DNA of 64,000 bases from Roseovarius atlanticus. GTDB taxonomy: Bacteria; Pseudomonadota; Alphaproteobacteria; Rhodobacterales; Rhodobacteraceae. Every line of letters starts with the position of its first letter. Position 1 is the stretch's first letter. Below, piece after piece: positions 1 to 64,000 of this stretch. The stretch spans positions 62,001-126,000 of the forward strand of contig NZ_LAXJ01000005.1 in the NCBI RefSeq assembly GCF_001441615.1, given 5' to 3'. Made by a program: the position numbers and the translations under genes. The notes under the pieces were generated by a model. The model did no database searches and had not been told where the DNA came from. It saw only the letters and a program-made list of their open reading frames with translations.

Positions 1-411
1 GCCGATGAAGCCCTCGTAGGCGATGCCTTCGGCATCGAGCATCGTCATGCCGGCGGCCAGGGTCGAGGCGGAAACGGCCCCGAAGAGACCCGCCGTGGCC
101 ATGCCGTCCACCGGTCTGACACCGCGCCAGCGCGCGAGCGTCCGTGTGCCCAGCAGAACGATCAGGATGCCGGCCAGCGCGGCGCAGAAGGCCGGTACGG
201 CGAGCGCGGCCAGATCGGCCTCGCGCATGGCGATACCGCCGCTAAGGCCGACCTTGAGCAGCAGCAGAACGATGATGAACTTGTAGACGGGATCGGGAAT
301 TTCGAACTTGCTGCCGATCGCGGCGAGCACCATGCCCCCCAGCAGGAATGACAGGGTTGGTTTTTGCAGTTGGTCGAGCAGGGTCGACATGAGTGCGGTA
401 AGAATATCCAT
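1..411 (-). CDS. sbtA: SbtA-type sodium-dependent bicarbonate permease (5' part, cut by window edge)
   Basis: The first 137 codons of a membrane protein read leftward from ATG at 411 and run off the window. The N-terminus closely follows the cyanobacterial SbtA pattern: a short amphipathic start ending in QKPTLSFLLGGMVLAAIGSK, then IPDPVYKFI, KVGLSGGIA and ATAGLFGAVSASTLAAG. Three to four hydrophobic segments are visible. SbtA proteins are Na+-dependent bicarbonate importers of the inner membrane. In a heterotroph the role could be bicarbonate supply for carboxylases or pH balance, which is inference. A LysR regulator is transcribed divergently 100 bp away and probably controls it. The C-terminal half is not visible. 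Confidence 0.85.
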   Translation of the reverse strand, partial: MDILTALMSTLLDQLQKPTLSFLLGGMVLAAIGSKFEIPDPVYKFIIVLLLLKVGLSGGIAMREADLAALAVPAFCAALAGILIVLLGTRTLARWRGVRPVDGMATAGLFGAVSASTLAAGMTMLDAEGIAYEGFIG

Positions 412-515
412 GAGCTTGTCCCTCTGAACGGATGCGATGGCGATCAGATAGCGGGCAACCTGACTAATAAAAAATACAACTATCTTTATTTATCGTTCTA
501 TTTTATGGAATGATC

Positions 516-1388
516 ATGGATCTGAACTATCACCATCTGCGGTATTTCCAGGCCGTCGCGACCGAAGGCAACCTGACGCGGGCGGCGGAAAAGCTGAACC
601 TGTCACAATCGGCGCTGTCGACGCAGATCCGGACATTGGAGGCACGTCTGGGTCACGCCTTGTTCGAGCGGGTGGGGCGCACGCTGGAGCTGACCGAGGT
701 GGGCCGCATCACGCTGGACCACGCGGCCCGGATTTTTGCCACGGGCGATGAGTTGCTGGCGGTGTTGCGGCGCGAAAGCCTGCAAACGCCGCCGCTCAGG
801 GTCGGGGCGCTGTCGACCTTGTCGCGCAACTTTCAGTTGGGGTTCCTGAGGCCGGTGATCGCGGAGGCGGGCACGGGGATCGTCCTGCGGTCAGGCCAGG
901 TCGACGGCCTGCTGGAGGACCTGGCCGCGCTGAGGCTGGACGTGGTGCTGATGACCGAACCGCCGCGTCCGGGCGCGGGCGAAGACCTTGTGGCGCACCG
1001 GATCGCCGAGCAGCCGGTTGGCTTGCACGGGCTGCCGGAACGGATGGCGCATCCGACGCTGCGCGCGCTGCTGGAAAGAGAGCCTGTCATCGTGCCCACG
1101 GAAAGCCCGATCCGCACCGGCTTCGATGCGCTGGTGGCGCGGCTTGGGGTCAACGTGACCATCGCGGCGGATGTGGACGACATGGCGATGGTTCGTCTGC
1201 TGGCGCGCGAGGGCGCGGGCGTGGCAGTGGCGCCGTCGGTGGTGCTGAAGGACGAGATACGCGACGGTGTTCTGCAGACCGCGAAATTCGATCTGAAGAT
1301 CGTGGAGACGTTTTATGCGGTCACGGTCCGGCGCAACTTTCCGCATCCGATGTTGCGGGACCTGTTGCCGACCGAGGCGGCGGCGTAG
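516..1388 (+). CDS. LysR-family transcriptional regulator
   Basis: A 290-residue LysR-type regulator. The N-terminal winged HTH starts MDLNYHHLRYFQAV and contains the recognition-helix pattern LNLSQSALSTQI; the rest is a substrate-binding-like effector domain. An ATG at 510 (MIMDL) is also possible; 516 matches the usual family start. It is divergent from the sbtA-like gene across an AT-rich 104-bp gap, the classic LysR-target arrangement, so bicarbonate or carbon status is a plausible effector, though this is inference. It converges on tpa, with a weak GC hairpin at 1388-1410 between them. Confidence 0.9.
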   Translation: MDLNYHHLRYFQAVATEGNLTRAAEKLNLSQSALSTQIRTLEARLGHALFERVGRTLELTEVGRITLDHAARIFATGDELLAVLRRESLQTPPLRVGALSTLSRNFQLGFLRPVIAEAGTGIVLRSGQVDGLLEDLAALRLDVVLMTEPPRPGAGEDLVAHRIAEQPVGLHGLPERMAHPTLRALLEREPVIVPTESPIRTGFDALVARLGVNVTIAADVDDMAMVRLLAREGAGVAVAPSVVLKDEIRDGVLQTAKFDLKIVETFYAVTVRRNFPHPMLRDLLPTEAAA

Positions 1389-1417
1389 GGCGGCACGGCA
1401 CGCACCGCCCCAAAGGG

Positions 1418-2803
1418 TCAGCCGAAGACGCGGCCCAGCGCCTCGTCTACAGAGGCGACGATCTGGTCGATGTCGTCCTTGGTCGAGATCAGCGCCGGTG
1501 AGAAGCACAGCGTGTTGTTGAAGCCCGGGATCGAGCGGTTGGTCACGCCGATGATCGTGCCCTGCGCCATGCAGTCGGCGACGACGGCCTGGGCCTGTTT
1601 CTCGGGTACCGGCTCCTTGCTGGCGCGGTCCGAGACAAGCTCGGCCCCGAGGAAGAGACCCTTGCCGCGGACCTGGCCGATGACGGCGTGCTTGTCGGCC
1701 AGCGCGTTCAGTTGGTCCATCATGTAGTCGCCCATTTGCGTGGTGTTTTCCAGCAGGCCTTCCTCTTCGATGATCGCGACGTTTTCCAGCGCCGCGGCGG
1801 GGCCAGCGGTGCAGCCGCCGAAGGTCGAGATGTCGCGGAAGTAGTTCAGCGGATCCTCGATATCGTCCTTGAACATGTCAAAGACCTTTTCGTTGGTCAC
1901 GCAGCAGGCGATGGCGGCATAGCCGGAGGCGACGCCCTTGGCCATGGTCACGAAATCGGGCTCGACGCCGTAATGCTGGTAGCCGAACCAATGGGTGCCG
2001 GTACGGCCCACGCCGCAGACGACCTCGTCAATATGCAGCAGGATGTCGTACTTGCGGCAGATCTCCTGCACGCGAGGCCAGTAACCCTCGGGCGGGGTGA
2101 TGACGCCGCCGCCGGCAGTGACCGGCTCAAGGCAGAGCGCGCCCACCGTGTCGGGGCCTTCGGCAAGGATGACTTCCTCGATCGCGTTGGCCGCGGCGAT
2201 GCCGTATTCCTCGCCGGTCAGGTCCCATTGGGCGCGGTATTCAAGGCAGTGCGGCACGCGTACGAAACCGGGCGCGAAGGGGCCGTATTGCGCGTTGCGT
2301 TCGTCCTGGCCGCCCGCCGACATCGTGCCGATGGTCGAGCCGTGATAGTCGCGCTCGCGGTAGAGGATCTTGTATTTCTTGCCGCCATAGCGCTTGTGCG
2401 CGATCTGGCGGACCATCTTGAAGGCTTTCTCGTTCGCCTCGGAGCCGGAATTGGTGAAATAGACCCGGCTCATGCCCGGCATCTTGGAAATCAGCTTTTC
2501 CGAGAAGAGCGCGCCGGGGATCGAGCCGGCGGATCCGGCGAAATAGGGCAGCTTGATCAGCTGGTCGCGGATGGCGTTGGCGATGCGCTCGCGGCCATAG
2601 CCTACGTTCACCGTCCAGACCCCGCCGGACACGGCGTCGATATGTTCCTTGCCGTGCTGGTCCCAGACTCGCATCCCCTTGCCCTCGACGATGATGCGGG
2701 GGGCGCCGGTCTGGAACGGCTGGTGTTGAATCAGGTGGTGCCAGACATGGGCGCGGTCGGCGTCCACGACTTTGTCGATATCATTCAGCAGGTTGCCATC
2801 CAT
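1418..2803 (-). CDS. tpa: Taurine--pyruvate aminotransferase
   Basis: A 461-residue class-III PLP aminotransferase. It transfers the amino group of taurine to pyruvate, giving sulfoacetaldehyde and alanine, the first step of taurine catabolism. The PLP lysine lies in the MAKGVASGY motif, after the LHIDEVVCGVGRTG segment that holds the cofactor-ring aspartate. ATG at 2803 (MDGNLLND) is chosen because GGAG sits 6 bp upstream; the frame stays open to 2857, with another ATG at 2815. It is divergent from tauABC, and TauR-like boxes lie between them. The sulfoacetaldehyde-processing genes xsc and pta are not in the window. Class-III enzymes are hard to separate by substrate, so the taurine call rests on similarity plus the transporter. 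Confidence 0.88.
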   Translation of the reverse strand: MDGNLLNDIDKVVDADRAHVWHHLIQHQPFQTGAPRIIVEGKGMRVWDQHGKEHIDAVSGGVWTVNVGYGRERIANAIRDQLIKLPYFAGSAGSIPGALFSEKLISKMPGMSRVYFTNSGSEANEKAFKMVRQIAHKRYGGKKYKILYRERDYHGSTIGTMSAGGQDERNAQYGPFAPGFVRVPHCLEYRAQWDLTGEEYGIAAANAIEEVILAEGPDTVGALCLEPVTAGGGVITPPEGYWPRVQEICRKYDILLHIDEVVCGVGRTGTHWFGYQHYGVEPDFVTMAKGVASGYAAIACCVTNEKVFDMFKDDIEDPLNYFRDISTFGGCTAGPAAALENVAIIEEEGLLENTTQMGDYMMDQLNALADKHAVIGQVRGKGLFLGAELVSDRASKEPVPEKQAQAVVADCMAQGTIIGVTNRSIPGFNNTLCFSPALISTKDDIDQIVASVDEALGRVFG

Positions 2804-2902
2804 GGGAAGCTCCATCAGGTCGGGCCCGGCACAGCGGCCGGGGGCGGATGAGTGCACAGCAGTGCGATTGCATCATAATCAGCCGTGAAACTGCGACTGT
2901 CG

Positions 2903-2935
2903 ATAGGGCCAGGCAGGGTCATTGTTTAGGTCCAG
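2903..2935 (-). promoter_or_regulatory. Candidate TauR operator (two direct boxes)
   Basis: On the minus strand the sequence CTGGACCTAA occurs at 2926-2935 and the near copy CTGGCCCTAT (8/10) at 2903-2912, 23 bp apart in the same orientation. The consensus I recall for the MocR/GntR-type regulator TauR of Rhodobacter capsulatus is the direct repeat CTGGACYTAA upstream of tpa. The boxes lie about 100-130 bp upstream of the tpa start, in the 398-bp gap shared with tauA. No tauR gene is in the window. Confidence 0.6.
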
Positions 2936-3201
2936 AAAGTGGTGAGCTACTTTCGCTGAAACGCGAAACGCGTGCTATTCTGCTGATTTCCGAGACGGTT
3001 TTCCCGAAACTTCGGTTCGGAAAGGTGGAAGAAGCCGCGTCAGCCAGACAAAATCATTGATCGGAATCGTAAATTCGGATCGGATGAGGCCGCATCTGCC
3101 ATCGGGGGCAGCGTGATGGCATGGTTTCTGCCGTGCAGCGAATGTCCCCGGCAAGGATGGCGCAACAAAAAAGAAACGACAGTCCAGGGAGACAAGAAGC
3201 A

Positions 3202-4191
3202 ATGACACTCAAGTCGAAACTCATGGCGGCCACCACCGGCGCGGCACTTCTGGCCGGCGCGTCCGCCTCGGCGCAGGAGCTGACGGTCGGCTATTTCCTC
3301 GAATGGCCGATGCCGTTCCAGTATGCCAAGGCCGAAGGCATGTATGATGAAGCGTTGGGCATGACCGTGAACTGGGTCAGCTTCGACACCGGTACGGCGA
3401 TGAGCGCCGCGATGGCCTCGGGCGACGTGCAGCTGAGCGTGAGCCAGGGCGTGCCGCCCTTCGTGGTGGCCACCAGCGCGGGCCAGGATCTGCAGATCGT
3501 CGACGTGGCCGTGTCCTATTCCGACAACGACAACTGCGTCGTGTCGGCGGCGCTGGAGATTGACAAGGACAGCGCGGGTGAGCTGGCCGGCAAGAAGGTC
3601 GCCGTGCCGCTGGGCACCGCGGCGCATTACGGTTTTCTGAAGCAGATGGACCATTTCGGCGTGTCGCTGGACAGCCTGACGGTCGTCGACATGGCCCCCG
3701 CCGAAGGACAGGCCGCACTGGCGCAGGGTGCCGTTGACATGGCGTGTGGCTGGGGCGGTGCGCTGCGCCGCATGAAGGAAAGCGGCAACGTCCTGCTGAC
3801 CGGTGCCGAGAAGGAAGAGCTGGGCATCCTGGTGTTCGACGTGACCTCTGGCCCGGCCTCGTTCATCGCCGAAAACCCCGACGTGGTGACGAACTTTCTG
3901 AAGGTGACGGCCGAGGCCAACGCCATGTGGGCGGACGAGGCCAACCACGAGAAGATGCTGCCGGTGATCGCCGAGGACGCGGGCATGTCGGAAGAAGACA
4001 CGATGGCCACCATCGAGACCTTCGTCTTTCCGCCGGTCGACGAGCAGCTGACCGAGAAGTGGCTGGGCGGCGGCGCGCAGGAATTCATGCTGGGTGTCGC
4101 GAACGTCTTTGTGGAATCCGGTTCGATTGACGCGGCGAAAGCCTCTTACGAGACGAATGTGAACACCGGCCCGCTGGAAGCGGTTCAGTAA
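3202..4191 (+). CDS. tauA: Taurine ABC transporter substrate-binding protein
   Basis: A 329-residue periplasmic binding protein of the SsuA/TauA type. A Sec signal peptide covers residues 1 to about 24 (MTLKSKLMAATTG, a hydrophobic core, then ASAQE). The mature start LTVGYFLEWPMPFQYAKAEG is typical of sulfonate and nitrate binding proteins. ATG at 3202 is preceded by GGGAG; the frame is open further upstream to 3121, but that extension has no signal-peptide logic. It should bind taurine and deliver it to TauBC. It is the first gene of tauABC and is followed by a strong hairpin likely to raise its transcript level over tauBC. Confidence 0.9.
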   Translation: MTLKSKLMAATTGAALLAGASASAQELTVGYFLEWPMPFQYAKAEGMYDEALGMTVNWVSFDTGTAMSAAMASGDVQLSVSQGVPPFVVATSAGQDLQIVDVAVSYSDNDNCVVSAALEIDKDSAGELAGKKVAVPLGTAAHYGFLKQMDHFGVSLDSLTVVDMAPAEGQAALAQGAVDMACGWGGALRRMKESGNVLLTGAEKEELGILVFDVTSGPASFIAENPDVVTNFLKVTAEANAMWADEANHEKMLPVIAEDAGMSEEDTMATIETFVFPPVDEQLTEKWLGGGAQEFMLGVANVFVESGSIDAAKASYETNVNTGPLEAVQ

Positions 4192-4209
4192 GGCGGTTCA
4201 CGCAGGATA

Positions 4210-4239
4210 GACCGCGGGCCACGCGCATGGCCCGCGGTC
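4210..4239 (+). other. Perfect 12-bp hairpin between tauA and tauB
   Basis: GACCGCGGGCCA and TGGCCCGCGGTC form a perfect 12-bp stem around a 6-nt loop, 19 bases after the tauA stop and 40 before tauB. No T-run follows, so it is better read as a 3' mRNA-stabilising element than a terminator. Such elements are common after highly expressed binding-protein genes. Confidence 0.7.
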
Positions 4240-4279
4240 ATTCAAGACCTACAAAAATCTCGAAACGAAGGGGGCAGGC

Positions 4280-5086
4280 ATGTCGACACTGAAAATCGAC
4301 AATATTTCCATGCGCTTCGATTTGCCGAATGGCGGCCATGTGCAGGCGCTCAAGGACGTCTCGCTGGAATTGCAGAGCGGGGAGTTGATGAGCGTGCTGG
4401 GGCCGTCCGGTTGTGGCAAGACCACGCTTTTGAACATCGTGGCGGGCTTCCTTGCGCCGACTGAGGGAAAGATCACGCTAAACGATCACAAGGTGACCGG
4501 CCCCGATGCGGAACGCGGCATGGTGTTTCAGCAAGGCGCCCTATTCGAGTGGATGAGCGTGCGCGACAACGTGAGCTTTGGCCCCCGGATGAAAGGCGAG
4601 AGCAAGTCCAAGTACATGCCGACGGTCAACCACCTGCTGGATGTGGTCGGCCTGAAGGATTTCAAGGAAAAGGCCATTTACGAGCTGTCCGGCGGGATGC
4701 AGCAGCGCGTGGCACTTGCGCGGTGCCTGGCCAACGATCCCGACGTCATCCTGATGGATGAACCGTTGGGGGCATTGGACGCGCTGACTCGCGAGAAGAT
4801 GCAGGGGCTGGTGCTGAAGCTGTGGAAGGAAACCGGCAAGACGATCATCCTGATCACCCACTCGGTGGAAGAGGCGCTGCTCTTGGGCGAGCGTCTGCTG
4901 GTCATGGCGCCGCGGCCGGGGCGCATCCACAAGGAATACCGCCTGCCCTTTGCCGACCTGGGCGTGGGCAAGGACTTGCGCGAGGTGAAGAAGCACCCCG
5001 AGTTCAGTCAGCGGCGTGAGGAAATCCTCGAGATGATCTGGAACATGGAAGAAGAGATCATGGGCCGGGTGGAGGAAAGCGCATGA
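4280..5086 (+). CDS. tauB: Taurine ABC transporter ATP-binding protein
   Basis: A 268-residue ABC ATPase of the nitrate/sulfonate/taurine family. Visible motifs are Walker A GPSGCGKTT (about residues 41-49), the Q-loop in VFQQGALFEW, signature LSGGMQQR, Walker B VILMDEPLGALD and the H-loop in ITHSVEEAL. It couples ATP hydrolysis to taurine import through TauC. GGGGGC lies upstream of the ATG. Its stop overlaps the tauC start by 4 bp (ATGA), so the two are translationally coupled. Confidence 0.93.
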   Translation: MSTLKIDNISMRFDLPNGGHVQALKDVSLELQSGELMSVLGPSGCGKTTLLNIVAGFLAPTEGKITLNDHKVTGPDAERGMVFQQGALFEWMSVRDNVSFGPRMKGESKSKYMPTVNHLLDVVGLKDFKEKAIYELSGGMQQRVALARCLANDPDVILMDEPLGALDALTREKMQGLVLKLWKETGKTIILITHSVEEALLLGERLLVMAPRPGRIHKEYRLPFADLGVGKDLREVKKHPEFSQRREEILEMIWNMEEEIMGRVEESA

Positions 5087-6393
5087 CCGGGTTCATCGTT
5101 CTCGCGCTTTACGTGGCCGCGTTCTTTGTCGCGTATCTCGCGGTTTCGGCGCTGTACCGAGCGTTCTTTGCGCGGGCCGATTTCACTGCGCTGAAGACGG
5201 TCACCTTTGGCGATGAAAGCGCCGTCCGCCCGAACCGGGCGGCCAGTGTGCTGTCGGTGATCACGATCTTCCTGCTGTGGGTGGCCTTTACCAATTCGAG
5301 CCTGCCGTTGCCGCAGGCCTCGTCGCCGTATTTGGGTGAGGTCACGTTCACCTATACATCCACGTTGCCGGACGGACGGGCGGACGATGCCGAGGTATCC
5401 GTTCTGGTCTACCGCGAGGATATCAGCCAGACGGTGGATTCCGAAGGCAACCCGGGGCGCATCCCGGCCGCACCCGAGGTCGAGCCGGGCGACGGGTTTG
5501 CCAAGAACGACAGCGTTGTGGTGCCGCGATACGGCTACAAGGTGATCAACGTGCTGGGCAATGACGAGTTGGGTCGGTCCGAGGATGCCGTCATTACCGC
5601 GCTCAACGGGACCGAGGTGCAGGCCGGCGAGACGATCAAGCTGCCGGAAGGCGAGCTTGGGCTGACGGACAAGGGCACGCCGACATTCTCGCCCTCGACG
5701 GGCAACCGGATGCAGCGGCTGTACCTGCCCGCGCCCGAGGTGACGGTGGAGCGGTTCGTCGAGTTGAACGAGGACGGATACCGCAATTACACGCTTTGGC
5801 AGCATACGTGGATTTCGCTGCAACGGGTCTTGCTGGGCTTTTTCTTCGGCGCGCTGGTGGGGATCCCCCTGGGCTATGCGATGGGCCTGACCAACTGGGC
5901 GCGCGGCTGGTTCGACCCGATCGTGGAGTTCATGCGGCCGGTGCCGCCGCTGGCGTTGATCCCGCTGATGATCATCTGGTTCGGCATCGGCGAGCAGTCC
6001 AAGGTGATCCTGCTGTTCCTGGCGGCGCTGTGGATCATGGCGATCGCGGCGCGGGCCGGCGTGTCGGGCGTGGCGATTTCCAAGGTGCACGCGGCCTATT
6101 CGTTGGGCGCGAGCAAGATGCAGGTGCTGACCAAGGTGATCATTCCCAACAGCCTGCCGGAGATATTCACCGGTGCCCGCGTGGCGATGGGGGTCTGCTG
6201 GGGCACGGTGGTTGCGGCCGAACTGGTGGCCGCGGAGCGGGGCCTTGGCATGATGATCATGGTCGCGTCGAAATTCCAGCTGACCGATATCGTGATCGTG
6301 GGGATCATCCTGATCGGGATCATCGGTTTCCTGATCGACGTGGGCATCCGGATGCTGGAAAAATGGCTGGTGCCCTGGAAAGGGCGCGTCTGA
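5083..6393 (+). CDS. tauC: Taurine ABC transporter permease with large N-terminal extension
   Basis: A 436-residue permease. The C-terminal 200 or so residues form the BPD_transp_1 domain with the EAA-type loop (ARAGVSG, then SLGASKMQVLTKVIIPNSLPE). Typical TauC/SsuC proteins are about 250-290 residues. Here two N-terminal membrane segments (about residues 4-26 and 55-70) enclose or precede a soluble, acidic region to about residue 235, probably periplasmic. The long form is, as I recall, typical of roseobacter taurine loci. It follows tauB with a 4-bp overlap and is closed by a strong bidirectional terminator. Confidence 0.9.
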   Translation: MTGFIVLALYVAAFFVAYLAVSALYRAFFARADFTALKTVTFGDESAVRPNRAASVLSVITIFLLWVAFTNSSLPLPQASSPYLGEVTFTYTSTLPDGRADDAEVSVLVYREDISQTVDSEGNPGRIPAAPEVEPGDGFAKNDSVVVPRYGYKVINVLGNDELGRSEDAVITALNGTEVQAGETIKLPEGELGLTDKGTPTFSPSTGNRMQRLYLPAPEVTVERFVELNEDGYRNYTLWQHTWISLQRVLLGFFFGALVGIPLGYAMGLTNWARGWFDPIVEFMRPVPPLALIPLMIIWFGIGEQSKVILLFLAALWIMAIAARAGVSGVAISKVHAAYSLGASKMQVLTKVIIPNSLPEIFTGARVAMGVCWGTVVAAELVAAERGLGMMIMVASKFQLTDIVIVGIILIGIIGFLIDVGIRMLEKWLVPWKGRV

Positions 6394-6410
6394 CGCCAGC
6401 GATATGGCAG

Positions 6411-6440
6411 AAACGCCCGGCCGATGCGCCGGGCGTTTTG
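6411..6440. terminator. Bidirectional intrinsic terminator after tauC
   Basis: AAACGCCCGGC and GCCGGGCGTTT form a perfect 11-bp stem with a 6-nt loop, followed by TTG on the plus strand and preceded by A residues that give a T-tract on the minus strand. It lies 18 bp after tauC and just before the 3' end of the convergent Lrp gene, so it can serve both. Confidence 0.85.
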
Positions 6441-6442
6441 TT

Positions 6443-6886
6443 TCAGGCGCGCATGTCCTTGGGCGAGCCCATCACCACGAAAGAGGTGATGGCGTTGACC
6501 TGCGGCAGGGTGCCGATCACGTCGGTGTGGAAAGACTTGTAGGCGGGTAGGTCGGCGACCTCGATCCGCAGAAGGTATTCGACCGAGCCGGTGATGTTGT
6601 GACACTCCACCACCTCGGGGGCGATGGCCATGGCGCGCTCGAAGGCGACCTGGCTGTCCTTGGTGTGGGAGTTGAGGCCGACCGTTGCATAGGCGACGAA
6701 ACCGACGCCCAGCTTGGAGCGGTCGAGCACGGCGCGGAAGCCGGTGATGATGCCGCGGCGTTCGAGATCCTGCACCCGGCGCAGGCAGGCCGAGGGCGAG
6801 AGGCCGACTCGTTCCGCGAGGTCCAGATTGCTGATCCGACCGTCACGTTGGAGTTCTTGCAATATCTTGTCGCTGATTTGATCCAT
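6443..6886 (-). CDS. Lrp/AsnC-family transcriptional regulator
   Basis: A 147-residue Lrp-type protein. It has an N-terminal HTH (MDQISDKILQELQRDGRIS, then LAERVGLSPSACLRRV) and a C-terminal RAM/AsnC ligand-binding domain (HNITGSVEYLLRIEVADL). ATG at 6886 is the canonical family start, although the frame is open to 7126. It is divergent from a LysE-type exporter with an 82-bp gap, the usual arrangement in which an Lrp-type regulator senses an amino acid and induces its exporter. The amino acid is not deducible. Confidence 0.93.
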   Translation of the reverse strand: MDQISDKILQELQRDGRISNLDLAERVGLSPSACLRRVQDLERRGIITGFRAVLDRSKLGVGFVAYATVGLNSHTKDSQVAFERAMAIAPEVVECHNITGSVEYLLRIEVADLPAYKSFHTDVIGTLPQVNAITSFVVMGSPKDMRA

Positions 6887-6968
6887 GGTGCATTCAGATT
6901 GCACAAAACTTTCAATAACACAAACAAACGCAATTTCACTGCGCCTTATGCGGCATATGGTTGCGTCC

Positions 6969-7571
6969 ATGACATTCGATCTGCTTCTTCTACTGTCGGG
7001 CTTTGCCCTAGCCACGGTCATCACGCCCGGGCCCAACAACCTGATGCTCATGGCTTCGGGGGCCAACTTCGGATTCCGCCGGACGGTGCCGCATATGCTG
7101 GGCATTACGCTGGGCTTTCCGTGCATGATCGTGCTCGTGGGCCTTGGCGTGATGCGGCTTTTCGATGTGTGGCCGCCCGCCTATGTGATCCTGAAGGTCC
7201 TGAGTGTGCTGTATCTTCTGTACCTGGCGTGGAAGATCGCCAATGCGGCGCCGCCAAAGGAAGCGCAGGCCGGGGGCAGACCGCTGAGTTTCCTGCAATC
7301 GGCGGCATTCCAGTGGGTGAATCCGAAGGCATGGAGCATGGCGTTGTCGGCCATCACCCTCTACGCGGCAAGCCGCGACCTTGCCGCCGTCCTGTGGGTC
7401 GCGGGCGTGTATGTTGTGGTGTCTGTGGTCAGCACGACAAGCTGGACAGTGCTGGGGCAGCAGATGCGGCGCTTTCTGAACAGCCCGACGCGTCTGCGGG
7501 TGTTCAACCGGGTGATGGCGGCGCTGCTGGTGGCCACGCTGATCCTCGTGCTGCGTCAGCCGCCGGCCTAG
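6969..7571 (+). CDS. LysE/RhtB-family amino-acid exporter
   Basis: A 200-residue membrane protein with about six hydrophobic segments and the LysE signature near the N-terminus (ITPGPNNLMLMASGANFGFR). The family exports amino acids or homoserine lactones. ATG at 6969 (MTFDLLLLLSGF) is preferred; in-frame ATGs at 6948 and 6957 would add a short polar tail. The divergent Lrp gene suggests induction by the exported amino acid. Confidence 0.88.
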   Translation: MTFDLLLLLSGFALATVITPGPNNLMLMASGANFGFRRTVPHMLGITLGFPCMIVLVGLGVMRLFDVWPPAYVILKVLSVLYLLYLAWKIANAAPPKEAQAGGRPLSFLQSAAFQWVNPKAWSMALSAITLYAASRDLAAVLWVAGVYVVVSVVSTTSWTVLGQQMRRFLNSPTRLRVFNRVMAALLVATLILVLRQPPA

Positions 7572-7602
7572 GGCGGGCTTGCGACGCACCCGCGATGCTG
7601 CG

Positions 7603-8238
7603 ATGACGGTCGGCATGACGATCACGCTTCTTCATACCGCCAAGGTGCATTGCGCGCGGTTCGACCGCATCCGTGACAGGATTGCACCGGACACGACCCT
7701 GAACCACATCGTGCGCCCGCGCTGGCTGCAGCGGGCCGAGGACGGCGGCGGCGCATCGCTGGAAGACGAGATTGCAGGCGTCGTCGCGCGGGCCCGGGGG
7801 CCGGTTCTGTGTACCTGCACGACGCTTGGGCCGGTGGCCGAGAGCGCGGGCGCGATGCGCGTGGACTGGCCGATGATGCGGGCGGCGGCAGGGGCGCGGG
7901 GGCCGGTGCTGATGGCGTTCTGTTTGGAAAGTACCTATGCGCCCAGTCTTGCTCTGCTGGAGCGGGCCTTGGCCGAGCAAGGGACGCCGCAAAAGGTTTA
8001 TCCCCTGCCGATGCCGCAATACTGGCTTTTGTTCGAGGCAGGCGAGACAGACGCCTTTGACGCCGTGATAGCGGGCGAGGTGCGGCAGGCCGTGGCGGCG
8101 CAGGGCGACGTGGCGGCGGTGGTTCTGGCGCAAGCCTCGATGGCGGGCGCGGCGGCGCGGCTGGAGGATCTGGGCGTGCCGGTGCTGAGCTCACCGGAGT
8201 TGGCGCTGCGGGCTGTGCTGGGCGTCGCGGGCGGCTAG
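7603..8238 (+). CDS. Asp/Glu racemase-like protein
   Basis: A 211-residue protein with the layout of the Asp/Glu/hydantoin racemase superfamily. One catalytic-loop equivalent, VLCTCTTLGPVAESAG (about residues 68-83), carries cysteines. The second, VVLAQASMAG (about residues 173-182), has Ser where racemases have the second catalytic Cys. Loss of one Cys suggests a different reaction or a non-catalytic role; malonate-decarboxylase-like members also use a single Cys. ATG at 7603 is the working start, and 7615 (MTITLLHTAKV) is equally possible. The 3' end overlaps the convergent GNAT gene by 4 bp. Confidence 0.6.
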   Translation: MTVGMTITLLHTAKVHCARFDRIRDRIAPDTTLNHIVRPRWLQRAEDGGGASLEDEIAGVVARARGPVLCTCTTLGPVAESAGAMRVDWPMMRAAAGARGPVLMAFCLESTYAPSLALLERALAEQGTPQKVYPLPMPQYWLLFEAGETDAFDAVIAGEVRQAVAAQGDVAAVVLAQASMAGAAARLEDLGVPVLSSPELALRAVLGVAGG

Positions 8239-8762
8239 AGCCGTTTGAACATGTAGGTCGTGGAATGCAGCGTGCGCCCGTCGGGATCGAGGGCGAAATC
8301 GGGGATGACGCCCGCCACCTCGAACCCCACGGATGCGTAAAGCGATTGCGAGACGTCGCCGCTGCGGGTGTCGAGGGTGACGTTGGTCTTGCCCAAGGCA
8401 CGAGCGTGGTCCAGCGCGGCGGACAGAAGCACGCGCCCCAGACCGCGGCGGCGAGCGGTGGGATGGACCATCATCTTGGCGATCTCGGCCCGGTGCGGCT
8501 GGTTTCTTGGCATAGCGGTGATCAACTGGACCGTCCCTGCCAGCGTATCGCCAAGCTGGGCGGTGAACAGGCTGCGGGCGTTGGCCGTCACATGCGGAAA
8601 GACATCGTCGCGCCAAAAGGCGCTGGCCGTCTCGGGTGTGAGCGGATGCAGGAAGCTGACGGCGGCGCCGTCGGCCACGGTGTCGATCAGCAGGCGGGTG
8701 AGACCGTCAAGGTTTCGCTCCAGCTCGGGTCCGGTCAGCGCGGCGATCCGGGGCGGCGTCAT
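8235..8762 (-). CDS. GNAT-family N-acetyltransferase
   Basis: A 175-residue acetyltransferase. The acetyl-CoA motif A is clear: EIAKMMVHPTARRRGLGRVL (R/Q-x-x-G-x-G/A type), followed by AALDHARALGKTNVTLDTRS and an SLYASVGFEVAG motif B. The substrate is unknown. It is the second gene of a pair: its ATG overlaps the stop of the upstream XRE-cupin regulator (ATGA at 8759-8762), so the regulator and enzyme are co-translated. Confidence 0.88.
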   Translation of the reverse strand: MTPPRIAALTGPELERNLDGLTRLLIDTVADGAAVSFLHPLTPETASAFWRDDVFPHVTANARSLFTAQLGDTLAGTVQLITAMPRNQPHRAEIAKMMVHPTARRRGLGRVLLSAALDHARALGKTNVTLDTRSGDVSQSLYASVGFEVAGVIPDFALDPDGRTLHSTTYMFKRL

Positions 8763-9316
8763 GCGAGTGCCAGCAGGTAGCGGGCGCCGTCAGGCCCGGC
8801 GCGGAATTCCGACACGCCGTGCAGGCGGTAGCGCAGACAGTCGCCGGGCGACAGGCTGTGGGTCTGACCGTCGACGGTGATCTGCAACGCGCCTTCCAGC
8901 AATACGAAATGATGTTCGTGGCCCGGCACGCTGGGTTGGTCGTAGGAGATGTGCGCGTGCGGTTTCAGCGTCGCCTCGACCAGTTCGAGTTGCAGGTCGG
9001 CGCTGGGCGGCGAGACGTTGCGGCGGTGAAAGCCGTGACTGGCATCGTGATAGACCGGCTGGGCGTCGCGAGACACCAGCGCCTCAAAGCGGCCTTCCAG
9101 CGGCGCGATCAGTTGCGAGATCGGCAGGCGCAATGCGGTCGAGAGCTTGGCAAGGGTGTCGGCCGTCGGGCTGACCTCGCCATTTTCAATGCGCGAGAGG
9201 CTGGCGCGGCTGATGGTGCTGGCGGTGGCCAACTCCGCGAGCGTGAGGTTGCGCGAGTGGCGCAGGTCGCGGATGTGTCTGGCCAGCGGGGGCGGGACGG
9301 CGAGAGATGATTCCAT
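8759..9316 (-). CDS. XRE-family regulator with C-terminal cupin domain
   Basis: A 185-residue protein. Residues about 10-65 form an XRE HTH ([19 protein letters not shown], then [25 protein letters not shown]). The C-terminal part is a cupin ([20 protein letters not shown], then LSPGDCLRY). These proteins typically repress small metabolic or resistance operons and sense a small ligand in the cupin. ATG at 9316 ([11 protein letters not shown]) is chosen; the longer frame to 9433 would run across the accA promoter. It forms an operon with the GNAT gene. Confidence 0.88.
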
Positions 9317-9333
9317 AAATGGGAATAAATTCC
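9311..9333. promoter_or_regulatory. Alternating TTCC/GGAA palindromes at the XRE gene start
   Basis: TTCC (9311-9314), GGGAA (9321-9325) and ATTCC (9329-9333) alternate. GGAAT-AA-ATTCC at 9322-9333 is a perfect inverted repeat, and TTCCAT with ATGGGAA at 9311-9325 is a near one. They overlap the start codon of the XRE-cupin gene, so autoregulation is plausible. accA starts 93 bp away on the other strand. Confidence 0.4.
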
Positions 9334-9425
9334 ATTTTCGGGATTCGCGCAAGCCGGAACTTGCGAAGTTTGTTGAACCCCCGGGCCGTTTCCATATATC
9401 CCGTTGGCCAAACAGGAGCATGGGC

Positions 9426-10388
9426 ATGACCAACTACCTCGACTTTGAAAAGTCCCTGGCGGAAATCGAAGGCAAGGCCGAAGAGCTGCGAGCGATGGCG
9501 CGGACGACCGAGGGGATGGATGTCGAGGAGGAAGCCGGGGCGCTGGACCGCAAGGCGGCCACCATGCTGACCGACCTTTACAAGGACCTGACGCCGTGGC
9601 GGAAATGCCAGGTTGCGCGGCATCCGAACCGGCCCCATTGCAAGGACTATATCGAAGCGCTGTTCGAGGAATACACGCCGCTGGCTGGCGACCGGAACTT
9701 TGCCGACGACCAGGCGGTGATGGGCGGTCTGGCGCGGTTCGGTGACACGCCTGTGGTGGTGATCGGCCACGAGAAGGGCAACGATACCAAGTCCCGGATC
9801 GAGCGCAATTTCGGCATGGCGCGGCCCGAAGGCTATCGCAAGGCGATCCGGCTGATGGACATGGCGGACCGGTTCAACCTGCCTGTGATCACGCTGGTCG
9901 ACACGCCCGGCGCCTATCCCGGCAAGGGCGCCGAGGAACGCGGGCAGAGCGAGGCGATTGCCCGCTCGACCGAGATGTGCCTGAAGGCCGGTGTGCCTCT
10001 GGTCAGCGTGATCATCGGCGAAGGCGGATCGGGCGGCGCGGTGGCGTTCGCCTCGGCCAACCGCGTGGCCATGCTGGAACATTCCGTCTATTCGGTGATC
10101 AGCCCCGAGGGCTGTGCCAGCATCCTGTGGAAGGATTCCGAGAAGATGCGCGAGGCTGCTGAGGCGCTGCGGCTGACCGCGCAGGACCTGATGAAGCTGC
10201 GGGTGATCGACCGGGTGATCGACGAGCCCAAGGGCGGCGCGCACCGCGATCCCACGGGGGCGATGGCGTCGGTGGGTGATGCGATCCGCGCCATGCTGGA
10301 CGGTTTGAAGGATCTGTCACGCGAGGAGCTGGTGCGCGACCGGCGCGAGAAATTCCTTAAGATGGGCGCGACCGGGCTGGCCGCCTAA
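9426..10388 (+). CDS. accA: Acetyl-CoA carboxylase carboxyltransferase subunit alpha
   Basis: A 320-residue alpha subunit of the ACC carboxyltransferase. Together with AccD it transfers the carboxyl group from carboxybiotin to acetyl-CoA to make malonyl-CoA. Visible are the N-terminal helices ([20 protein letters not shown]), the crotonase-like core with [19 protein letters not shown] and [12 protein letters not shown], and the C-terminal GAHRDP segment. ATG at 9426 has AGGAG 7 bp upstream; the ATG at 9420 is too close to that site. Length and motifs are standard. The stop overlaps the convergent DUF4149 gene by 4 bp. Confidence 0.97.
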
Positions 10389-10783
10389 AGCGTGACGCCC
10401 AGCCGTATGATGGCCCACGCCGCGCCGGCGATATGGGCCAGCGTGATCAGTACCGAGAAGACGTGAAGCAGCTTGAAGCGCTTGGTGTGACCGGCGTCAG
10501 TTGCGGCGTTGATCCGGGGCATCAGGGACTGGCGCGCGTAAAGCGTGGTCAGCGCGATAACGACGAGTATCACTGTGGACAAAAGGTCGGAGAAGGCGGC
10601 GCAGACTGCGGCAAGAGCCGCCGTGCCCAGCACGAACAGGTAGAAATGCGGAAAGGCGCGGCGGATCAGTGGGCGCGCCGTCTCTTCCGGCAGGGCGCGC
10701 AGCACGAAGGCCGCGAAACCGAAGGCATAAAGCGTCATCCCGCCGAAGAGCAGCGCGGTCAGAAGCAGGGCGAGGATATTCAT
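10385..10783 (-). CDS. DUF4149-type membrane protein
   Basis: A 132-residue integral membrane protein with four hydrophobic segments (about residues 1-28, 45-65, 68-85 and 105-128). It shows the TMEM205/DUF4149 pattern: an [21 protein letters not shown] start and a central [13 protein letters not shown]. The function of the family is unknown. Its ATG overlaps the ubiG stop by 4 bp, so it is translated with ubiG. Confidence 0.75.
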
Positions 10784-11499
10784 GTCGTGGCCTCTGGTTT
10801 GCGGGCGGCGCCGATATAAATCACCCGCTTGAACGGCAGCACGCCGAAGGTGAAGTCCAGCCGCCGGGTCAGGCCGGTGGGGCCGAGACCGGCCATCTTG
10901 CCGGGGGTCAGGCCGGCCTGTTGCAATCCGTCCGTCAGTTCGGCGGGTTTGATGAACATCGCCGGATCGTGGGTGCCTTTGGGCAAGAGGCCAAGGATAT
11001 CCTCGGCCACGGTGATGGTGGCCAGCCGGGCGACCATATTGCGGTTGATCGTGTCGTAGAGGAACAGCCCGCCGGGTTTCAGGACGCGGGCGACCTCTTG
11101 CAGGACCTGCCCCAGATCCGAGACATGCTCCAGCACATCGACGCAGACGACAGCGTCGAATGCCGCATCGTCATAGGGCAGAGCCTCGCCCACGCCGGTG
11201 TCGTAGCGGATGTCGAGGCCGGATTGCGCAGCATGGGACCGGGCCGCGGCGATGGCCTCTTTCGCGGGGTCGATGCCGGTCACATGCGCGCCGCGCTGCG
11301 CTATGGCCTCGGCCATGAAACCGCCCGCGCACCCCAGGTCGAGCACGCTTTTGCCCGCCCAATCGATGTGCCGGTCGAAGAATTTCAGGCGGGCGGGCAC
11401 GAGGTTTTTCAGCGTGCGCACCCAGCGCAGATCGTCCGACCACCATTGCGCGGCGGCGGCGTCGTAGATCTCTTGCTTGTTGCGGGTTCGGTCGTTCAT
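10780..11499 (-). CDS. ubiG: Ubiquinone biosynthesis O-methyltransferase
   Basis: A 239-residue class-I SAM methyltransferase matching UbiG, which carries out both O-methylations of ubiquinone synthesis. The N-terminus (IYDAAAAQWWSDD) is the UbiG pattern. Motif I is VLDLGCAGGFMAEAIA, followed by VTGIDPAKEAI, DAVVCVDVLEHV and the C-terminal membrane-associated stretch FIKPAELTDGLQQAGL. Length is normal. A DUF4149 gene follows with an ATGA overlap. Confidence 0.95.
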   Translation of the reverse strand: MNDRTRNKQEIYDAAAAQWWSDDLRWVRTLKNLVPARLKFFDRHIDWAGKSVLDLGCAGGFMAEAIAQRGAHVTGIDPAKEAIAAARSHAAQSGLDIRYDTGVGEALPYDDAAFDAVVCVDVLEHVSDLGQVLQEVARVLKPGGLFLYDTINRNMVARLATITVAEDILGLLPKGTHDPAMFIKPAELTDGLQQAGLTPGKMAGLGPTGLTRRLDFTFGVLPFKRVIYIGAARKPEATT

Positions 11500-11542
11500 G
11501 GGCCGGAGATAGGCCGGAGGGCGCAGGCATCCAGAGGCGTCG

Positions 11543-12220
11543 TCAGGCCAGCAGCATCTTCAGCCCCTGCGTCACGTCCGAGCGGACGGCAAGGCGCAGG
11601 CCCGGCTCGTCGCCGGCCTTGAGCGCCGAGATGATCAGGCGGTGATAGCGCGGCGGCTCTTTCTGTTGCAGCTTGCCGTAGAGCGCCCGCATCGTGGGGC
11701 CCAGTTGCAGCCAGACGGTTTCGGCCATCGCCAGCATCGCGGGCGCCTGGGCGCGCAGGTATAGCGTGCGGTGGAATTCGAGGTTCGAGCGGATGTACCC
11801 GACCGCGTCCTGGTGGGCGATGTGATCGGTGATCCGAGCGTTGATGGATTGCAGCCGGTCGATCAGGGCCATGTGGGCGCGGGGCAGGGCGCGGCTGGCC
11901 AGCTCGACCTCGATCAGGGCGCGCAGGGCGGCCAGTTCCTCGATCCTTTCATTGCCAAGCTCGGGCGCGGCCAGGCGGCCCGAGCTGCTGACCGTCAGGG
12001 CGCCTTCGGCGGAGAGACGGCGCACGGCCTCGCGGGCGGGGGTCATGGAAACGTTGTACTCGGCGCCGACGCCGCGCAGGGTCAGGGCCTGGCCGGGGCG
12101 TAGTTCGCCATGCATGATGCGGCTGCGTAGGCCGCGATAGACGCGGTCATGGGCCGACCCGGTCGGGGCGGTGCCGGGGGCGGGGACAAGCCCGGCTTCG
12201 GAACGCGGCGGAAAGTTCAT
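11543..12220 (-). CDS. GntR-family regulator (FadR/FCD subgroup)
   Basis: A 225-residue regulator. The N-terminal winged HTH reads VYRGLRSRIMHGELRPGQAL, then VSMTPAREAVRRLSAEGAL; the all-helical C-terminal FCD domain contains the FHRTLYLRA stretch with its metal-binding histidines. The effector is unknown. It lies upstream of ubiG in the same direction with a 43-bp gap, but a functional link is not evident. Confidence 0.9.
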   Translation of the reverse strand: MNFPPRSEAGLVPAPGTAPTGSAHDRVYRGLRSRIMHGELRPGQALTLRGVGAEYNVSMTPAREAVRRLSAEGALTVSSSGRLAAPELGNERIEELAALRALIEVELASRALPRAHMALIDRLQSINARITDHIAHQDAVGYIRSNLEFHRTLYLRAQAPAMLAMAETVWLQLGPTMRALYGKLQQKEPPRYHRLIISALKAGDEPGLRLAVRSDVTQGLKMLLA

Positions 12221-12265
12221 GGCGCATTTGTGATCACGGATTGGCCCGCGGTCAATCCCGTTGCA

Positions 12266-12955
12266 TCACTCGAAGCGATAGCGGTGAAGTTCCGCGCCGT
12301 TTTCCCGCAGCCAGCGGCGCGGCGTGTCGTAATCAGGGCAAAGCCGTTCGACGATGGTCCAGAAGGCGTGGGAATGGTTCATCTCGACAAGATGCGCAAC
12401 CTCGTGCGCGGCGACGTAGTCGAGCACCTCGCGCGGGGCGAGGATCAGCCGCCAGGAATACATGAGGCCGGCATCATGGGTGCAAGACCCCCAGCGCGAG
12501 CGCGTGTCGCGCAAGGTCAGGCGGGCATATTCGCGGCCAACGGCCTGCGCGTAGTAGTCCGAGGCGGCGGCGAGGTGATCGCGAGCGCGGGTTTTCAACC
12601 AAGCCTGTACCCGCCGGGGCGCGGTTTCGGGCGGGCCGGGCACGGCTAGCGTGTCGTCTGCAAGCTGAATCCGCCGGCCCGAACCGGGCAAGAGACGGCG
12701 CAGGCGCCCCTCGACGGGCAGATCCGAGCCGATTCGCACCTCGGTCATGTCGGGCTGACGTGAAAGCTGCGCCCGCAGCCAGGCGGCCTTTTCGTTGGCG
12801 AAGTCCAGCGCCGTGCGTTCGGCGACGCCGGGGGGCATGGTCAGCGTCACGCGCCCGTCAACGCCCGACACCCTAAGCGAAATCCGCCGCGCCCGCGCCG
12901 AGCGGCGCAGGATTACTTCGACCGGGGGGTTGCCGGGCAGAACATGATGCCCCAT
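12266..12955 (-). CDS. YgjP-type zinc metallopeptidase (DUF45/M48-like)
   Basis: A 229-residue protein. The C-terminal half is the YgjP/DUF45 domain with the gluzincin motif VAAHEVAHLVEMNHSHAFW (HExxH plus downstream His) and the conserved SRWGSCTHDAGLMYSWRLIL stretch. The N-terminal half is the usual beta-rich part (VEVILRRSARARRISLRV). ATG at 12955 has AGAGGTGAG upstream; the frame stays open to 13426, but that stretch is antisense to the FYDLN gene. The physiological substrate of this family is not known to me. Confidence 0.88.
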   Translation of the reverse strand: MGHHVLPGNPPVEVILRRSARARRISLRVSGVDGRVTLTMPPGVAERTALDFANEKAAWLRAQLSRQPDMTEVRIGSDLPVEGRLRRLLPGSGRRIQLADDTLAVPGPPETAPRRVQAWLKTRARDHLAAASDYYAQAVGREYARLTLRDTRSRWGSCTHDAGLMYSWRLILAPREVLDYVAAHEVAHLVEMNHSHAFWTIVERLCPDYDTPRRWLRENGAELHRYRFE

Positions 12956-13069
12956 ATGCCGCTCACCTCTTGCAGCGCCGTACCGCGCTTTATGCCTTTG
13001 ACACCTGATACGTCTTATGGCAGGGGACGTCGAACGCCTGCAAGTCCACAGACACCGAAGGGGATAAGG

Positions 13070-13396
13070 ATGCCCAAGGAAGAATGGGGTGTGAAGCGCG
13101 TCTGCCCGACGACGGGCAAACGGTTTTACGACCTGAACAAAGACCCGATCGTCAGCCCCTACACGGGCGAGGTTGTCGAGATGCATTCCGGCAAGAGCCG
13201 GTCGATCACCGCGGATGCGGAAGATGCCGAGACCAAGAAGATGAAGGGCAACGAGGTCGACGATGAAATCATCGACGACGATGATGATGACGTCGATGTC
13301 GACCTGGGCGACGATGTTCTGGAAGACGACGACGATGACGACAACGTGTCGCTGGACGATATCGCGGACGTCGCGTCGGAAGACGACGAGAGCTGA
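13070..13396 (+). CDS. FYDLN-acid domain protein (TIGR02300 family)
   Basis: A 108-residue soluble protein. The N-terminus MPKEEWGVKRVCPTTGKRFY leads into the diagnostic FYDLNKDPIVSPYTGE motif of this alphaproteobacterial family. The C-terminal half is extremely acidic, with long Asp runs (residues about 65-108). The function is unknown. GGGGATAAGG precedes the ATG at 13070. It is divergent from the YgjP-type peptidase gene. Confidence 0.92.
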   Translation: MPKEEWGVKRVCPTTGKRFYDLNKDPIVSPYTGEVVEMHSGKSRSITADAEDAETKKMKGNEVDDEIIDDDDDDVDVDLGDDVLEDDDDDDNVSLDDIADVASEDDES

Positions 13397-13411
13397 ACCA
13401 AGTTGTGAGAG

Positions 13412-13437
13412 GGCGGGATTTTCCACTTGATCCCGCC
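13412..13437 (+). terminator. Probable terminator after the FYDLN gene
   Basis: GGCGGGAT and ATCCCGCC form an 8-bp perfect stem with a 10-nt loop, 16 bases after the stop codon. The following sequence has only a weak T-tract (GCTTTACC), so termination may be partial. It separates the FYDLN gene from tRNA-Ala. Confidence 0.45.
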
Positions 13438-13491
13438 TGCCGCTTTACCTAGAAGGCGGCAAATGAAGGCTCGGAGACGGGCCGTCGGTTC

Positions 13492-13567
13492 GGGGCCTTA
13501 GCTCAGCTGGGAGAGCGCCTGCATGGCATGCAGGAGGTCAGCGGTTCGATCCCGCTAGGCTCCACCA
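13492..13567 (+). tRNA. tRNA-Ala (GGC)
   Basis: A 76-nt cloverleaf: acceptor GGGGCCT pairs with AGGCTCC, D-arm GCTCAGCTGGGAGAGC, anticodon stem CCTGC/GCAGG around the loop ATGGCAT giving anticodon GGC, and T-arm GCGGTTCGATCCCGC. The CCA end is encoded. Only one G-T pair occurs in the acceptor stem, so it should be functional. Confidence 0.97.
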
Positions 13568-13980
13568 AATTTCCGAACTCATAAGATTCATAGCCTTATC
13601 ACACGGCAGCATGGGTGCCGGGTTTTTGTATGGGCAGGTCATGGCCTTGCCGTTGCCGGGGAGACTGCCGGAGAGTCGGGTTTGACCGGGCGGCTTCCAG
13701 CAGAGATTCGTCGCAGGATATCACGCGTTTTCGACGCCTGAAATTGAGGCTGGGTCGCGCCGGAAACTACCTAGGCGCGACTGCGAATCTGCTTTTGGGT
13801 GATTCCGTAACCCATTGCCATGAATTTGAATTTTCGCGCTTGACACGCTTAAATTGAAAAATGCTTTACACAAATCTGCTTTGACGCGTAGCATTGGCGC
13901 AAACGCATTTTTATTCTGTTTTGTACTGTAGATGGTCGCCTTGGGTTCCATCCAAAATTGATAGTCAGGGAGTCATTCGT
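13568..13980 (+). promoter_or_regulatory. AT-rich leader and promoter region of the TOMM locus
   Basis: No gene is seen in these 413 bases. The second half is clearly more AT-rich than its surroundings. A consensus-like TTGACA lies at 13840-13845 and a TTTACA at 13865-13870, each without a well-spaced perfect -10 box. A good ribosome binding site (CAGGGAG) precedes the precursor ATG at 13981. The base composition suggests a strong or foreign promoter. Confidence 0.4.
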
Positions 13981-15735
13981 ATGGCAAAAAAACCAGCTTC
14001 TGACGATAAATCCGACACCTCCGGACGCGGTAAGAAAACACCCGCTGGCGAGGGTGCGGCCGGTCCGTCCCCGGAGGTTCAGCTTGTCTGGGCGCGGATC
14101 ATATCTCGAGCTGCGTCGGACAGTGATTTCGCATCCGTGCTGCGTGACAATCTTGGCGAGGCGTTCGCGGCGTTCGGAGTTTCGGACATCAGCGGCATCG
14201 ACCCCGAGGACGACCTGATCCCCACCTATTCGGACGCGCTTGAGATGATCGACGCGGCCACCAAGCCGCCCGCATCAGGCGAGGGCGTGATGCCGGGGCA
14301 GGACGCGGTCAACCAGGGCAGTGGCGGGATGACCGCCGGGTCCGGGGCCTGCCAGGCTTGCGCGGTGACGCAAGGCTGCGTGGCCAGCGGTTTTTGCGGG
14401 GCCTGTTTTGCGTCGGGGCAACCGCAGGCTGGCGGCGGCAGCGCCAATGCGCCGACCGGGTCCGAGGACCAGGACCAAAAGCCGGCAGAGCCCGGCGACG
14501 ACACCAACCAAGAGGCGCCGGCAGCGACGACAATTGCAACAACAGCTTTTACGACGGGATATACCATGCAGACTTCAGGAACTTCTTCGACACTTTCCGG
14601 CGATTGCGTTGGCTCGATCGGAACGGCCGGCTCTCTTGGTTCGGTTGGAGGCACGGCAGGGACCTTCGCGACCGCCGGAACCTACGGCAGCGCCGGGGCG
14701 CAGGCGCCTTGCGAGGCGACCAATGCGTCGCAGGCCTCGATCAAGCCAACGGTTGCGACGATCCGGCAATGCGAGATGACCCAGGCCAGCATCAAGCCGA
14801 CCGAATTGACGACGGCGACGCGGCTGACTCAACAATGCCTGACCACGCCGGTACCGACGACCGCGACGCAGGTGACCACGGGATCGCAGGTCACCAGCGG
14901 GCCGCAAGCAACATCCGGTAGCGTACTGACGAACCCCGGCCCGATATCGACCCGGCTGTCGGGTGGCTCTTACGCGGCGCCGATGTCGGGCGATTGCTGG
15001 GGCTCCGCCGGAACCTTCGGCAGTGCCGGGACATTTGGCGGCTGCGCGGGGTCCATCGGATCGGCCGGGACATATGGCAGCGGCGGATCGTCGGACTTGC
15101 ACGTCAACATGAAGACGGCCGATTTCTGCCTGACGCCCTGCGTGCAGACGACGGCGTCGATGGTGACCAGCGCGACCTTGCAGAAGCCTGCGATGAACGC
15201 CACGGCCCGCGCGCCGGTGTCCGGCGATTGTGTGGGCTCGGTCGGATCGGCCGGGTCGCTGGGCACCGTGGGCGGCACCGCCGGAACCTTCGCTTGCGCA
15301 GGCACCTATGGCTGTGCCGGGGCGCATTTGCAGATGAAGACGGCGCATATGCCGCAGGCGATGCAGTGCCAGACCGCCACTCAGGCCACCCAGGCGACGC
15401 AGGCAACCAACGCCATGTCGTCGACGCGTCTTTCCGGCGCGTCACTGGGTAGCTTCGCGACCTATTGCGGCTGTGTCGGCAACGACGGCGGCGCAGGCAT
15501 GACGGGTGATCCCCTGAGCGGTGATTGCTGGGGCTCGGCGGGCACGTTCGGCAGCGCCGGCACCTTTGGTGGCTGCGCGGGATCGGTGGGTTCGGCCGGA
15601 ACATACGGCAGCGGATCGAGCGAGTTGCAATCGCTTCAGGTGCAGCGGCCCGGCGCGGCCATGTCCGCCACGCGCATGATGCCGGTCAACATGGCCGAGC
15701 GTATGCCCAGCATGGGCTATGGCTACGGCTGGTGA
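13981..15735 (+). CDS. Giant repetitive TOMM/RiPP precursor protein (candidate)
   Basis: A 584-residue protein not recognised as any named family. Residues 1-30 are Lys/Ser/Gly-rich. Residues 34-70 (VQLVWARIISRAASDSDF, then LGEAFAAFGV) resemble the nitrile-hydratase-type leader of RiPP precursors. Residues 117-152 are Cys/Gly-rich (GACQACAVTQGC). Residues about 206-547 hold four 35-residue Gly/Ala/Ser/Thr/Cys repeats beginning SGDCVGS or SGDCWGS, built from hexads such as GSAGTF. Thr/Gln-rich linkers with ASIKPT and TQAT copies separate them. The C-terminus ends GYGYGW. There is no signal peptide and there are no membrane segments. The next genes encode an RRE-YcaO cyclodehydratase and SagB-type dehydrogenase, so the many Cys, Ser and Thr next to Gly are likely azole sites. 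That role is inferred; a structural repeat protein is the alternative. Confidence 0.75.
   Translation: MAKKPASDDKSDTSGRGKKTPAGEGAAGPSPEVQLVWARIISRAASDSDFASVLRDNLGEAFAAFGVSDISGIDPEDDLIPTYSDALEMIDAATKPPASGEGVMPGQDAVNQGSGGMTAGSGACQACAVTQGCVASGFCGACFASGQPQAGGGSANAPTGSEDQDQKPAEPGDDTNQEAPAATTIATTAFTTGYTMQTSGTSSTLSGDCVGSIGTAGSLGSVGGTAGTFATAGTYGSAGAQAPCEATNASQASIKPTVATIRQCEMTQASIKPTELTTATRLTQQCLTTPVPTTATQVTTGSQVTSGPQATSGSVLTNPGPISTRLSGGSYAAPMSGDCWGSAGTFGSAGTFGGCAGSIGSAGTYGSGGSSDLHVNMKTADFCLTPCVQTTASMVTSATLQKPAMNATARAPVSGDCVGSVGSAGSLGTVGGTAGTFACAGTYGCAGAHLQMKTAHMPQAMQCQTATQATQATQATNAMSSTRLSGASLGSFATYCGCVGNDGGAGMTGDPLSGDCWGSAGTFGSAGTFGGCAGSVGSAGTYGSGSSELQSLQVQRPGAAMSATRMMPVNMAERMPSMGYGYGW
14596..15621 (+). 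repeat. Four 35-residue coding repeats, alternating types A-B-A-B
   Basis: Within the precursor gene the copies lie at 14596-14700 (A), 14986-15090 (B), 15220-15324 (A) and 15517-15621 (B). Type A begins SGDCVGS and contains SLG, VGGTAGTF, AGTYG and AGA. Type B begins SGDCWGSAGTFGSAGTFGGC. A copies differ from each other mainly by Ala/Ser/Thr-to-Cys exchanges (FATAGTYGSAG against FACAGTYGCAG). B copies are almost identical. Start-to-start distances are 390, 234 and 297 bp, all multiples of 3. Confidence 0.9.
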
Positions 15736-15744
15736 CGTGCGGAT

Positions 15745-15774
15745 GCGGTTGCGGCCACGGCCGGCCGCGACCGC
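15745..15774 (+). other. 12-bp hairpin between precursor and YcaO genes
   Basis: GCGGTTGCGGCC and GGCCGCGACCGC pair over 12 positions (one G-T) around a 6-nt loop, 10 bases after the precursor stop and about 50 before the YcaO ATG. No T-run follows. It probably protects or partly terminates the precursor transcript so that precursor exceeds enzyme. Confidence 0.65.
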
Positions 15775-15827
15775 GACGACACGCCTTGATGTTCCTGACC
15801 GGACAGCGGCCCTGAAGGAGGTGCGCC

Positions 15828-18083
15828 ATGATTGCCCGACCCGTGTTGCGAGAGGATTTCGCCGTTTACCTTTTGCATGGCGAAGGCAATATCCTGTTGT
15901 CGGACTCCGAGAGTTTCGCGCTTGAGGGCGGTGTCATATCACCCGTCCTGTCCTTGATCGACGGTCGGCGCACGCGGACCGAGATCGTGGCCAGCCTCGC
16001 CGGTCAGATCGCGCCCGAGGAGGTTTCGCAGACGCTGGATTACCTGGCGCAGATGGGCCATGTGCGAGAGGCCGACGCCGACGCCGCGCCGGACGAGGCG
16101 CTGTTCTGGTCCAGCGTCGGGATCGACACCCGCATCGCGCGTGACAGGGCCGCGGCCTTTCCGATCCAGGTTGTCACGCTGGGTGAAACCGATCCCGCGG
16201 CGGTGACGACATGGCTTGGCTCGATGGGGTTGCAGGTGGCGTCCGAGGGCACGGACGGTGCGGTGGGACTAGTGCTTGCGGATGATTATCTCGATCCGCG
16301 GCTGGCAGAGTGGAATGGATATTTCCACGCGCAGGGCAAACCGTGGCTTCTGGTGCGGCCCGCCGGGCTGAAGCCGTTGGTGGGGCCGCTTTTCGTGCCG
16401 GGCGCGACCGGCTGTTGGGAGTGCCTGCGCACGCGGCTTGCCGAGAACCGGGAGGTCGAGCTGATGCTGTCGCGGCGGCTGGGGATCGCGGGCCCGCCGG
16501 ACAGGCCGGTGTCGCGGCCGCAGGCCTTTGTCGCGCAGGCGCTGAGCGCGGCGGCGGTGCAACTGGCGCGGTTAGTGCAGTCGGGCCGCAACACCGACCT
16601 GGAAGGGCGGATTCAGGAGCTTGACCCGATGGCCCTGTCGCGGCGGCAGCACCCGCTGCTGGCCCGGCCGCAATGCCGCTGTTGCGGCGACCCCGAAATT
16701 GGCCGGATCGGCGGCGCGCCGACCGAATTTCGCGCGTTCCGGTCGGTCAAGGGGGTCGAGAACGGCGAGCGCAGCGCCAGTGCCGCGCAGACGCTGGCCC
16801 GCTACAGCCCGCTGATCAGCCCGCTGACCGGGATCGTCAAGGAACTGATCCCCAGCCAGTGGAACGGGCAGACGCCGCTGCGGTCCTACAGCGCCGGCAA
16901 CAACCTTGCGGTGGCGCCGATGGCCCTGATGGGGCTGAAGCAGAACCTGCGCAGCTATTCTTCGGGCAAGGGGCGCACGGACCAGCAGGCGCGGACATCG
17001 GCCCTTTGCGAGGCGCTGGAGCGTTACAGCGGCAAGTATCGCGGCGAGGAGGTCATTCTGCGCGGCACGTTGCGGCAGTTTGGCGATGCCGGCATCCACC
17101 CCAATGACCTGATGCTGTACTCGGAACGGCAGTACCGCGAGCGCGACGCGTGGAACGCCCGTGGCAGCCAGTTCCAGGTGGTGCCCTACTGGCTGGAAGA
17201 CACCGAGGTCACCGACTGGACGCCGGTCTGGTCGCATACCGAGAAGCGCATCAAGTATCTGCCCGCCAGCCTGATGTTCTACAGCTACCCGGTGGAAGGC
17301 GCGCGGTTCACCAGCTGGGCCGACAGCAATGGCTGCGCGGCGGGCGCGTCCTATGAGGATGCGGTGCTGCAGGGTCTGTTCGAACTGGTCGAGCGCGACA
17401 GCGTCGCGGTCTGGTGGTACAACCGGGTGCCGCGGCCGCAGGTCGACCTGGCGGCGATGGATGATCCGTTCATCGCCGAGATGCAGGACTGGTTCGCCCG
17501 GATCGGGCGCGAGTTCTGGGTGCTGGATCTGACAACCGACCTGGGCATTCCGTCCTATGTCTGCCTGAACCGGCGCACTTATGGGCCGACCGAGGATATT
17601 GTCATGGGGTTCGGCGCGCATCTGGATGCGCGGACGGGAATTCTGCGGGCGATCACCGAGATGAACCAGTTCATGCCCGCGGTTCTCGACGTGGCCGAGG
17701 ATGGCACCACGCGCTATGCGTTCGACGATCCCGAATGCCTGCACTGGTGGCATACCGCCACCTACGAGAACCAGCCCTACATTCAGCCCAAGGGGCAGGC
17801 CGTGTTCGATCCTGGCGCGCAGGCAGACCGCACGGGCGGGACGATATCGGACCTGCTGGCCGAGGCGATCGGCGCGATCGAAAGGGCCGGACACGAGCTT
17901 TTGATTCTGGACCAGACCCGTGCCGATGTGGGCCTGCCGGTGGTCAAGGTCATGGCGCCGGGCCTACGGCATTTCTGGGCGCGGTATGCGCCGGGTCGGC
18001 TTTACGACGTGCCGGTCAGGATGGGGGATCTGAAGGCGCCGCTGGACGAGGCCGCGCTGAACCCCATCGCGATGTTCCTGTGA
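15828..18083 (+). CDS. RRE-E1-YcaO azoline-forming cyclodehydratase fusion
   Basis: A 751-residue TOMM cyclodehydratase. Residues 1-85 (VLREDFAVYLLHGEGNILL, then LLSLIDGRRTRTEI type) look like a RiPP recognition element that binds the leader. Residues about 90-290 are an E1/ThiF-like scaffold with the structural zinc pairs C196-x2-C199 and C283-x2-C286. Residues about 320-751 are the YcaO domain, with the ATP/Mg motif S391-A-L-C-E-A-L-E-R399-Y, a second motif GLFELVERDS, and RAITEMNQ. The protein ends LNPIAMFL, resembling but not exactly matching the proline-rich C-terminus of azoline-forming YcaO enzymes. It uses ATP to cyclise Cys/Ser/Thr of the upstream precursor. GGAGG precedes the ATG. 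It is followed after 10 bp by the dehydrogenase gene. Confidence 0.92.
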   Translation: MIARPVLREDFAVYLLHGEGNILLSDSESFALEGGVISPVLSLIDGRRTRTEIVASLAGQIAPEEVSQTLDYLAQMGHVREADADAAPDEALFWSSVGIDTRIARDRAAAFPIQVVTLGETDPAAVTTWLGSMGLQVASEGTDGAVGLVLADDYLDPRLAEWNGYFHAQGKPWLLVRPAGLKPLVGPLFVPGATGCWECLRTRLAENREVELMLSRRLGIAGPPDRPVSRPQAFVAQALSAAAVQLARLVQSGRNTDLEGRIQELDPMALSRRQHPLLARPQCRCCGDPEIGRIGGAPTEFRAFRSVKGVENGERSASAAQTLARYSPLISPLTGIVKELIPSQWNGQTPLRSYSAGNNLAVAPMALMGLKQNLRSYSSGKGRTDQQARTSALCEALERYSGKYRGEEVILRGTLRQFGDAGIHPNDLMLYSERQYRERDAWNARGSQFQVVPYWLEDTEVTDWTPVWSHTEKRIKYLPASLMFYSYPVEGARFTSWADSNGCAAGASYEDAVLQGLFELVERDSVAVWWYNRVPRPQVDLAAMDDPFIAEMQDWFARIGREFWVLDLTTDLGIPSYVCLNRRTYGPTEDIVMGFGAHLDARTGILRAITEMNQFMPAVLDVAEDGTTRYAFDDPECLHWWHTATYENQPYIQPKGQAVFDPGAQADRTGGTISDLLAEAIGAIERAGHELLILDQTRADVGLPVVKVMAPGLRHFWARYAPGRLYDVPVRMGDLKAPLDEAALNPIAMFL

Positions 18084-18093
18084 GGATGCCGCG

Positions 18094-19554
18094 ATGTTCA
18101 TGAGCCTTTGCCGACCGCCCGGACGCAATGCCGACCCGCAGTCCCCGGCCGACCCCACGGCGGTGCTGGACGAGGTTCTGGCCAGCATCGGAACGTCCGC
18201 GCCGAACACGGCGGTCGCGCTGGCGGACATGCTGCGCGCGCCGGTCGCCCGAAGCGCGGTCGATGCGTTGGTGCTGGAGGCCATGCAGGGCGACGAGCCG
18301 CTGGCCGCCGTGGTCGCCAGCCGCACGCTGGACACGTTGGCGGCGCACCGGATGCTGGCCTACGCCACCACCGAGGATGCGGGCGAGGCGCTGTTTCGGC
18401 TGATGCCGGTCGCGGCGGGGCCGGCGATTTCAGGCGCGGAGGCCGATCCCGATACGGTGTACCGCCTGTCGCGCTTCGCGCAGGTGCGGATGGACGATGA
18501 CGGCATCTCGCCTGGGCGGTTGCCGGCGGAGGGCGGCCTGATCCTGGAAAGCCCGTTGTCGCGGTTTCGCTGCCATATCGCGACCGACGCGCGCAGCACC
18601 ACCGCGATGCGCAGCCTTGCCCTGCTGGGTTCGGGCGCGGGGCTGGACGCGTTTCACCGGGCGCGGATCACCGAAGAGGAATGCAAGCCGATCCTGGCGA
18701 TGCTTCTGGCGGCCGGATTGATCTGTCCGCTGGACGCCGAGGGGCTGAGCGCCGAGGACCGCGACCCGGTGCTGCGGCAATGGAGCGTGCATGATCTGGT
18801 CATGCATGTCCGGGCGCGTCTGGGGCGGCACGATCAGCCGATCGGCGGGGATTTCCGATTCAAGAACATCGTCGACCCGGTGCCCGCCATCCGCCCGGAG
18901 CCGGAGCACACGGCCCGCGTGCCCCTGCCCGTGCCGGACGAGGCGGCGATGGCGGCCACCGATCCCAGCCTGTCGCAAGTCATCGCGGCGCGCGCCTCGG
19001 TCCGACCGCAGTTGCGGCGGCATCTGACCTTGCAGGAGCTTGGCACCTTCCTGTGGCGCACGGCGCGGATCACCCGCAGCTTTGAAAGCGAGGCGGGAGA
19101 CTTCACCGCGCGCCCCTACCCGTCGGGCGGGGGCAGCTATGAGCAGGACGTCTGGGTCACGGCGCGCGAAGTCGCGGGATTGCCGCCTGGTTTTTATTTT
19201 TACGCCGCCACCACTCACGAACTGTTGCAGGTCCGCCCGTGGAACGCCGAGTGCGAGGCGATGATCGGGCAGGCAAGCACTGCCATGGCCGGAACGACAG
19301 TGCCCGACGCGGTGCTGACGCTTGGGTCAAGGTTCCAGCGGGTCAGCTGGAAATACTCGGGCATGGCCTATGCCACGCAGCTGAAGAACGCCGGGGCGAT
19401 CTACATGGCCTTCTACCTGGCCGCCACCGCGATGGGGCTGTCGCCTTGCGGTCTGGGCCTGGGCTCGATCGAGGTCTTCGCCCGGCTGACCGGCTGCCGG
19501 ATGGAACGAGAGGGATCGGTCGGTGAGTTCGCGCTGAGCGGACCCCCGGCCTGA
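18094..19554 (+). CDS. SagB-type FMN-dependent azoline dehydrogenase
   Basis: A 486-residue protein. The C-terminal 210 residues or so are a SagB/ThcOx nitroreductase domain: VIAARASVRPQLRRHLTLQELGTFLW type start, PYPSGGGSYEQDVWV, LPPGFYFYAATTHELLQ, KNAGAIYMAFYLAATAMGLSPCG and the closing GEFALSGPPA. It should oxidise azolines made by the YcaO enzyme to aromatic azoles using FMN. The N-terminal 280 residues hold a SagB-like helical accessory region with poor similarity that I can see. ATG at 18094 or 18100 could be used. It lies in an operon between YcaO and the peptidase gene. Confidence 0.88.
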   Translation: MFMSLCRPPGRNADPQSPADPTAVLDEVLASIGTSAPNTAVALADMLRAPVARSAVDALVLEAMQGDEPLAAVVASRTLDTLAAHRMLAYATTEDAGEALFRLMPVAAGPAISGAEADPDTVYRLSRFAQVRMDDDGISPGRLPAEGGLILESPLSRFRCHIATDARSTTAMRSLALLGSGAGLDAFHRARITEEECKPILAMLLAAGLICPLDAEGLSAEDRDPVLRQWSVHDLVMHVRARLGRHDQPIGGDFRFKNIVDPVPAIRPEPEHTARVPLPVPDEAAMAATDPSLSQVIAARASVRPQLRRHLTLQELGTFLWRTARITRSFESEAGDFTARPYPSGGGSYEQDVWVTAREVAGLPPGFYFYAATTHELLQVRPWNAECEAMIGQASTAMAGTTVPDAVLTLGSRFQRVSWKYSGMAYATQLKNAGAIYMAFYLAATAMGLSPCGLGLGSIEVFARLTGCRMEREGSVGEFALSGPPA

Positions 19555-19570
19555 GAGCGAGGAGAGCGCC

Positions 19571-21220
19571 ATGCCGCAGACCGGGTACCAGGAGTTCGAC
19601 CTTTGGACGATGCGGGATTTCGACGTCCAGATGACGGCGGACGACCGGCGCAACACGGCCAGCGGCCTGCGCGACCTTCTGCGGGACTATTACGTGCACC
19701 TGCCGCAGAAGGTGGGCGCGATGGCGATCAACCCCGACCGCGAGCTGGAGCTTCTGGCCGATGACGCGCCGCTATACCTCAACAATCTTGAATTCCTGGA
19801 CCGGCTGAATTCGGTCTTCACCAAGCTGCGCGACCGCCACACCGCGCTCCGCCTGCCCGACCCGCTGAACCGGATGATCGCCTTTCTGCCGGTGGTGCTG
19901 GAAAGCTGCTACGAGGGCGGGCGGCGCGTTCTGCTGGTCACCCGGATCGCGGGCGAGGTGCCGGACGACCAGCTGGAGGTGGGCGTCGAGGTCACGCACT
20001 GGAACGGCACGCCCGTGGCCCATCTGATCAACCAGTTTTCATGGAGCACGCCGGGGTCGAACCCCTATGCCCGCATCGCGCTGGCCCAGCGCAGCCTGAC
20101 GCTGCGGGCGCTGGGATACATGCAGATGCCGCAGGAGGACTGGGTGACGCTGAGCTACATCTCGCTCAAGGGCGAGCGGCGGCATATCAGCCTGAACTGG
20201 CGCATCGCGCTGGCGCCCGACGGCGGCGGCGGGGCGGGCGGGCTTTTGTCGGGGGCGGCGATGACCACGCCCTTGGCGGCGATGGTGGGGCTTGATGAGG
20301 GCACCGAGATCATCAACACCGGCTTGAAGGACATCTTCGCAAAGCCCCGTCGCGCCAGTGTGATCCGCAAGCGTGAGGGGCGGCACGGCGGGTTGTTGTC
20401 GGAACCGCTGGACGGCTCGGCCGGTCTGGAGAACCTGATAAGCGCCTCGACGCTGACGCTGGATGACGGGCGGGCCTATGGGTATCTGCGGCTGTTCTCG
20501 TTCTCGGTGCCGGATGTGCGCGGCTTTGCCGAGGAAATGGCACAAGTGCTGCGCCAGATGCCGCCCGCGGGGCTGATCATCGACGTGCGCGGCAATCCCG
20601 GCGGGACCATTCCGGCGGGCGAGGCGCTGCTGCACATGATCACCGACCGGGCGATCGAGCCCACGCGCAACGTGTTTCGCGCCAGCCGCCCCTTGCGAAC
20701 TATGTCGGGGGCGATCCCGTTTTTCGAACGCTGGCACCGCTCGCTGGAGATGGTCTACGAGACGGGCCAGGGGTTCTCGCAAGGGTTCGAGCTGTCGGAC
20801 CCCGAGCATTACGCCGGGCTGGAACACAGCTATGGCGGGCCGGTCGTGGTGGTGATCGACGCTCTGAGCTATTCCACGACGGATTACTTCGTGGCCGGGT
20901 TCGAGGACAATCGCCTGGGTCATATCCTGGGGCTTGATCCGACGACCGGAGCGGGCGGCGCGAATGTCTGGAGCCTGTCGCAGATTTCGGGCTTTGCCGC
21001 CGAGGCCGGTCTGCCGCCCATTCCGCATCTGCCTGTGGGCATGGACTGTCGCGTGGCCGTGCGCCGCGCGTTGCGCGCCGGGCCGAACCGGGGGCTGCCG
21101 CTGGAGGGGTTGGGCGCGACGGCGACGCAGCGCTATTTCCCGACGCGCCGCGACGTGCTGGGCGTCAACGAGGATATGCTGATCGCGGCTGTGAACCTGT
21201 TGCAGCAGCCGCCGCCCTGA
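19571..21220 (+). CDS. S41-family peptidase-like protein of the TOMM locus
   Basis: A 549-residue protein whose C-terminal half is a tail-specific-protease (S41) fold: YGYLRLFSFSVPDVRGF, LIIDVRGNPGGTIPAGEALL (about residue 338) and VVVIDALSYSTTDYFVAGFE (about residue 432, Ser of YSTTD as likely nucleophile). No signal peptide is seen, so it is cytoplasmic, unlike most S41 enzymes. The first 300 residues are specific, with no PDZ domain that I can recognise. It starts 16 bp after the dehydrogenase stop with a GAGGAGAG ribosome site. A role in leader removal or in cutting the multi-repeat product into units is the natural hypothesis. Confidence 0.8.
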   Translation: MPQTGYQEFDLWTMRDFDVQMTADDRRNTASGLRDLLRDYYVHLPQKVGAMAINPDRELELLADDAPLYLNNLEFLDRLNSVFTKLRDRHTALRLPDPLNRMIAFLPVVLESCYEGGRRVLLVTRIAGEVPDDQLEVGVEVTHWNGTPVAHLINQFSWSTPGSNPYARIALAQRSLTLRALGYMQMPQEDWVTLSYISLKGERRHISLNWRIALAPDGGGGAGGLLSGAAMTTPLAAMVGLDEGTEIINTGLKDIFAKPRRASVIRKREGRHGGLLSEPLDGSAGLENLISASTLTLDDGRAYGYLRLFSFSVPDVRGFAEEMAQVLRQMPPAGLIIDVRGNPGGTIPAGEALLHMITDRAIEPTRNVFRASRPLRTMSGAIPFFERWHRSLEMVYETGQGFSQGFELSDPEHYAGLEHSYGGPVVVVIDALSYSTTDYFVAGFEDNRLGHILGLDPTTGAGGANVWSLSQISGFAAEAGLPPIPHLPVGMDCRVAVRRALRAGPNRGLPLEGLGATATQRYFPTRRDVLGVNEDMLIAAVNLLQQPPP

Positions 21221-21269
21221 CGCGGACGCAGCGCACGCGCGGATTTGCGGCACGGAACCTCGGGCCGAG

Positions 21270-21290
21270 CCTGCACGTTGATCGTGCAGG
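21270..21290. other. 8-bp perfect inverted repeat after the S41 gene
   Basis: CCTGCACG and CGTGCAGG are separated by TTGAT, 50 bases after the peptidase stop. No T-run follows, so it may be a weak terminator, an mRNA processing element or an operator for the small genes downstream. Confidence 0.4.
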
Positions 21291-21332
21291 TCTGCATAGC
21301 TGGCAGGCCCAAGCCCGTGAAAGGATATTTCA

Positions 21333-21446
21333 ATGTTTCTGCTGCAATCCGTCGCGATGGTCCTGGCCCGCCTTGGGGTGCGGCAACCCGTGCGGATCGC
21401 GCCCCGGCGGTTGAATGAAGGGTCAGAGCGCGGCGCTCCGCGATGA
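21333..21446 (+). CDS. 37-residue small protein coupled to DUF4112 gene (candidate)
   Basis: ATG at 21333 opens 37 codons ending in TGA at 21444-21446, overlapping the ATG of the DUF4112 gene by 4 bp (ATGA). The product starts MFLLQSVAMVLARLGVRQ, a short hydrophobic amphipathic segment, and continues with an Arg-rich tail. AAAGGA lies 7 bases upstream. It may be a leader peptide that couples translation of the next gene, or a small membrane-associated protein. I do not recognise it. Confidence 0.45.
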   Translation: MFLLQSVAMVLARLGVRQPVRIAPRRLNEGSERGAPR

Positions 21447-21829
21447 CGGACGACGACCGAACCGCGCGATTCGCCCGGTTGGATCGTCTGGCCAACACTC
21501 TGGACAGCAAGTTCCGGATACCGGTGCTGGGCATCCCCGTCGGGTGGGACTCGATCCTGGGGCTGATCCCGGGGGTCGGCGACCTGATCACGCTTGGGCC
21601 CGGTGCGTGGATCGTCGTCGAGGGGCACCGGATGGGCGCGCGCAAACGTGTTCTGGGCCGCATGGCGCTGAATACCGGGATCGACACGGTCCTGGGCGGC
21701 ATTCCCGTGATCGGGGACGCATTCGACCTTTTCTTCAAGTCCCACCGGCGTAACGTGGCGCTGCTGCGCCGCGAGTTGGCAGGCCCATCGGCACCCGAAG
21801 GGGATGCGCTTGAAATGATGCGGGGGTGA
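21443..21829 (+). CDS. DUF4112-domain membrane protein
   Basis: A 128-residue protein with the DUF4112 pattern: RLDRLANTLDSKFRIPV, GWDSILGLIPGVGDLITLGPG and LGGIPVIGDAFDLFFKSHRRN. Two moderately hydrophobic Gly/Pro-rich segments probably enter the membrane. The function of the family is unknown. It follows the TOMM genes in the same direction with 220 bp between, and may or may not belong to that locus. Confidence 0.85.
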   Translation: MTDDDRTARFARLDRLANTLDSKFRIPVLGIPVGWDSILGLIPGVGDLITLGPGAWIVVEGHRMGARKRVLGRMALNTGIDTVLGGIPVIGDAFDLFFKSHRRNVALLRRELAGPSAPEGDALEMMRG

Positions 21830-21926
21830 AACGTCCTCCGGCGCATCATGAAACAGACTTCGCGGATCAAGAACACGTTGTTTAAGCGAACCGATTTCCG
21901 ATAGGCTTCACCTGTCAGGAGGGCGC

Positions 21927-24900
21927 ATGGCAGAGCACGAGGACTTTCCAATCGTCGGAATCGGTGCATCCGCCGGGGGGCTGGAGGCCTACAAGCGATT
22001 CCTGAGCGCTTTGCCAGGCGATACCGGTGCCGCCTATATCCTGATCCAGCATTTGGACCCGAACCATCCCAGCATGATGGCGGATCTGCTGGCGCGACAA
22101 ACCTCGATGACCGTGGTGCAGGCCCAGGATGACATGCTGCTGGCACCCAATACTGTTTACGTGATCCCGCCGGGCAAGTTCATCCGCCTGATCGACCGCA
22201 AGCTTTGCCTGGATGAGCCGGTCGAGCAGCGGGGTATGCGCATGGCGATCGACTATTTTTTCCGGTCGCTGGCCGAGGAGCGCGGGAAAAAGGCGATCGG
22301 TATCGTTTTGTCCGGCACGGGCAGCGACGGCACGCTGGGACTACGCGACATCAAAGCGGTCGGCGGCATGGTCATGGCACAGGACGCTGCCGGGGCCGAA
22401 CATGATGGAATGCCACGCAGCGCCGCCGACACGGGACTTGTGGATTTCATCCTGCCGGTCGCCGAGATGCCGAAGCGTTTGAAACAGTTCTTCGATCACC
22501 CTTACCTGCGCGAAGAGACCGATACCGGCACGCCGCTGTCGGAACAGACGCCGGATGACTTTAGCGAGGTTCTGCGGCTTTTGCAGTCTCAGACAGACTA
22601 CGACTTTCGAGACTACAAGCGTGGCACGATCGAGCGGCGGATCCAGCGGCGCATGGGGCTGGGGCAGTTCCGGGAATTGTCAGACTATGTTGTGTACCTG
22701 AACCAAACACCCGAGGAAGTGCATCGCCTGTTCCGCGACCTGCTGATCGGCGTGACCCGCTTTTTCCGCGAGCCCGAGGCGTGGGAGGCTTTGGCCGACA
22801 AGGTCATAGAGCCGATGCTGGACGGCAAAAAGAAGAAGGATACGATCCGGGCCTGGGTGCCCGGGTGTGCCAGCGGGGAAGAAGCCTATACGCTGGCGAT
22901 GGTGATATGCGAACGGCTGGACCAGCGTCGTGCAGATTTTCCGGTGCAGGTGTTCGCCACGGACCTCAACTCGCGAGCCATCGAACTTGCGCGAAGCGGC
23001 CGCTACCCGACCGCCGCACTGTCCGATATTCCCCAGCGGATGCGCAAGGCCTTCGTGGCGGAAGAGGATGACACATTCCTGGTCAGCAAGCGGTTGCGCG
23101 AAACGGTTGTGTTTGCCCAGCAGAACGTGATCTCGGACCCGCCCTTTTCGCGCCTGGACGTCATCAGTTGCCGCAACGTGATGATCTATCTGGAGCCCGA
23201 CGTGCAGCAGCGCATGATCGAGATGTTCCATTTCGCCCTGGCCGAGAACGGGCATCTTTTCCTGGGCAATTCCGAAAGCGCGGAGCGTCCGGGGCGCCTG
23301 TTCACGGCGGTCGACAAAAGCAACCGGATCTATCGCAAGGCGCTCACCGGCCGGGTGCGGCCCAGTAAGCTTCCGGTTGCGCCGAGCGGGTCGAATGACG
23401 GGCCGAAACTGCCGTCGCACACGCGCTCGTTCGCGCCGGTTGCCGAGACCGCGCGACGCCAGTTGATGGAGCGTTTCGTACCGCCTTGCGTCGTCGCGAA
23501 TAAAAGCCTTGAGGTGCTGTATTTTCACGGAGCGGTGCGCGACTACCTGCAATTCCCTACCGGCGAGCCGACCAGCCGGCTGCCTGATATCGTGTTGCCC
23601 GAATTGCGAAGCAAGCTGCGCACGGTGCTGAACGCGATCCGGTCCGGCGGGGAAGGCGCGGAGTCGCTTGCGCTGAATGTGCCGCGCGGCGACGGCCAGA
23701 TCAGCGTTCGGATTTCAGCCGAAGAGGTCGGCGGCAGCGATGGCGAGCCCAATTATCTTGTCCGCTTCGAGGATGCGTCGGAAAAGCGCGACAAGGAGGC
23801 CGAGGAAGAGGCCCGTGCCAAGGCGCGGGACGCGGCCGAGCCGGATGAGCGCGATGCTGTCGAGACGCTGGAATACGAGCTGCAATCGACGCGCGAAGAC
23901 CTGCAATCGATCATCGAGGAGATGGAGACCTCGAACGAAGAGCTGAAGGCCTCGAACGAAGAGGTCATGAGCATGAACGAGGAACTTCAGTCCACCAACG
24001 AGGAACTGGAGACCTCGCGCGAGGAGCTGCAATCGCTCAACGAGGAGCTGTCGACGGTCAACAGCCAGCTCGAGGACAAGATCGAGGAGTTGGAACAGAC
24101 CAACAATGACCTCAACAACCTACTGACCTCGATCGATATCGGGGTGATTTTCCTGGATACCGATCTGATGATCCGGCGCTTTACGCCGGCGATGAAGGAC
24201 GTGATGCGTATCATTGATGGCGATATCGGGCGACCGGTCGAAGATATCGTGATGCGGATTCAGGACCCGAACCTGATAGACGACGCGCGCACCTGCCTTG
24301 AAAGACTGGTCGACCTGGAGGCCGAGATCAGTACCGACGACGGCAGGCACCGCATTCGCCGCCTGCGTCCCTACCGGACATCCGAGAACCTGATCAAGGG
24401 CGTTGTGGTGTCGTACACGGATGTCACCAACCTGCAAGAGGCCCGTGCCTCCGCCCGCCGTCGCGAGGCGCAGCAGGAGGCCGTGGCCGACCTGGGCCGG
24501 TTGGCGCTGTCGGGTGCCGAGCTTCAGGATGTTCTGGACCTGGCGGTGCGCGAGCTGTCGGAGCACATGAACGTGCGATTCACCAAGGTGCTTCAACTTG
24601 AGCCCGATGGCGGACGGCTGACGCTGCGCGCGGGCGTCGGCTGGACCGAGGCCACGGTGGGGGAATCGACTGTCGGCACGGGCATCGAAAGCCAAGCAGG
24701 CTATACGCTGCAACAGCGCAGCGCGGTGGTGGTCAAGGACTTCCGCGAGGAAAGGCGGTTCACAGCGCCGAGATTGCTGAAGGATCACCACATCCTGTGC
24801 GGTGCAAGCGTCATCATCGGACCGAACGACGCGCCGTGGGGCGTTCTGGGGGTGCATGAGAGCGACCCCGACCGCTGTGGTTTCGACGCCGACGACATCA

Positions 24901-26288
24901 ACTTTCTTCAGGCGACATCGAATGTTCTGTGGCTGATGATCGCGCGCAGCCGGGCCATGGAAAATATCGAGGAAGAGCGCCGTCAGCTGCGCGACATGGC
25001 CGACAGCCTGCCGATCCTGTTCGCGGTGATCGATGCCGACCAACGGTATGAGTTCGTCAACAAAGCCTACGAGTTCTGGGGCCGGACGGCAGACGAGATC
25101 GAGGGAATGCGGGTTTCGGACCTGGTGAACCCGGAGGCGTACAAGCTAGTTGCGCCACATGTCGCCGGCGCGCTTCGCGGTGAAGAGCAGAACTTTGAAG
25201 TGACGATCGGCGCGGCGCCCACCGGCGAGAGACGCGACGTGCTGGTCAGTTATGCGCCGCGGCGTGATGGGTCGGGAGAGGTGACCGGGTTCTTTTCCGC
25301 CGCTCTGGATGTGACCGAGCGCAAACGGCTGGAGCGCGACCTGGCCGAACGGTTCGACCAGTATCGCACTCTGGGTGAATCCATCCCGTTCGGTGTATGG
25401 ATCAACGATGCCGAGGGGACGCTGACCTATGTCAGCCCCGCTTTCCTGGATCTGGTCGGCAAGACCCTGGCGGAAGCCCAAACAGACGGCCTGATCGCAT
25501 GTGTCGCCCCGGGTATGCGCGAGGAGGTCCGGGAGCTGTGGCAGGACACGCTGCGGACGGGAACTCCGTGGGAACGCGAGCTGGATATCATCGGCAAGGA
25601 TGGCAAGACATATCATACCTTGGCCCTGGGGCGGCCCATACGCGACGCGTGGGGCAGGATAACATCCTGGGTCGGGCTGAACCTGGATATCACCGAGCGA
25701 AAGGCGGAAGCGCAAAGGCTGGCTGTCATCTCGGCCGAGCTGGATCACCGGGTGAAAAACATCCTGGCCACGGTTTCGACCATCACGCGGATGACCGGGC
25801 GTTCCTCGAAAACATTGGAGGAGTATCGCGATTCGCTTCAGTCCCGCATACGTGCGATGGCGGCGGCACACCGGCAGCTGGCGGATGCCAAATGGCAGGG
25901 CATGTCACTGCAACAGCTGGTCGAGACCGAGATCGACCCGTACCGCGCCAGTCGCGTCGAAGCGATCCATGTGGACGGTCCTTATGTCGAACTGCCGCCG
26001 AGCCTTGTGCAGACGCTGGCGCTGGGATTCCACGAACTGACAACCAATTCCAGCAAGTACGGGGCGCTTGCGAACGAGGACGGGCAGCTTGATATCAGAT
26101 GGACGACCGAGGGTGGATTACAGATAGACTGGATCGAATCGGGCCTGTCGGGCGTTAAGACCCCAACCACGGGCGGGTTTGGCACCACACTGCTGACCCG
26201 CATCCTTGCGGCGCAAGGTGCAGACGTGACTATCGACTATCACGATACGGGTATTCATGTCAGGATATCCCTAGCGCATGTGGCGTAG
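21927..26288 (+). CDS. CheB-CheR-PAS-GAF-HWE hybrid signalling kinase
   Basis: A 1453-residue cytoplasmic protein. CheB methylesterase domain (about 1-190) with VGIGASAGGLEA, QHLDPNH and GTGSDGTLG, the Ser/His/Asp triad regions. CheR methyltransferase (about 200-480) with WVPGCASGEEAYTLA. A long Glu-rich coiled coil (about 640-735) with repeats of SNEEL, a PAS domain (about 735-840), a GAF domain (about 860-1010), two PAS domains (about 1020-1260), then an HWE/HisKA_2 kinase with ELDHRVKNILATV, HELTTNSSKYGAL and WIES. There is no chemotaxis operon around it and no receiver for CheB, so it is probably a stand-alone sensor related to general stress signalling. AGGAGGG precedes the ATG. The next gene encodes a receiver. 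Confidence 0.92.
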   Translation: MAEHEDFPIVGIGASAGGLEAYKRFLSALPGDTGAAYILIQHLDPNHPSMMADLLARQTSMTVVQAQDDMLLAPNTVYVIPPGKFIRLIDRKLCLDEPVEQRGMRMAIDYFFRSLAEERGKKAIGIVLSGTGSDGTLGLRDIKAVGGMVMAQDAAGAEHDGMPRSAADTGLVDFILPVAEMPKRLKQFFDHPYLREETDTGTPLSEQTPDDFSEVLRLLQSQTDYDFRDYKRGTIERRIQRRMGLGQFRELSDYVVYLNQTPEEVHRLFRDLLIGVTRFFREPEAWEALADKVIEPMLDGKKKKDTIRAWVPGCASGEEAYTLAMVICERLDQRRADFPVQVFATDLNSRAIELARSGRYPTAALSDIPQRMRKAFVAEEDDTFLVSKRLRETVVFAQQNVISDPPFSRLDVISCRNVMIYLEPDVQQRMIEMFHFALAENGHLFLGNSESAERPGRLFTAVDKSNRIYRKALTGRVRPSKLPVAPSGSNDGPKLPSHTRSFAPVAETARRQLMERFVPPCVVANKSLEVLYFHGAVRDYLQFPTGEPTSRLPDIVLPELRSKLRTVLNAIRSGGEGAESLALNVPRGDGQISVRISAEEVGGSDGEPNYLVRFEDASEKRDKEAEEEARAKARDAAEPDERDAVETLEYELQSTREDLQSIIEEMETSNEELKASNEEVMSMNEELQSTNEELETSREELQSLNEELSTVNSQLEDKIEELEQTNNDLNNLLTSIDIGVIFLDTDLMIRRFTPAMKDVMRIIDGDIGRPVEDIVMRIQDPNLIDDARTCLERLVDLEAEISTDDGRHRIRRLRPYRTSENLIKGVVVSYTDVTNLQEARASARRREAQQEAVADLGRLALSGAELQDVLDLAVRELSEHMNVRFTKVLQLEPDGGRLTLRAGVGWTEATVGESTVGTGIESQAGYTLQQRSAVVVKDFREERRFTAPRLLKDHHILCGASVIIGPNDAPWGVLGVHESDPDRCGFDADDINFLQATSNVLWLMIARSRAMENIEEERRQLRDMADSLPILFAVIDADQRYEFVNKAYEFWGRTADEIEGMRVSDLVNPEAYKLVAPHVAGALRGEEQNFEVTIGAAPTGERRDVLVSYAPRRDGSGEVTGFFSAALDVTERKRLERDLAERFDQYRTLGESIPFGVWINDAEGTLTYVSPAFLDLVGKTLAEAQTDGLIACVAPGMREEVRELWQDTLRTGTPWERELDIIGKDGKTYHTLALGRPIRDAWGRITSWVGLNLDITERKAEAQRLAVISAELDHRVKNILATVSTITRMTGRSSKTLEEYRDSLQSRIRAMAAAHRQLADAKWQGMSLQQLVETEIDPYRASRVEAIHVDGPYVELPPSLVQTLALGFHELTTNSSKYGALANEDGQLDIRWTTEGGLQIDWIESGLSGVKTPTTGGFGTTLLTRILAAQGADVTIDYHDTGIHVRISLAHVA

Positions 26289-26311
26289 AACTACGCCGGG
26301 AAGGAACCACC

Positions 26312-26656
26312 ATGAAGGTTCTTGTTGTGGAGGACGATCCGCTTTTGCAGGTCGATCTTGCCGAAATGCTGGAGCTGATGGGGCACGAAGTCGTCGGCCC
26401 GTTCAGCGCGGAGGCACCGGCAATTCAAAGCTGTGATGCATCGCTTCCCGATGCGGCGTTCGTCGATTTCAACCTGGGAAAGAACATGAACAGTTCGAAC
26501 CTGGCGCGGCGGCTTTTCCATGAGGGCGTGCAGTTTGCGTTCCTGACGGCGCATGGCCGACAATATCTGCCGCGCGATCTGGACGAGGTCCTTGTGATTG
26601 AAAAACCCTATACCGAAGCGCAGCTTGAGCAGTTTCTAGGGAGCGTCCGGCACTGA
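26312..26656 (+). CDS. Single-domain response regulator
   Basis: A 114-residue CheY-like receiver with the acidic pair VVEDDPLLQVD (D8/D9), phospho-Asp in AAFVDFNLG (about D51), switch Thr in FLTAHG and Lys in VIEKPY. It has no output domain. It lies 23 bp after the HWE kinase and is its likely phosphate acceptor, as in other HWE kinase pairs. AAGGA precedes the ATG. Its 3' end overlaps the convergent receiver gene by 21 bp. Confidence 0.92.
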   Translation: MKVLVVEDDPLLQVDLAEMLELMGHEVVGPFSAEAPAIQSCDASLPDAAFVDFNLGKNMNSSNLARRLFHEGVQFAFLTAHGRQYLPRDLDEVLVIEKPYTEAQLEQFLGSVRH

Positions 26657-27109
26657 CCTGTGCGTGTTATTCGCGGCAAGAGCCTTTGGCATCCGCGAGA
26701 GGGTTTCGATCACGAGTTCGGCGGGTTCCGTTTTGTCTATGGCGATCGCGGACGGGTCGATGTCGTGCATACGGGATTGCTCGCCCAGGATGCCGCTGTA
26801 AATCACCGTGGACACGCCGCGGGATTTCAGCACGGCCAACAGACGCTTGCCTTCGGGTTCGTTCAGATAAGCGCCGGAAAAGGTGTTACCCAGGTCGAGG
26901 TCGAGGATACAGTAGTCGAACTTATCCGCATTTATCGCGGCAAGCGCGTCCTGATAGCAGCTGACGCTGCGCAACGACTTAACCCCGGCATCGCTTAGCG
27001 CGATTTCCAAACCGACACGGATTACCGGATCGTCTTCTACGACAAGAACCGATGACAGGGAAATGGGACTACCCTCTAAGATTTTTCTGCTCGGGCGACA
27101 TCGTACCAT
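26636..27109 (-). CDS. Response regulator receiver protein
   Basis: A receiver-domain protein of about 157 residues: VLVVEDDPVIRVGLEIALSD, phospho-Asp in FDYCILDLDLG, then VIYSGI and a Lys in AIDKTEP. A short tail follows (SRMPKALAANNTHRS). No DNA-binding domain is visible. ATG at 27109 is the working start; a start nearer the domain is possible because the first 20 residues are non-conserved. It converges on the first receiver gene with a 21-bp overlap, so both may be phosphorylated by the same kinase with antisense coupling of the two genes. Confidence 0.75.
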   Translation of the reverse strand: MVRCRPSRKILEGSPISLSSVLVVEDDPVIRVGLEIALSDAGVKSLRSVSCYQDALAAINADKFDYCILDLDLGNTFSGAYLNEPEGKRLLAVLKSRGVSTVIYSGILGEQSRMHDIDPSAIAIDKTEPAELVIETLSRMPKALAANNTHRSVPDAP

Positions 27110-27231
27110 GTAGAGCGACTGTCGCGCAAAGGGTGGCTGATACGTAGGCGGGTCACCGCTGGCGAGGTATGCGGGCCGGATTGCGGCATCGGGCGTGAAT
27201 CGGATTGCGCGCGGCTTACCCGCGAACCAAT

Positions 27232-27357
27232 TCAGATGAACTGTTGCAGACGAATTTGGGTGGCCCGGTCGACCGGCAGAAACTGGGTGTGGACCTTTAG
27301 GCCGGGTTCGGCGCTTGGGGCGGTCCGTGCGGGCGCGGGCGTGCGGCGGTGGGTCAT
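27232..27357 (-). CDS. 41-residue small protein (candidate)
   Basis: ATG at 27357 has a strong ribosome binding site (AAAAGGAGA) 7 bases upstream and opens 41 codons to TGA. The product starts MTHRRTPAPARTAP, is basic and Pro-rich in its first half, and ends DRATQIRLQQFI. No hydrophobic segment or known motif is seen. It sits alone between a receiver gene and msrB. It is too short to judge by codon use. Confidence 0.5.
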   Translation of the reverse strand: MTHRRTPAPARTAPSAEPGLKVHTQFLPVDRATQIRLQQFI

Positions 27358-27497
27358 GATCGGTCTCCTTTTGTGATCGTGTGATCATGGGTCGGACACA
27401 GATGTGTTTCGGTTCAATCACGCCTGCGCGTTCGGGTCTTGCAATGCGCCGGGGACAGGCCATTTTTCGTAGAGAAAGCAAAACGTCGGGGGCACCC

Positions 27498-27941
27498 ATG
27501 ACCTATCAAAAGACGCAGGACGCGGTGGCACGGCTGACGCCGGAGCAATACCGCGTCACGCAGGAGAATGGCACCGAGCGGCCGTTCACCGGGGAATACA
27601 ACGACACCAAGGAACCGGGCATCTATGTGGACATCGTTTCGGGCGAGCCGTTGTTCGCCTCGTCCGACAAGTTCGAAAGCGGTTGCGGCTGGCCCAGCTT
27701 TACCAAGCCGATCGAGCCGGCGCACGTGACCGAGCTGCGCGACGACTCGCTGGGCATGGTTCGCACCGAGGTGCGCAGCGCGCATGGCGACAGCCACCTT
27801 GGCCATGTCTTTCCCGACGGGCCGCAGGACCGGGGCGGGCTGCGCTATTGCATCAACTCGGCCTCTTTGCGGTTTATTCCGCGCGACGAAATGGAGGCCG
27901 AGGGTTATGGTGATTATCTGGATCAAGTGGAGGACGTGTGA
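27498..27941 (+). CDS. msrB: Peptide methionine (R)-S-oxide reductase
   Basis: A 147-residue MsrB, which reduces methionine-R-sulfoxide in proteins. Visible are [31 protein letters not shown] with the likely resolving Cys, HLGHVF and the catalytic Cys in [11 protein letters not shown]. The two CxxC zinc pairs of many MsrB proteins are absent, so it belongs to the zinc-free form. ATG at 27498 fits the family start. The stop overlaps the msrA ATG by one base (TGATG). Confidence 0.95.
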
Positions 27942-28450
27942 TGTCTGAAGAACGCGCAGTGCTAGCAGGCGGATGTTTCTGGGGAATGCAGGAGCTGATC
28001 CGCAAGATGCCCGGCGTGGGCAAGACCCGTGTGGGATACACCGGGGGCGATGTGCCCAACGCCACCTACCGCAATCACGGCACCCATGCCGAGGGGATCG
28101 AGATCTGGTTCGATCCCGACAAGATCAGCTATCGCGAGATCCTGGAATTCTTTTTCCAGATCCACGATCCGACCACGCTGAACCGGCAGGGCAACGATGT
28201 GGGCATGAGCTATCGTTCGGCGATCTACTATGTGAACGACGAGCAAAAAGCCGTGGCCGAGGACACGATTGCCGATGTGAACGCCTCCGGCATCTGGCCG
28301 GGCAAGGTGGTGACCGAGGTCGAGCCGGTGGGCGATTTCTGGGAGGCCGAGGCGGAACACCAGGATTACCTTGTACGGTTCCCGGCCGGTTACACCTGCC
28401 ATTTCCCGCGCCCGGACTGGGTGCTGCCGCGGCGCGACGCAGCGGAATAA
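27941..28450 (+). CDS. msrA: Peptide methionine (S)-S-oxide reductase
   Basis: A 169-residue MsrA with the catalytic GCFWGMQE motif near the N-terminus, then [40 protein letters not shown] and EAEHQDYL. It reduces the S-epimer of methionine sulfoxide and complements msrB. ATG at 27941 is used; a GTG 3 bp upstream is in frame. It is co-transcribed with msrB and closed by an intrinsic terminator. Confidence 0.95.
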
Positions 28451-28482
28451 GACGCAGCGAACGACGCACCGACGTTACAGGC

Positions 28483-28512
28483 AGAGCCGTCCCAATTGGG
28501 GCGGCTCTTTCG
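28483..28512 (+). terminator. Intrinsic terminator after msrA
   Basis: AGAGCCGTCCC and GGGGCGGCTCT pair over 11 positions (one T-G) around AATT, followed by TTTCGG. It lies 32 bases after the msrA stop. Confidence 0.8.
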
Positions 28513-28599
28513 GTTTGTTGAGGACCTACCCAAAAATACCCTGTTGCGTCATGGATCGAGACACTTAGTATTCCCGGCACAAACAGGGAGAGAAAACCA

Positions 28600-29616
28600 A
28601 TGAACAAGATGATCGGAGCCGGCGTCACCGCCGCGCTGTCCTTTGCCTTTGCCGGAGAGGCCCTGGCGGTGGAATGGAACGTGTCCGTCTGGGGCAAGCG
28701 CCGCGCCTTTACCGAGCACGTCGAAAAGCTGGCTGAGCTGGTCGCCGAGAAGACCAACGGCGAATTCACCATGAACGTCAGCTATGGCGGGCTGTCGAAC
28801 AACAAGGAAAACCTTGACGGGATCTCCATCGGCGCCTTCGAGATGGCCCAGTTCTGCGCGGGTTATCACCCCGACAAGAACCGCGTGATCACCGTTCTGG
28901 AGCTGCCGTTCCTGGGGGTCAGCGACCTGGAGGAAGAGCTGGCGGTTTCGACGGCGGTCTACAATCACCCCGCCGCCGCCGAGGAAATGGCGCAGTGGAA
29001 CGCAAAGCTGCTGATGACCTCGCCGATGCCGCAATACAACCTTGTGGGCACGGGCGAGCCGCGCGACGAGCTGGCCGACTTCGAAGGGATGCGCGTGCGC
29101 GCCACCGGCGGGCTTGGCGAGGCGTTCAAGGCGGTAGGCGCGGTGCCGACATCCGTGACGGCGACCGAGGCCTATCAGGCGATGGAATCGGGTGTGGTCG
29201 ACACGGTGTCCTTCGCGCAGCACGCGCACCTATCGTTCGGCACGATCAACCAGGCGGACTGGTGGACGGCCAACCTGAACCCCGGCACGGTGAACTGCCC
29301 GGTCGTGGTGAACATCGACGCCTATGAAGGGCTGAGCGATGAACACCGCGAGGCGCTGGACAGCTCTGTGCCCGAGGCGCTGGACCATTACCTGGCCAAT
29401 TACGGCGAGCTTCTGAAGCGCTGGGACAGCGTTCTGGAAGAGAAAGGCGTCGAGAAGGTGATGATTTCGGACAGCGTGAAGGAAGAGTTCAAGGCCCAGG
29501 CCGCGGACCCCGCGCGTGAAGCGTGGATCGAGGAGATGGAAGCGCAGGGCCTGCCGGGCCAGGAGCTTTACGACCTCGTGCAGAGCACACTCGAAGAGCA
29601 TCGCGCCACCAACTGA
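28600..29616 (+). CDS. TRAP transporter substrate-binding protein (DctP type)
   Basis: A 338-residue periplasmic receptor. A signal peptide covers residues 1 to about 23 (MNKMIGAGVTAALSFAFAGEA, then LAVEW). The mature part shows the DctP pattern, including LADFEGMRVRATGGLGEAFKAVGAVP and TEAYQAMESGVVDTV, with the conserved Arg in RVRATG that binds a carboxylate. The ligand is an organic acid that cannot be named from sequence. It heads a three-gene TRAP operon and lies next to a 2-oxoacid dehydrogenase and the glyoxylate-assimilation genes. GGGAGAG precedes the ATG. Confidence 0.9.
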   Translation: MNKMIGAGVTAALSFAFAGEALAVEWNVSVWGKRRAFTEHVEKLAELVAEKTNGEFTMNVSYGGLSNNKENLDGISIGAFEMAQFCAGYHPDKNRVITVLELPFLGVSDLEEELAVSTAVYNHPAAAEEMAQWNAKLLMTSPMPQYNLVGTGEPRDELADFEGMRVRATGGLGEAFKAVGAVPTSVTATEAYQAMESGVVDTVSFAQHAHLSFGTINQADWWTANLNPGTVNCPVVVNIDAYEGLSDEHREALDSSVPEALDHYLANYGELLKRWDSVLEEKGVEKVMISDSVKEEFKAQAADPAREAWIEEMEAQGLPGQELYDLVQSTLEEHRATN

Positions 29617-29630
29617 TCGCGCATGACCTG

Positions 29631-29668
29631 CACCGCCCGGCGCGCAGCCGGGCGGTGTCGGCTTTTTT
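29631..29668 (+). terminator. Hairpin with delayed T-run after the TRAP receptor gene
   Basis: CACCGCCCGGC and GCCGGGCGGTG form a perfect 11-bp stem with a 5-nt loop, followed by TCGGCTTTTTTAC. The T-run starts 5 bases after the stem. It probably acts as a partial terminator and mRNA stabiliser, giving more receptor than permease. Confidence 0.7.
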
Positions 29669-29683
29669 ACGGGGGAGGATAGG

Positions 29684-30313
29684 ATGGCCGGTGCATCGAC
29701 CGTTCTGAGCGACAGCAGCCTGCTGAGCCGGCTGGACCGTGCACTGCTCCCCTTGGAGCGTTTCATGGCGCTATTGAGCGGGGTCGCGGCGTTTTCCCTT
29801 ATGTTTTTAGCGGCTTACTCGGTGTCGGGCCGCAAGTTTTTCGACGCGCCGCTGGCGGGATATGTCGATTACATTGAGGTGCTGATGCCGCTGATTGCGA
29901 TCATGGGTGTGTCCTATGTTCAGCGCGAGGGCGGACATATCCGCATGGACATCCTGATCGGCAACCTGAGCGGGCGCCTGCTGTGGTTCCTGGAGCTTTT
30001 GACGGTGCTGCTGGTGCTGGTGCTGATCGTCGCGCTGGTCTGGGGGTCTTGGGCGCATTTCGACCGATCGTTCGATTGCGCGCGGCCCTTGTGTTCGCGC
30101 GACAGTACGATCGACATCGGCCTGCCGGTCTGGCCGGCGAAGCTGGTGGTGCCGGTGGCGCTGGGCGTGTTGGTGGTGCGGCTGGTGTTGCAGGCCGTGG
30201 GGTATGGCCGGGCGATGGTGCGGGGGCTGGAGCGGCCCGTCGCGGTGCCGCTGGCGCTGTCGGTGGCCGAGCAGGCGGCGCTTGAGGCCGAGCAGTTGGA
30301 AGGGCGCGATTGA
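29684..30313 (+). CDS. TRAP transporter small permease subunit (DctQ type)
   Basis: A 209-residue membrane protein with four hydrophobic segments (about residues 25-50, 65-85, 100-125 and 150-175) and the DctQ-like stretch YVDYIEVLMPLIAIMGVSYV followed by REGGHIRMDIL. It bridges the receptor and the large permease. A Cys-containing loop (CARPLCSRDSTIDIGLPVWP) lies between segments 3 and 4. Its stop overlaps the next ATG by one base. Confidence 0.9.
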   Translation: MAGASTVLSDSSLLSRLDRALLPLERFMALLSGVAAFSLMFLAAYSVSGRKFFDAPLAGYVDYIEVLMPLIAIMGVSYVQREGGHIRMDILIGNLSGRLLWFLELLTVLLVLVLIVALVWGSWAHFDRSFDCARPLCSRDSTIDIGLPVWPAKLVVPVALGVLVVRLVLQAVGYGRAMVRGLERPVAVPLALSVAEQAALEAEQLEGRD

Positions 30314-31710
30314 TGGATCCGATCACGATCGGCCTTTGGACCACGGGCTTCATGCTGGTGATGGTGGTCATCGGAATGCGCGTGGCCTTCGCCGCCGGGC
30401 TGGCGGGGTTTCTGGGCCTTGTCTGGCTGCGCTGGAACGGGTTTGATTATGACCCGGCCCGGCTGTGGCAGGCGATCGAGATCAGCGTGAAGATCGCCGG
30501 TCAGGTGCCGCATTCCAAGGTGTCGGCGAACGCACTTTCCCTGATCCCGACCTTCATCCTGATCGGGTACCTGGCCTATTACGCCGGCCTGACACGCGCC
30601 CTTTTCGAGGCCGCCAAGCGGTGGATCGCCTGGGTGCCGGGGGGACTGGCCGTGTCGACGGTGTTCGCCACTGCCGGTTTCGCGGCGGTGTCGGGCGCGT
30701 CGGTGGCCACGGCGGCGGTGTTTGCCCGTATAGCTATCCCCGAAATGCTTAAGATCGGGTATAACAAACAGTTCGCTGCCGGCGTCGTGGCCGCCGGGGG
30801 GACGCTGGCGAGCCTTATTCCGCCCTCTGCCATTCTGGTGATCTACGCGATTATCGTGGAGCAGGACGTGGGCAAACTCTTGCTGGCGGGCTTCATTCCG
30901 GGGGCGTTTTCGGCCATCGTCTATGCCACGCTGATCATCGGGATCGCGGTCATTTTCAAGTCCGTGGGGCCGCCGGTGGGCGGGTTCACCTTGCGCGAGA
31001 AATTCGCGGCGTTGCCCGCCGCGCTGCCCATCTTGGCGGTGGTCGTGATCATCATCTTCTTCGTCTACAACCCGTTCGGCGATGCCTGGGGCACGCCCAC
31101 CGAAGGCGGCGCGGTGGGGGCGTTCATCGTGTTCCTGATGGCGCTGTGGCGCGGGATGCGGTTGGGGGAGCTGAAATCGGCCCTGATCGAGACGGCGAAG
31201 CTGACGGTGATGATCTTTACCATCATCTGGGGTGTGCTGATTTACGTGCGATTCCTTGGGTTTGCGGACCTGCCGGGGGCGTTTGCCGACTGGATCACCT
31301 CGCTGACCGTGTCGCCCATGCTGATCCTGATCTGCATCCTGCTGGCCTATGCGGTGCTGGGCATGTTCATGGACGCGATCGGGATGCTGCTGCTGACCCT
31401 GCCGGTGGTCTACCCGGCGGTCATGGCGCTGAACGGCGGCGAGTTCGTCAGCGTCGAGGACAGCGCGTTCGGCATGTCGGGCGAGATGTGCGCGATCTGG
31501 TTCGGGATCCTGGTGGTCAAGATGGCGGAGTTCTGTCTGATCACACCGCCCATCGGCCTGAACTGTTTCGTGGTGGCGGGGGTGCGGCCGGACCTGAGCG
31601 TGCAGGACGTGTTCAAGGGCGTGATGCCGTTCTTCATCGCCGATGCGGTGACGATCGGGTTGCTGGTGGCGTTTCCGATTATCGTGCTGTGGCTGCCGGG
31701 GTTGGCCTGA
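30313..31710 (+). CDS. TRAP transporter large permease subunit (DctM type)
   Basis: A 465-residue protein with about 12 hydrophobic segments, the DctM channel of a TRAP importer driven by a sodium gradient. Typical stretches are SGASVATAAVFARIAIPEM, GYNKQFAAGVVAAGGTLASL and IPPSAILVIYAIIVEQDVG, plus the C-terminal ITPPIGLNCFVVAGVRPD. ATG at 30313 is used; an in-frame TTG lies 3 bp upstream. No good terminator is seen in the 183-bp gap before the convergent E1 gene. Confidence 0.93.
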   Translation: MDPITIGLWTTGFMLVMVVIGMRVAFAAGLAGFLGLVWLRWNGFDYDPARLWQAIEISVKIAGQVPHSKVSANALSLIPTFILIGYLAYYAGLTRALFEAAKRWIAWVPGGLAVSTVFATAGFAAVSGASVATAAVFARIAIPEMLKIGYNKQFAAGVVAAGGTLASLIPPSAILVIYAIIVEQDVGKLLLAGFIPGAFSAIVYATLIIGIAVIFKSVGPPVGGFTLREKFAALPAALPILAVVVIIIFFVYNPFGDAWGTPTEGGAVGAFIVFLMALWRGMRLGELKSALIETAKLTVMIFTIIWGVLIYVRFLGFADLPGAFADWITSLTVSPMLILICILLAYAVLGMFMDAIGMLLLTLPVVYPAVMALNGGEFVSVEDSAFGMSGEMCAIWFGILVVKMAEFCLITPPIGLNCFVVAGVRPDLSVQDVFKGVMPFFIADAVTIGLLVAFPIIVLWLPGLA

Positions 31711-31893
31711 CCGCGCGACTCGAAGGTTAACGGGGCGGAACAGCCGAAAACCGCGTCGGTATCACGTCGGTATTTACGACTGTATCGCGGCGGTGCCATC
31801 GTCCGAAGGCCCGGATGAACAGGGCGGGCCTTGCGCCCTGTGGCCCGCGTGGCGATTTCGAGTATTTTTGGAACGATGAAATCCGGGGGGCGC

Positions 31894-34077
31894 CTAGTCG
31901 TCGCAGAGGGTGCGCGCGGTGGAGAGGATGGAGTCGGCCGAGGGCATCGTGGCGGCGTAGGCCGGGCCGGTTGCGATGAAGCTGTCGGTGGCGGTGAGGC
32001 GGCTGTGAGGAATGTCGGTGTGCTCGGTGAAGAGCGCCATCAGCGCCTCGGCCACGCCGCCGGAGTGGCGGGTCTCGTCGACGATGAGGATGCGCTTGCA
32101 GCCCGCCACCGCGTCCAGCAGGGCCGAGCCGGGGAGCGGTGAGAGCCAGCGCAGGTCGATCACGCGGGTCTTGATCCCGTCGGTGTCGAGTTTGGTCTGC
32201 GCCTGGCGCGAAAGATGGTGGCCGTTGCCGAAGGTGACGATGGCGAGATCGGTGCCGTCGCCATGCTGGCCGACCTGTCCCAAGGGGATGGTTTCGGATG
32301 GGTCGGGATAGGTGGTGAGCCAGGCGTTGTCGCCGGGCTCTGTGAGGTCGCGCATGGGGTAGAGGGCAATGGGTTCGAGGAAGACCACGACGCGCTGTTC
32401 CTCGCGCGCCAGACGGACGCATTCGCGGAGCATCTTTGCCGCGTCGGCGCCGGTGGAGGGGCAGGCGAGGATCAGGCCGGGAATGTCGCGCAGGACGGCG
32501 ATGGAATTGTCGTTGTGGAAATGCCCGCCGAAGCCTTTCTGATATCCCAGCCCCGCGATGCGGATGACCATGGGGTTGGTATATTGGCCGTTGGAGAAGA
32601 AAGGCAGGGTGGCGGCCTCGCCGCGCAATTGATCCTCGGCGTTGTGGAGGTAGGCGAGGAACTGGATCTCGGGGATCGGCAGGAAGCCGTTATGGGCCAT
32701 GCCGATGCCGAGGCCCAGAATGGAGGTCTCATCGAGCAGGCTGTCGATCACGCGGGCGGGGCCGAAGCGGTTTTGCAGCTTTTGCGTGACGCCGTAGACG
32801 CCGCCCTTGCGGCCCACATCCTCGCCCATGAGGACGATCTCGGGGTGGGTGAGCATGAGGTCGGTGAGCGCCCAGTTGATGTGGCGCGAGAGGATCTGCG
32901 GCTCGTTCATCGCCTTGAGGTCGGGGCCGAAGGCTGCCGCGCGGGCCTCCTCGCTGGGGCCGTTGGTGGGGGCGCATGAGCGTTTCGGCGGAATGAGGGA
33001 GGCCATGACATCCTGCGCCGTTTGCAGGCGGGGGCGGGTGGCGGCGTGGTCGCAGGTTTTTGCGACCTCGGCGCAGGTGTCGGTGTAGAGGGTGCGGGCG
33101 TCCTGCGGGGTGAGTATGCCGGAGTTGTCCAGCAGGCGGACGGAATGCAGGAGAGGGTCGTTGGCCTCGTCGGCCTCGACCTCGGACTTGGGCAGGTAGG
33201 TGGTGGGCACATCGGCGCCGGCATGACCGTAAAGGCGCACGGTGCGGACATGCAGGAAGACCGGCTGGCGGTGGGTGCGGGCATGATGCGCGGCGCGTTG
33301 GGCTGTGGCGTATGTGTCGTAGATGTCGAGGCCGTCGCAGGCCATGTAGGTCAGGCCCGGGCGGTGGGCGAAATTGGCGGCGATCCAGCCCTTGGGGGTC
33401 TTGACGGAAATGCCGATGCCGTTGTCCTCGCACACGAAAAGCATCGGAAGGGGCACGTTCTGGTAGGCGGTCCAGGCGGCGGTGTTGAAGGCGGCCTGGG
33501 CGCTGGCGTGGTTGGCCGAGGCGTCGCCGAAGCTGGCCATGACGATGCTGTCGCGGGGCAGCTGTTCGTGTTCCGGCGCGTGGCGGCGGGCGAGGCCGAG
33601 GGAATAGGCGGTGCCGACGGATTTGGGCAGGTGGCTGGCGATGGTGGAGGTCTGGGGCGGGATGTTGAGCGCCTTTGACCCAAGCACCTTGTGGCGGCCG
33701 CCGCTGATCGGGTCTTCGGAGGAGCAGGCGAAGGAAAGGGCCATGTCCGTGGCGATGTCCTCGTGCCCGGTTTGCAGGGCGCGGGCGATCTGGAAGGCGG
33801 CGTCGCGGTAGTGCAGGAACGCCATGTCGGTGGGGCGCAGGGCGGCGGCGACGGCGGCCATGCCTTCGTGCCCCGAGGAGCCGATGGTGTAGTATCCCTG
33901 ACCGGCCTTTTGCATGACGCGCGCTTGGGCGTCGAGCGCGCGGGAGAGGCATTGCGCGCGGAAGATCAGGCGCGCGGTCTCGGCGTCGAGCGGGCCGGAG
34001 GGGTCGCGGCCCAGGGGCAGGTCGCCGGTGCCTGTGCGGTTCAGAAAGTTTTCGTGCACGATCTGGGCGCGGTCCAT
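31894..34077 (-). CDS. Fused alpha-beta E1 component of a 2-oxoacid dehydrogenase
   Basis: A 727-residue thiamine-diphosphate enzyme. Residues about 30-350 correspond to the E1 alpha chain (GYYTIGSSGHEGMAAVAAAL, then ASFGDASANHASAQAAFNTA as the ThDP motif GDxx-Nx). Residues about 400-727 correspond to E1 beta (LMGEDVGRKGGVYGVTQKL, ILGLGIGMAHNGFLPIPEIQ, RILIVDETRHSGG). It lacks a lipoyl or E2 domain, and no E2 or E3 gene is near. It resembles branched-chain 2-oxoacid dehydrogenase E1 fusions; the substrate is open. It is convergent with the TRAP operon, and bhcR lies directly upstream in the same direction, 55 bp away. Confidence 0.88.
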   Translation of the reverse strand: MDRAQIVHENFLNRTGTGDLPLGRDPSGPLDAETARLIFRAQCLSRALDAQARVMQKAGQGYYTIGSSGHEGMAAVAAALRPTDMAFLHYRDAAFQIARALQTGHEDIATDMALSFACSSEDPISGGRHKVLGSKALNIPPQTSTIASHLPKSVGTAYSLGLARRHAPEHEQLPRDSIVMASFGDASANHASAQAAFNTAAWTAYQNVPLPMLFVCEDNGIGISVKTPKGWIAANFAHRPGLTYMACDGLDIYDTYATAQRAAHHARTHRQPVFLHVRTVRLYGHAGADVPTTYLPKSEVEADEANDPLLHSVRLLDNSGILTPQDARTLYTDTCAEVAKTCDHAATRPRLQTAQDVMASLIPPKRSCAPTNGPSEEARAAAFGPDLKAMNEPQILSRHINWALTDLMLTHPEIVLMGEDVGRKGGVYGVTQKLQNRFGPARVIDSLLDETSILGLGIGMAHNGFLPIPEIQFLAYLHNAEDQLRGEAATLPFFSNGQYTNPMVIRIAGLGYQKGFGGHFHNDNSIAVLRDIPGLILACPSTGADAAKMLRECVRLAREEQRVVVFLEPIALYPMRDLTEPGDNAWLTTYPDPSETIPLGQVGQHGDGTDLAIVTFGNGHHLSRQAQTKLDTDGIKTRVIDLRWLSPLPGSALLDAVAGCKRILIVDETRHSGGVAEALMALFTEHTDIPHSRLTATDSFIATGPAYAATMPSADSILSTARTLCDD

Positions 34078-34132
34078 GGGCAGTCTCCTTCTTGGTCGAA
34101 GGGGTAGAGAAGCCGCGCGGGAAAGGGAAGGG

Positions 34133-34975
34133 TCAGGTGCCGGGATCGTGGCGGGTGACGCCGCCGATGGCGGTGGTGAGGTCGGTTGCGGCCTGCATCA
34201 CGGCGGCGCTGAGCCGGTCGATATCGCCGGTGCCGACGCGGCTGGTGGGGCCGGAGACGGAGATGCCGGCGACAGGCTCGTTGTTGAAATCAAAGACCGG
34301 GGCCGCGATGCAGCGCATCCCGATGTTCTTTTCCTCGCCGTCGATGGCATAGCCGCGCGACCGGGTGAGCGCGAGTTCGGCGCGCAGGGCGTCCGCGTCG
34401 GTGATGGAATGTTCGGTGAAGGCGGTGAGGGGCTGGTTGTTCAGCAGTCGGGTCAGGCGGGCGTCGTCCATTTCCGCCAGCAGCGCCTTGCCGATGCCCG
34501 AGGCGTGCATCTGCGACAGGGTTCCAGGGGGGAAGAAGGCGCGGATGCTGGCATGGGTTTCGACCTGGCTGACGAAGAGGACCTGGCCGGAGGTTTCGAC
34601 GCCAAGGTTGGCGGTTTCGCCGGTCACCTCCATCAGGCGTCGCATGATGGGGCGGGCGCGTTCGACAAGGGTGGTGCGGCGCAGGAAACGGGCGCCGATG
34701 ATGAAGGCCTGCGGGCCGATATGCCAGGCCTGTTCCTCGGGGTCGAATTCCACCAGGCCGCGCGTTTCCAGCGTGACGAGCACGCGGTAGAGCGTGGCGG
34801 GGGACTGGTCCATCTCGGTGGCGAGTTCCGAAAGCGCCTTGCCCTGGTGCTGGCTGACGTAATCGAGCACCTCCATGGCGCGGTCGAGGGACTTGATGGT
34901 GTTCTGGTCGGTCTTGTCGTCCCAGCCGCGGGGGCGGCCACGGGCGCGTCGGGGGGAGGGATTCGGGGTGGCCAT
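34133..34975 (-). CDS. bhcR: IclR-family regulator of the beta-hydroxyaspartate cycle
   Basis: A 280-residue IclR-type regulator. The N-terminal winged HTH follows a basic tail (NTIKSLDRAMEVLDYVSQH, then LATEMDQSPATLYRVLVTLE). The C-terminal effector domain contains SGIGKALLAEM, the TRSRGYAIDGEEKNIGMRCI stretch and PVAGISVSGP. It is divergent from bhcABCD, as in Paracoccus denitrificans, where BhcR senses glyoxylate and controls the cluster (established knowledge). ATG at 34975 (MATPNPSP) is chosen; the frame is open to 35041 but that would cover the shared promoter. Confidence 0.9.
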   Translation of the reverse strand: MATPNPSPRRARGRPRGWDDKTDQNTIKSLDRAMEVLDYVSQHQGKALSELATEMDQSPATLYRVLVTLETRGLVEFDPEEQAWHIGPQAFIIGARFLRRTTLVERARPIMRRLMEVTGETANLGVETSGQVLFVSQVETHASIRAFFPPGTLSQMHASGIGKALLAEMDDARLTRLLNNQPLTAFTEHSITDADALRAELALTRSRGYAIDGEEKNIGMRCIAAPVFDFNNEPVAGISVSGPTSRVGTGDIDRLSAAVMQAATDLTTAIGGVTRHDPGT

Positions 34976-35141
34976 GGTGTGCCTCAAGCGATTTTGAAAT
35001 ATTACTTCACAATATGAAAAATATAAGAGACTGACAAGCATGAATAAATTTTGCTCGTGTAAAAATGAAAAACGATTTCAAAAAAATTTCCAAGCGGGGG
35101 GAGTGTCTGTACACATGGGGTTAGATTTGGAGGAGAGATCC
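34976..35141. promoter_or_regulatory. bhcR-bhcA divergent promoter region
   Basis: A strongly AT-rich 166-bp gap between the divergent start codons. ATATT (34999-35003) and AATAT (35011-35015) form an inverted repeat with a 7-bp spacer, close to the bhcR start. GATTTC-N7-TTTCC lies nearer bhcA. These are candidate IclR-type sites. TTGGAGGAGAG just before the ATG is the bhcA ribosome site. Confidence 0.4.
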
Positions 35142-36332
35142 ATGAGTTTTCAGAATCCGGTGTTCATTCCCGGCCCGACCAACATTCCCGAAAGCCTGCG
35201 CAAGGCGTGCGACATGCCGACGATCGACCACCGGTCGGCGCTGTTCGGTGACATCCTGCATCCCGCGCGGGCGGGTGTGCAACAGGTGCTGAAATCGAAG
35301 GACGCGGAAGTGTTCATCTTTCCGTCGACCGGTACGGGCGGCTGGGAAACCGCGATCACCAACACGCTGTCGCCGGGCGACAAGGTGCTGGTGGCGCGCA
35401 ACGGGATGTTCAGCCACCGCTGGATCGACATGTGCCTGCGGCATGGGCTGGACCTGACCATCGTCGAGACGCCGTGGGGCGAGGGGATTTCCGCCAAGCG
35501 ATACGGCGAGATCTTGGAGCGGGACTCGGGCCACGAAATCAAGGCAGTGCTGGCCACGCATAACGAGACGGCGACCGGCGTGACGTCCGATATCGGCGCG
35601 ATCCGCACGGCGATGGATGCCGCCGGGCATCCGGCGATGCTGTTCGTCGACGGGGTCAGCTCGATCGGGTCGATGGACTTCCGGATGGACGAATGGGGCG
35701 TGGACGTGGCCGTGACCGGCTCGCAGAAAGGCTTCATGCTGCCGGCGGGGTTGGCCATCGTGGGTTTCAGCGAAAAGGCGATGGAGGCCACGAAGAGCGC
35801 GCGGCTGCACCGGACGTTTTTCGACGTGCACGACATGCTGAAGGGCTATGCCAACAGTGCTTATCCCTATACGCCGTCGGTCGGGCTGATGAACGGGCTG
35901 AAAGTGTCGTGCGACATGCTGCTGGACGAGGGGCTGGAGGCGGTGTTCGCCCGTCATACGCGTATTGCCAAAGGTGTGCGGGCGGCGGTGCAGGCATGGG
36001 GCCTGACGCTGTGTGCGAAGACGCCCGAGGTTTACTCGGACACCGTCAGTGCTATTTCTACGCCCGATGGGTTCAACGCGACCGACATCGTGACCCATGC
36101 CGCCGATGCCTATGGCATGGCGTTCGGCGTGGGGCTGGGCGAGGTGGCGGGCAAGGTGTTCCGGATCGGTCACCTTGGCAGCCTGACCGACGCGATGGCG
36201 ATTTCCGGCCTTGGCGTGGCCGAGATGTGCATGGTCGACCTGGGCCTCGACATTGAACTCGGCTCGGGCGTGGCGGCGGCACAGGACGTCTGGCGCAAGC
36301 GCCCGGCCCTGGCAGAGAAGGATGCCGCGTGA
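35142..36332 (+). CDS. bhcA: L-aspartate--glyoxylate aminotransferase
   Basis: A 396-residue class-V PLP aminotransferase, start MSFQNPVFIPGPTNIPESLR. The PLP lysine is in VTGSQKGFMLPAGL and the cofactor Asp in MLFVDGVSSIGS. In the beta-hydroxyaspartate cycle it transfers the amino group of aspartate to glyoxylate, giving oxaloacetate and glycine. ATG at 35142 has a strong GGAGGAGAG site. It is the first gene of bhcABCD, and the order is that of the characterised Paracoccus denitrificans cluster, which makes the assignment firm. Confidence 0.95.
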   Translation: MSFQNPVFIPGPTNIPESLRKACDMPTIDHRSALFGDILHPARAGVQQVLKSKDAEVFIFPSTGTGGWETAITNTLSPGDKVLVARNGMFSHRWIDMCLRHGLDLTIVETPWGEGISAKRYGEILERDSGHEIKAVLATHNETATGVTSDIGAIRTAMDAAGHPAMLFVDGVSSIGSMDFRMDEWGVDVAVTGSQKGFMLPAGLAIVGFSEKAMEATKSARLHRTFFDVHDMLKGYANSAYPYTPSVGLMNGLKVSCDMLLDEGLEAVFARHTRIAKGVRAAVQAWGLTLCAKTPEVYSDTVSAISTPDGFNATDIVTHAADAYGMAFGVGLGEVAGKVFRIGHLGSLTDAMAISGLGVAEMCMVDLGLDIELGSGVAAAQDVWRKRPALAEKDAA

Positions 36333-36349
36333 TGAAAGACGGAGCGGAG

Positions 36350-37300
36350 ATGTATATCCCCACATACCAAGACATGCTGGACGCGCACGAGCGGATCAAG
36401 CCGCATATCAACCGGACGCCGGTGTTGCAGTCGGCCTATCTGAACGAGTTGACCGGGGCCGAGCTGTTCTTCAAGTGCGAGAACTTCCAGGAGCCGGGAG
36501 CGTTCAAGGTCCGTGGCGGGTCGAACGCCGTGTTCGGCCTGAGCGACAAGCAGGCGGAAAAGGGTGTGGCGACGCATTCGTCCGGCAACCACGCGCTGTG
36601 CTTGAGCTATGCGGCGGGGCGGCGGGGCATCCCGTGCAACGTGGTGATGCCGCGCACGGCGCCGGAGGCCAAGAAGGATGCCGTGCGGCGCTATGGCGGG
36701 ACGATCACGGAATGCGAGCCGTCCACCAGCAGCCGCGAGGCGGTGTTCGCCGAGGTGCAGGAGAACACCGGCGGCGAGTTCGTGCATCCCTACAATGACC
36801 CGCGCGTGATCGCCGGGCAGGGGACGTGTTCCAAGGAGTTCATGGAGCAGGTCGATGGCCTCGAGATGATGGTCGCTCCGATTGGTGGTGGCGGCATGGT
36901 TTCGGGCACCTGCCTGACGCTGTCGACCCTGGCGCCCGAGGTGAAGATCATCGCGGCCGAGCCCGAGCAGGCGGACGACGCCTATCGCAGCTTCAAGGCG
37001 GGGCATATCATTGCCGACGACGCGCCGGATACCATCGCGGACGGGCTGAAAGTGCCGCTGAAGGACCTGACCTGGCATTTCGTGTCGAACCACGTGAGCG
37101 AGATGTATACCGCGAGCGAGGACGAGATCGTCGAGGCGATGAAGATCACCTGGAAATACCTGCGGATCGTGATGGAGCCCAGCTGCGCCGTGCCGCTGGC
37201 GGTGATCCTGAAGAACAAGGACTCTTTCAAGGGCAAACGCGTGGGCGTGATCGTGACCGGCGGGAACGTGGACCTCGACAAGCTGCCGTGGATGACGTGA
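36350..37300 (+). CDS. bhcB: beta-Hydroxyaspartate dehydratase
   Basis: A 316-residue fold-type II PLP enzyme of the serine/threonine dehydratase family. It shows CENFQEPGAFKVRGGSNAVF (PLP lysine in FKVRG), THSSGNHALCLSYAA, the PLP-phosphate loop APIGGGGMVSG and VTGGNVDLDKLPW at the C-terminus. It dehydrates (2R,3S)-beta-hydroxyaspartate to iminosuccinate. ATG at 36350 (MYIPTYQDML) has GGAG upstream and fits the family; an ATG at 36332, overlapping the bhcA stop, is also in frame. Confidence 0.94.
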   Translation: MYIPTYQDMLDAHERIKPHINRTPVLQSAYLNELTGAELFFKCENFQEPGAFKVRGGSNAVFGLSDKQAEKGVATHSSGNHALCLSYAAGRRGIPCNVVMPRTAPEAKKDAVRRYGGTITECEPSTSSREAVFAEVQENTGGEFVHPYNDPRVIAGQGTCSKEFMEQVDGLEMMVAPIGGGGMVSGTCLTLSTLAPEVKIIAAEPEQADDAYRSFKAGHIIADDAPDTIADGLKVPLKDLTWHFVSNHVSEMYTASEDEIVEAMKITWKYLRIVMEPSCAVPLAVILKNKDSFKGKRVGVIVTGGNVDLDKLPWMT

Positions 37301-37411
37301 TCCCTTTGCACACGGTTGAGGTTTCCGATAGGAAACTTACGTAGACGATATGAGCCGGCAGGGCGGCGTGGCCCTGCATGACAAAGACATTCATGGATAG
37401 GGAGAGATCCG

Positions 37412-38575
37412 ATGAAAGACATGAGCAATCTCGACGATTTCGAAGTGGGCTTCGACATTCCGGCCAAGCCGGGCATGGACGAATCCGAGATCCAGACGCC
37501 CTGCCTGGTGCTGGACCTGGACGCGCTGGAGCGCAACATCAAGAAGATGGGCGACTATGCCAAGGAGCATGGGATGCGGCACCGCACCCACGGCAAGATG
37601 CACAAGTCCGTGGACGTTCAGAAGCTGCAGGAAAAGCTGGGCGGCGCGTGTGGCGTCTGCTGCCAGAAAGTGTCGGAGGCCGAGGTGTTCGCCCGGGGCG
37701 GCATCAAGGACGTGCTGGTGTCGAACCAGGTGCGCGACCCGGCCAAGATCGACCGGCTGGCCAAGCTGCCCAAACTGGGCGCGCGGACGATCTGCTGCGT
37801 CGATGACCTGGCCAACGTGGACGACCTGTCGGCTGCCGCGCAAAAGCACGGCACTGAGATCGAGTGCCTGGTCGAGATCGACTGTGGTGCGGGGCGCTGC
37901 GGCGTGACCACGACGCCCGAAGTGGTGGAGATCGCCAAGGCGATCGACGCGGCGCCGGGGCTGAAGTTCACCGGCATCCAGGCCTATCAGGGCGCGATGC
38001 AGCACCTGGACAGCTATGACGAGCGCAAGGAAAAGATCGACATCGCCGTGGCGATGGTGAAGGACGCGGTCGACACGTTGAAGGCCGAGGGGCTGGAATG
38101 CGACATCGTCGGCGGTGGCGGCACCGGGTCGTATTATTTCGAGTCGAACTCGGGCGTGTATAACGAGTTGCAGTGCGGCTCGTACGCGTTCATGGACGCC
38201 GATTACGGCCGCATCCTGGACAAGGACGGCAAGCGGATCGACCAGGGCGAGTGGGAGAACGCGTTCTTCATCCTGACCTCGGTCATGTCCCACGCCAAGG
38301 CGGACAAGGCGATCGTCGACGCGGGCCTGAAGGCGCAGTCGGTGGACAGTGGTCTGCCCGTGGTGTTCGGCCGCGATGACGTGGAGTACATCAAGTGCTC
38401 GGACGAGCATGGCGTGGTCAAGGACCCCGGCGGCGCGCTGAAGGTCAACGACAAGCTGAAGCTGGTACCGGGCCACTGCGACCCGACCGCCAACGTGCAT
38501 GATTGGTACGTTGGGGTTCGCAATGGCAAGGTGGAAACCGTCTGGCCGGTGTCGGCCCGCGGCCACGCCTACTAA
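37412..38575 (+). CDS. bhcC: beta-Hydroxyaspartate aldolase
   Basis: A 387-residue PLP enzyme of the alanine-racemase/D-threonine-aldolase fold. The PLP lysine lies in RTHGKMHKSVD; LVEIDCGAGRCGV, VGGGGTGSYYFES and the C-terminal metal motif PGHCDPTANVHDWYV are also visible. It condenses glycine and glyoxylate to (2R,3S)-beta-hydroxyaspartate, the carbon-joining step of the cycle. GGGAGAG precedes the ATG. A terminator-like hairpin separates it from bhcD. Confidence 0.94.
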   Translation: MKDMSNLDDFEVGFDIPAKPGMDESEIQTPCLVLDLDALERNIKKMGDYAKEHGMRHRTHGKMHKSVDVQKLQEKLGGACGVCCQKVSEAEVFARGGIKDVLVSNQVRDPAKIDRLAKLPKLGARTICCVDDLANVDDLSAAAQKHGTEIECLVEIDCGAGRCGVTTTPEVVEIAKAIDAAPGLKFTGIQAYQGAMQHLDSYDERKEKIDIAVAMVKDAVDTLKAEGLECDIVGGGGTGSYYFESNSGVYNELQCGSYAFMDADYGRILDKDGKRIDQGEWENAFFILTSVMSHAKADKAIVDAGLKAQSVDSGLPVVFGRDDVEYIKCSDEHGVVKDPGGALKVNDKLKLVPGHCDPTANVHDWYVGVRNGKVETVWPVSARGHAY

Positions 38576-38597
38576 ACCCAAATCTTCCTGAGACTGT

Positions 38598-38629
38598 CGG
38601 GGTTGGCTGCGCGCTGACCCCGCTTTTTT
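38598..38629 (+). terminator. Terminator-like hairpin between bhcC and bhcD
   Basis: CGGGGT and ACCCCG pair around a 13-nt loop that can pair internally, followed by CTTTTTT. It lies 22 bases after bhcC and only 15 before the bhcD ATG, so it would reduce bhcD relative to bhcABC. Part of it could also fold over the bhcD ribosome site region. Confidence 0.65.
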
Positions 38630-38644
38630 GAAAGGCCCCCAAAG

Positions 38645-39610
38645 ATGATCATTGTTCCCGAGCGCGAGATTGCAGACCTGATGACGCGGGAGGCGGCGTT
38701 CGAGGCCGTCGAAAAGGTGTTCGCCGCGATGGCGGCGGGTGACGCGTATAACTTCCCTGTCGTGCGCGAGGCGATCGGGCATGAGGACGCGCTTTACGGC
38801 TTCAAGGGCGGGTTCGACCAGGCGGGACTGACTCTGGGGCTGAAGGCCGGGGGCTACTGGCCCAACAACCTGGAGAAGCGGGACATCATTAACCACCAGT
38901 CGACGGTGTTCCTGTTCGATCCCGATACCGGCAAGGCAAAGGCGATGGTGGGCGGCAACCTGTTGACGGCGCTGCGCACCGCCGCGGCCTCGTCTGTGTC
39001 GATCAAGCACTTGGCGCGCAAGGATGCGAAGGTGCTGGGCATGGTCGGTGCGGGGCACCAGGCGACGTTCCAGCTGCGCGCGGCGCTGGAGCAGCGGAAG
39101 TTCGAGAAGGTAATCGGGTGGAACTATCACCCCGAGATGCTGCCCAATATCGAGAAGGTCGCGAAAGAGGCCGGCGTGCCGTTCGAGGCGGTGGAGTTGG
39201 ACAGCATGGCAGAGGCGGACGTGATCATCTCGATTACCTCGTCCTTTGACGCGACCCTGATGGCCGATCATGTGGGCGCGGGCTGTCACGTGGCCTGCAT
39301 GGGCACCGACACCAAGGGCAAGCAGGAGGTCGAGGCGGCGCTGTTGCAAAAGGCGACGGTGTTCACCGACGAGGTAGCGCAGTCGATCAGCATAGGCGAG
39401 GCGCAGCACGCGATCAGCGAGGGCCTGATCACCGAAGGCGACGTGCACCAGATCGGTGCGGTGATCAACGGCACCCATCCCGGGCGGACGAGCGATGACG
39501 AGATCACGCTGTTCGACGGCACCGGCGTGGGCTTGCAGGATCTGGCCGTGGCGGCGAGCGTCGTGGATCTGGCGGTGGAACAGGGCCGCGCCATCGAAGT
39601 GGATTTCTGA
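38645..39610 (+). CDS. bhcD: Iminosuccinate reductase
   Basis: A 321-residue protein of the ornithine cyclodeaminase/mu-crystallin family. The NAD-binding motif is GMVGAGHQATFQLRAALE; the substrate-side pattern includes KAGGYWPNNLEK and MVGGNLLTALRTAAASS. In the cycle it reduces iminosuccinate to aspartate with NADH, regenerating the amino donor for BhcA. It is the last gene of the cluster and is followed by a strong terminator. Length and order match the known cluster. Confidence 0.94.
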   Translation: MIIVPEREIADLMTREAAFEAVEKVFAAMAAGDAYNFPVVREAIGHEDALYGFKGGFDQAGLTLGLKAGGYWPNNLEKRDIINHQSTVFLFDPDTGKAKAMVGGNLLTALRTAAASSVSIKHLARKDAKVLGMVGAGHQATFQLRAALEQRKFEKVIGWNYHPEMLPNIEKVAKEAGVPFEAVELDSMAEADVIISITSSFDATLMADHVGAGCHVACMGTDTKGKQEVEAALLQKATVFTDEVAQSISIGEAQHAISEGLITEGDVHQIGAVINGTHPGRTSDDEITLFDGTGVGLQDLAVAASVVDLAVEQGRAIEVDF

Positions 39611-39656
39611 GGCGGGCGTTTTGCCGCGGCTGAGGCAGGGATAGCATCGGACGAGG

Positions 39657-39684
39657 GGCGCGAAGGAGACTTCGCGCCTTTTGC
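39657..39684 (+). terminator. Intrinsic terminator after bhcD
   Basis: GGCGCGAAG and CTTCGCGCC form a perfect 9-bp stem with the tetraloop GAGA and are followed by TTTTGCTTT, 46 bases after the bhcD stop. Confidence 0.85.
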
Positions 39685-39788
39685 TTTGGTCCGGGTGTGC
39701 GGGGGAGGGTTGCGAAAGGGCACGCCGGTGCGCAGCCTTCGCGGGAACGTGCGCCCCAAGAGGGCGTATCGCATTAATTTTCCGAAGA

Positions 39789-39840
39789 TTCAGTGGTGAG
39801 CCGTGCAGGATTCGAACCTGCGACCCACTGATTAAAAGTC
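39789..39840 (-). repeat. attL: 52-bp direct repeat with truncated tRNA-Lys 3' part
   Basis: These 52 bases are identical to 58827-58878. From 39794 they hold the last 47 nt of tRNA-Lys (CCA end, T-arm, variable loop and anticodon TTT). The sequence then diverges, so the D-arm and 5' acceptor half are missing. This is the displaced 3' end left when an element integrated into the tRNA gene. The fragment is not a functional tRNA. Confidence 0.95.
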
Positions 39841-39969
39841 TTACGGTTTTGTTTTCTATCCTTTTCGAAACGGCGCAGATCATCTCTAAATAATGCTTGT
39901 GTATAAGGCGTAAATCGAACTATGGGTATATCTTACTTCTATGTGCCCCTTTTAAACTCATCGCAAAAT

Positions 39970-39987
39970 GCTTACCTTATGCTTACC
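39970..39987 (+). repeat. Paired GCTTACC boxes, left island end
   Basis: GCTTACC at 39970-39976 and again at 39981-39987 with a 4-bp spacer, 130 bp inside attL and just upstream of the integrase gene. An identical arrangement occurs inside attR. Spacing of 11 bp, one helical turn, suits arm-type integrase or excisionase binding. Confidence 0.6.
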
Positions 39988-40012
39988 GATTTTAATTCAC
40001 TGAGTGTGCCCA

Positions 40013-41167
40013 ATGCCAAAGCTCAAGCTGTCAAAATCCGTCACCGACAAATTGCAGCCCGGCGAGAAGGACGTGCTCTATTGGGATGCGGGTTTGCCGG
40101 GATTTGGCCTTCGGGTGAAATCCAACGGTACCAAGAGCTACGTCGTTCAATACCGGAACCGACAAACCGGTCGATCAAGAAGGAAGACAATAGGAAGGCA
40201 TGGGCCTCTGATGTCATTCGCTCAGGCCCGAGACATTGCTTCGGGTTATCTGGCGGATGTGATCCGGGGAGGTGACCCTGTCGCGCAATCCAAGGCATTG
40301 CGTGATGCGCCGACGATGGAAGAGTTAAGCGAGCAGTATCTGGTAACGCATGCCATTCCCAAGAAACGTCCCAAGAGTGTGGTCAACGATAAGTCGATGC
40401 TCAGCAGATTGATCGTGCCGAAGCTTGGAAAACTCAAGGTCGCGGAAGTTACGCACAAAGATGTACAATCCTTGCATAATGCCCTTTGCGACACGCCCTA
40501 TCAGGCAAACCGAGTCCTTGCGCTTTTGTCAAAGATGTTCGAACTGTCGATCAGATGGGGCTGGCGCCCAAACAACCCTGCGCGCGGCGTTGATAAATAC
40601 ACGGAAGAAAAGCGTCATCGTTGGCTGTCCGGCGATGAACTCGACAGATTGTTGTCTGCCCTGGACGCCCATCCCAACCAGTTGGCAGCAAACGCAATCA
40701 GGCTTCAACTGTTGACAGGTTCGCGGATTGGCGAAGTTCTTTCTGCGCAATGGTCCGACTTCGATCTGGATCGTGGCACTTGGATCAAGCCTTCGCATCA
40801 CACCAAGCAGAAACGGACCGAACATCTTCCCCTGTCCGGATCCGCGGTTCGCCTCTTGGTACGGATGGCGACCGCCAGCGGTGAAAAGTCAAAATATCTA
40901 TTTCCGGGCAAATCAACAGCAAAGCCTCTCGTTGACCTGAAAAGATTTTGGAGGACGGTTATCAGGAATGCTGCAATTGACGACTATCGCATCCACGATA
41001 ACCGGCACACACACGCATCGCATCTTGTATCCGGCGGAACGAGCTTGGCCATCGTTGGCAAACTTCTCGGTCACACCAACCCGCTTACAACGCAGCGCTA
41101 TGCTCACTTGGCTGATGATCCTCTCAGGAAAGCAGCAGAAGCATTTGGCGAAAAGATCGAAAGCTAG
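40013..41167 (+). CDS. int: P4-type tyrosine integrase of the island
   Basis: A 384-residue site-specific recombinase. It has the N-terminal DUF4102-like domain (LYWDAGLPGFGLRVKSNGTK), a SAM-like core-binding domain (about 100-190) and a catalytic domain with Arg in LLTGSRIGEVLSAQW, the box IHDNRHTHASHLV, His in LLGHTNPLTTQ and the nucleophile Tyr in QRYAHL. It should integrate and excise the island at the 3' end of tRNA-Lys, the usual target class of this family. ATG at 40013 (MPKLKLSKS) is used; GTG at 40004 is in frame. It reads away from attL, and the GCTTACC boxes lie in its promoter region. Confidence 0.95.
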   Translation: MPKLKLSKSVTDKLQPGEKDVLYWDAGLPGFGLRVKSNGTKSYVVQYRNRQTGRSRRKTIGRHGPLMSFAQARDIASGYLADVIRGGDPVAQSKALRDAPTMEELSEQYLVTHAIPKKRPKSVVNDKSMLSRLIVPKLGKLKVAEVTHKDVQSLHNALCDTPYQANRVLALLSKMFELSIRWGWRPNNPARGVDKYTEEKRHRWLSGDELDRLLSALDAHPNQLAANAIRLQLLTGSRIGEVLSAQWSDFDLDRGTWIKPSHHTKQKRTEHLPLSGSAVRLLVRMATASGEKSKYLFPGKSTAKPLVDLKRFWRTVIRNAAIDDYRIHDNRHTHASHLVSGGTSLAIVGKLLGHTNPLTTQRYAHLADDPLRKAAEAFGEKIES

Positions 41168-41298
41168 AGGACGCGTTCGCATTGCCGCAACCCAACAATT
41201 CTCCTTTAGCGGACCTTTATGAAGCTTGCGGCGAATGACGGTTGTGAGCCCATACCTACTGCGCTGCGGCAGCGCGGCGAAGGTCAGCTTTGTCTCGC

Positions 41299-41694
41299 TC
41301 AATTGCTGATCACTGCATCCACTTCGAATTCGACCAACCACTCTGGGTTCACGAAGCGGTCGATTGCCATGATCGTGTCAACCGGTCGAATGTCGCGAAA
41401 ATATTCCTTCCGCACATCTATCGCAGCCTTCCAAATGTCGATGTCGGTCAGGATGACACGGGTGCGGACAACGTGATGGAGGCCCGAGCCTGCTTGTTCT
41501 AAAGCCGACTTGATAACTTCGATGCACTGCCGGGTCTGCGCGGCCACATCGCCCACGCCCACCGTCCGTCCGTCAGCGTCAACCGGTGCTGTGCCGCCAA
41601 CGAAAATGAAGGGCCCAACGCGGACTGCACGCGAGAATCCGACAATGCCCTCCATAGGGTTGCCGTTTGAAATCAGTTCTCGGTCAAAATCCAT
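41299..41694 (-). CDS. RidA/YjgF-family protein
   Basis: A 131-residue protein of the RidA superfamily (FIFVGGTAPVDADGRTVG, then QTRQCIEVIKSALEQAG, VVRTRVILTDI and EWLVEFEVDAVI). The Arg in VVRTRVILTD and the C-terminal Glu correspond to the imine-deaminase site. RidA proteins hydrolyse reactive enamines or imines, and some subgroups serve other catabolic roles. It is island cargo, convergent with the integrase gene. Confidence 0.88.
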   Translation of the reverse strand: MDFDRELISNGNPMEGIVGFSRAVRVGPFIFVGGTAPVDADGRTVGVGDVAAQTRQCIEVIKSALEQAGSGLHHVVRTRVILTDIDIWKAAIDVRKEYFRDIRPVDTIMAIDRFVNPEWLVEFEVDAVISN

Positions 41695-41815
41695 GATAGG
41701 CTCCTACTTGGGTGAGCGCAGCTTAGCACAGTCTGTGCCCCGATAACTGGGGGGCGAAACAATCACACAATCGGAATTCGACACATGGAGCGCAGGGCAG
41801 AGCTACGAACACTAC

Positions 41816-42565
41816 ATGGGCCGTTGGAGCCGTAAGATCGCCGCGAAATTCGTCGACTGGGTCGCTGCCCCATCGCAGGCCGACTGGCTGGAAATCGGAT
41901 GCGGAACAGGCGCGCTCACGCAGGCTGTGCTCTCCGCAACAGCCCCCCGGTCCATTCTAGCGACGGATCAATCCGCTGATTTCGTAGCCCATGCCGAGGC
42001 GCAGATCACGGACGAGCGGGCCTCGTTTAAGGTCGCCGATGCCGCGAATTTGCCATGTGCAGATGCATCGTTGGATGTCGTGACCTCTGCGCTTGTCTTT
42101 AACTTCATTCCGGACAAGCAAGCGGCACTCGCCGAAATGCGCCGTGTCTTGCGGCCCGGCGGCTTGGTTGCGTTCTACGTTTGGGACTATCCAGGCAGGG
42201 GCATGGGGTTCATTGACGCATTTTGGAAGGCGGCTGCGGAAATCGATCCAGACGCCTTGGAATTGGACGAAAGTGCACGGTTTCCATTCTGCACTGAGAG
42301 TGGATTGGCCAAACTGTGTCGCGATGGCGGGGCGTCTTTCACTGAGATCGCAGCAATCGAAGTGGAAACCCGGTTTCCGGACTTCGATGCCTTCTGGCAC
42401 CCATTCACCTTGGGTGCGGGGCCTGCACCGGGTTACGTTAAAAGCCTTTCAGCGGATCGTGTGCATCAGTTGAAGGATAATCTTGCTGGCAAGCTCGGGA
42501 AAAGTGGGCCTGTTGTCCTTCCAGCTCGTGCGTGGGCCGCGAAGGCGCGCTGGCTCGTAGAATAG
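41816..42565 (+). CDS. Class-I SAM-dependent methyltransferase
   Basis: A protein of about 249 residues with motif I WLEIGCGTGALTQAV, then ILATDQSADFVAHA, DVVTSALVFNFIPD and the motif III-like RRVLRPGGLVAFYVWDY. It is of the small-molecule or UbiE-like type; the substrate is unknown. The first ATG is 41816, but homology-like sequence (TWSAGQSYEHYMGRWSR) continues upstream without an ATG. An ATC at 41762 sits at good distance from GGGGGGCG, so the true start may be non-canonical or the start codon may be mutated. Confidence 0.85.
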   Translation: MGRWSRKIAAKFVDWVAAPSQADWLEIGCGTGALTQAVLSATAPRSILATDQSADFVAHAEAQITDERASFKVADAANLPCADASLDVVTSALVFNFIPDKQAALAEMRRVLRPGGLVAFYVWDYPGRGMGFIDAFWKAAAEIDPDALELDESARFPFCTESGLAKLCRDGGASFTEIAAIEVETRFPDFDAFWHPFTLGAGPAPGYVKSLSADRVHQLKDNLAGKLGKSGPVVLPARAWAAKARWLVE

Positions 42566-43028
42566 GCCAGTTATGTCAAAGCCGACATTTCAGATAATTC
42601 CAGAAATGGCGGCTTCGTCCGCACAGCGGACCTATGTCATAACAACTCCACGTGTCCGCTTACGGCCCATACCCGATCTTTACACGGTCTTCGAATGCCG
42701 CGACTGCAGCCCGCATTGCCGCCATTCGCTGTGAATGCATAATCTGGATCAGGTTGAACTCATACAACGCGGGACAAACCGGCTATTCGCTGCACATGCG
42801 AAATCAATGCGTTGATGAAGGCTAGACGATCGTGCGTTCCGGGCAATAGGTAGAAAAAGCGCGGTACCGGCGTATCGTGCGGGTGCGAGCGTCCACAGAT
42901 GTAGACAGACCTCGACGTTCCCTCGCGAAAACAGGAGGCGGACGTGGTGCACAATCTTGACCTAGTTGCGTTTCTTAATTGGCCGAGGATGTGAAACCGT
43001 CGTCCTCGCCTATGGGGTTCTTTCGGAC
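42566..43028. other. Gap without a recognisable gene
   Basis: In these 463 bases both strands carry only short frames without a convincing ribosome site or family resemblance. Composition is lower in GC than the chromosome. It may contain decayed coding sequence and the promoter of the AraC-type gene. Confidence 0.4.
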
Positions 43029-44063
43029 ATGACCTTAACATCTGTTGATAAGATTTCGTCTTCAGCTAATTTACAACCTAGGCAGCATTTGGAAAGCCGA
43101 ATGGGACTGATTGAAGGAGATCACTCGCGCAGGAGCCAGCGGATCGATTGGAGCCCGCCAAATATTTTCAGCTCGGTCGAGCGGTTTGATTTCACTAATC
43201 CGATCGAGCATCTCAAGGTTTGCACGATTTCACCTGGACCGCGCGGGCTCAGACTGTTCGAATTTGTCTCATCCGGCCATGTGTCCGTCACGACAGAGGA
43301 AAATCGAACGGCGCTGATTCTGCCGACCTCCGGCAGACTCGAAGTTCAGATGAAAGGGCAACGAGAGACGACAGCACATGGCGGATTGTTAGCCTTTGGC
43401 CCGATACGTCGCAAAACGACCACCGTAGCACCAAGTAACAGCGCGCCGTACCGGTCGCTGTCGATCGTTATCCCGCGCCGAAATATCACGAACACCAGAG
43501 ATGTGCAGGCCCAAGGTCTTGGCTCTGATACTTGCTTTCACTCGAATGCATCAACCGAACTCGGATCGCTCATTGTATTTCTTGAGTACGTCTTTTGCGA
43601 TTTCAAGTCCGCACGTCCTGTCCTGACCACACCACGCGCATTTGCGGCAGCAGAAGCTCTTGTAGCGGAGTACATGGCGCATGTCTTGCCTACCGGATCG
43701 ACGAAGTCGGAGAGTTTCCCAAAAGCTTCGAAAAAAATCTTCGATCTTGCGCGCGAATACATAGCTGCGCACTACCACGAGCCCATCACGGTCGCAGAAG
43801 TTGCGAAAGCCTCCGGCACAAGCGTCAGATCACTTCAGTCGACCTTCAAGGCGTTGACCGGAATGTCACCCCGGCAGTTCCTGACCGATATTCGGCTCGA
43901 CCACGCACGAGCTCTTCTGGAACGCGGGCTGCCAGGAACGACAGTCACGAACGCGGCCTTCGAGGTCGGCCTTTGCCACCTTGGCCGCTTCTCGAGAGCA
44001 TACCAGCACGCGTTTGGAGAACTGCCGTCTACCACGCTCAAGCAAGCGCAGTTGATGCCGTGA
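43029..44063 (+). CDS. AraC-family transcriptional regulator
   Basis: A 344-residue regulator. The C-terminal double HTH is clear: AREYIAAHYHEPITVAEVAK, SVRSLQSTFKALTGMSPRQF, LDHARALLERG and AFEVGLCHLGRFSRAYQHAF followed by GELPS. The N-terminal part is an AraC-binding-like domain (TALILPTSGRLEVQMKGQRE). Starts at 43029 (MTLTSVDK) or 43101 (MGLIEGDHS) are possible. The target genes are unknown; candidates are the methyltransferase and RidA genes upstream or the exported-protein block downstream. Confidence 0.85.
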   Translation: MTLTSVDKISSSANLQPRQHLESRMGLIEGDHSRRSQRIDWSPPNIFSSVERFDFTNPIEHLKVCTISPGPRGLRLFEFVSSGHVSVTTEENRTALILPTSGRLEVQMKGQRETTAHGGLLAFGPIRRKTTTVAPSNSAPYRSLSIVIPRRNITNTRDVQAQGLGSDTCFHSNASTELGSLIVFLEYVFCDFKSARPVLTTPRAFAAAEALVAEYMAHVLPTGSTKSESFPKASKKIFDLAREYIAAHYHEPITVAEVAKASGTSVRSLQSTFKALTGMSPRQFLTDIRLDHARALLERGLPGTTVTNAAFEVGLCHLGRFSRAYQHAFGELPSTTLKQAQLMP

Positions 44064-44345
44064 CCGGTGCGTTGGGACGGGCGCGTCGAAATCGGCCTAC
44101 TGGGTCATACGCTTGCCATTTACATCGGCCGCAGCCCGCTTTTGGGCGCTACGGAACTCTTGTAGTGCCCCGGAGGCGCATAAGTCGCTACGGTCGGCAG
44201 GTTTCTTGAGGCTCTGCGCAATTCGGCCAATTGCTCGCGCATTTCGGATAGCTGAGTTGAAACCCGGTCGGTAGTCTGGATCTGGGGCGCTTGAGGAACC
44301 ATTGCTCAATCGTGAAATCCTCGTGCCGATTGGGGAGTAGTGCCA

Positions 44346-45563
44346 ATGAAACCTTTGATCAGTTTTCCGGCTCTGCAAGCGCTCCATCGACCGTGCATCC
44401 GGGTCTCCGCGCTGTTGGCAACACTGGCGTTGCTCCTTTCGGCGGCTGTGGCAGAGGCGCAGAATATCCGCACAGAACGGGTTTCCTTCTCCACGGGAAC
44501 GTCCGGCACTGTCATCCGCGGAAAAATCGTCGGCGACGAAACCATCGACTATGTCCTGGGCGCCAGAGGTGGGCAGCGCATGGTTGTCGATCTCGAGGTC
44601 GACAATCCCAGCGCCTACTTCAACGTGCTGCCCGCAGGCAATCCGGCAGCCATCCACATCGGGAGTGTCGCTGGCAACCACTTCGACGACATCTTGCCGT
44701 CGAGCGGAGATTGGGTGATCCGGGTATACCTCATGCGATCCGCGGCGCGGCGCGACGAGCGAACCGACTTTTCGCTCTCTGTGCATATTGGAGGTACGGG
44801 CCATTCGGTCCAGGCGCCGGATTTCGCCGACGGGGATGCCGGAGGACCAGACTACTGGCAGGTTACCGGTATCGCGGGTGGCGATCATCTCAATGTCCGC
44901 AGCGGACCCTCGACACGACAATCGGTCATCGCACGCGTCGTGAACGGACAGATATTCCGGAATCTCGGCTGTAGTGGCATGGGAAACGACCGCTGGTGCC
45001 ATGTGGAATCGGGCGACGGCCTGATGTCCGGATGGGTCGCCGGACGGTATCTGCGCGAGTCCGGAGCACCGTCCCGCCCGTCGCCTACTGTGCCAGCCTC
45101 CGATTTCGCCGACGGCGATGCAGGAGGCCCGGATTTCTGGGAGGTGCACGGGGTGCCGGCTGGAGACTACCTGAACATGCGCACCGGGCCATCGTCGAAG
45201 TATAGCATCGTCGCGCGTGTCGCGAACGGGCAGTCGCTGCGCAACCTGGGCTGCCGGCGCGAGGTTCAGTCCCGCTGGTGCCATGTGCAGACGCCGGATG
45301 GCGCATACGACGCGTGGGTCTCGGGCCGCTACCTCCGCGAAGGCGCCGGACAGTCTGCGTCCGGCCAAGGGGTTTTCGTGCCGTCCGGCAGCAGTGTGTC
45401 GCCCGATCTCTACATGCGTCCGACCGGCGAGGTCGAGGTCAGTTGGTCCGGCGGATGCACAGTGCTCTACAATCCGGCGGGGAACAGAATTCAGGCAGGC
45501 AGCACCTGCTCGGGTAACCAGATCGCCGTATCTGATGCAAGCGTCGCGCGATTTCATCGCTAG
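44346..45563 (+). CDS. Exported protein with two SH3 domains
   Basis: A 405-residue protein. The signal peptide (about residues 1-39) ends AVAEAQ. A beta-rich region follows (VIRGKIVGDETIDYVLGARG) of the kind found in periplasmic inhibitor-like proteins. Then come two bacterial SH3 domains, each preceded by DFADGDAGGPD and containing LNVRSGPS or LNMRTGPS and SGWVAGRYLRE or DAWVSGRYLRE. The C-terminal 50 residues are a Cys-containing tail (LYMRPTGEVEVSWSGGC). Such proteins bind cell-wall peptides. An in-frame GTG at 44340 precedes the chosen ATG. It heads a same-strand run to 52.2 kb. Confidence 0.85.
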   Translation: MKPLISFPALQALHRPCIRVSALLATLALLLSAAVAEAQNIRTERVSFSTGTSGTVIRGKIVGDETIDYVLGARGGQRMVVDLEVDNPSAYFNVLPAGNPAAIHIGSVAGNHFDDILPSSGDWVIRVYLMRSAARRDERTDFSLSVHIGGTGHSVQAPDFADGDAGGPDYWQVTGIAGGDHLNVRSGPSTRQSVIARVVNGQIFRNLGCSGMGNDRWCHVESGDGLMSGWVAGRYLRESGAPSRPSPTVPASDFADGDAGGPDFWEVHGVPAGDYLNMRTGPSSKYSIVARVANGQSLRNLGCRREVQSRWCHVQTPDGAYDAWVSGRYLREGAGQSASGQGVFVPSGSSVSPDLYMRPTGEVEVSWSGGCTVLYNPAGNRIQAGSTCSGNQIAVSDASVARFHR

Positions 45564-45612
45564 GAACGTTCAAGATGTAGAAAGCATCTTGAAGCCAAAG
45601 GAGAACTAGAAA

Positions 45613-45966
45613 ATGAGACATATCGTGGCCTTAGCTGCCATCGCGGTGACCTGCACCGCCTGTATGGAAACCGACGGCGGCAGCAGCCTGCAGACCGGTT
45701 CCGGCAATGATACCGCTTCGGGATCGGTTCGAGGAAGCGTGAGCGCGCGTTCTGGAGGCGGCTATACCTTCTTGCTGAACCGAGATACGGCGGTCTGCTC
45801 CGCCGTGTTCGACGATGCCGCATCCGCCGGAGCGACAGAGCTTTCGGATCTGAATTGCAGCGGCGGAAACGAGGGCACTGCAACCATCATCTACGGCTCC
45901 GATGCGACACCCGACCGGGTTATCTATGCTGTCAACGGCGTCGGAGGCGGCACGATTAATTTGTGA
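45613..45966 (+). CDS. Small exported lipoprotein-like protein
   Basis: A 117-residue protein with an N-terminal signal (MRHIVALAAIAVTCTACMET) that ends in Cys but has a poor lipobox. The Gly/Ser-rich mature part contains FLLNRDTAVCSAVFDD, similar to FNRDTDACARIV in the small lipoprotein at 49424. I do not recognise a named family. A ribosome site (AAAGGAG) precedes the ATG. It lies between the SH3 gene and the aspartyl-protease gene. Confidence 0.75.
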   Translation: MRHIVALAAIAVTCTACMETDGGSSLQTGSGNDTASGSVRGSVSARSGGGYTFLLNRDTAVCSAVFDDAASAGATELSDLNCSGGNEGTATIIYGSDATPDRVIYAVNGVGGGTINL

Positions 45967-46023
45967 GGTTCCGTCTCGGAGCGGCGCTCTTGCTTAGTCA
46001 TTGATCCTAAGAGGAACACCTTC

Positions 46024-47307
46024 ATGACGAGTCTTTTCCTATATCGACGCTGCGGTCTGCACGCCGCGGCCATCGCCTGCCTGCTTGCTGCCGCGCCCGC
46101 GGCGTCGCAGGAACAGACTGAAGAGGACAAGCAGAAACTCGAGGCGTTTCTGAAGTTTCAGGCCAACCTGCCGAGTTTCCTACCCACCGTGAACCTGATC
46201 AACGCCGAAGCGCTGCCAATCACCTTCCCGTTTCGCATGGTAGGAGAACAGATCGTGGTCGATGTCGATTTCGGTGACGGCGTCGCGCGGCCCTTCATGC
46301 TCGATACCGGCGCGCCGACCTTCGTGACGGAAGAGATTGGTGATGAGCATGGCGGCGAAACGGTCATCGAGATGGTGACGATTGCCGGGGGCGGCGTCAT
46401 CGAATGGTCACCCATGGTGAAGTTTCCCTCCGTAACCATAGCGGGCGCACTCGAAATCACCGACGTCACGGGTGGTGTCAACTGGGCGACCGAGGGGCCG
46501 TTCTACTGCATCACGCGCAATGGACTTATCGGCTCGCAGGCCATGCGAAACGCAGTCTGGCAGATCCACTACGGCAACGAAGAAATCACCGTAGCTGCGA
46601 CCGTCGACCAACTCGACCACATCTCAGATGCCATCGCCCTTCCATTCACCGTCAAGGAGGACGGGCTCTCGCCAACGCCATGGGTTGAACTAGGTTTGGG
46701 CGACGGCAAATTGGTGTTCATCGTCGACACTGGAGGAGGCGTTCCCTTAACGATCAACAGCGAAGCCCTTGCAAAGGTCGGCCTCGAGCTACCCGAGGAT
46801 GCGCCCGTGGCCGCCGGCATCTCTAGCGGCGCGGGCGGAGATTTTGACACGGCGCTGGCCGGGTTCACAGCGCCGATGATGTTCGGCGACGCCGAACTTC
46901 TGACGACTGCTGTGGTGGGCGACGGCCTCGCTCCGACGACTGATGGCAACATGGGCGCGTCGTTTCTAAAGAATTTCATCGTGACCTTGGACTGGTCGAG
47001 CCAGACGATGTATCTTGAACCGCTGTTCGAAGGCGACCGCGTGCCGCTTCCGGGCGCGGCTTCGGTCGGGGTCGGGTTCCATGGCGACGATCTTGCCGTG
47101 ACCTCTATCGCGAAAAGCGGGCCCGCCGACGAGGCGGGTCTGACGCTGGGCGAGGTCGTTATCGCAATCAACGGGACCGACGTGACCGACATCTCCGCCG
47201 ACGCGTTCTGCGAATTGAAGAAGACGCCGTTCGAGACGGTCACGACCGCGTCCGACCAAAGCTATGATGCGGGCATGATCGAAGGGTTCTTCGACACGCA
47301 GGAGTAG
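46024..47307 (+). CDS. Exported retropepsin-like aspartyl protease with PDZ domain
   Basis: A 427-residue protein. The signal peptide (about 1-28) ends PAASQ. Two aspartyl-protease half-domains follow: FMLDTGAPTFV (about residue 97) and VFIVDTGGGVPLTI (about residue 238), each with the D-T-G triad. A PDZ domain closes the protein (GVGFHGDDLAVTSIAKSGPA, then AGLTLGEVVIAINGTDV). A single chain with two D-T-G motifs could act as a monomer. The substrate is unknown; it is likely periplasmic, between the lipoprotein and S33 hydrolase genes. Confidence 0.85.
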   Translation: MTSLFLYRRCGLHAAAIACLLAAAPAASQEQTEEDKQKLEAFLKFQANLPSFLPTVNLINAEALPITFPFRMVGEQIVVDVDFGDGVARPFMLDTGAPTFVTEEIGDEHGGETVIEMVTIAGGGVIEWSPMVKFPSVTIAGALEITDVTGGVNWATEGPFYCITRNGLIGSQAMRNAVWQIHYGNEEITVAATVDQLDHISDAIALPFTVKEDGLSPTPWVELGLGDGKLVFIVDTGGGVPLTINSEALAKVGLELPEDAPVAAGISSGAGGDFDTALAGFTAPMMFGDAELLTTAVVGDGLAPTTDGNMGASFLKNFIVTLDWSSQTMYLEPLFEGDRVPLPGAASVGVGFHGDDLAVTSIAKSGPADEAGLTLGEVVIAINGTDVTDISADAFCELKKTPFETVTTASDQSYDAGMIEGFFDTQE

Positions 47308-47371
47308 ACGACACGCGCGTCCGGAACCTGCGTTCCGGGCAACGCGACACGCTTCGCAAGGGACACGGATA

Positions 47372-49354
47372 ATGACGCCTGACCAGATCATCGCCGCTAT
47401 CGGCCTTCTGATGGCCGAACCCGATCCGGCCTTCGAGACCTTGCGCGCAGGTGGCTTCGATGCGCGATATCCGGTCACCGTCGAGGCTTGCCCGGAGACG
47501 ACTTCTCCGCTGGACGTCGAGGGTCAGACGATCATCTGCGGAACGGTCAGCGTGCCGGAGAATTACAACGAGCCTGACGGTCGGCGCATCCCGCTGGAGT
47601 TTGCGCTCGGGCGGGCACATTCGAGCAACCCGTTCGACGATGCCATCGTCTATCTGCATGGCGGACCGGCTGGCGGCGCCCTGTCCGCAATCGGTGCCTC
47701 GACAGAAATCATTCTCGGCGATCATCGGCCGCATCGCGACGTGGTGACCTTTGATCAGCGCGCCTCGATGCTGTCGTCGACGACGGTCCGCTGCAACGCG
47801 ACGATGGCGGAGAACATCGTGGACCTGGTCCGCACCGTAGAGAGTGCGCCTACACCCGAAGGTGTGGAGCCGTTCGATCTCGGTGCGTTCTTCAAGCCCT
47901 GTATCGACGAGCTCTATGCCAGTGGCGCCGACCTGCCCGCCTACAACACTGAAAACAACGCCCGCGACGTCCGCGCGCTGATGTCCGCGCTGGGTTATCC
48001 GGAATACAACATCTTTGGGATATCCTATGGCACCCGCCTCGCGCTGGAGGTGCTGCGCACTGCGCCCGAGGGCGTGCGGTCCGTCATCATCGACGGCGTC
48101 GCCCCACCGAACGTGCATCTCTACGACGATCTTTTCGGCCCGCATGCCGATTCCATCGAGACGCTCTTCGATCAATGCGCCGCACAGCCGGCCTGCGCCG
48201 AGGCCTATCCCGATCTTCGTCAGACGTTCATCGATCTGGGCACGGTCTTGACCGAAACGCCGGTCCCCGCGGCGCGCGGCATGCCGGCCATCAATGCCGA
48301 TGTGTTTTACAACACTATCAACCAGCGCACCAAGCTCAGCGAGCACTGGGTCAGGGACCTGACCAGGTATCTGCCCCGCATAATCCATGAACTGGCCGAG
48401 GGCGATCCGACCACCTTCGATTGGTACATGTCGACCTACGCCGAGAACGCCGACGCCCCGCAAAGCGCCGCGGACCTGCTGGGCCCGGCTGGCGCCACTC
48501 TCAGCGGGGACGAACGCGCACTGGCCCTGTCGGTTCTCGAATCCGCGCAGAGCATGTCGGACCAAGGCGAAGGCGTCGCGGCGGTGATGACCCAGCTCAA
48601 GCACGATCTCGTCGCGGGCACGGTGGCGGTTTCGGTGGCCGAAACCTTTGACCAGCGCGCGTCGGAGGCGCTGCGGGAGCTCTCGCACGACGAGATTCCG
48701 GCTGCCGTTCAGGGCTATGCCCGGATGCAAGCGGGCGAACCGACCCGTGCCGCAATCGGCTATTGGGTTCTCGCGCATTTCCATGGACCCGACCAGACGG
48801 AACTCATGAGCTTGGTCAATGCGATGAGCCCCGATGACATCGCACGGACCTTCGACATAGCGAATGTGGAGCTGGACAAATACCAGGGTACCATCGAGAA
48901 CCTGATGGGGCTTCGCATCTATGCCTGCCAGGAGGACTTCCCCTTCAATTCCCGGGATAATGGCGCGAGGCTTTTGTCTGAGTTCCCCTACGATGTTATC
49001 GCCGGAGAGGAAGGCCGGGCGGCGCTGGAAAACATCTACACCATATGCGACCTATTCGAGCCGGCCCCTCGGGACGGGTTCCAGGAGCCAGTCGTCTCGG
49101 ATGTCCCGGTTCTCGTCGCCGGTGGGACAAACGACACCCAGACCTCGTGGAAATGGTCCCATCTCGCTGCGGAAACGCTCAGCAACTCGCAGGTCGTGAT
49201 CTATCCCAATTCGGGACATGGCGCGTCGCTCTACTCGGAGTGCGGACGCGACATCAACGCAAAGTTCATTCTCGATCCGGGCGCGGAGCTGGACCTGTCC
49301 TGTGTCGAGAGCCTGACGCCGCAGTTCGTGCTTCCCGACGCAACACTGCCCTAG
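47372..49354 (+). CDS. Alpha/beta hydrolase, S33 peptidase (tripeptidyl-aminopeptidase-like)
   Basis: A 660-residue protein of the alpha/beta-hydrolase fold. The oxyanion-hole motif is IVYLHGGPAGGA, the nucleophile elbow NIFGISYGTRLALEVL (Ser about residue 219) and the C-terminal TAP-like region VPVLVAGGTNDTQTSWKW with His in YPNSGHGAS. This pattern fits secreted prolyl or tripeptidyl aminopeptidases. No signal peptide is visible at the annotated start (MTPDQIIAAIGLL), which is odd given its exported neighbours; the frame does not extend upstream with one. Confidence 0.85.
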   Translation: MTPDQIIAAIGLLMAEPDPAFETLRAGGFDARYPVTVEACPETTSPLDVEGQTIICGTVSVPENYNEPDGRRIPLEFALGRAHSSNPFDDAIVYLHGGPAGGALSAIGASTEIILGDHRPHRDVVTFDQRASMLSSTTVRCNATMAENIVDLVRTVESAPTPEGVEPFDLGAFFKPCIDELYASGADLPAYNTENNARDVRALMSALGYPEYNIFGISYGTRLALEVLRTAPEGVRSVIIDGVAPPNVHLYDDLFGPHADSIETLFDQCAAQPACAEAYPDLRQTFIDLGTVLTETPVPAARGMPAINADVFYNTINQRTKLSEHWVRDLTRYLPRIIHELAEGDPTTFDWYMSTYAENADAPQSAADLLGPAGATLSGDERALALSVLESAQSMSDQGEGVAAVMTQLKHDLVAGTVAVSVAETFDQRASEALRELSHDEIPAAVQGYARMQAGEPTRAAIGYWVLAHFHGPDQTELMSLVNAMSPDDIARTFDIANVELDKYQGTIENLMGLRIYACQEDFPFNSRDNGARLLSEFPYDVIAGEEGRAALENIYTICDLFEPAPRDGFQEPVVSDVPVLVAGGTNDTQTSWKWSHLAAETLSNSQVVIYPNSGHGASLYSECGRDINAKFILDPGAELDLSCVESLTPQFVLPDATLP

Positions 49355-49423
49355 GCGAGGTGGTCGGAAGCAAGCAGTGCTCATTTACAAGTGTTCAAAC
49401 CAAGGAACGGAGAAATACGGAAC

Positions 49424-49732
49424 ATGAAAATCACCATGAGAAATTGCACCGGCCTTGTCGGCATCGCAATCCTTGCAGGATGTGTCGAAACCAGCGAGCC
49501 GGCGCCGTCACAAACGCAGCCCTCGATCGGCAGTTCGACGGATATCTCGTCATTCCAGGGCGCACGTGCAGGCCAGGCCGAGAATGGCCTTCAGAATCTG
49601 GGCTACGAGCTTGCTCGTACCGAAGGATTGACGGCGTACTGGTTCAATCGGGACACGGACGCCTGCGCCCGCATCGTCACCGCCGATGGTCGCTACAAGT
49701 CCGTCACGATGGTCCCTTCGGGAAATTGCTGA
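49424..49732 (+). CDS. Small lipoprotein
   Basis: A 102-residue lipoprotein. The signal peptide ends in a good lipobox (GIAILAGCVET, Cys about residue 20). The mature part is Ser/Gln/Pro-rich, then LGYELARTEGLTAYWFNRDT and ACARIVTADGRYKSVTMVPS. The NRDTxxC stretch recalls the protein at 45613. ATG at 49424 is preferred to 49391 because it gives a normal signal peptide and has ACGGA upstream. Confidence 0.8.
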   Translation: MKITMRNCTGLVGIAILAGCVETSEPAPSQTQPSIGSSTDISSFQGARAGQAENGLQNLGYELARTEGLTAYWFNRDTDACARIVTADGRYKSVTMVPSGNC

Positions 49733-49841
49733 CAATGGTGCGAGCGGGACGCCTTTGCAAAGCCGCATCGCTCGCATCCGCGTCTGATGTGAAACGGCAT
49801 GACGGCACTTATTTGCGGACCGCGTTGGGGGGGTTGAGTCA

Positions 49842-50858
49842 ATGCTGACCCGCCGCCGCCTCCTCGCCGGCAGTGCCGCGACGCTCGCCGCAACCCGCCT
49901 TGGAACGGCGGAAGAAGCCCGGATCGACATCGAGAACATGCTTCCGGGCGACTTCACCTGGCGTCCGGAGCGATCGCCGCACGGAGCAGTGGCCGTGATC
50001 GCGTCGATCCCGGAGCAGCGGGTGCACGTCTATCGCAATGGTGTCCGGATCGCCGTATCGACCTGTTCGACCGGAAAGAGCGGGCACGAGACGCCGACCG
50101 GCGTGTTTACCATTCTGCAAAAGGATGCCGACCATCGGTCCTCGACCTATGGCGGTGCGCCGATGCCCAACATGAACAGATTGACATGGGACGGTATCGC
50201 GCTCCATGCCGGGAACCTTCCGGGATACCCGGCATCGCACGGGTGCGTACGACTGCCGCTGGAATTCTCCCGGTTGCTCTTCACGGTCACGCATATCGGA
50301 TCGCCCGTGATTATCTCCGGTGCCAACAACGACCCGTGGGACCTCGTGCACCCTGGACTGGTTCTGCAGGCCTTCGCCGAACAGGAACTCGAGACGGCCG
50401 TTCAGAGCCTCGAGGCGCGTTCCCATCCGTCGGATTGGACCAATGAGCAGCCCTACCCGATCACCACCGTGCTGGCGACCGCAGCAGACCGGCGTTTGAT
50501 CGTGATGGAAAACGGGCGCGAGGTCATGGAAGACGAGATCATGATCCCCGATGAGCGCCCATTGGGTGAACATGTGCTCGTATTGAAGGAACGGCGGGAC
50601 GGCGGTCTGGGCTGGATGGGGGTCACGCATCATCCCGATCCTATGCATCCGCTTTGGCCTGAGGAACAGGTTCTCAACCGGCTGCGTCTGTCTTCACGGG
50701 CGAATGCCCATATTGCCGAACGCTTGCACCCAGGGATGACTTTTGTCGTATCCGATCTCGCCGCGACACCAGACCGACAGTCCGGCGAAGATTTCGTGAT
50801 TCTGACGGGCGAGCAACTCACGTCGCCTCGCCCTCCGCAGATTCCGGTCCGTCCATGA
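49842..50858 (+). CDS. L,D-transpeptidase (YkuD family)
   Basis: A 338-residue protein. The N-terminus MLTRRRLLAGSAATLAATRL looks like a Tat-type or basic Sec signal. The YkuD domain (about residues 45-165) has GVRIAVSTCSTGKSGHETPTG and the catalytic motif IALHAGN, then SHGCVRLPL with the nucleophile Cys. The C-terminal half is unrecognised. These enzymes form 3-3 peptidoglycan crosslinks or attach proteins to the wall. Its stop overlaps the next ATG by 4 bp. Confidence 0.92.
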   Translation: MLTRRRLLAGSAATLAATRLGTAEEARIDIENMLPGDFTWRPERSPHGAVAVIASIPEQRVHVYRNGVRIAVSTCSTGKSGHETPTGVFTILQKDADHRSSTYGGAPMPNMNRLTWDGIALHAGNLPGYPASHGCVRLPLEFSRLLFTVTHIGSPVIISGANNDPWDLVHPGLVLQAFAEQELETAVQSLEARSHPSDWTNEQPYPITTVLATAADRRLIVMENGREVMEDEIMIPDERPLGEHVLVLKERRDGGLGWMGVTHHPDPMHPLWPEEQVLNRLRLSSRANAHIAERLHPGMTFVVSDLAATPDRQSGEDFVILTGEQLTSPRPPQIPVRP

Positions 50859-51493
50859 GACTGCTCGCGGCCCTTCTGCCCTTACTCGCCATATCGGATG
50901 CGTCCATGGCGCAGTCCGGCAGTCAAGACCCCGATACTCATCTCCCGGACACAGACTTCGTCGTCATCAACATCGACGGATCCGTGAACATGCGAGCGGG
51001 CCCAACCACTGACGCAACCCGGTTGCAACGCCTACCAGATGGCACCCTTCTACGCCGCGTGGCTTGCCAAGCCGGCGCGGATGAACCCTGGTGCGAGGTC
51101 GAACTGGCCGACGGCAGCCTGGAGGGTTGGGTTGCCGCACGGTTTCTCATGGCCTGGTATGGGGCCGATCCTTTCGCCCTCGAGAGTGCTGCAATTCCGT
51201 CCGACCGCCGGATCGAAGGCCGAGGGGAAGGATCCTACGCGGGTGCTTTGGAGAAGGGCGAAATTTTGGACCTCATGCTGTCCCCTCCTGCCGACACCGT
51301 GGTCGGGGTCACCCTCGAGGCTGCCGTTTCCATCGGCACGACGGTATTTTCGCAGGATGGTGCGGCTCTCGCCTCTGAGCGCGGCACAAGCGAACTGGCG
51401 GTGCTGCTGCCAGAAGGCGGAAAACTTCTGATCCGAATAGCCGACATGCTTGGCGATGGCGGCAACTGGAAGCTGGTTGTCGCATACGATTGA
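50855..51493 (+). CDS. Exported SH3-domain protein
   Basis: A 212-residue protein with a signal peptide (about 1-19, ending SMAQS). One bacterial SH3 domain follows (VVINIDGSVNMRAGPTTDAT, then CEVELADGSLEGWVAARFL). A C-terminal beta-rich domain (EGSYAGALEKGEILDLMLSP) resembles the inhibitor-like region in the SH3 protein at 44346. It is translationally coupled to the L,D-transpeptidase (ATGA), which suggests the two act together on the cell wall. Confidence 0.85.
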   Translation: MRLLAALLPLLAISDASMAQSGSQDPDTHLPDTDFVVINIDGSVNMRAGPTTDATRLQRLPDGTLLRRVACQAGADEPWCEVELADGSLEGWVAARFLMAWYGADPFALESAAIPSDRRIEGRGEGSYAGALEKGEILDLMLSPPADTVVGVTLEAAVSIGTTVFSQDGAALASERGTSELAVLLPEGGKLLIRIADMLGDGGNWKLVVAYD

Positions 51494-51515
51494 TGTCAGC
51501 GGAGACACCCTAAGC

Positions 51516-52244
51516 TTGGCGCCGAGGTCGACATATCAGTCAAGGTTGCTTTGGTTGGACCTCGCGCGAGGCGTCGCTTTGCTCGGGATGGTCGTATTTC
51601 ATTTCGCGCGTGACCTAGAGATGTTTGGCCTGGTCACTTCCGGAACGACCATGACCGGCGGGTGGGCGGCATTTGCGCGCTTGGTGGCCGGAAGCTTCTT
51701 ATTCCTCTCCGGAGTGAGTTTCGATCTAGCACATCGGGGCGGTTTCAGGACAAGGCCCTGGGCGCGCCGTTTCGTCATCATCTGCGGAGCCGCCGGTCTC
51801 GTGACCGTTGCCACGCTTGCCGTCTTTCCGACACGCTTCATATACTTTGGCATATTGCACGCGATCGCTGCAGCCAGCCTGATCGGGGTAATCTTTCTTT
51901 ATTTCCCGGCCATGGCAGCGCTTTTTACCGGAATTGCAATTCTTGCGATGGATAACTTCCTCGCGCCCGGAATATTGGAAAGCCAGTGGCTCGTCTGGAC
52001 AGGGTTGAGCGCGGCGGCGCGGCCGTCACTGGACTTCATTCCGCTCGTGCCTTGGCTTGCGCCGTTTCTGTTTGGCATGGCCTTGGCGCCCTTGCTTCCA
52101 CAAGAAGCTCCCCGGTCAAGTTGGCCGACGAAACCGTGCGTTCGCATTGCAGCATGGCCCGGTCAGCACAGTCTGCTGGTGTATCTGCTGCACCAGCCGC
52201 TTCTGTTGGGAGTGATCTGGGTCTTTGCGCAAATCTTGAGGTAG
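51516..52244 (+). CDS. DUF1624-type membrane protein (acyltransferase-like)
   Basis: A protein of about 242 residues with seven or so hydrophobic segments. The N-terminus RLLWLDLARGVALLGMVVFH followed by FARDLEMFG is the DUF1624 signature, related to heparan-alpha-glucosaminide N-acetyltransferase. HSLLVYLLHQPLLLGVIW closes it. The start is uncertain: TTG at 51516 gives a short tail before the domain and has GGAGA upstream; ATG at 51450 would overlap the SH3 gene by 44 bp. A role in acetylating an extracytoplasmic glycan is possible. Confidence 0.75.
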   Translation: MAPRSTYQSRLLWLDLARGVALLGMVVFHFARDLEMFGLVTSGTTMTGGWAAFARLVAGSFLFLSGVSFDLAHRGGFRTRPWARRFVIICGAAGLVTVATLAVFPTRFIYFGILHAIAAASLIGVIFLYFPAMAALFTGIAILAMDNFLAPGILESQWLVWTGLSAAARPSLDFIPLVPWLAPFLFGMALAPLLPQEAPRSSWPTKPCVRIAAWPGQHSLLVYLLHQPLLLGVIWVFAQILR

Positions 52245-52388
52245 AGGCAAGGGAACTCCTCGTGGGTGCTGAAAAGTTTCTCGAGGCAGCCGGTATCACA
52301 CGCATGCCGACGCACCCGCCAGTTGCGAGAGTAATCCTGATCAGTCCCGGCTGGAGGCACAACCGAACCTTCCGTCCTGTTCTGTGGC

Positions 52389-52751
52389 TTATCCGAAAAC
52401 GGCGAAGCCTTCGGACAATCGCTGATAGATCGCCATAAGGCTTGCCGCAGCGATCATCGCAGCCGCAAACGCCGCAACAAGTAGCCACCGAGCAAGAATT
52501 CTTGTTGCGTGCTTTAGCCCGGCCGTGTCGGTCTGCCCGCGCAATATAGCCTCTTCAGCGGCGATCCTGCGACAGGCCCGGCCAAGTGCCAGAAGGACGA
52601 TTGCCCCGGAGACATAAGCAAATCCGACCACGACACTGACGACGATCGTCTTTGCGTTTCCGCGAGACAGCGCGCTTTCGATGATCAGCAGGGCATCCAG
52701 CAAACAGAGGGCCGCTCCCAGTCTGCAAACTAGTGACAGAGCGGTTGTCAT
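52389..52751 (-). CDS. Small integral membrane protein of unknown family
   Basis: A 120-residue protein with four hydrophobic segments (about 5-25, 35-57, 85-110 plus a short N-terminal part) and a central basic/acidic loop (RACRRIAAEEAILRGQTDT). I do not recognise the family. It reads opposite to the exported-protein block and lies 114 bp after the lipoprotein gene at 52866-53189, with which it may be co-transcribed. Confidence 0.6.
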   Translation of the reverse strand: MTTALSLVCRLGAALCLLDALLIIESALSRGNAKTIVVSVVVGFAYVSGAIVLLALGRACRRIAAEEAILRGQTDTAGLKHATRILARWLLVAAFAAAMIAAASLMAIYQRLSEGFAVFG

Positions 52752-52865
52752 GGATTTTGAGGTATTGGTTGGTGCAGCGTCTTCGTCATCATCAGTACCT
52801 GATCCCCGGCCTGCGTCGCCGCCGGCGAGTGGCGGCGCAGTACCACTGAAACCAACAGAACCTGT

Positions 52866-53189
52866 TCAGAGTGAGCCTTCACTACCGGTATACATGACCC
52901 CGGCCACTTGTCCCGACGGGCTCGATTGGCAGGACCAAGGTGCGTCCGCGCCTGCGACGGTAGCCCGAACGCCGACACCAGACTCTCCCTCGACGACGTC
53001 GAAAACCGCCACATCGGACAAGGGACGGTTGGTCTCCTGCGCGATGGCAGCACGGCAAGCGTTGGCCGCAGTGGAATTCAGATTTCCACCGGTGACAGCC
53101 GGAGTGACCGTGGGGCCTTCGTTTTCAACGCAACCCGCGAGAACGCTTAGGCAGATCAGTCCGATCGGCATGCAAATTCTGAAGATCAT
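52866..53189 (-). CDS. Small lipoprotein
   Basis: A 107-residue lipoprotein with a strong lipobox (LICLSVLAGCVEN, Cys about residue 20). The mature part has ANACRAAIAQETNRPLSDVA, then VRATVAGADAPWSCQ and QVAGVMYTGSEGSL. It is the third small lipoprotein of the block. The pattern of an internal Cys pair and a C-terminal V-x-Y-x-G resembles other Rhodobacteraceae lipoproteins of unknown function. AAGAGGGTG precedes the ATG. Confidence 0.8.
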   Translation of the reverse strand: MIFRICMPIGLICLSVLAGCVENEGPTVTPAVTGGNLNSTAANACRAAIAQETNRPLSDVAVFDVVEGESGVGVRATVAGADAPWSCQSSPSGQVAGVMYTGSEGSL

Positions 53190-54333
53190 ATTTTCACCCT
53201 CTTCTTTAAGAAGCGTGACCCAACCATCGCCAAATATACAATTCTAGGAAAGGAAAAAACGTGCATCGTTAACTTCGGGCGCCGTAGAGATCGCGCCAAC
53301 TTTTGGAACCCTGCTTAATTCGTACGGACTTGGCTCCAGAAAATGTGGCCTGCTCCTCGTTTCGTGGGCACCGAAGGTGGTATTCATGAAACTGGAGTAC
53401 CTACATGACGAGAAGGATTGAGGTGCCCCTAGATTTGCGGGTGCTTTGCCGCCGATTTTGAGGCGAGGAGGCCGACGCAAATTTTGTTGCCTTAATCCGA
53501 AGTTAGCCGCTAGCCTTCAGTACATGTCAGAGTATTTTAAGCCACTCGCAGCTGTGGTCGTCGCTGTGCTTCTCGCACTTCGCTGTTAATTTCGCCTTAC
53601 AACACCATTGCTTTCTTAATTTCCTAGAAACCATGACTTAGTAGATGGCGAAACACAATGATCGTTGCCTTGATGCCCAGTCATCTCTCAAGTTAACAAG
53701 TGTTCCAGCCACGCTGCTGCGGCTACATCCCGATATCCAGCAACAGAGGACGTCTGCTTTCAATAACACAGGTTGATCGGTTCGCGTTTGCAGCGAGCTT
53801 CCGCTCTCCGCCCGATTCCGTTAAAAAACAACTGTTTGCCTGTGCAGAAAGTGGCGACCTGAAGAGCGCATAAAAACCTTTCCTTTCAGGCCGTGCGCGT
53901 TTTCTGCGGTGCAGGAAAGTTCTTTGCCAGTTTCCGGTGGTTCTGGGCGGTTGCGGCGAGCAGGAATTCGTCATTTGCGCCGCATGGGCCACGTAGTCGG
54001 AGCCTTCCCCGACCAAATCGCCCGCCGCTTCATGCGCGCCCGCAAGACCGCCGTGCTGCCCCTGCTGGAAAGCCTCGCCGCGCTGGGCCAGGCCGAGAAG
54101 GTCGAAGAGGATCGCTTCGCCGCATGAAACTGCGGTTTTTTGGTGCGATGTCACGCCTTTTGGGGCGTGGTCACATCTTCCGGACCCGGTATCCATAAAA
54201 TCAAACTCTTAGCGGCTTCATGGTCACGCCTTTGGCGTGGCCGTCCACAGACTGTCGCCGTGTAGAAGCCCACCTTTGAATTCAGAAACAGGCCGCGCTC
54301 TCGCGCCCTGTGAAGAAGCGAAAAGGTGGTTCG
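53190..54333. other. 1.1-kb low-GC stretch without an intact gene
   Basis: The first 700 bases are AT-richer than the rest of the island and hold only very short frames, one being a 21-codon hydrophobic frame at 53524-53589 without a ribosome site. The second half holds the coding fragment described at 53909-54127 and the promoter of the HTH gene at 54334. It looks like a junction between island modules. Confidence 0.45.
53909..54127 (+). pseudogene. C-terminal fragment of a larger protein (possible DNA methyltransferase or helicase)
   Basis: The last 45 residues or so of this frame (GAFPDQIARRFMRARKTAVL, then PLLESLAALGQAEKVEED) read like the C-terminal winged-helix tail of large DNA methyltransferases common in alphaproteobacteria. 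The preceding codons have no coherent protein and no ribosome site. The full gene is absent, so it is taken as a remnant from an earlier insertion or deletion. Family assignment is tentative. Confidence 0.35.
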
Positions 54334-54537
54334 ATGACGAAGTTGACACAGGACCAATTGGCGACGCGCTGGCATATGTCTCCGCGAACGCTGGAACAGT
54401 GGCGTTGGCTGGGCAAGGGGCCGAGGTTCCTCAAGATAGGAGCGCGGGTTCTTTACGATGAGGCCGAGATTGAGGCGTTCGAGGCCGGGCAGGTTTGTCA
54501 GAATACGCACGGTCCGATTGGCACGGGTGTGCTGTGA
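54334..54537 (+). CDS. Small helix-turn-helix (excisionase/AlpA-like) protein
   Basis: A 67-residue protein with an HTH_17/MerR-like fold: LTQDQLATRWHMSPRTLEQW, then RWLGKGPRFLKIGARVLYDE and AEIEAFEAG. Such proteins act as excisionases or small regulators of integrative elements. AAGGTGG precedes the ATG at 54334. Its stop overlaps the next ATG by one base (TGATG). Confidence 0.82.
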   Translation: MTKLTQDQLATRWHMSPRTLEQWRWLGKGPRFLKIGARVLYDEAEIEAFEAGQVCQNTHGPIGTGVL

Positions 54538-55043
54538 TGGCCAAGAGGTTTTCGACGGGCAGGATCAAGACGCACCGGGTCTACACGGTTTGGGAAGTCT
54601 CGGACGTTCTTGGATGTCATCGCCAGACGGTCATTCGATGGATCAAGCACGGGGGTCTGATTGCCGATACCAGCAGCAAACCCTGGCTGATTGAGGGGCG
54701 CGACCTGAAGGCGTTTCTTGGTGCAAGGCAAACCAAGGCGCGTTGCAAGCTGGCCCTGCATCACTGCTATTGCCTGGGCTGTAAAGCCCCACAGGAGCCG
54801 GACGGGAAGATCGCCGATTATGTGCAACAGACACCTGTCAGTGGGCGGTTGATGGGCCTTTGCCCGAGTTGCGGGACGTTGATGAACAAGGTTGTCAGAC
54901 GCGCCGATCTTGAGGCGATCCGGGCCAAAATCGAGGTGACGGTTCAGAAAGCCAACCCAAGATTAGTGTCCCGTGTCGATCCCCCTTCAAATGTCACCTT
55001 GGAACAGGAGGCCAAACCCCATGGCAAAGCGCAACAAGGATAA
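54537..55043 (+). CDS. HTH protein with C-terminal zinc-ribbon-like cysteines
   Basis: A 168-residue protein. The N-terminal HTH_17 domain (YTVWEVSDVLGCHRQTVIRW, then IKHGGLIADTSSKPWLIEGR) is followed by Cys pairs CYCLGC and LCPSCGTL, likely a zinc site, and a helical tail. It is probably a DNA-binding partner of the next gene, with which it overlaps by 23 bp, and of the small HTH protein before it. The three form one operon. Confidence 0.75.
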   Translation: MAKRFSTGRIKTHRVYTVWEVSDVLGCHRQTVIRWIKHGGLIADTSSKPWLIEGRDLKAFLGARQTKARCKLALHHCYCLGCKAPQEPDGKIADYVQQTPVSGRLMGLCPSCGTLMNKVVRRADLEAIRAKIEVTVQKANPRLVSRVDPPSNVTLEQEAKPHGKAQQG

Positions 55044-56085
55044 CCTTCGGATCAAGCGGAAATACCTCGTCTGGCGCAAGGATGCGCAGGGGGTTTCTGA
55101 GGCAACAATAGATAAGACTGCCGCCGCGATTTCACTCTATGACGGCTGGCTTGCGGGAAAGGACTTTCGTGCCTTCCATTCCGAGCGTGCCCGTGCCTTC
55201 AAGCGGTATCTGGCGGGGTTGAGGAATGAACGAACGGGCGCGCCGTTGTCTGCTGCCACGATCAACGGAACGCTGCGCGAGTTGAAAGGCTTTTTCTACT
55301 GGCTGGCAGATCAACCGGGCTACAAGTCAAAGATTTCCCGGGCCATTGCGGATTATCTGACGCCAGACAAGAAGTCCGAGAATGCCCGCAGGGGCTCGCT
55401 CTGGAAACCGCATCCTTCACCGGATCAGGTTCGGCACATCATCGCCAATATGTCACAAGGAACAGTGATTGAGCGTCGCAATCGCGCATTGGTTGCCTTC
55501 CTATTCCTGACGTGTTCCCGCGAAGGAGCGGCGATCACTTTGCGACTTGGTCATGTCGATTTGGCTCACAATTGCGTGCATTTCGACGGGCGACAGGTAG
55601 ACACAAAGTTCGGGAAAACATTCACCACTGCGTTTTACCCCTTCGGTGAAGAGTTGGAGCGTTGCGTGTTCAATTGGCTTGAAGAATTGAAGCGGGACCA
55701 CCTGTTCGCAAGTTCAGACCCGTTGTTTCCGAAGACCCTGGTTGGCGTGGGAGCATCTAGAAAGTTTGAGGTGATGGGTATTCTCAGGGAGCCCTGGGCC
55801 AGCCCATCAAGTGCTGCCAAGATATTCAAGCAAGCCTTTGCTGATGCGGGCCTTCCTCCGTTTTCTCCGCACCGTGTGCGCGATACGGTTGCCGAACTGG
55901 CCAAGGATCACTGTCGGACACCGGAAGACTACAAGGCATGGTCGCAGAACATGGGGCATGAGGATGTTCTCACGACTTTTCGGTCACACGGGTCAGTTGC
56001 ACCGGGACGGCAGACTGAATTGATGCAGCGGTTTCGGGATCGCGGACGATGCACTGATGACGAGGGGTCTGATATCATTGAATAG
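55021..56085 (+). CDS. Tyrosine-recombinase-like protein lacking the catalytic Tyr
   Basis: A 354-residue protein with the fold pattern of phage integrases: a core-binding domain (about 25-120) and a catalytic-like domain with Arg in LTCSREGAAITLRLG, Lys in DTKFGKT, PHRVRDTVAEL (H-x-x-R) and MGHEDVLTTFRSHG. In that last motif the position of the nucleophile Tyr (TTxxY) is Ser. The glutamate after the first Arg is also displaced. It is thus probably unable to cut DNA in the standard way and may be a DNA-binding or regulatory relative. It converges on the QueC-like gene with a 3-bp gap. Confidence 0.75.
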   Translation: MAKRNKDNLRIKRKYLVWRKDAQGVSEATIDKTAAAISLYDGWLAGKDFRAFHSERARAFKRYLAGLRNERTGAPLSAATINGTLRELKGFFYWLADQPGYKSKISRAIADYLTPDKKSENARRGSLWKPHPSPDQVRHIIANMSQGTVIERRNRALVAFLFLTCSREGAAITLRLGHVDLAHNCVHFDGRQVDTKFGKTFTTAFYPFGEELERCVFNWLEELKRDHLFASSDPLFPKTLVGVGASRKFEVMGILREPWASPSSAAKIFKQAFADAGLPPFSPHRVRDTVAELAKDHCRTPEDYKAWSQNMGHEDVLTTFRSHGSVAPGRQTELMQRFRDRGRCTDDEGSDIIE

Positions 56086-56088
56086 GTT

Positions 56089-57942
56089 TCAATCCTGTTC
56101 GATTTTCCTAACGATGACACGGTCAGGCGCAAGGCGGTATCCCTGCCAGGGGTTGTTCTCGATCAGTTCACCCCCCAGAGCTTCATCAAGGCCGCTCGAA
56201 GCGAACCTTTGCCTTAGATATGATCGGGCACGCATGACCCGGCGACGCAACGCTTCGTCGCTCGCCAATTCAAGGTGCTGGGCAAGTTGAGCAGCTTGAA
56301 GGAACGGATAGTCCAATGGTGGCAATCCTTGCCCGACGCCAGTCAGCCAAAGGGTTGCCAATTCGATCAATAACGACGCTGTCGCGTTCCTTTCAAAAGT
56401 AACCCGGTCATCAATTGTAATCCGCCGTCTGCGCGTATCCACTTCCAGAATGAATGGGTGTGGCATCGGAGGGTCTGGTGGAGCCGCCTGATCCGGGATT
56501 GCAGCCAGCAACGCTTGTCGCTGAACGTCGCCATAGAGCCTGGGCAAGCTCCCCTCAGGGAAGCTATCGGCATCGCGACTATCGAACGTGTTGTGCATCA
56601 CCCCGGACACGGAAGCGCCATGACGGTTCAACAGATCCGCGATCATCGTTAGAGCCGTCGCGGGCGGATAATCAAGATGTCCGACGGCATCCAGAACCGC
56701 CGGGAATGTCCGCTCCAAAACTTCCGGCGTCATATGTTCGAACACCTGGGCATTGCGCACATAGGACAGAGCAACTTCACGATCTATGGCACCGTTCCTG
56801 GCATCATCCATCAATGCCACTTTGTATGCCTCTTCTGGGTCAAACTGCGTCAGCCCGGCAGCCAACATCGCGAAGCGGCGATCAATGCACTGCGAACAGC
56901 GTCCGCAATGAACGTGCTGCTTGGTCTGATTATGAACATCGGCGCAGCTTCGGGTGTGGGCTATGTGGTCATTCATTCCCAGCCGGGAAATAGCTTTGAC
57001 AACATCTGTTTTGGTGCGCCAGAAAAGCGGGTTGTCGATCCTCATACCCTTTTCGAAGACCTTGGCAAAGAACCCCGTAAACCGCGTCAGAGTTTGGGGA
57101 TGTGTTGTCCGGGTCGCGCGTGTTCCGACAACATTGTTGACCGGTGGCAGGTTCAGGCTGACCACGCCGTTTTCATGGAAAGATACGCGGTTTTGTTCAA
57201 AGGCCTGCGCCGTGATCGCCCCCAGCACCGCAAACAGGAAAGACCGGCTGCGATGCGTGCCTTCTTTCAGGCTACGCCCCTTCATCTGAACTTGAACAGG
57301 CACATGTCGACAAAAATCCCCACCAAACTTGCCGATCAAGGCCTTGTGCAGGTTGCGCTGTACGGGCGCGATCTTGGACGCCGAGAAATGGCTGACCAGC
57401 GCGACACGTTGGCGTTGCTCAGCGATTTCTTCCAGCGCACCGGCAAAGGAATCGAGTCCGCCTGAGAACATCAGAACCCGGTCGGCCTTCCAGGAACTCT
57501 CCGCATCGAATTTGAAAAACTTCGAGCGCTCAGCCTCGGGATAACGTTTTTGGCTGAAGCCAAACTCAAACCGGTCACCGGACAGGAACATCAAGGTCTC
57601 TTCGAGTAACCGCGTCACATCGTCCCTTGCCCAAAAGTCACGATCTCGAACCGGCATATCGACAATGAACCGGCGGTGCCATTTACGCCCCATTTGCTGA
57701 TCAACCGGTCCGCCCCGGCTCACAGCAGCATCCGCGCCATAAACCACCGCGGCGATCTCCAGCAGATCAAATGCTCGATCCGGCAGCCCTGCTACAAGTT
57801 GCTCGTTGAGCCGACCGATCCGCAACCTCACACCCACCGGCTTGTCGTCGATCTCCAGGCGCACTTCCTCATCACCCCCGCTCTTGGTCAGCGGGGCGAG
57901 GCACCGGATGTGATGCTCAGGCGGTGTCACGCCGCCGCCCAA
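56089..57942 (-). CDS. QueC-like (7-cyano-7-deazaguanine synthase-like) enzyme, candidate QatC/Cap9-type defence protein
   Basis: A 617-residue protein. The central domain (about 150-380) is QueC-like: PP-loop ATP motif VLMFSGGLDSFAGAL (SGGLDS at 160-165) and zinc site C333-x12-C346-x2-C349-x2-C352, as in QueC. It is far longer than QueC (about 230 residues), with a 150-residue N-terminal and a 240-residue C-terminal extension, the latter ending in a winged-helix-like helical region. QueC makes preQ0 for queuosine, but no queC/D/E/F genes are near. Long QueC relatives occur in Qat and type IV CBASS defence. The start is TTG at 57942 (AGGA 6 bp upstream) or GTG at 57930; it overlaps the partner gene. 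Confidence 0.8.
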   Translation of the reverse strand: MGGGVTPPEHHIRCLAPLTKSGGDEEVRLEIDDKPVGVRLRIGRLNEQLVAGLPDRAFDLLEIAAVVYGADAAVSRGGPVDQQMGRKWHRRFIVDMPVRDRDFWARDDVTRLLEETLMFLSGDRFEFGFSQKRYPEAERSKFFKFDAESSWKADRVLMFSGGLDSFAGALEEIAEQRQRVALVSHFSASKIAPVQRNLHKALIGKFGGDFCRHVPVQVQMKGRSLKEGTHRSRSFLFAVLGAITAQAFEQNRVSFHENGVVSLNLPPVNNVVGTRATRTTHPQTLTRFTGFFAKVFEKGMRIDNPLFWRTKTDVVKAISRLGMNDHIAHTRSCADVHNQTKQHVHCGRCSQCIDRRFAMLAAGLTQFDPEEAYKVALMDDARNGAIDREVALSYVRNAQVFEHMTPEVLERTFPAVLDAVGHLDYPPATALTMIADLLNRHGASVSGVMHNTFDSRDADSFPEGSLPRLYGDVQRQALLAAIPDQAAPPDPPMPHPFILEVDTRRRRITIDDRVTFERNATASLLIELATLWLTGVGQGLPPLDYPFLQAAQLAQHLELASDEALRRRVMRARSYLRQRFASSGLDEALGGELIENNPWQGYRLAPDRVIVRKIEQD

Positions 57943-58696
57943 GTTCGGTCCTCATCTTCTTGAAGGCATATTGAGTGAAACGGTCAATAGCCTCTTGATC
58001 CAATGACTGCTTCTGCCAGACGGTTTTGCCGTACCAACCACCGGCAAACTCTTGCACGATCTGGGAAGCCTCGAATGTGTGCTGGGCCAATGCCTGTTGA
58101 AAGGCTATGCGCTGGGCATCATCAGTGAACCGTTTGTCTTGTCCCGTATGATTTGCCAGTTCACGGCTCAGATAATAGTCGAGCGACCGATAGGCCAGCC
58201 GGGCAAAGAAACCCCGGGCCAGGTCTGCAAACCGGCCTCCTGACGCGAAACTGCCCAACGCCGCGCGAATTTCCTGAGATGTCGGTTTAAACAGCGACGG
58301 CAACTGGTCGCGGAGTTGAACGGAAAGCGTTTCGAGCAAGGCGGTCTTGGCCAGTTCGCCCGCATCGGATGATGATCCGATCTGAAAGCTCTGACGATCA
58401 ATGGCCAGCTCAAGGCCTGCCAACAACCCTGTCACCGATGACAACGCATTTTCTCTGACACCCAGATCGGCCAGCGCGTCCTCAAAACCAGGCGCCCGGG
58501 CCAAGAGCGGAAGCCGCACGAGCAAAGAACTTATGAACTGGAAAAGCGGGTCCTTGCTGGCACGAGACAGATCAAGCTCAGAAGCCTTGGCGGCAGCCTC
58601 GGCAATCGCATCAATCGATGCTTCAGAATCAATTAGACCAACGACTTCCCGCCACTTCTTGGACCGTGGCAGCGTGCCCAGCCGAATATGGCCCAT
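57917..58696 (-). CDS. Helical partner protein of the QueC-like enzyme (QatB-like position)
   Basis: A 259-residue, mostly helical protein of no family that I recognise. It begins MGHIRLGTLPRSKKWREVV, i.e. Met-Gly, so Gly would be N-terminal after Met removal, followed by a short basic motif. The middle contains ALGSFASGGRFADLARGFFA and the C-terminus FTQYAFKKMRTELG. It is the first gene of a two-gene operon with the QueC-like enzyme (14-26 bp overlap) and lies directly inside attR. By analogy with QatB it may be the protein substrate of that enzyme, which is inference. Confidence 0.65.
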   Translation of the reverse strand: MGHIRLGTLPRSKKWREVVGLIDSEASIDAIAEAAAKASELDLSRASKDPLFQFISSLLVRLPLLARAPGFEDALADLGVRENALSSVTGLLAGLELAIDRQSFQIGSSSDAGELAKTALLETLSVQLRDQLPSLFKPTSQEIRAALGSFASGGRFADLARGFFARLAYRSLDYYLSRELANHTGQDKRFTDDAQRIAFQQALAQHTFEASQIVQEFAGGWYGKTVWQKQSLDQEAIDRFTQYAFKKMRTELGRRRDTA

Positions 58697-58765
58697 GGCG
58701 CTCTCCCTGTTAGGTCATGCGTCGCGCAACTAGAGGGGGAAATCAAAGAAAAACTGCGTGAATTT

Positions 58766-58783
58766 GCTTACCCTGCGCTTACC
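58766..58783 (+). repeat. Paired GCTTACC boxes, right island end
   Basis: GCTTACC at 58766-58772 and 58777-58783 with a 4-bp spacer, 43 bp inside attR, in the same orientation and spacing as the pair at 39970-39987. These are candidate arm-type sites for the integrase. Confidence 0.6.
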
Positions 58784-58826
58784 CAATTTCAGGCCAAGCA
58801 CTCTTGAATTCTTGTAAGTCTTTGAT

Positions 58827-58878
58827 TTCAGTGGTGAGCCGTGCAGGATTCGAACCTGCGACCCACTGATTAAAAGTC
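58827..58878 (-). repeat. attR: 52-bp direct repeat inside tRNA-Lys
   Basis: Identical over 52 bp to 39789-39840. It covers the 3' part of the intact tRNA-Lys gene, through the anticodon loop, plus 5 bases beyond the CCA end. The recombined end supplies the 3' half of the working tRNA. Confidence 0.95.
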
Positions 58879-58907
58879 AGTTGCTCTACCAACTGAGCTA
58901 ACGGCCC
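58832..58907 (-). tRNA. tRNA-Lys (TTT)
   Basis: A 76-nt cloverleaf on the minus strand: acceptor GGGCCGT pairs with ACGGCTC, D-arm GCTCAGTTGGTAGAGC, anticodon stem ACTGA/TCAGT around CTTTTAA giving anticodon TTT, and T-arm GCAGGTTCGAATCCTGC. CCA is encoded. It is intact despite island insertion because the element carries a copy of the 3' half. Confidence 0.97.
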
Positions 58908-59014
58908 ACTAGGCGGCCTATCTAGAAAGAGGGGAGAGGGGGGTCAAGCCCGAATCGAAGGGAATTTCGCGGTGTGGCTGGATTCGTCCGCGCGGGCGCT
59001 TTATATGCGCGGCC

Positions 59015-59848
59015 ATGAGCGATGCGCAGGATACCGGGTTGCCCTTCATGAAGATGCACGGGCTGGGAAACGACTTTGTCGTCGTGGACGCGCGTGCGCG
59101 GTCGGTAGAGGTCACTTCGGCGCTGGCGATGGCGATTGGGGACCGGCATCGCGGGATCGGGTTCGATCAGCTGGCGGTGATCCGGGAGGGCAAGGGCGAC
59201 GCGCACCTGGAGTTCTGGAACAGTGACGGGACGCAGGCCGGGGCCTGCGGGAATGCGACGCGGTGCATTGCGCGCTATTTGCTGGATGAGACGGGCCGCG
59301 ACAGCCTGCACCTGACCACGGCGCGGGGGGATCTTTATGCGGTCGATGCGGGGGACGGGCTGACCTCGGTCAACATGGGGGCGCCGTTCCTGGACTGGCA
59401 GGGGGTGCCGCTGGCCGAGGAAATGGACACGCTGGAACTGCCCGTCGAGGGCGGGCCGGTGGCCACGGGCATGGGCAATCCGCATTGCACGTTCTTCGTC
59501 GAGGACGCCGAGGCGATCCCGCTGGAAACCTTCGGGCCACGCTACGAGCATCATCCGCTGTTTCCCGAGCGGACCAACGTTCAGGTGGCCAGTGTCATTG
59601 GCCCCGATCACATCCGGATGCGGGTGTGGGAGCGGGGTGTGGGGTTGACGCTGGCCTCGGGGTCTTCGTCTTGCGCGGTTGCCGTGGCGGCGGCGCGGCG
59701 GGGGTTGACGGGGCGGAATGTGCGGATCGACCTCGACGGCGGCACGCTGCGGGTGGAGTGGCGCGAGGATGGCGTGTGGATGACCGGGCCGACGATGCAT
59801 GTCTGCGACGGGGTGCTGACGGCGGATTTCCTGAGGGCCGCGTCATGA
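59015..59848 (+). CDS. dapF: Diaminopimelate epimerase
   Basis: A 277-residue DapF, which interconverts LL- and meso-diaminopimelate for lysine and peptidoglycan synthesis. Visible are FMKMHGLGNDFVVVDAR, the first catalytic Cys in AGACGNATRC and the second in LASGSSSCAVAVA. Length and both motifs are standard. The stop overlaps the mtaB ATG by 4 bp. It is the first chromosomal gene after tRNA-Lys. Confidence 0.97.
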   Translation: MSDAQDTGLPFMKMHGLGNDFVVVDARARSVEVTSALAMAIGDRHRGIGFDQLAVIREGKGDAHLEFWNSDGTQAGACGNATRCIARYLLDETGRDSLHLTTARGDLYAVDAGDGLTSVNMGAPFLDWQGVPLAEEMDTLELPVEGGPVATGMGNPHCTFFVEDAEAIPLETFGPRYEHHPLFPERTNVQVASVIGPDHIRMRVWERGVGLTLASGSSSCAVAVAAARRGLTGRNVRIDLDGGTLRVEWREDGVWMTGPTMHVCDGVLTADFLRAAS

Positions 59849-61113
59849 GTGCGCCGGTCTTCACCACGCTCGGCTGTCGGCTGAACGCCTACGAGACGGA
59901 AGCCATGAAAGAGCTTGCCGGCGAGGTGGGGCTTGAGAATGCCGTGGTGGTGAACACTTGCGCCGTGACAGCCGAGGCGGTGCGCAAGGCGCGGCAGGAG
60001 ATTCGCAAGCTGCGGCGTGAAAACCCGGACGCGCGGTTGATCGTGACGGGCTGTGCGGCGCAGACGGAGCCGGAGACCTTTAGCGCGATGGACGAGGTGG
60101 ATGCCGTGATTGGCAACACCGAGAAGATGGTGCGCGACACGTGGGCCGGGCTGGCGGCGGACTTCATCGGCGAGACCGAGGCGGTCCAGGTCGACGACAT
60201 CATGAGCGTCACCGAGACGGCAGGGCATCTGATCGACGGGTTCGGCACGCGGTCCCGGGCCTATGTTCAGGTGCAGAACGGGTGTGACCATCGCTGTACC
60301 TTCTGCATCATCCCTTACGGTCGCGGCAATTCGCGCAGCGTGCCCGCGGGCGTGGTGGTGGATCAGATCAAGCGGCTGGTGGATCGCGGCTATAACGAGG
60401 TGGTGCTGACCGGCGTGGACCTGACAAGCTGGGGCGCGGATTTGCCGGCGGAGCCGAAGCTGGGCGATCTGGTGATGCGCATCCTGAAGCTGGTGCCGGA
60501 CCTGCCGCGGCTGCGGATATCGTCGATCGATTCGATCGAGGTGGATGGGAACCTGATGCAGGCCATCGCCACCGAGCCGCGGTTGATGCCGCATCTGCAT
60601 CTGAGCTTGCAGCATGGCGACGACCTCATCCTGAAGCGCATGAAGCGGCGGCATCTGCGGGACGACGCGATCCGGTTTTCCGAGGAGGCGCGCAAGCTGC
60701 GGCCCGATATGACCTTCGGCGCGGATATCATCGCAGGCTTTCCGACCGAGAGCGAAGCGGCGTTCGAGAACTCGCTGCGGCTGGTCGAGGAGTGTGGGCT
60801 GACCTGGCTGCACGTGTTCCCCTACAGCCCGCGCCCGGGCACGCCGGCGGCGCGGATGCCGCAGGTGGACGGGCGGGCGATCAAGGACAGGGCCGCGCGG
60901 TTGCGGGCGGCGGGGGAGGCGCGCGTGGCGCGGCACCTGGACGAACAGCAGGGGCGGGTGCACCGGGTTCTGCTGGAGAATGCCCGGATGGGGCGCACCG
61001 AGCAGTTCACCGAAGTGACGTTCGAGATGGATCAGCCCGAGGGTCAGATCGTGACCGCGAAGGTGACCGGACACGATGCGACGCGGCTGACGGCGGACCC
61101 TGCTTTGTGCTAG
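59845..61113 (+). CDS. mtaB: tRNA t6A37 methylthiotransferase
   Basis: A 422-residue radical-SAM methylthiotransferase that makes ms2t6A in tRNAs. The N-terminal UPF0004 domain carries the three cluster cysteines in TLGCRLNAYE, VVNTCAVTAEA and VTGCAAQTEP. The radical-SAM motif is CDHRCTFCIIPYGRG, then ISSIDSIEVD and LHLSLQHGDD. A C-terminal TRAM-like tail is present. The GCRLNAYE pattern points to MtaB rather than MiaB. It is translationally coupled to dapF. Confidence 0.93.
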   Translation: MSAPVFTTLGCRLNAYETEAMKELAGEVGLENAVVVNTCAVTAEAVRKARQEIRKLRRENPDARLIVTGCAAQTEPETFSAMDEVDAVIGNTEKMVRDTWAGLAADFIGETEAVQVDDIMSVTETAGHLIDGFGTRSRAYVQVQNGCDHRCTFCIIPYGRGNSRSVPAGVVVDQIKRLVDRGYNEVVLTGVDLTSWGADLPAEPKLGDLVMRILKLVPDLPRLRISSIDSIEVDGNLMQAIATEPRLMPHLHLSLQHGDDLILKRMKRRHLRDDAIRFSEEARKLRPDMTFGADIIAGFPTESEAAFENSLRLVEECGLTWLHVFPYSPRPGTPAARMPQVDGRAIKDRAARLRAAGEARVARHLDEQQGRVHRVLLENARMGRTEQFTEVTFEMDQPEGQIVTAKVTGHDATRLTADPALC

Positions 61114-61144
61114 TCTGAGGGCGGTCGGCCCTCGGGAGGCGCAC

Positions 61145-61534
61145 ATGCAGACGCAGGATGTTATCGAACAGGCAGTCGAGGCCTATGCTGGCGGAGATGC
61201 CGCCGCGCTGGATGCTCTGTTGACCGAGGATTTGCGGTATCGGATCAACGGTCAGCCGGATTGCGGGAAGTACACCCGTGACGTGGCCGGCAAGGCGGCG
61301 TTCTATGACGCGGTGGGGGAGATCCTGGCGTGGTGGGAGATCACCGGTTACCGGATCGTGGACCTGATCGTCAGCGGAGAACGGGCGGCGGCGCAGGTGG
61401 CGCATCACGCCATGCACAAGGAGACGGGGCGGCAGTTCGACACGAAACTGGCGCTGTTCTTTGCCGTGAAGGACGGGCAGATCACCGAGATTGCCGAATA
61501 TCATGACACCGCCGCGCTGGCGCGGGAGCCCTGA
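61145..61534 (+). CDS. SnoaL/NTF2-like protein
   Basis: A 129-residue protein with the cone-shaped NTF2/SnoaL pattern: IEQAVEAYAGGDAAALDALL, EDLRYRINGQ, GKAAFYDAVGEIL and VKDGQITEIAEYHDTAAL. Members are small ligand-binding proteins or isomerase-like enzymes with no common substrate. GGGAGG precedes the ATG. Confidence 0.82.
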   Translation: MQTQDVIEQAVEAYAGGDAAALDALLTEDLRYRINGQPDCGKYTRDVAGKAAFYDAVGEILAWWEITGYRIVDLIVSGERAAAQVAHHAMHKETGRQFDTKLALFFAVKDGQITEIAEYHDTAALAREP

Positions 61535-61617
61535 CGCGCCGCGATTGTGACGGGGACAATTCTTTGCTGGCTTTGAGCGGCGCCACCGCGACATGGTGAG
61601 CGCGAAGGAGACCCGCC

Positions 61618-62238
61618 ATGCATCCCAACCCGATCTTTCGCCAGACGCCCGAGGCGCGCAACATCGCTTTTGCGCGGGCGCAGGCGTTCGGGATGCTGGC
61701 GGTTGAGGGCGAGGGCGCGCCGCTGGTGAGCCACATCCCGTTCCTGTTGTCGGAGGATGGCGCGGTGGCGGAGTTTCACCTTGTGCGGTCGAACCCCATT
61801 GCGCGGGCGCTCTCCGCGCCTATGGCGGCGCGGCTGGCTGTGGTGGGGCCGTATTCCTACGTCTCGCCGGACTGGTACGGGGCAGAGGACCAGGTGCCGA
61901 CGTGGAACTACGTGGCGGTGCATCTGGTGGGGGAAGTGGAGTTGCGACCGCAGGACGGGATGCGGGACCTACTGGACCGGCAATCGGCGCATTTCGAGGA
62001 TCAGCTTTTGCCGAAGGCGCCCTGGACATCCGACAAGATGACGCCGGACGTGATGGCGCGGATGATGCGGCAGATCGTGCCCTGCCGGATGCGGGTGGAT
62101 GAGATTCACGGCACGTGGAAGCTGAACCAGAACAAGGACGATGATGTGCGCCTGCGGGCCGCCGAGGCGGTGGAGGCGTCGGGCATCGGCGTTGACACCG
62201 GGGCGCTGGCGGCGCTGATGCGGGATGCAAACGGTTAG
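61618..62238 (+). CDS. PaiB-like FMN-binding protein
   Basis: A 206-residue protein of the PaiB family (MHPNPIFRQTPEARNIAFAR, VSHIPFLLSEDG, FHLVRSNPIARAL, YVSPDWYGAEDQVPTWNYVA and a closing WKLNQNKDD). The split-barrel fold binds FMN or heme; Bacillus PaiB was described as a negative regulator of sporulation and protease genes. A flavoenzyme-like role is as likely here. AAGGAGA precedes the ATG. Confidence 0.92.
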   Translation: MHPNPIFRQTPEARNIAFARAQAFGMLAVEGEGAPLVSHIPFLLSEDGAVAEFHLVRSNPIARALSAPMAARLAVVGPYSYVSPDWYGAEDQVPTWNYVAVHLVGEVELRPQDGMRDLLDRQSAHFEDQLLPKAPWTSDKMTPDVMARMMRQIVPCRMRVDEIHGTWKLNQNKDDDVRLRAAEAVEASGIGVDTGALAALMRDANG

Positions 62239-62298
62239 ACCGCTGGACCGGGCGCTATCAAGGGCGTAGCGTCCGGAAAAACCGGAAGGATAGGAACG

Positions 62299-62901
62299 AT
62301 GCAACTGATCTCTGCAAAACCGTCGCCCTATGTGCGAAAGGTGAAGGTGACCCTGATAGAAACCGGGCTGATCGACGAGGTCGAGATGGTCGAGGTGTCG
62401 ACCACGCCGGTGGCGACCGATCCGGCGGTGGCGGCGGCCAATCCGGTGGGCAAGATCCCGGCGCTGATCCGGGACGAGGGGCCGACGCTCTATGACAGCC
62501 GGGTGATCTGTCGCTACCTCGATGCGCGGGCGGGCACGAAGCTGTACCCCGAGGGCCGGATCTGGGAGACGCTGACGCTGGAGGCGACGGCGGACGGGAT
62601 ATTGGATGCGGCGCTGGCGATGGTCTGCGAGCGGCGGGTGCGGCCGGAGGAGATGGTCTATGAGCCGTGGATCGAGGCGCAATGGGAGAAGGTCGCGCGC
62701 AGCGTGGGCGCGATCAACGCGCGGTGGATGAGCCATCTGCGCGGGCCGCTGGACGCGGGGCAGATCGCGGTGGGCTGTGCGCTGGGCTATCTGGATTTCC
62801 GGCTGGGTGACCGGGGGTGGCGCAAGGGGAATGACGCGCTGGACGACTGGTTCGCGGCGTTTTCCGAGCGCGACAGCATGAAGGCCACCGCGCCCGAGTA
62901 G
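62299..62901 (+). CDS. Glutathione S-transferase family protein
   Basis: A 200-residue protein with an N-terminal thioredoxin-like domain (MQLISAKPSPYVRKVKVTLI, then NPVGKIPALI and the glutathione-binding YDSRVICRYLD) and an all-helical C-terminal domain (GQIAVGCALGYLDFRLGDRG). The Ser in SPYVRKV is the usual active-site position. The substrate is not predictable. Its stop is one base from the convergent RTX gene stop. Confidence 0.92.
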   Translation: MQLISAKPSPYVRKVKVTLIETGLIDEVEMVEVSTTPVATDPAVAAANPVGKIPALIRDEGPTLYDSRVICRYLDARAGTKLYPEGRIWETLTLEATADGILDAALAMVCERRVRPEEMVYEPWIEAQWEKVARSVGAINARWMSHLRGPLDAGQIAVGCALGYLDFRLGDRGWRKGNDALDDWFAAFSERDSMKATAPE

Positions 62902-62902
62902 G

Positions 62903-63577
62903 TCAGAAGACGAAGTCGTCGGCGGCAAGCGGCGCTTCCAGGCCGGTGAAGATGATTGTGTCGCCATTGCCGAAGTCAATCATCGCCTGGTCGCCGGAAT
63001 AGGTGATCAGGCCCGAGATGTCGGCAAACGAGGTGAAGCCGAAGCCGCCGATGCCGATTTGGTCGATGCCGGTCTCGAAGTTGTCGATCACGTCATTGCC
63101 GTTGCCCTGAAAGAAGCCGATGAAGTCCACGTCGCCATCGTCGACGAGGTAGATGAAATCGTCGCCCGCGCCACCGAACACGGTGTCTTCGCCGTCGCCT
63201 GCATGGATGCTGTCGTTGCCGGCCTCGCCATAGAGGTTGTCGTCGCCCTCGCCGCCGACGACCACGTCATTGCCGCCATTGGCGATGATCACGTCGTTGC
63301 CCAACCCGCCGAAGACGGTGTCGTTGCCCGAGCCGCTTTCGATCGTGTCGTTGCCGGCGAAACCATAGAGTTTTTGGGCGTCCTCGACATAGACGTGGAA
63401 GATGTGGTCGTCCTCGCCGGTGCCGTGCACCTCGCCCGGCAGCACGCGGCCGCCGGGGGCGCCATCGTGGCTGTCATCGCCATCGGTGAAGGCGTCGGGT
63501 AGGGGGCTGTGGCCGTGAAAGCTGAACTCGTCGCTGTCGCGGGTTTTGGTGCTGAACTGCTGGATCTGGAGTTTCAT
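62903..63577 (-). CDS. RTX-type calcium-binding repeat protein
   Basis: A 224-residue protein with five or six nonapeptide repeats of the type GGxGxDxLx in residues about 80-150 (FAGNDTIESGSGNDTVFGG, GGEGDDNLYGEAGNDSIHAG). An acidic N-terminus and a C-terminal VIDNFETGIDQIGIGG segment, typical of RTX secretion ends, complete it. Such proteins leave through a type I secretion system and fold with calcium. No type I secretion genes are near. ATG at 63577 (MKLQIQQF) is preferred over 63619. Confidence 0.88.
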   Translation of the reverse strand: MKLQIQQFSTKTRDSDEFSFHGHSPLPDAFTDGDDSHDGAPGGRVLPGEVHGTGEDDHIFHVYVEDAQKLYGFAGNDTIESGSGNDTVFGGLGNDVIIANGGNDVVVGGEGDDNLYGEAGNDSIHAGDGEDTVFGGAGDDFIYLVDDGDVDFIGFFQGNGNDVIDNFETGIDQIGIGGFGFTSFADISGLITYSGDQAMIDFGNGDTIIFTGLEAPLAADDFVF

Positions 63578-63685
63578 GATGCGTCCTTCGGTACGGAATA
63601 CCTCTATGGGTCGCGGCACCGGGCGGAGGCGTTCATAATGGGGCGGAGGCCCGGGGCGGATATGCCCGGGCCGCCGCCGGTGGTG

Positions 63686-64000
63686 TCAGGTCAGCAGGCG
63701 CCGCAGCGGCGGGATGCGGGAAATGACCAGTACGTCGAGCGCGATGACCGCGATCAGCGTGAGGCCCGCCAGCGGGAAGGCCAGGGACACCAGCAGCCCC
63801 ACCAGCACCGCGCCGGACCATAGTGGCATGTTGGCGGGCATCGGCGGCGGGGCGAGGCGGGCGGTACCGGACGGGCGGCGTTTCCACCACATAACCACTG
63901 CCGTGACGCAGAGCATCAGGACCGTGAGGCAGAAAGCGGTGTTGGCCAGAACGCTCCACAGGCCCAGCGTGCCCATGTGCAGCGCGATGCCGACGGCCAT
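63686..64000 (-). CDS. PepSY-TM-like membrane protein (3' part, cut by window edge)
   Basis: The last 104 residues of a membrane protein whose 5' end lies beyond the window. It shows GIALHMGTLGLWSVLANTAF, VVMWWKRRPSG, then two C-terminal hydrophobic segments (PLWSGAVLVGLLVSLAFPLA and LTLIAVIALDVLVISRIP). The HMG-T and MWW-RRP pattern is that of PepSY-associated membrane proteins, often linked to iron uptake or reduction. The identity rests on this C-terminal part only. Confidence 0.65.
   Translation of the reverse strand: MAVGIALHMGTLGLWSVLANTAFCLTVLMLCVTAVVMWWKRRPSGTARLAPPPMPANMPLWSGAVLVGLLVSLAFPLAGLTLIAVIALDVLVISRIPPLRRLLT

What the first reader, a model, noticed from the sequence alone, without database searches (positions are those of the whole stretch)
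13981..21220. A TOMM (azole-RiPP) locus with a 584-residue multi-repeat precursor
An RRE-E1-YcaO fusion, a SagB-type dehydrogenase and an S41-like peptidase directly follow a protein with a nitrile-hydratase-like leader and hundreds of Gly/Ser/Thr/Cys residues. Azole RiPP precursors are normally 40-120 residues. One carrying four 35-residue core-like units plus a Cys-rich region would be far larger than any I know. The product could be a heavily heterocyclised protein or several peptides released by the S41 enzyme. No transporter is next to it, so the product may act inside the cell or on the surface. The enzymes are seen in sequence; the substrate role is inferred.
Basis: partly seen in the sequence, partly recalled or inferred. 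Interest (0 to 1): 0.93.

Follow-up and report, generated by a model that had tools for sequence, protein, structure and literature searches.

The report
Giant azole-ladder peptide precursor with peptidase
A bacterial four-gene set encodes a 584-residue protein built around four related 29-residue units, each with ten Ser, Thr or Cys at strictly regular places, next to enzymes that likely turn these residues into thiazole and oxazole rings and a peptidase that would cut the units free; in relatives from several bacterial groups the units are better conserved than the enzymes, the reverse of the hypervariable cores described for this class of precursor.

Summary
ORF 13981-15735 (584 aa) has a nitrile-hydratase-like leader, a Cys-rich stretch and four 29-residue units, followed by an E1-YcaO fusion (best solved match LynD), a SagB dehydrogenase and an S41 peptidase. 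In each unit all ten Ser/Thr/Cys lie at positions 1,4,7,10,13 and 17,20,23,26,29. Over 57 distinct units from 18 precursors these columns are Ser/Thr/Cys in 568 of 570 cells; nine of the ten columns were checked for the preceding residue, which is Gly/Ala in 512 of 513. Eight loci elsewhere (Pseudorhodobacter, Loktanella, Shimia x2, Salipiger, Devosia x2, a Bryobacterales MAG) have the same four genes in the same order, and no other shared gene reaches three loci. Units diverge less than YcaO and S41 in 36 of 36 locus pairs. They fall into two classes with opposite bulky/small patterns, both present in 17 of 17 precursors with two or more units. No C39 peptidase was found in the genome. Best reading: a self-contained multi-core azole RiPP. 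Heterocyclisation, cleavage and function are untested. A new variant of NHLP-TOMM systems.

The parts
13981..15735 (+). 584-residue multi-unit precursor protein (P0001)
   Evidence: homologues at 8 loci with the same neighbours
13981..14265 (+). nitrile-hydratase-like leader, residues 1-95; helical from about residue 30
   Evidence: AlphaFold2 pLDDT 93-97 over 31-90; Foldseek 8tb1, 2zzd, 6lk7 (weak E-values); NH_RiPP_Os17 E 0.043, below cut-off
14350..14409 (+). Cys-rich stretch CQACAVTQGCVASGFCGACF, residues 124-143
   Evidence: Cys-rich stretches seen by eye after the leader in several relatives
14605..14691 (+). unit 1, class A (bulky at positions 5 and 11)
14995..15081 (+). unit 2, class B (Trp2, bulky at 8 and 14)
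15229..15315 (+). unit 3, class A
15526..15612 (+). unit 4, class B; identical in amino acids to the last unit of L003 and L004
14947..14964 (+). linker motif STRLSG, candidate processing or recognition element
   Evidence: motif class 43 times in 22 of 36 precursors against shuffle mean 1.5, max 6; role inferred
15421..15438 (+). second STRLSG linker motif
15439..15480 (+). short motif ASLGSFATYCGCVG, a partial unit; before the last unit here, at the C-terminus in other relatives (by eye)
15828..18083 (+). RRE-E1-YcaO fusion cyclodehydratase (P0002)
   Evidence: TIGR03604, TIGR03882, PF02624; LynD E 4e-157
18094..19554 (+). SagB/ThcOx-type dehydrogenase (P0003)
   Evidence: TIGR03605 133 bits, PF22767, PF00881
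19571..21220 (+). S41 peptidase, CPAF-like fold, no signal peptide seen by eye (P0004)
   Evidence: PF03572, PF17816 below cut-off; H90, S435 and E512 invariant in 9 of 9; Foldseek best CPAF 1e-16

Best explanation
This is a self-contained four-gene module whose 584-residue precursor carries four 29-residue units behind a nitrile-hydratase-like leader, and whose E1-YcaO and SagB enzymes likely convert the ten Ser/Thr/Cys of each unit into azoles before the S41 peptidase would cut the linkers and free the units. Shown: the gene set, its conservation in order and content at 9 loci including this one, the exact 29-residue ladder, two unit classes, and stronger conservation of the units than of leader, linkers, YcaO, SagB or S41. 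Inferred: the leader docks on the RRE of the YcaO protein; heterocyclisation runs along each unit, giving two runs of five azoles spaced by two residues; SagB oxidises azolines to azoles; the S41 enzyme, taken as cytosolic, cleaves linkers, perhaps at the ST-x-L-S-G motif, to give class A and class B polyazole peptides in about equal amounts. Since no dedicated exporter lies in the module, no C39 peptidase was found in the genome and the units are hyperconserved, the product probably has a fixed target or fixed structure inside the cell or is released on lysis. An arms-race toxin with variable cores is less likely.
For: Same four genes at 8 of 8 loci with such a precursor, and no other gene shared by more than two of the 12 stretches compared. 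Ladder columns Ser/Thr/Cys in 568 of 570 cells of 57 distinct units; the seed pattern left columns 7, 10 and 23 free, and there it is 170 of 171. Only 5 of 1026 cells of the 18 non-ladder columns (column 15 left out) are Ser/Thr/Cys. In 25 further distinct units from 15 proteins not used to build the matrix: 248 of 250 (picked by that same matrix, so partly circular). In this precursor all 40 Ser/Thr/Cys of the four units sit on the ladder. Over the 9 locus precursors, Ser/Thr/Cys preceded by Gly: 346 of 431 in units, 128 of 833 in linkers. dN in units 0.05-0.09 against 0.34-0.60 in linkers and 0.29-0.52 in leader, for 4 pairs, dS high or saturated. Units are closer than YcaO in 36 of 36 pairs, than S41 in 36 of 36 and than SagB in 28 of 28 (8 loci, L007 left out). 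Both unit classes in 17 of 17 precursors with two or more units, equal numbers in 12 of 17. YcaO and S41 divergences agree (rho 0.78, 0 of 2000 permutations, 10 loci). Units are predicted disordered when unmodified. No C39 peptidase in the genome, control found in 8 of 14 genomes.
Against: No mass data were seen for any member. The window leader has no exact L(X)4L motif and no Gly-Gly in its first 110 residues; a Gly-Gly at 115-116 has no counterpart in L003, L005 or L006. Relatives of the S41 enzyme occur without YcaO: 5 of 6 extra genomic loci examined, two of them short contigs, and 4 of 4 plasmid loci, so the peptidase family is not tied to RiPPs. The STRLSG-type motif is absent in 14 of 36 precursors and stands before only some units. 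A conserved partial unit near the C-terminus could mean that the chain stays whole. The S41 model is of modest quality (pLDDT 61).
Confidence: 0.6

Rival explanations
1. The chain is heterocyclised but not chopped: it stays one large polyazole protein in the cytoplasm or on the surface, in which class A and class B units would pack against each other; the S41 enzyme only removes the leader or works as quality control.
For: Both unit classes present in 17 of 17 and 1:1 in 12 of 17, with opposite bulky/small patterns at positions 5, 8 and 11; a conserved partial unit near the C-terminus; no exporter in the module and no C39 peptidase; units hyperconserved.
Against: Linkers are variable in length and sequence and predicted disordered; unit number varies from 3 to 8 among the 9 locus precursors, odd for a fixed structure; an S41 enzyme at 9 of 9 loci suggests cutting.
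Confidence: 0.25
2. The S41 enzyme is an immunity or disposal protease, comparable to the nisin-resistance protein NSR, and maturation uses a housekeeping protease.
For: PMC4828448 treats NSR as a resistance protein against nisin and contains 'S41 peptidase' (listing and start of abstract only); that NSR is itself an S41 enzyme cutting nisin is recalled. No other candidate immunity gene is shared by the loci.
Against: NSR is membrane-anchored and works on incoming peptide (recalled), whereas these enzymes show no signal peptide by eye; no exporter in the module, so little sign of re-entry to guard against.
Confidence: 0.1
3. An unmodified Gly-rich structural protein: Gly at every third residue would form polyproline-II-like bundles, and the YcaO neighbour acts on something else.
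For: Gly-x-x periodicity; one relative weakly matches a collagen-like adhesin model far below its cut-off (P0008).
Against: Ladder columns exchange almost only among Ser, Thr and Cys; unmodified units get pLDDT below 50, though AlphaFold2 may miss such a fold; the module is shared at 8 of 8 loci.
Confidence: 0.03
4. A thiopeptide precursor, as the NCBIfam label 'thiocillin family RiPP' says.
For: NF033482 above cut-off for this protein and for P0006, P0008 and P0010.
Against: No gene beyond the four is shared by the loci, so no dehydratase or pyridine-forming enzyme belongs to the module; flanking genes of the relatives were not annotated one by one. The same label is given to a 105-residue precursor beside LanM in Thalassospira and to short ORFs in L013.
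Confidence: 0.02

Closest known systems
NHLP-type TOMM / azole proteusin pathways (Haft 2010; MprE/MprC/MprD; nostatin A)
   Same: Nitrile-hydratase-like leader, E1-YcaO fusion (TIGR03882) and SagB-type dehydrogenase next to the precursor.
   Different: Precursor of 584 residues with four ordered units, not one short core; hyperconserved where the 2015 survey reports hypervariable cores; no conserved Gly-Gly site and no C39 peptidase in the genome; an S41 peptidase instead.
Cyanobactins (PatE/LynD/TruD)
   Same: YcaO protein closest in PDB to LynD and TruD; several cores on one precursor (recalled for PatE).
   Different: Cores of about 6-8 residues there (recalled), 29 here; PatA/PatG S8 proteases replaced by S41; leader folded and of another family.
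NHLP-Burk tandem or fused precursors
   Same: NHLP leader; fused precursors suggested to form two-peptide products (passage of PMC4603692).
   Different: Here one leader serves 3-8 units of two classes in the 9 locus precursors.
Linear azole peptides such as microcin B17 and phazolicin (recalled)
   Same: Gly followed by Ser/Cys as azole sites.
   Different: Single short core with an exporter there; multi-unit and no exporter in the module here.
S41 proteases CPAF and CtpB
   Same: S41 fold; CPAF is the best structural match.
   Different: About 17% identity to CPAF; partner of a YcaO pathway; no signal peptide seen by eye.

Membership tests
TOMM / azol(in)e RiPP | YcaO cyclodehydratase with E1/RRE partner | tested here: met
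TOMM / azol(in)e RiPP | precursor adjacent, with core rich in Gly-[Ser/Thr/Cys] | tested here: met
   40 of 40 Ser/Thr/Cys of the units on the ladder; Gly before 85% of them
TOMM / azol(in)e RiPP | azole or azoline rings in the product | not testable with these tools
   needs mass spectrometry
NHLP-type precursor | leader related to nitrile hydratase alpha, lacking CxxCSC | tested here: met
   Window: helical model and weak Foldseek matches 8tb1/2zzd/6lk7, NH_RiPP_Os17 below cut-off, no CxxCSC. Relatives: PF02979 above cut-off in P0025 and P0026, TIGR03793 38.6 bits against a cut-off of 50.9. The window protein alone reaches no curated NHLP cut-off
NHLP-type precursor | Gly-Gly cleavage site with C39 peptidase-transporter | tested here: not met
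   no GG in first 110 residues, one at 115-116 not conserved; no C39 in the genome, control positive in 8 of 14
NHLP recognised through L(X)4L | L(X)4L motif in leader | tested here: not met
   no exact match in the window leader; Val/Phe substitutes are reported to work in MprE7
Cyanobactin | PatA/PatG-type S8 proteases in the cluster | tested here: not met
   not among the four shared genes nor the 17 window neighbours scanned; the rest of the genome was not searched
Thiopeptide (thiocillin family) | Ser/Thr dehydratase and pyridine synthase | tested here: inconclusive
   none shared by the loci; genome search with PF14028 found nothing but its control was silent
S41 peptidase | S41 fold and catalytic residues | tested here: met
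   PF03572, Foldseek CPAF, H90/S435/E512 invariant in 9 of 9; assignment of these as the catalytic triad is inferred

The most novel reading that the evidence does not exclude
A family of azole-ladder proteins: the whole chain is heterocyclised at 40 or more regularly spaced residues and kept as one molecule, in which class A and class B cassettes interlock bulky-to-small into a rigid polyazole scaffold with a housekeeping role in the cell, the first protein-sized material built from ribosomal azoles.
Probability: 0.2. Interest if true: 0.93.

Novelty: new variant of a known kind. Interest (0 to 1): 0.82.

Why it matters
If the units are modified as the pattern suggests, one polypeptide would carry about 40 azoles, far beyond the two to six rings per peptide reported for MprE. 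It would show how one leader directs a YcaO enzyme across 500 residues, give a conserved, non-variable azole product whose target can be sought, and add an S41 peptidase to RiPP maturation; a 2023 review of RiPP leader proteases has no occurrence of S41. The two complementary unit classes give a direct structural prediction.

Tried and rejected
Thiocillin label: followed and rejected. Chance low-complexity match: rejected by shuffles and by the shared gene set. Insertion at the upstream tRNA-Ala (13492-13567): no tRNA lies beside the module in the 8 relatives (only L006 has one, about 9 kb away), so not supported as a general site. Phage origin: a viral-contig scan with the S41 alignment gave no relative. 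Promoter and terminator scan: at chance level. Literature searches (all ten allowed): none of the titles and abstract starts listed is about a YcaO system with a precursor of this size or with an S41 peptidase; listings were capped (20 of 62, 30 of 42), and papers outside the held library were not searched. Eight full or nearly full-length sister E1-YcaO loci from 394 family genomes hold no unit and no S41 in the 10-20 kb read; one of them begins at a contig end, so its upstream side is unread. The genome test for Lant_dehydr_C is uninformative because its control was silent. The precursor profile in 394 family genomes matched 18; beyond the own genome 16 match only in the leader region and 1 is a short stretch with two stops. 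I take the 16 to be nitrile hydratase chains but did not check them.
Full report
What is there. Four genes on the + strand, 13981-21220, spaced by 92, 10 and 16 nt: a 584-residue protein, a 751-residue RRE-E1-YcaO fusion, a 486-residue SagB/ThcOx dehydrogenase and a 549-residue S41 peptidase. The YcaO protein aligns over residues 10-749 with LynD (E 4e-157), including the Cys residues of the E1 region. The upstream flank holds accA, a methyltransferase, a GntR regulator, YgjP and FYDLN genes and a tRNA-Ala; downstream are a DUF4112 gene and a CheB-CheR-PAS kinase. The nearest transport genes among those scanned are an ABC importer and a TRAP system kilobases away.

The units. A position matrix seeded from 58 pattern matches found 68 units (57 distinct) in 18 precursors; 2 of the 20 precursors given (P0014, P0016) had none at the threshold and carry variants. 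Real units score 36-81 against a maximum of -2.9 in 50 rounds of shuffled precursors. The matrix has a fixed width of 29, and 29-residue matches without gaps fit throughout. Ten columns (1,4,7,10,13 | 17,20,23,26,29) are Ser/Thr/Cys in 568 of 570 cells; the residue before each of the last nine is Gly or Ala in 512 of 513; column 15 is Cys (34) or Gly (23); the other 18 columns are Ser/Thr/Cys in 5 of 1026. The seed pattern itself demanded Ser/Thr/Cys at seven of the ten columns, so the unbiased part is columns 7, 10 and 23: 170 of 171. A later set of 25 distinct units from 15 of 16 proteins outside the matrix gave 248 of 250, with Gly/Ala before in 217 of 225 and Ser/Thr/Cys in 12 of 450 other cells, though the matrix chose them. 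Exchange among the three residues that YcaO enzymes can cyclise, and almost none with anything else, is the strongest sequence evidence for modification.

Two classes. Splitting the 68 units by side-chain volume at positions 5, 8, 11 and 14 (k-means, two groups requested, silhouette 0.63, no null run) gives class A (Phe/Ile/Val5, mostly Ala8, Leu/Val/Phe/Ile11) and class B (mostly Trp2, Ala5, Phe/Ile/Val8, mostly Ala11, Phe14). All 17 precursors with at least two units have both; 12 of 17 have equal numbers; the orders include ABAB, ABBA, AABB and BAB. One class-B call in L007 (fifth unit) looks like class A by eye. That the opposite patterns mean pairing is inference.

Constraint. For four pairs of precursors dN is 0.05-0.09 in units, 0.29-0.52 in leader and 0.34-0.60 in linkers, with dS high or saturated. 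Mean best-match unit identity exceeds YcaO identity in 36 of 36 locus pairs, S41 identity in 36 of 36 and SagB identity in 28 of 28, L007 left out of the last; the fixed ladder residues and the best-match choice raise the unit value somewhat. The 2015 TOMM survey calls NHLP cores hypervariable (PMC4603692, passages), so this family behaves in the opposite way.

Relatives. The genome-contig scan returned 11 loci. Eight carry all four genes in order: Pseudorhodobacter MAG, Loktanella, Shimia marina, Shimia sp., a Bryobacterales MAG, Salipiger bermudensis, Devosia nitrariae and Devosia sp.. Two are low-complexity chance matches and one (Alcanivoracaceae MAG) has short tandem precursor-like ORFs without these enzymes. 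All-against-all comparison of genes in 30 kb of the window and the 11 loci finds only the four genes shared by more than two (SagB of L007 was missed by the gene caller and found by tblastn; L007 has only about 0.7 kb upstream). The Bryobacterales YcaO is closer to the two Devosia ones (0.63-0.64) than these are to the window, Pseudorhodobacter, Loktanella, Shimia or Salipiger ones (0.44-0.49), which suggests transfer between phyla, or contamination of the MAG (taxonomy from record titles and recall). In 394 genomes of the window's family only the own genome has a full precursor. A full or nearly full-length E1-YcaO of another kind is found in 8 others, and none of the 8 has a unit or S41 within the stretch read, while 2 of 8 have a SagB relative. 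Two protein searches beyond the first brought the set to 36 precursor-like proteins, the weakest near E 1e-3, including a second subfamily with Thr at unit position 1.

Peptidase. H90, S435 and E512 are invariant in 9 of 9 and the fold matches CPAF best (one listed CPAF entry is an S499A mutant); the triad assignment otherwise rests on recall. No signal peptide is seen by eye. Relatives of the S41 enzyme: 2 of 385 class genomes, own included, 5 of 200 genomes of the Bryobacterales MAG's class and 4 plasmid records. Among those outside the module, 1 of 6 genomic loci and 0 of 4 plasmid loci sit with YcaO. The one (L077, same Bryobacterales genome) is a second YcaO-SagB-S41 set behind a different, Pro-rich ORF at the contig end. 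Divergence of YcaO and S41 agrees across ten loci.

Mechanism. The leader folds and the rest is predicted disordered when unmodified, as expected of a substrate. An NHLP leader has been shown to be recognised by a YcaO cyclodehydratase as a folded protein (PMC12455567, abstract and first part of main text), although the L(X)4L motif used there is not present in exact form here. The canonical NHLP exit, a C39 transporter at a Gly-Gly site, is not found. I therefore commit to heterocyclisation of the units in the cytoplasm followed by S41 cutting in linkers, with the [ST]T-x-L-[GST]-[GA] motif (43 copies in 22 of 36 precursors, shuffle mean 1.5) as candidate site. My odds: ring formation on the units about 0.85, release by S41 about even, A/B pairing about one in three.

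Other papers used: PMC2887384, PMC11583998, PMC10676384, PMC10885120 (passages only). No claim is made about papers outside the held library.

Noticed in passing
L077 (G778:C72) 3-6116: Second YcaO-SagB-S41 set in the Bryobacterales MAG behind a Pro-rich ORF (PPTPAASYG repeats) at the contig end, so the three enzymes may serve another precursor type.
   Followed up: partly
L013 9836-10771: Alcanivoracaceae MAG with at least four tandem short ORFs (66-84 aa); two were read and have a single x-G-[STC]-like ladder ending in CCC, with no relative of this YcaO in the 12.7 kb held: possibly a single-core cousin of the unit.
   Followed up: partly
P0025-P0031: A second group of precursor-like proteins in metagenomes with Thr at unit position 1 in most of them, in some STPLGG-like spacers, and NHase_alpha Pfam matches on several leaders; gene context unknown.
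   Followed up: partly
G000:C73:17977-18915 (L002): A second YcaO gene in the same genome, in an open frame of 416 aa and so too short for an E1 fusion.
   Followed up: no
L091 (Thalassospira marina plasmid) 1926-12709: E1-YcaO with LanM, a P450-annotated protein, an S53 peptidase and a 105-aa precursor: a different hybrid azole RiPP cluster.
   Followed up: no
L089, L090 (Mesorhizobium and Bradyrhizobium plasmids): S41 relatives of this peptidase, one within an S8-annotated protein, with phospholipase D-like or patatin-like genes within about 7 kb and no YcaO relative.
   Followed up: partly
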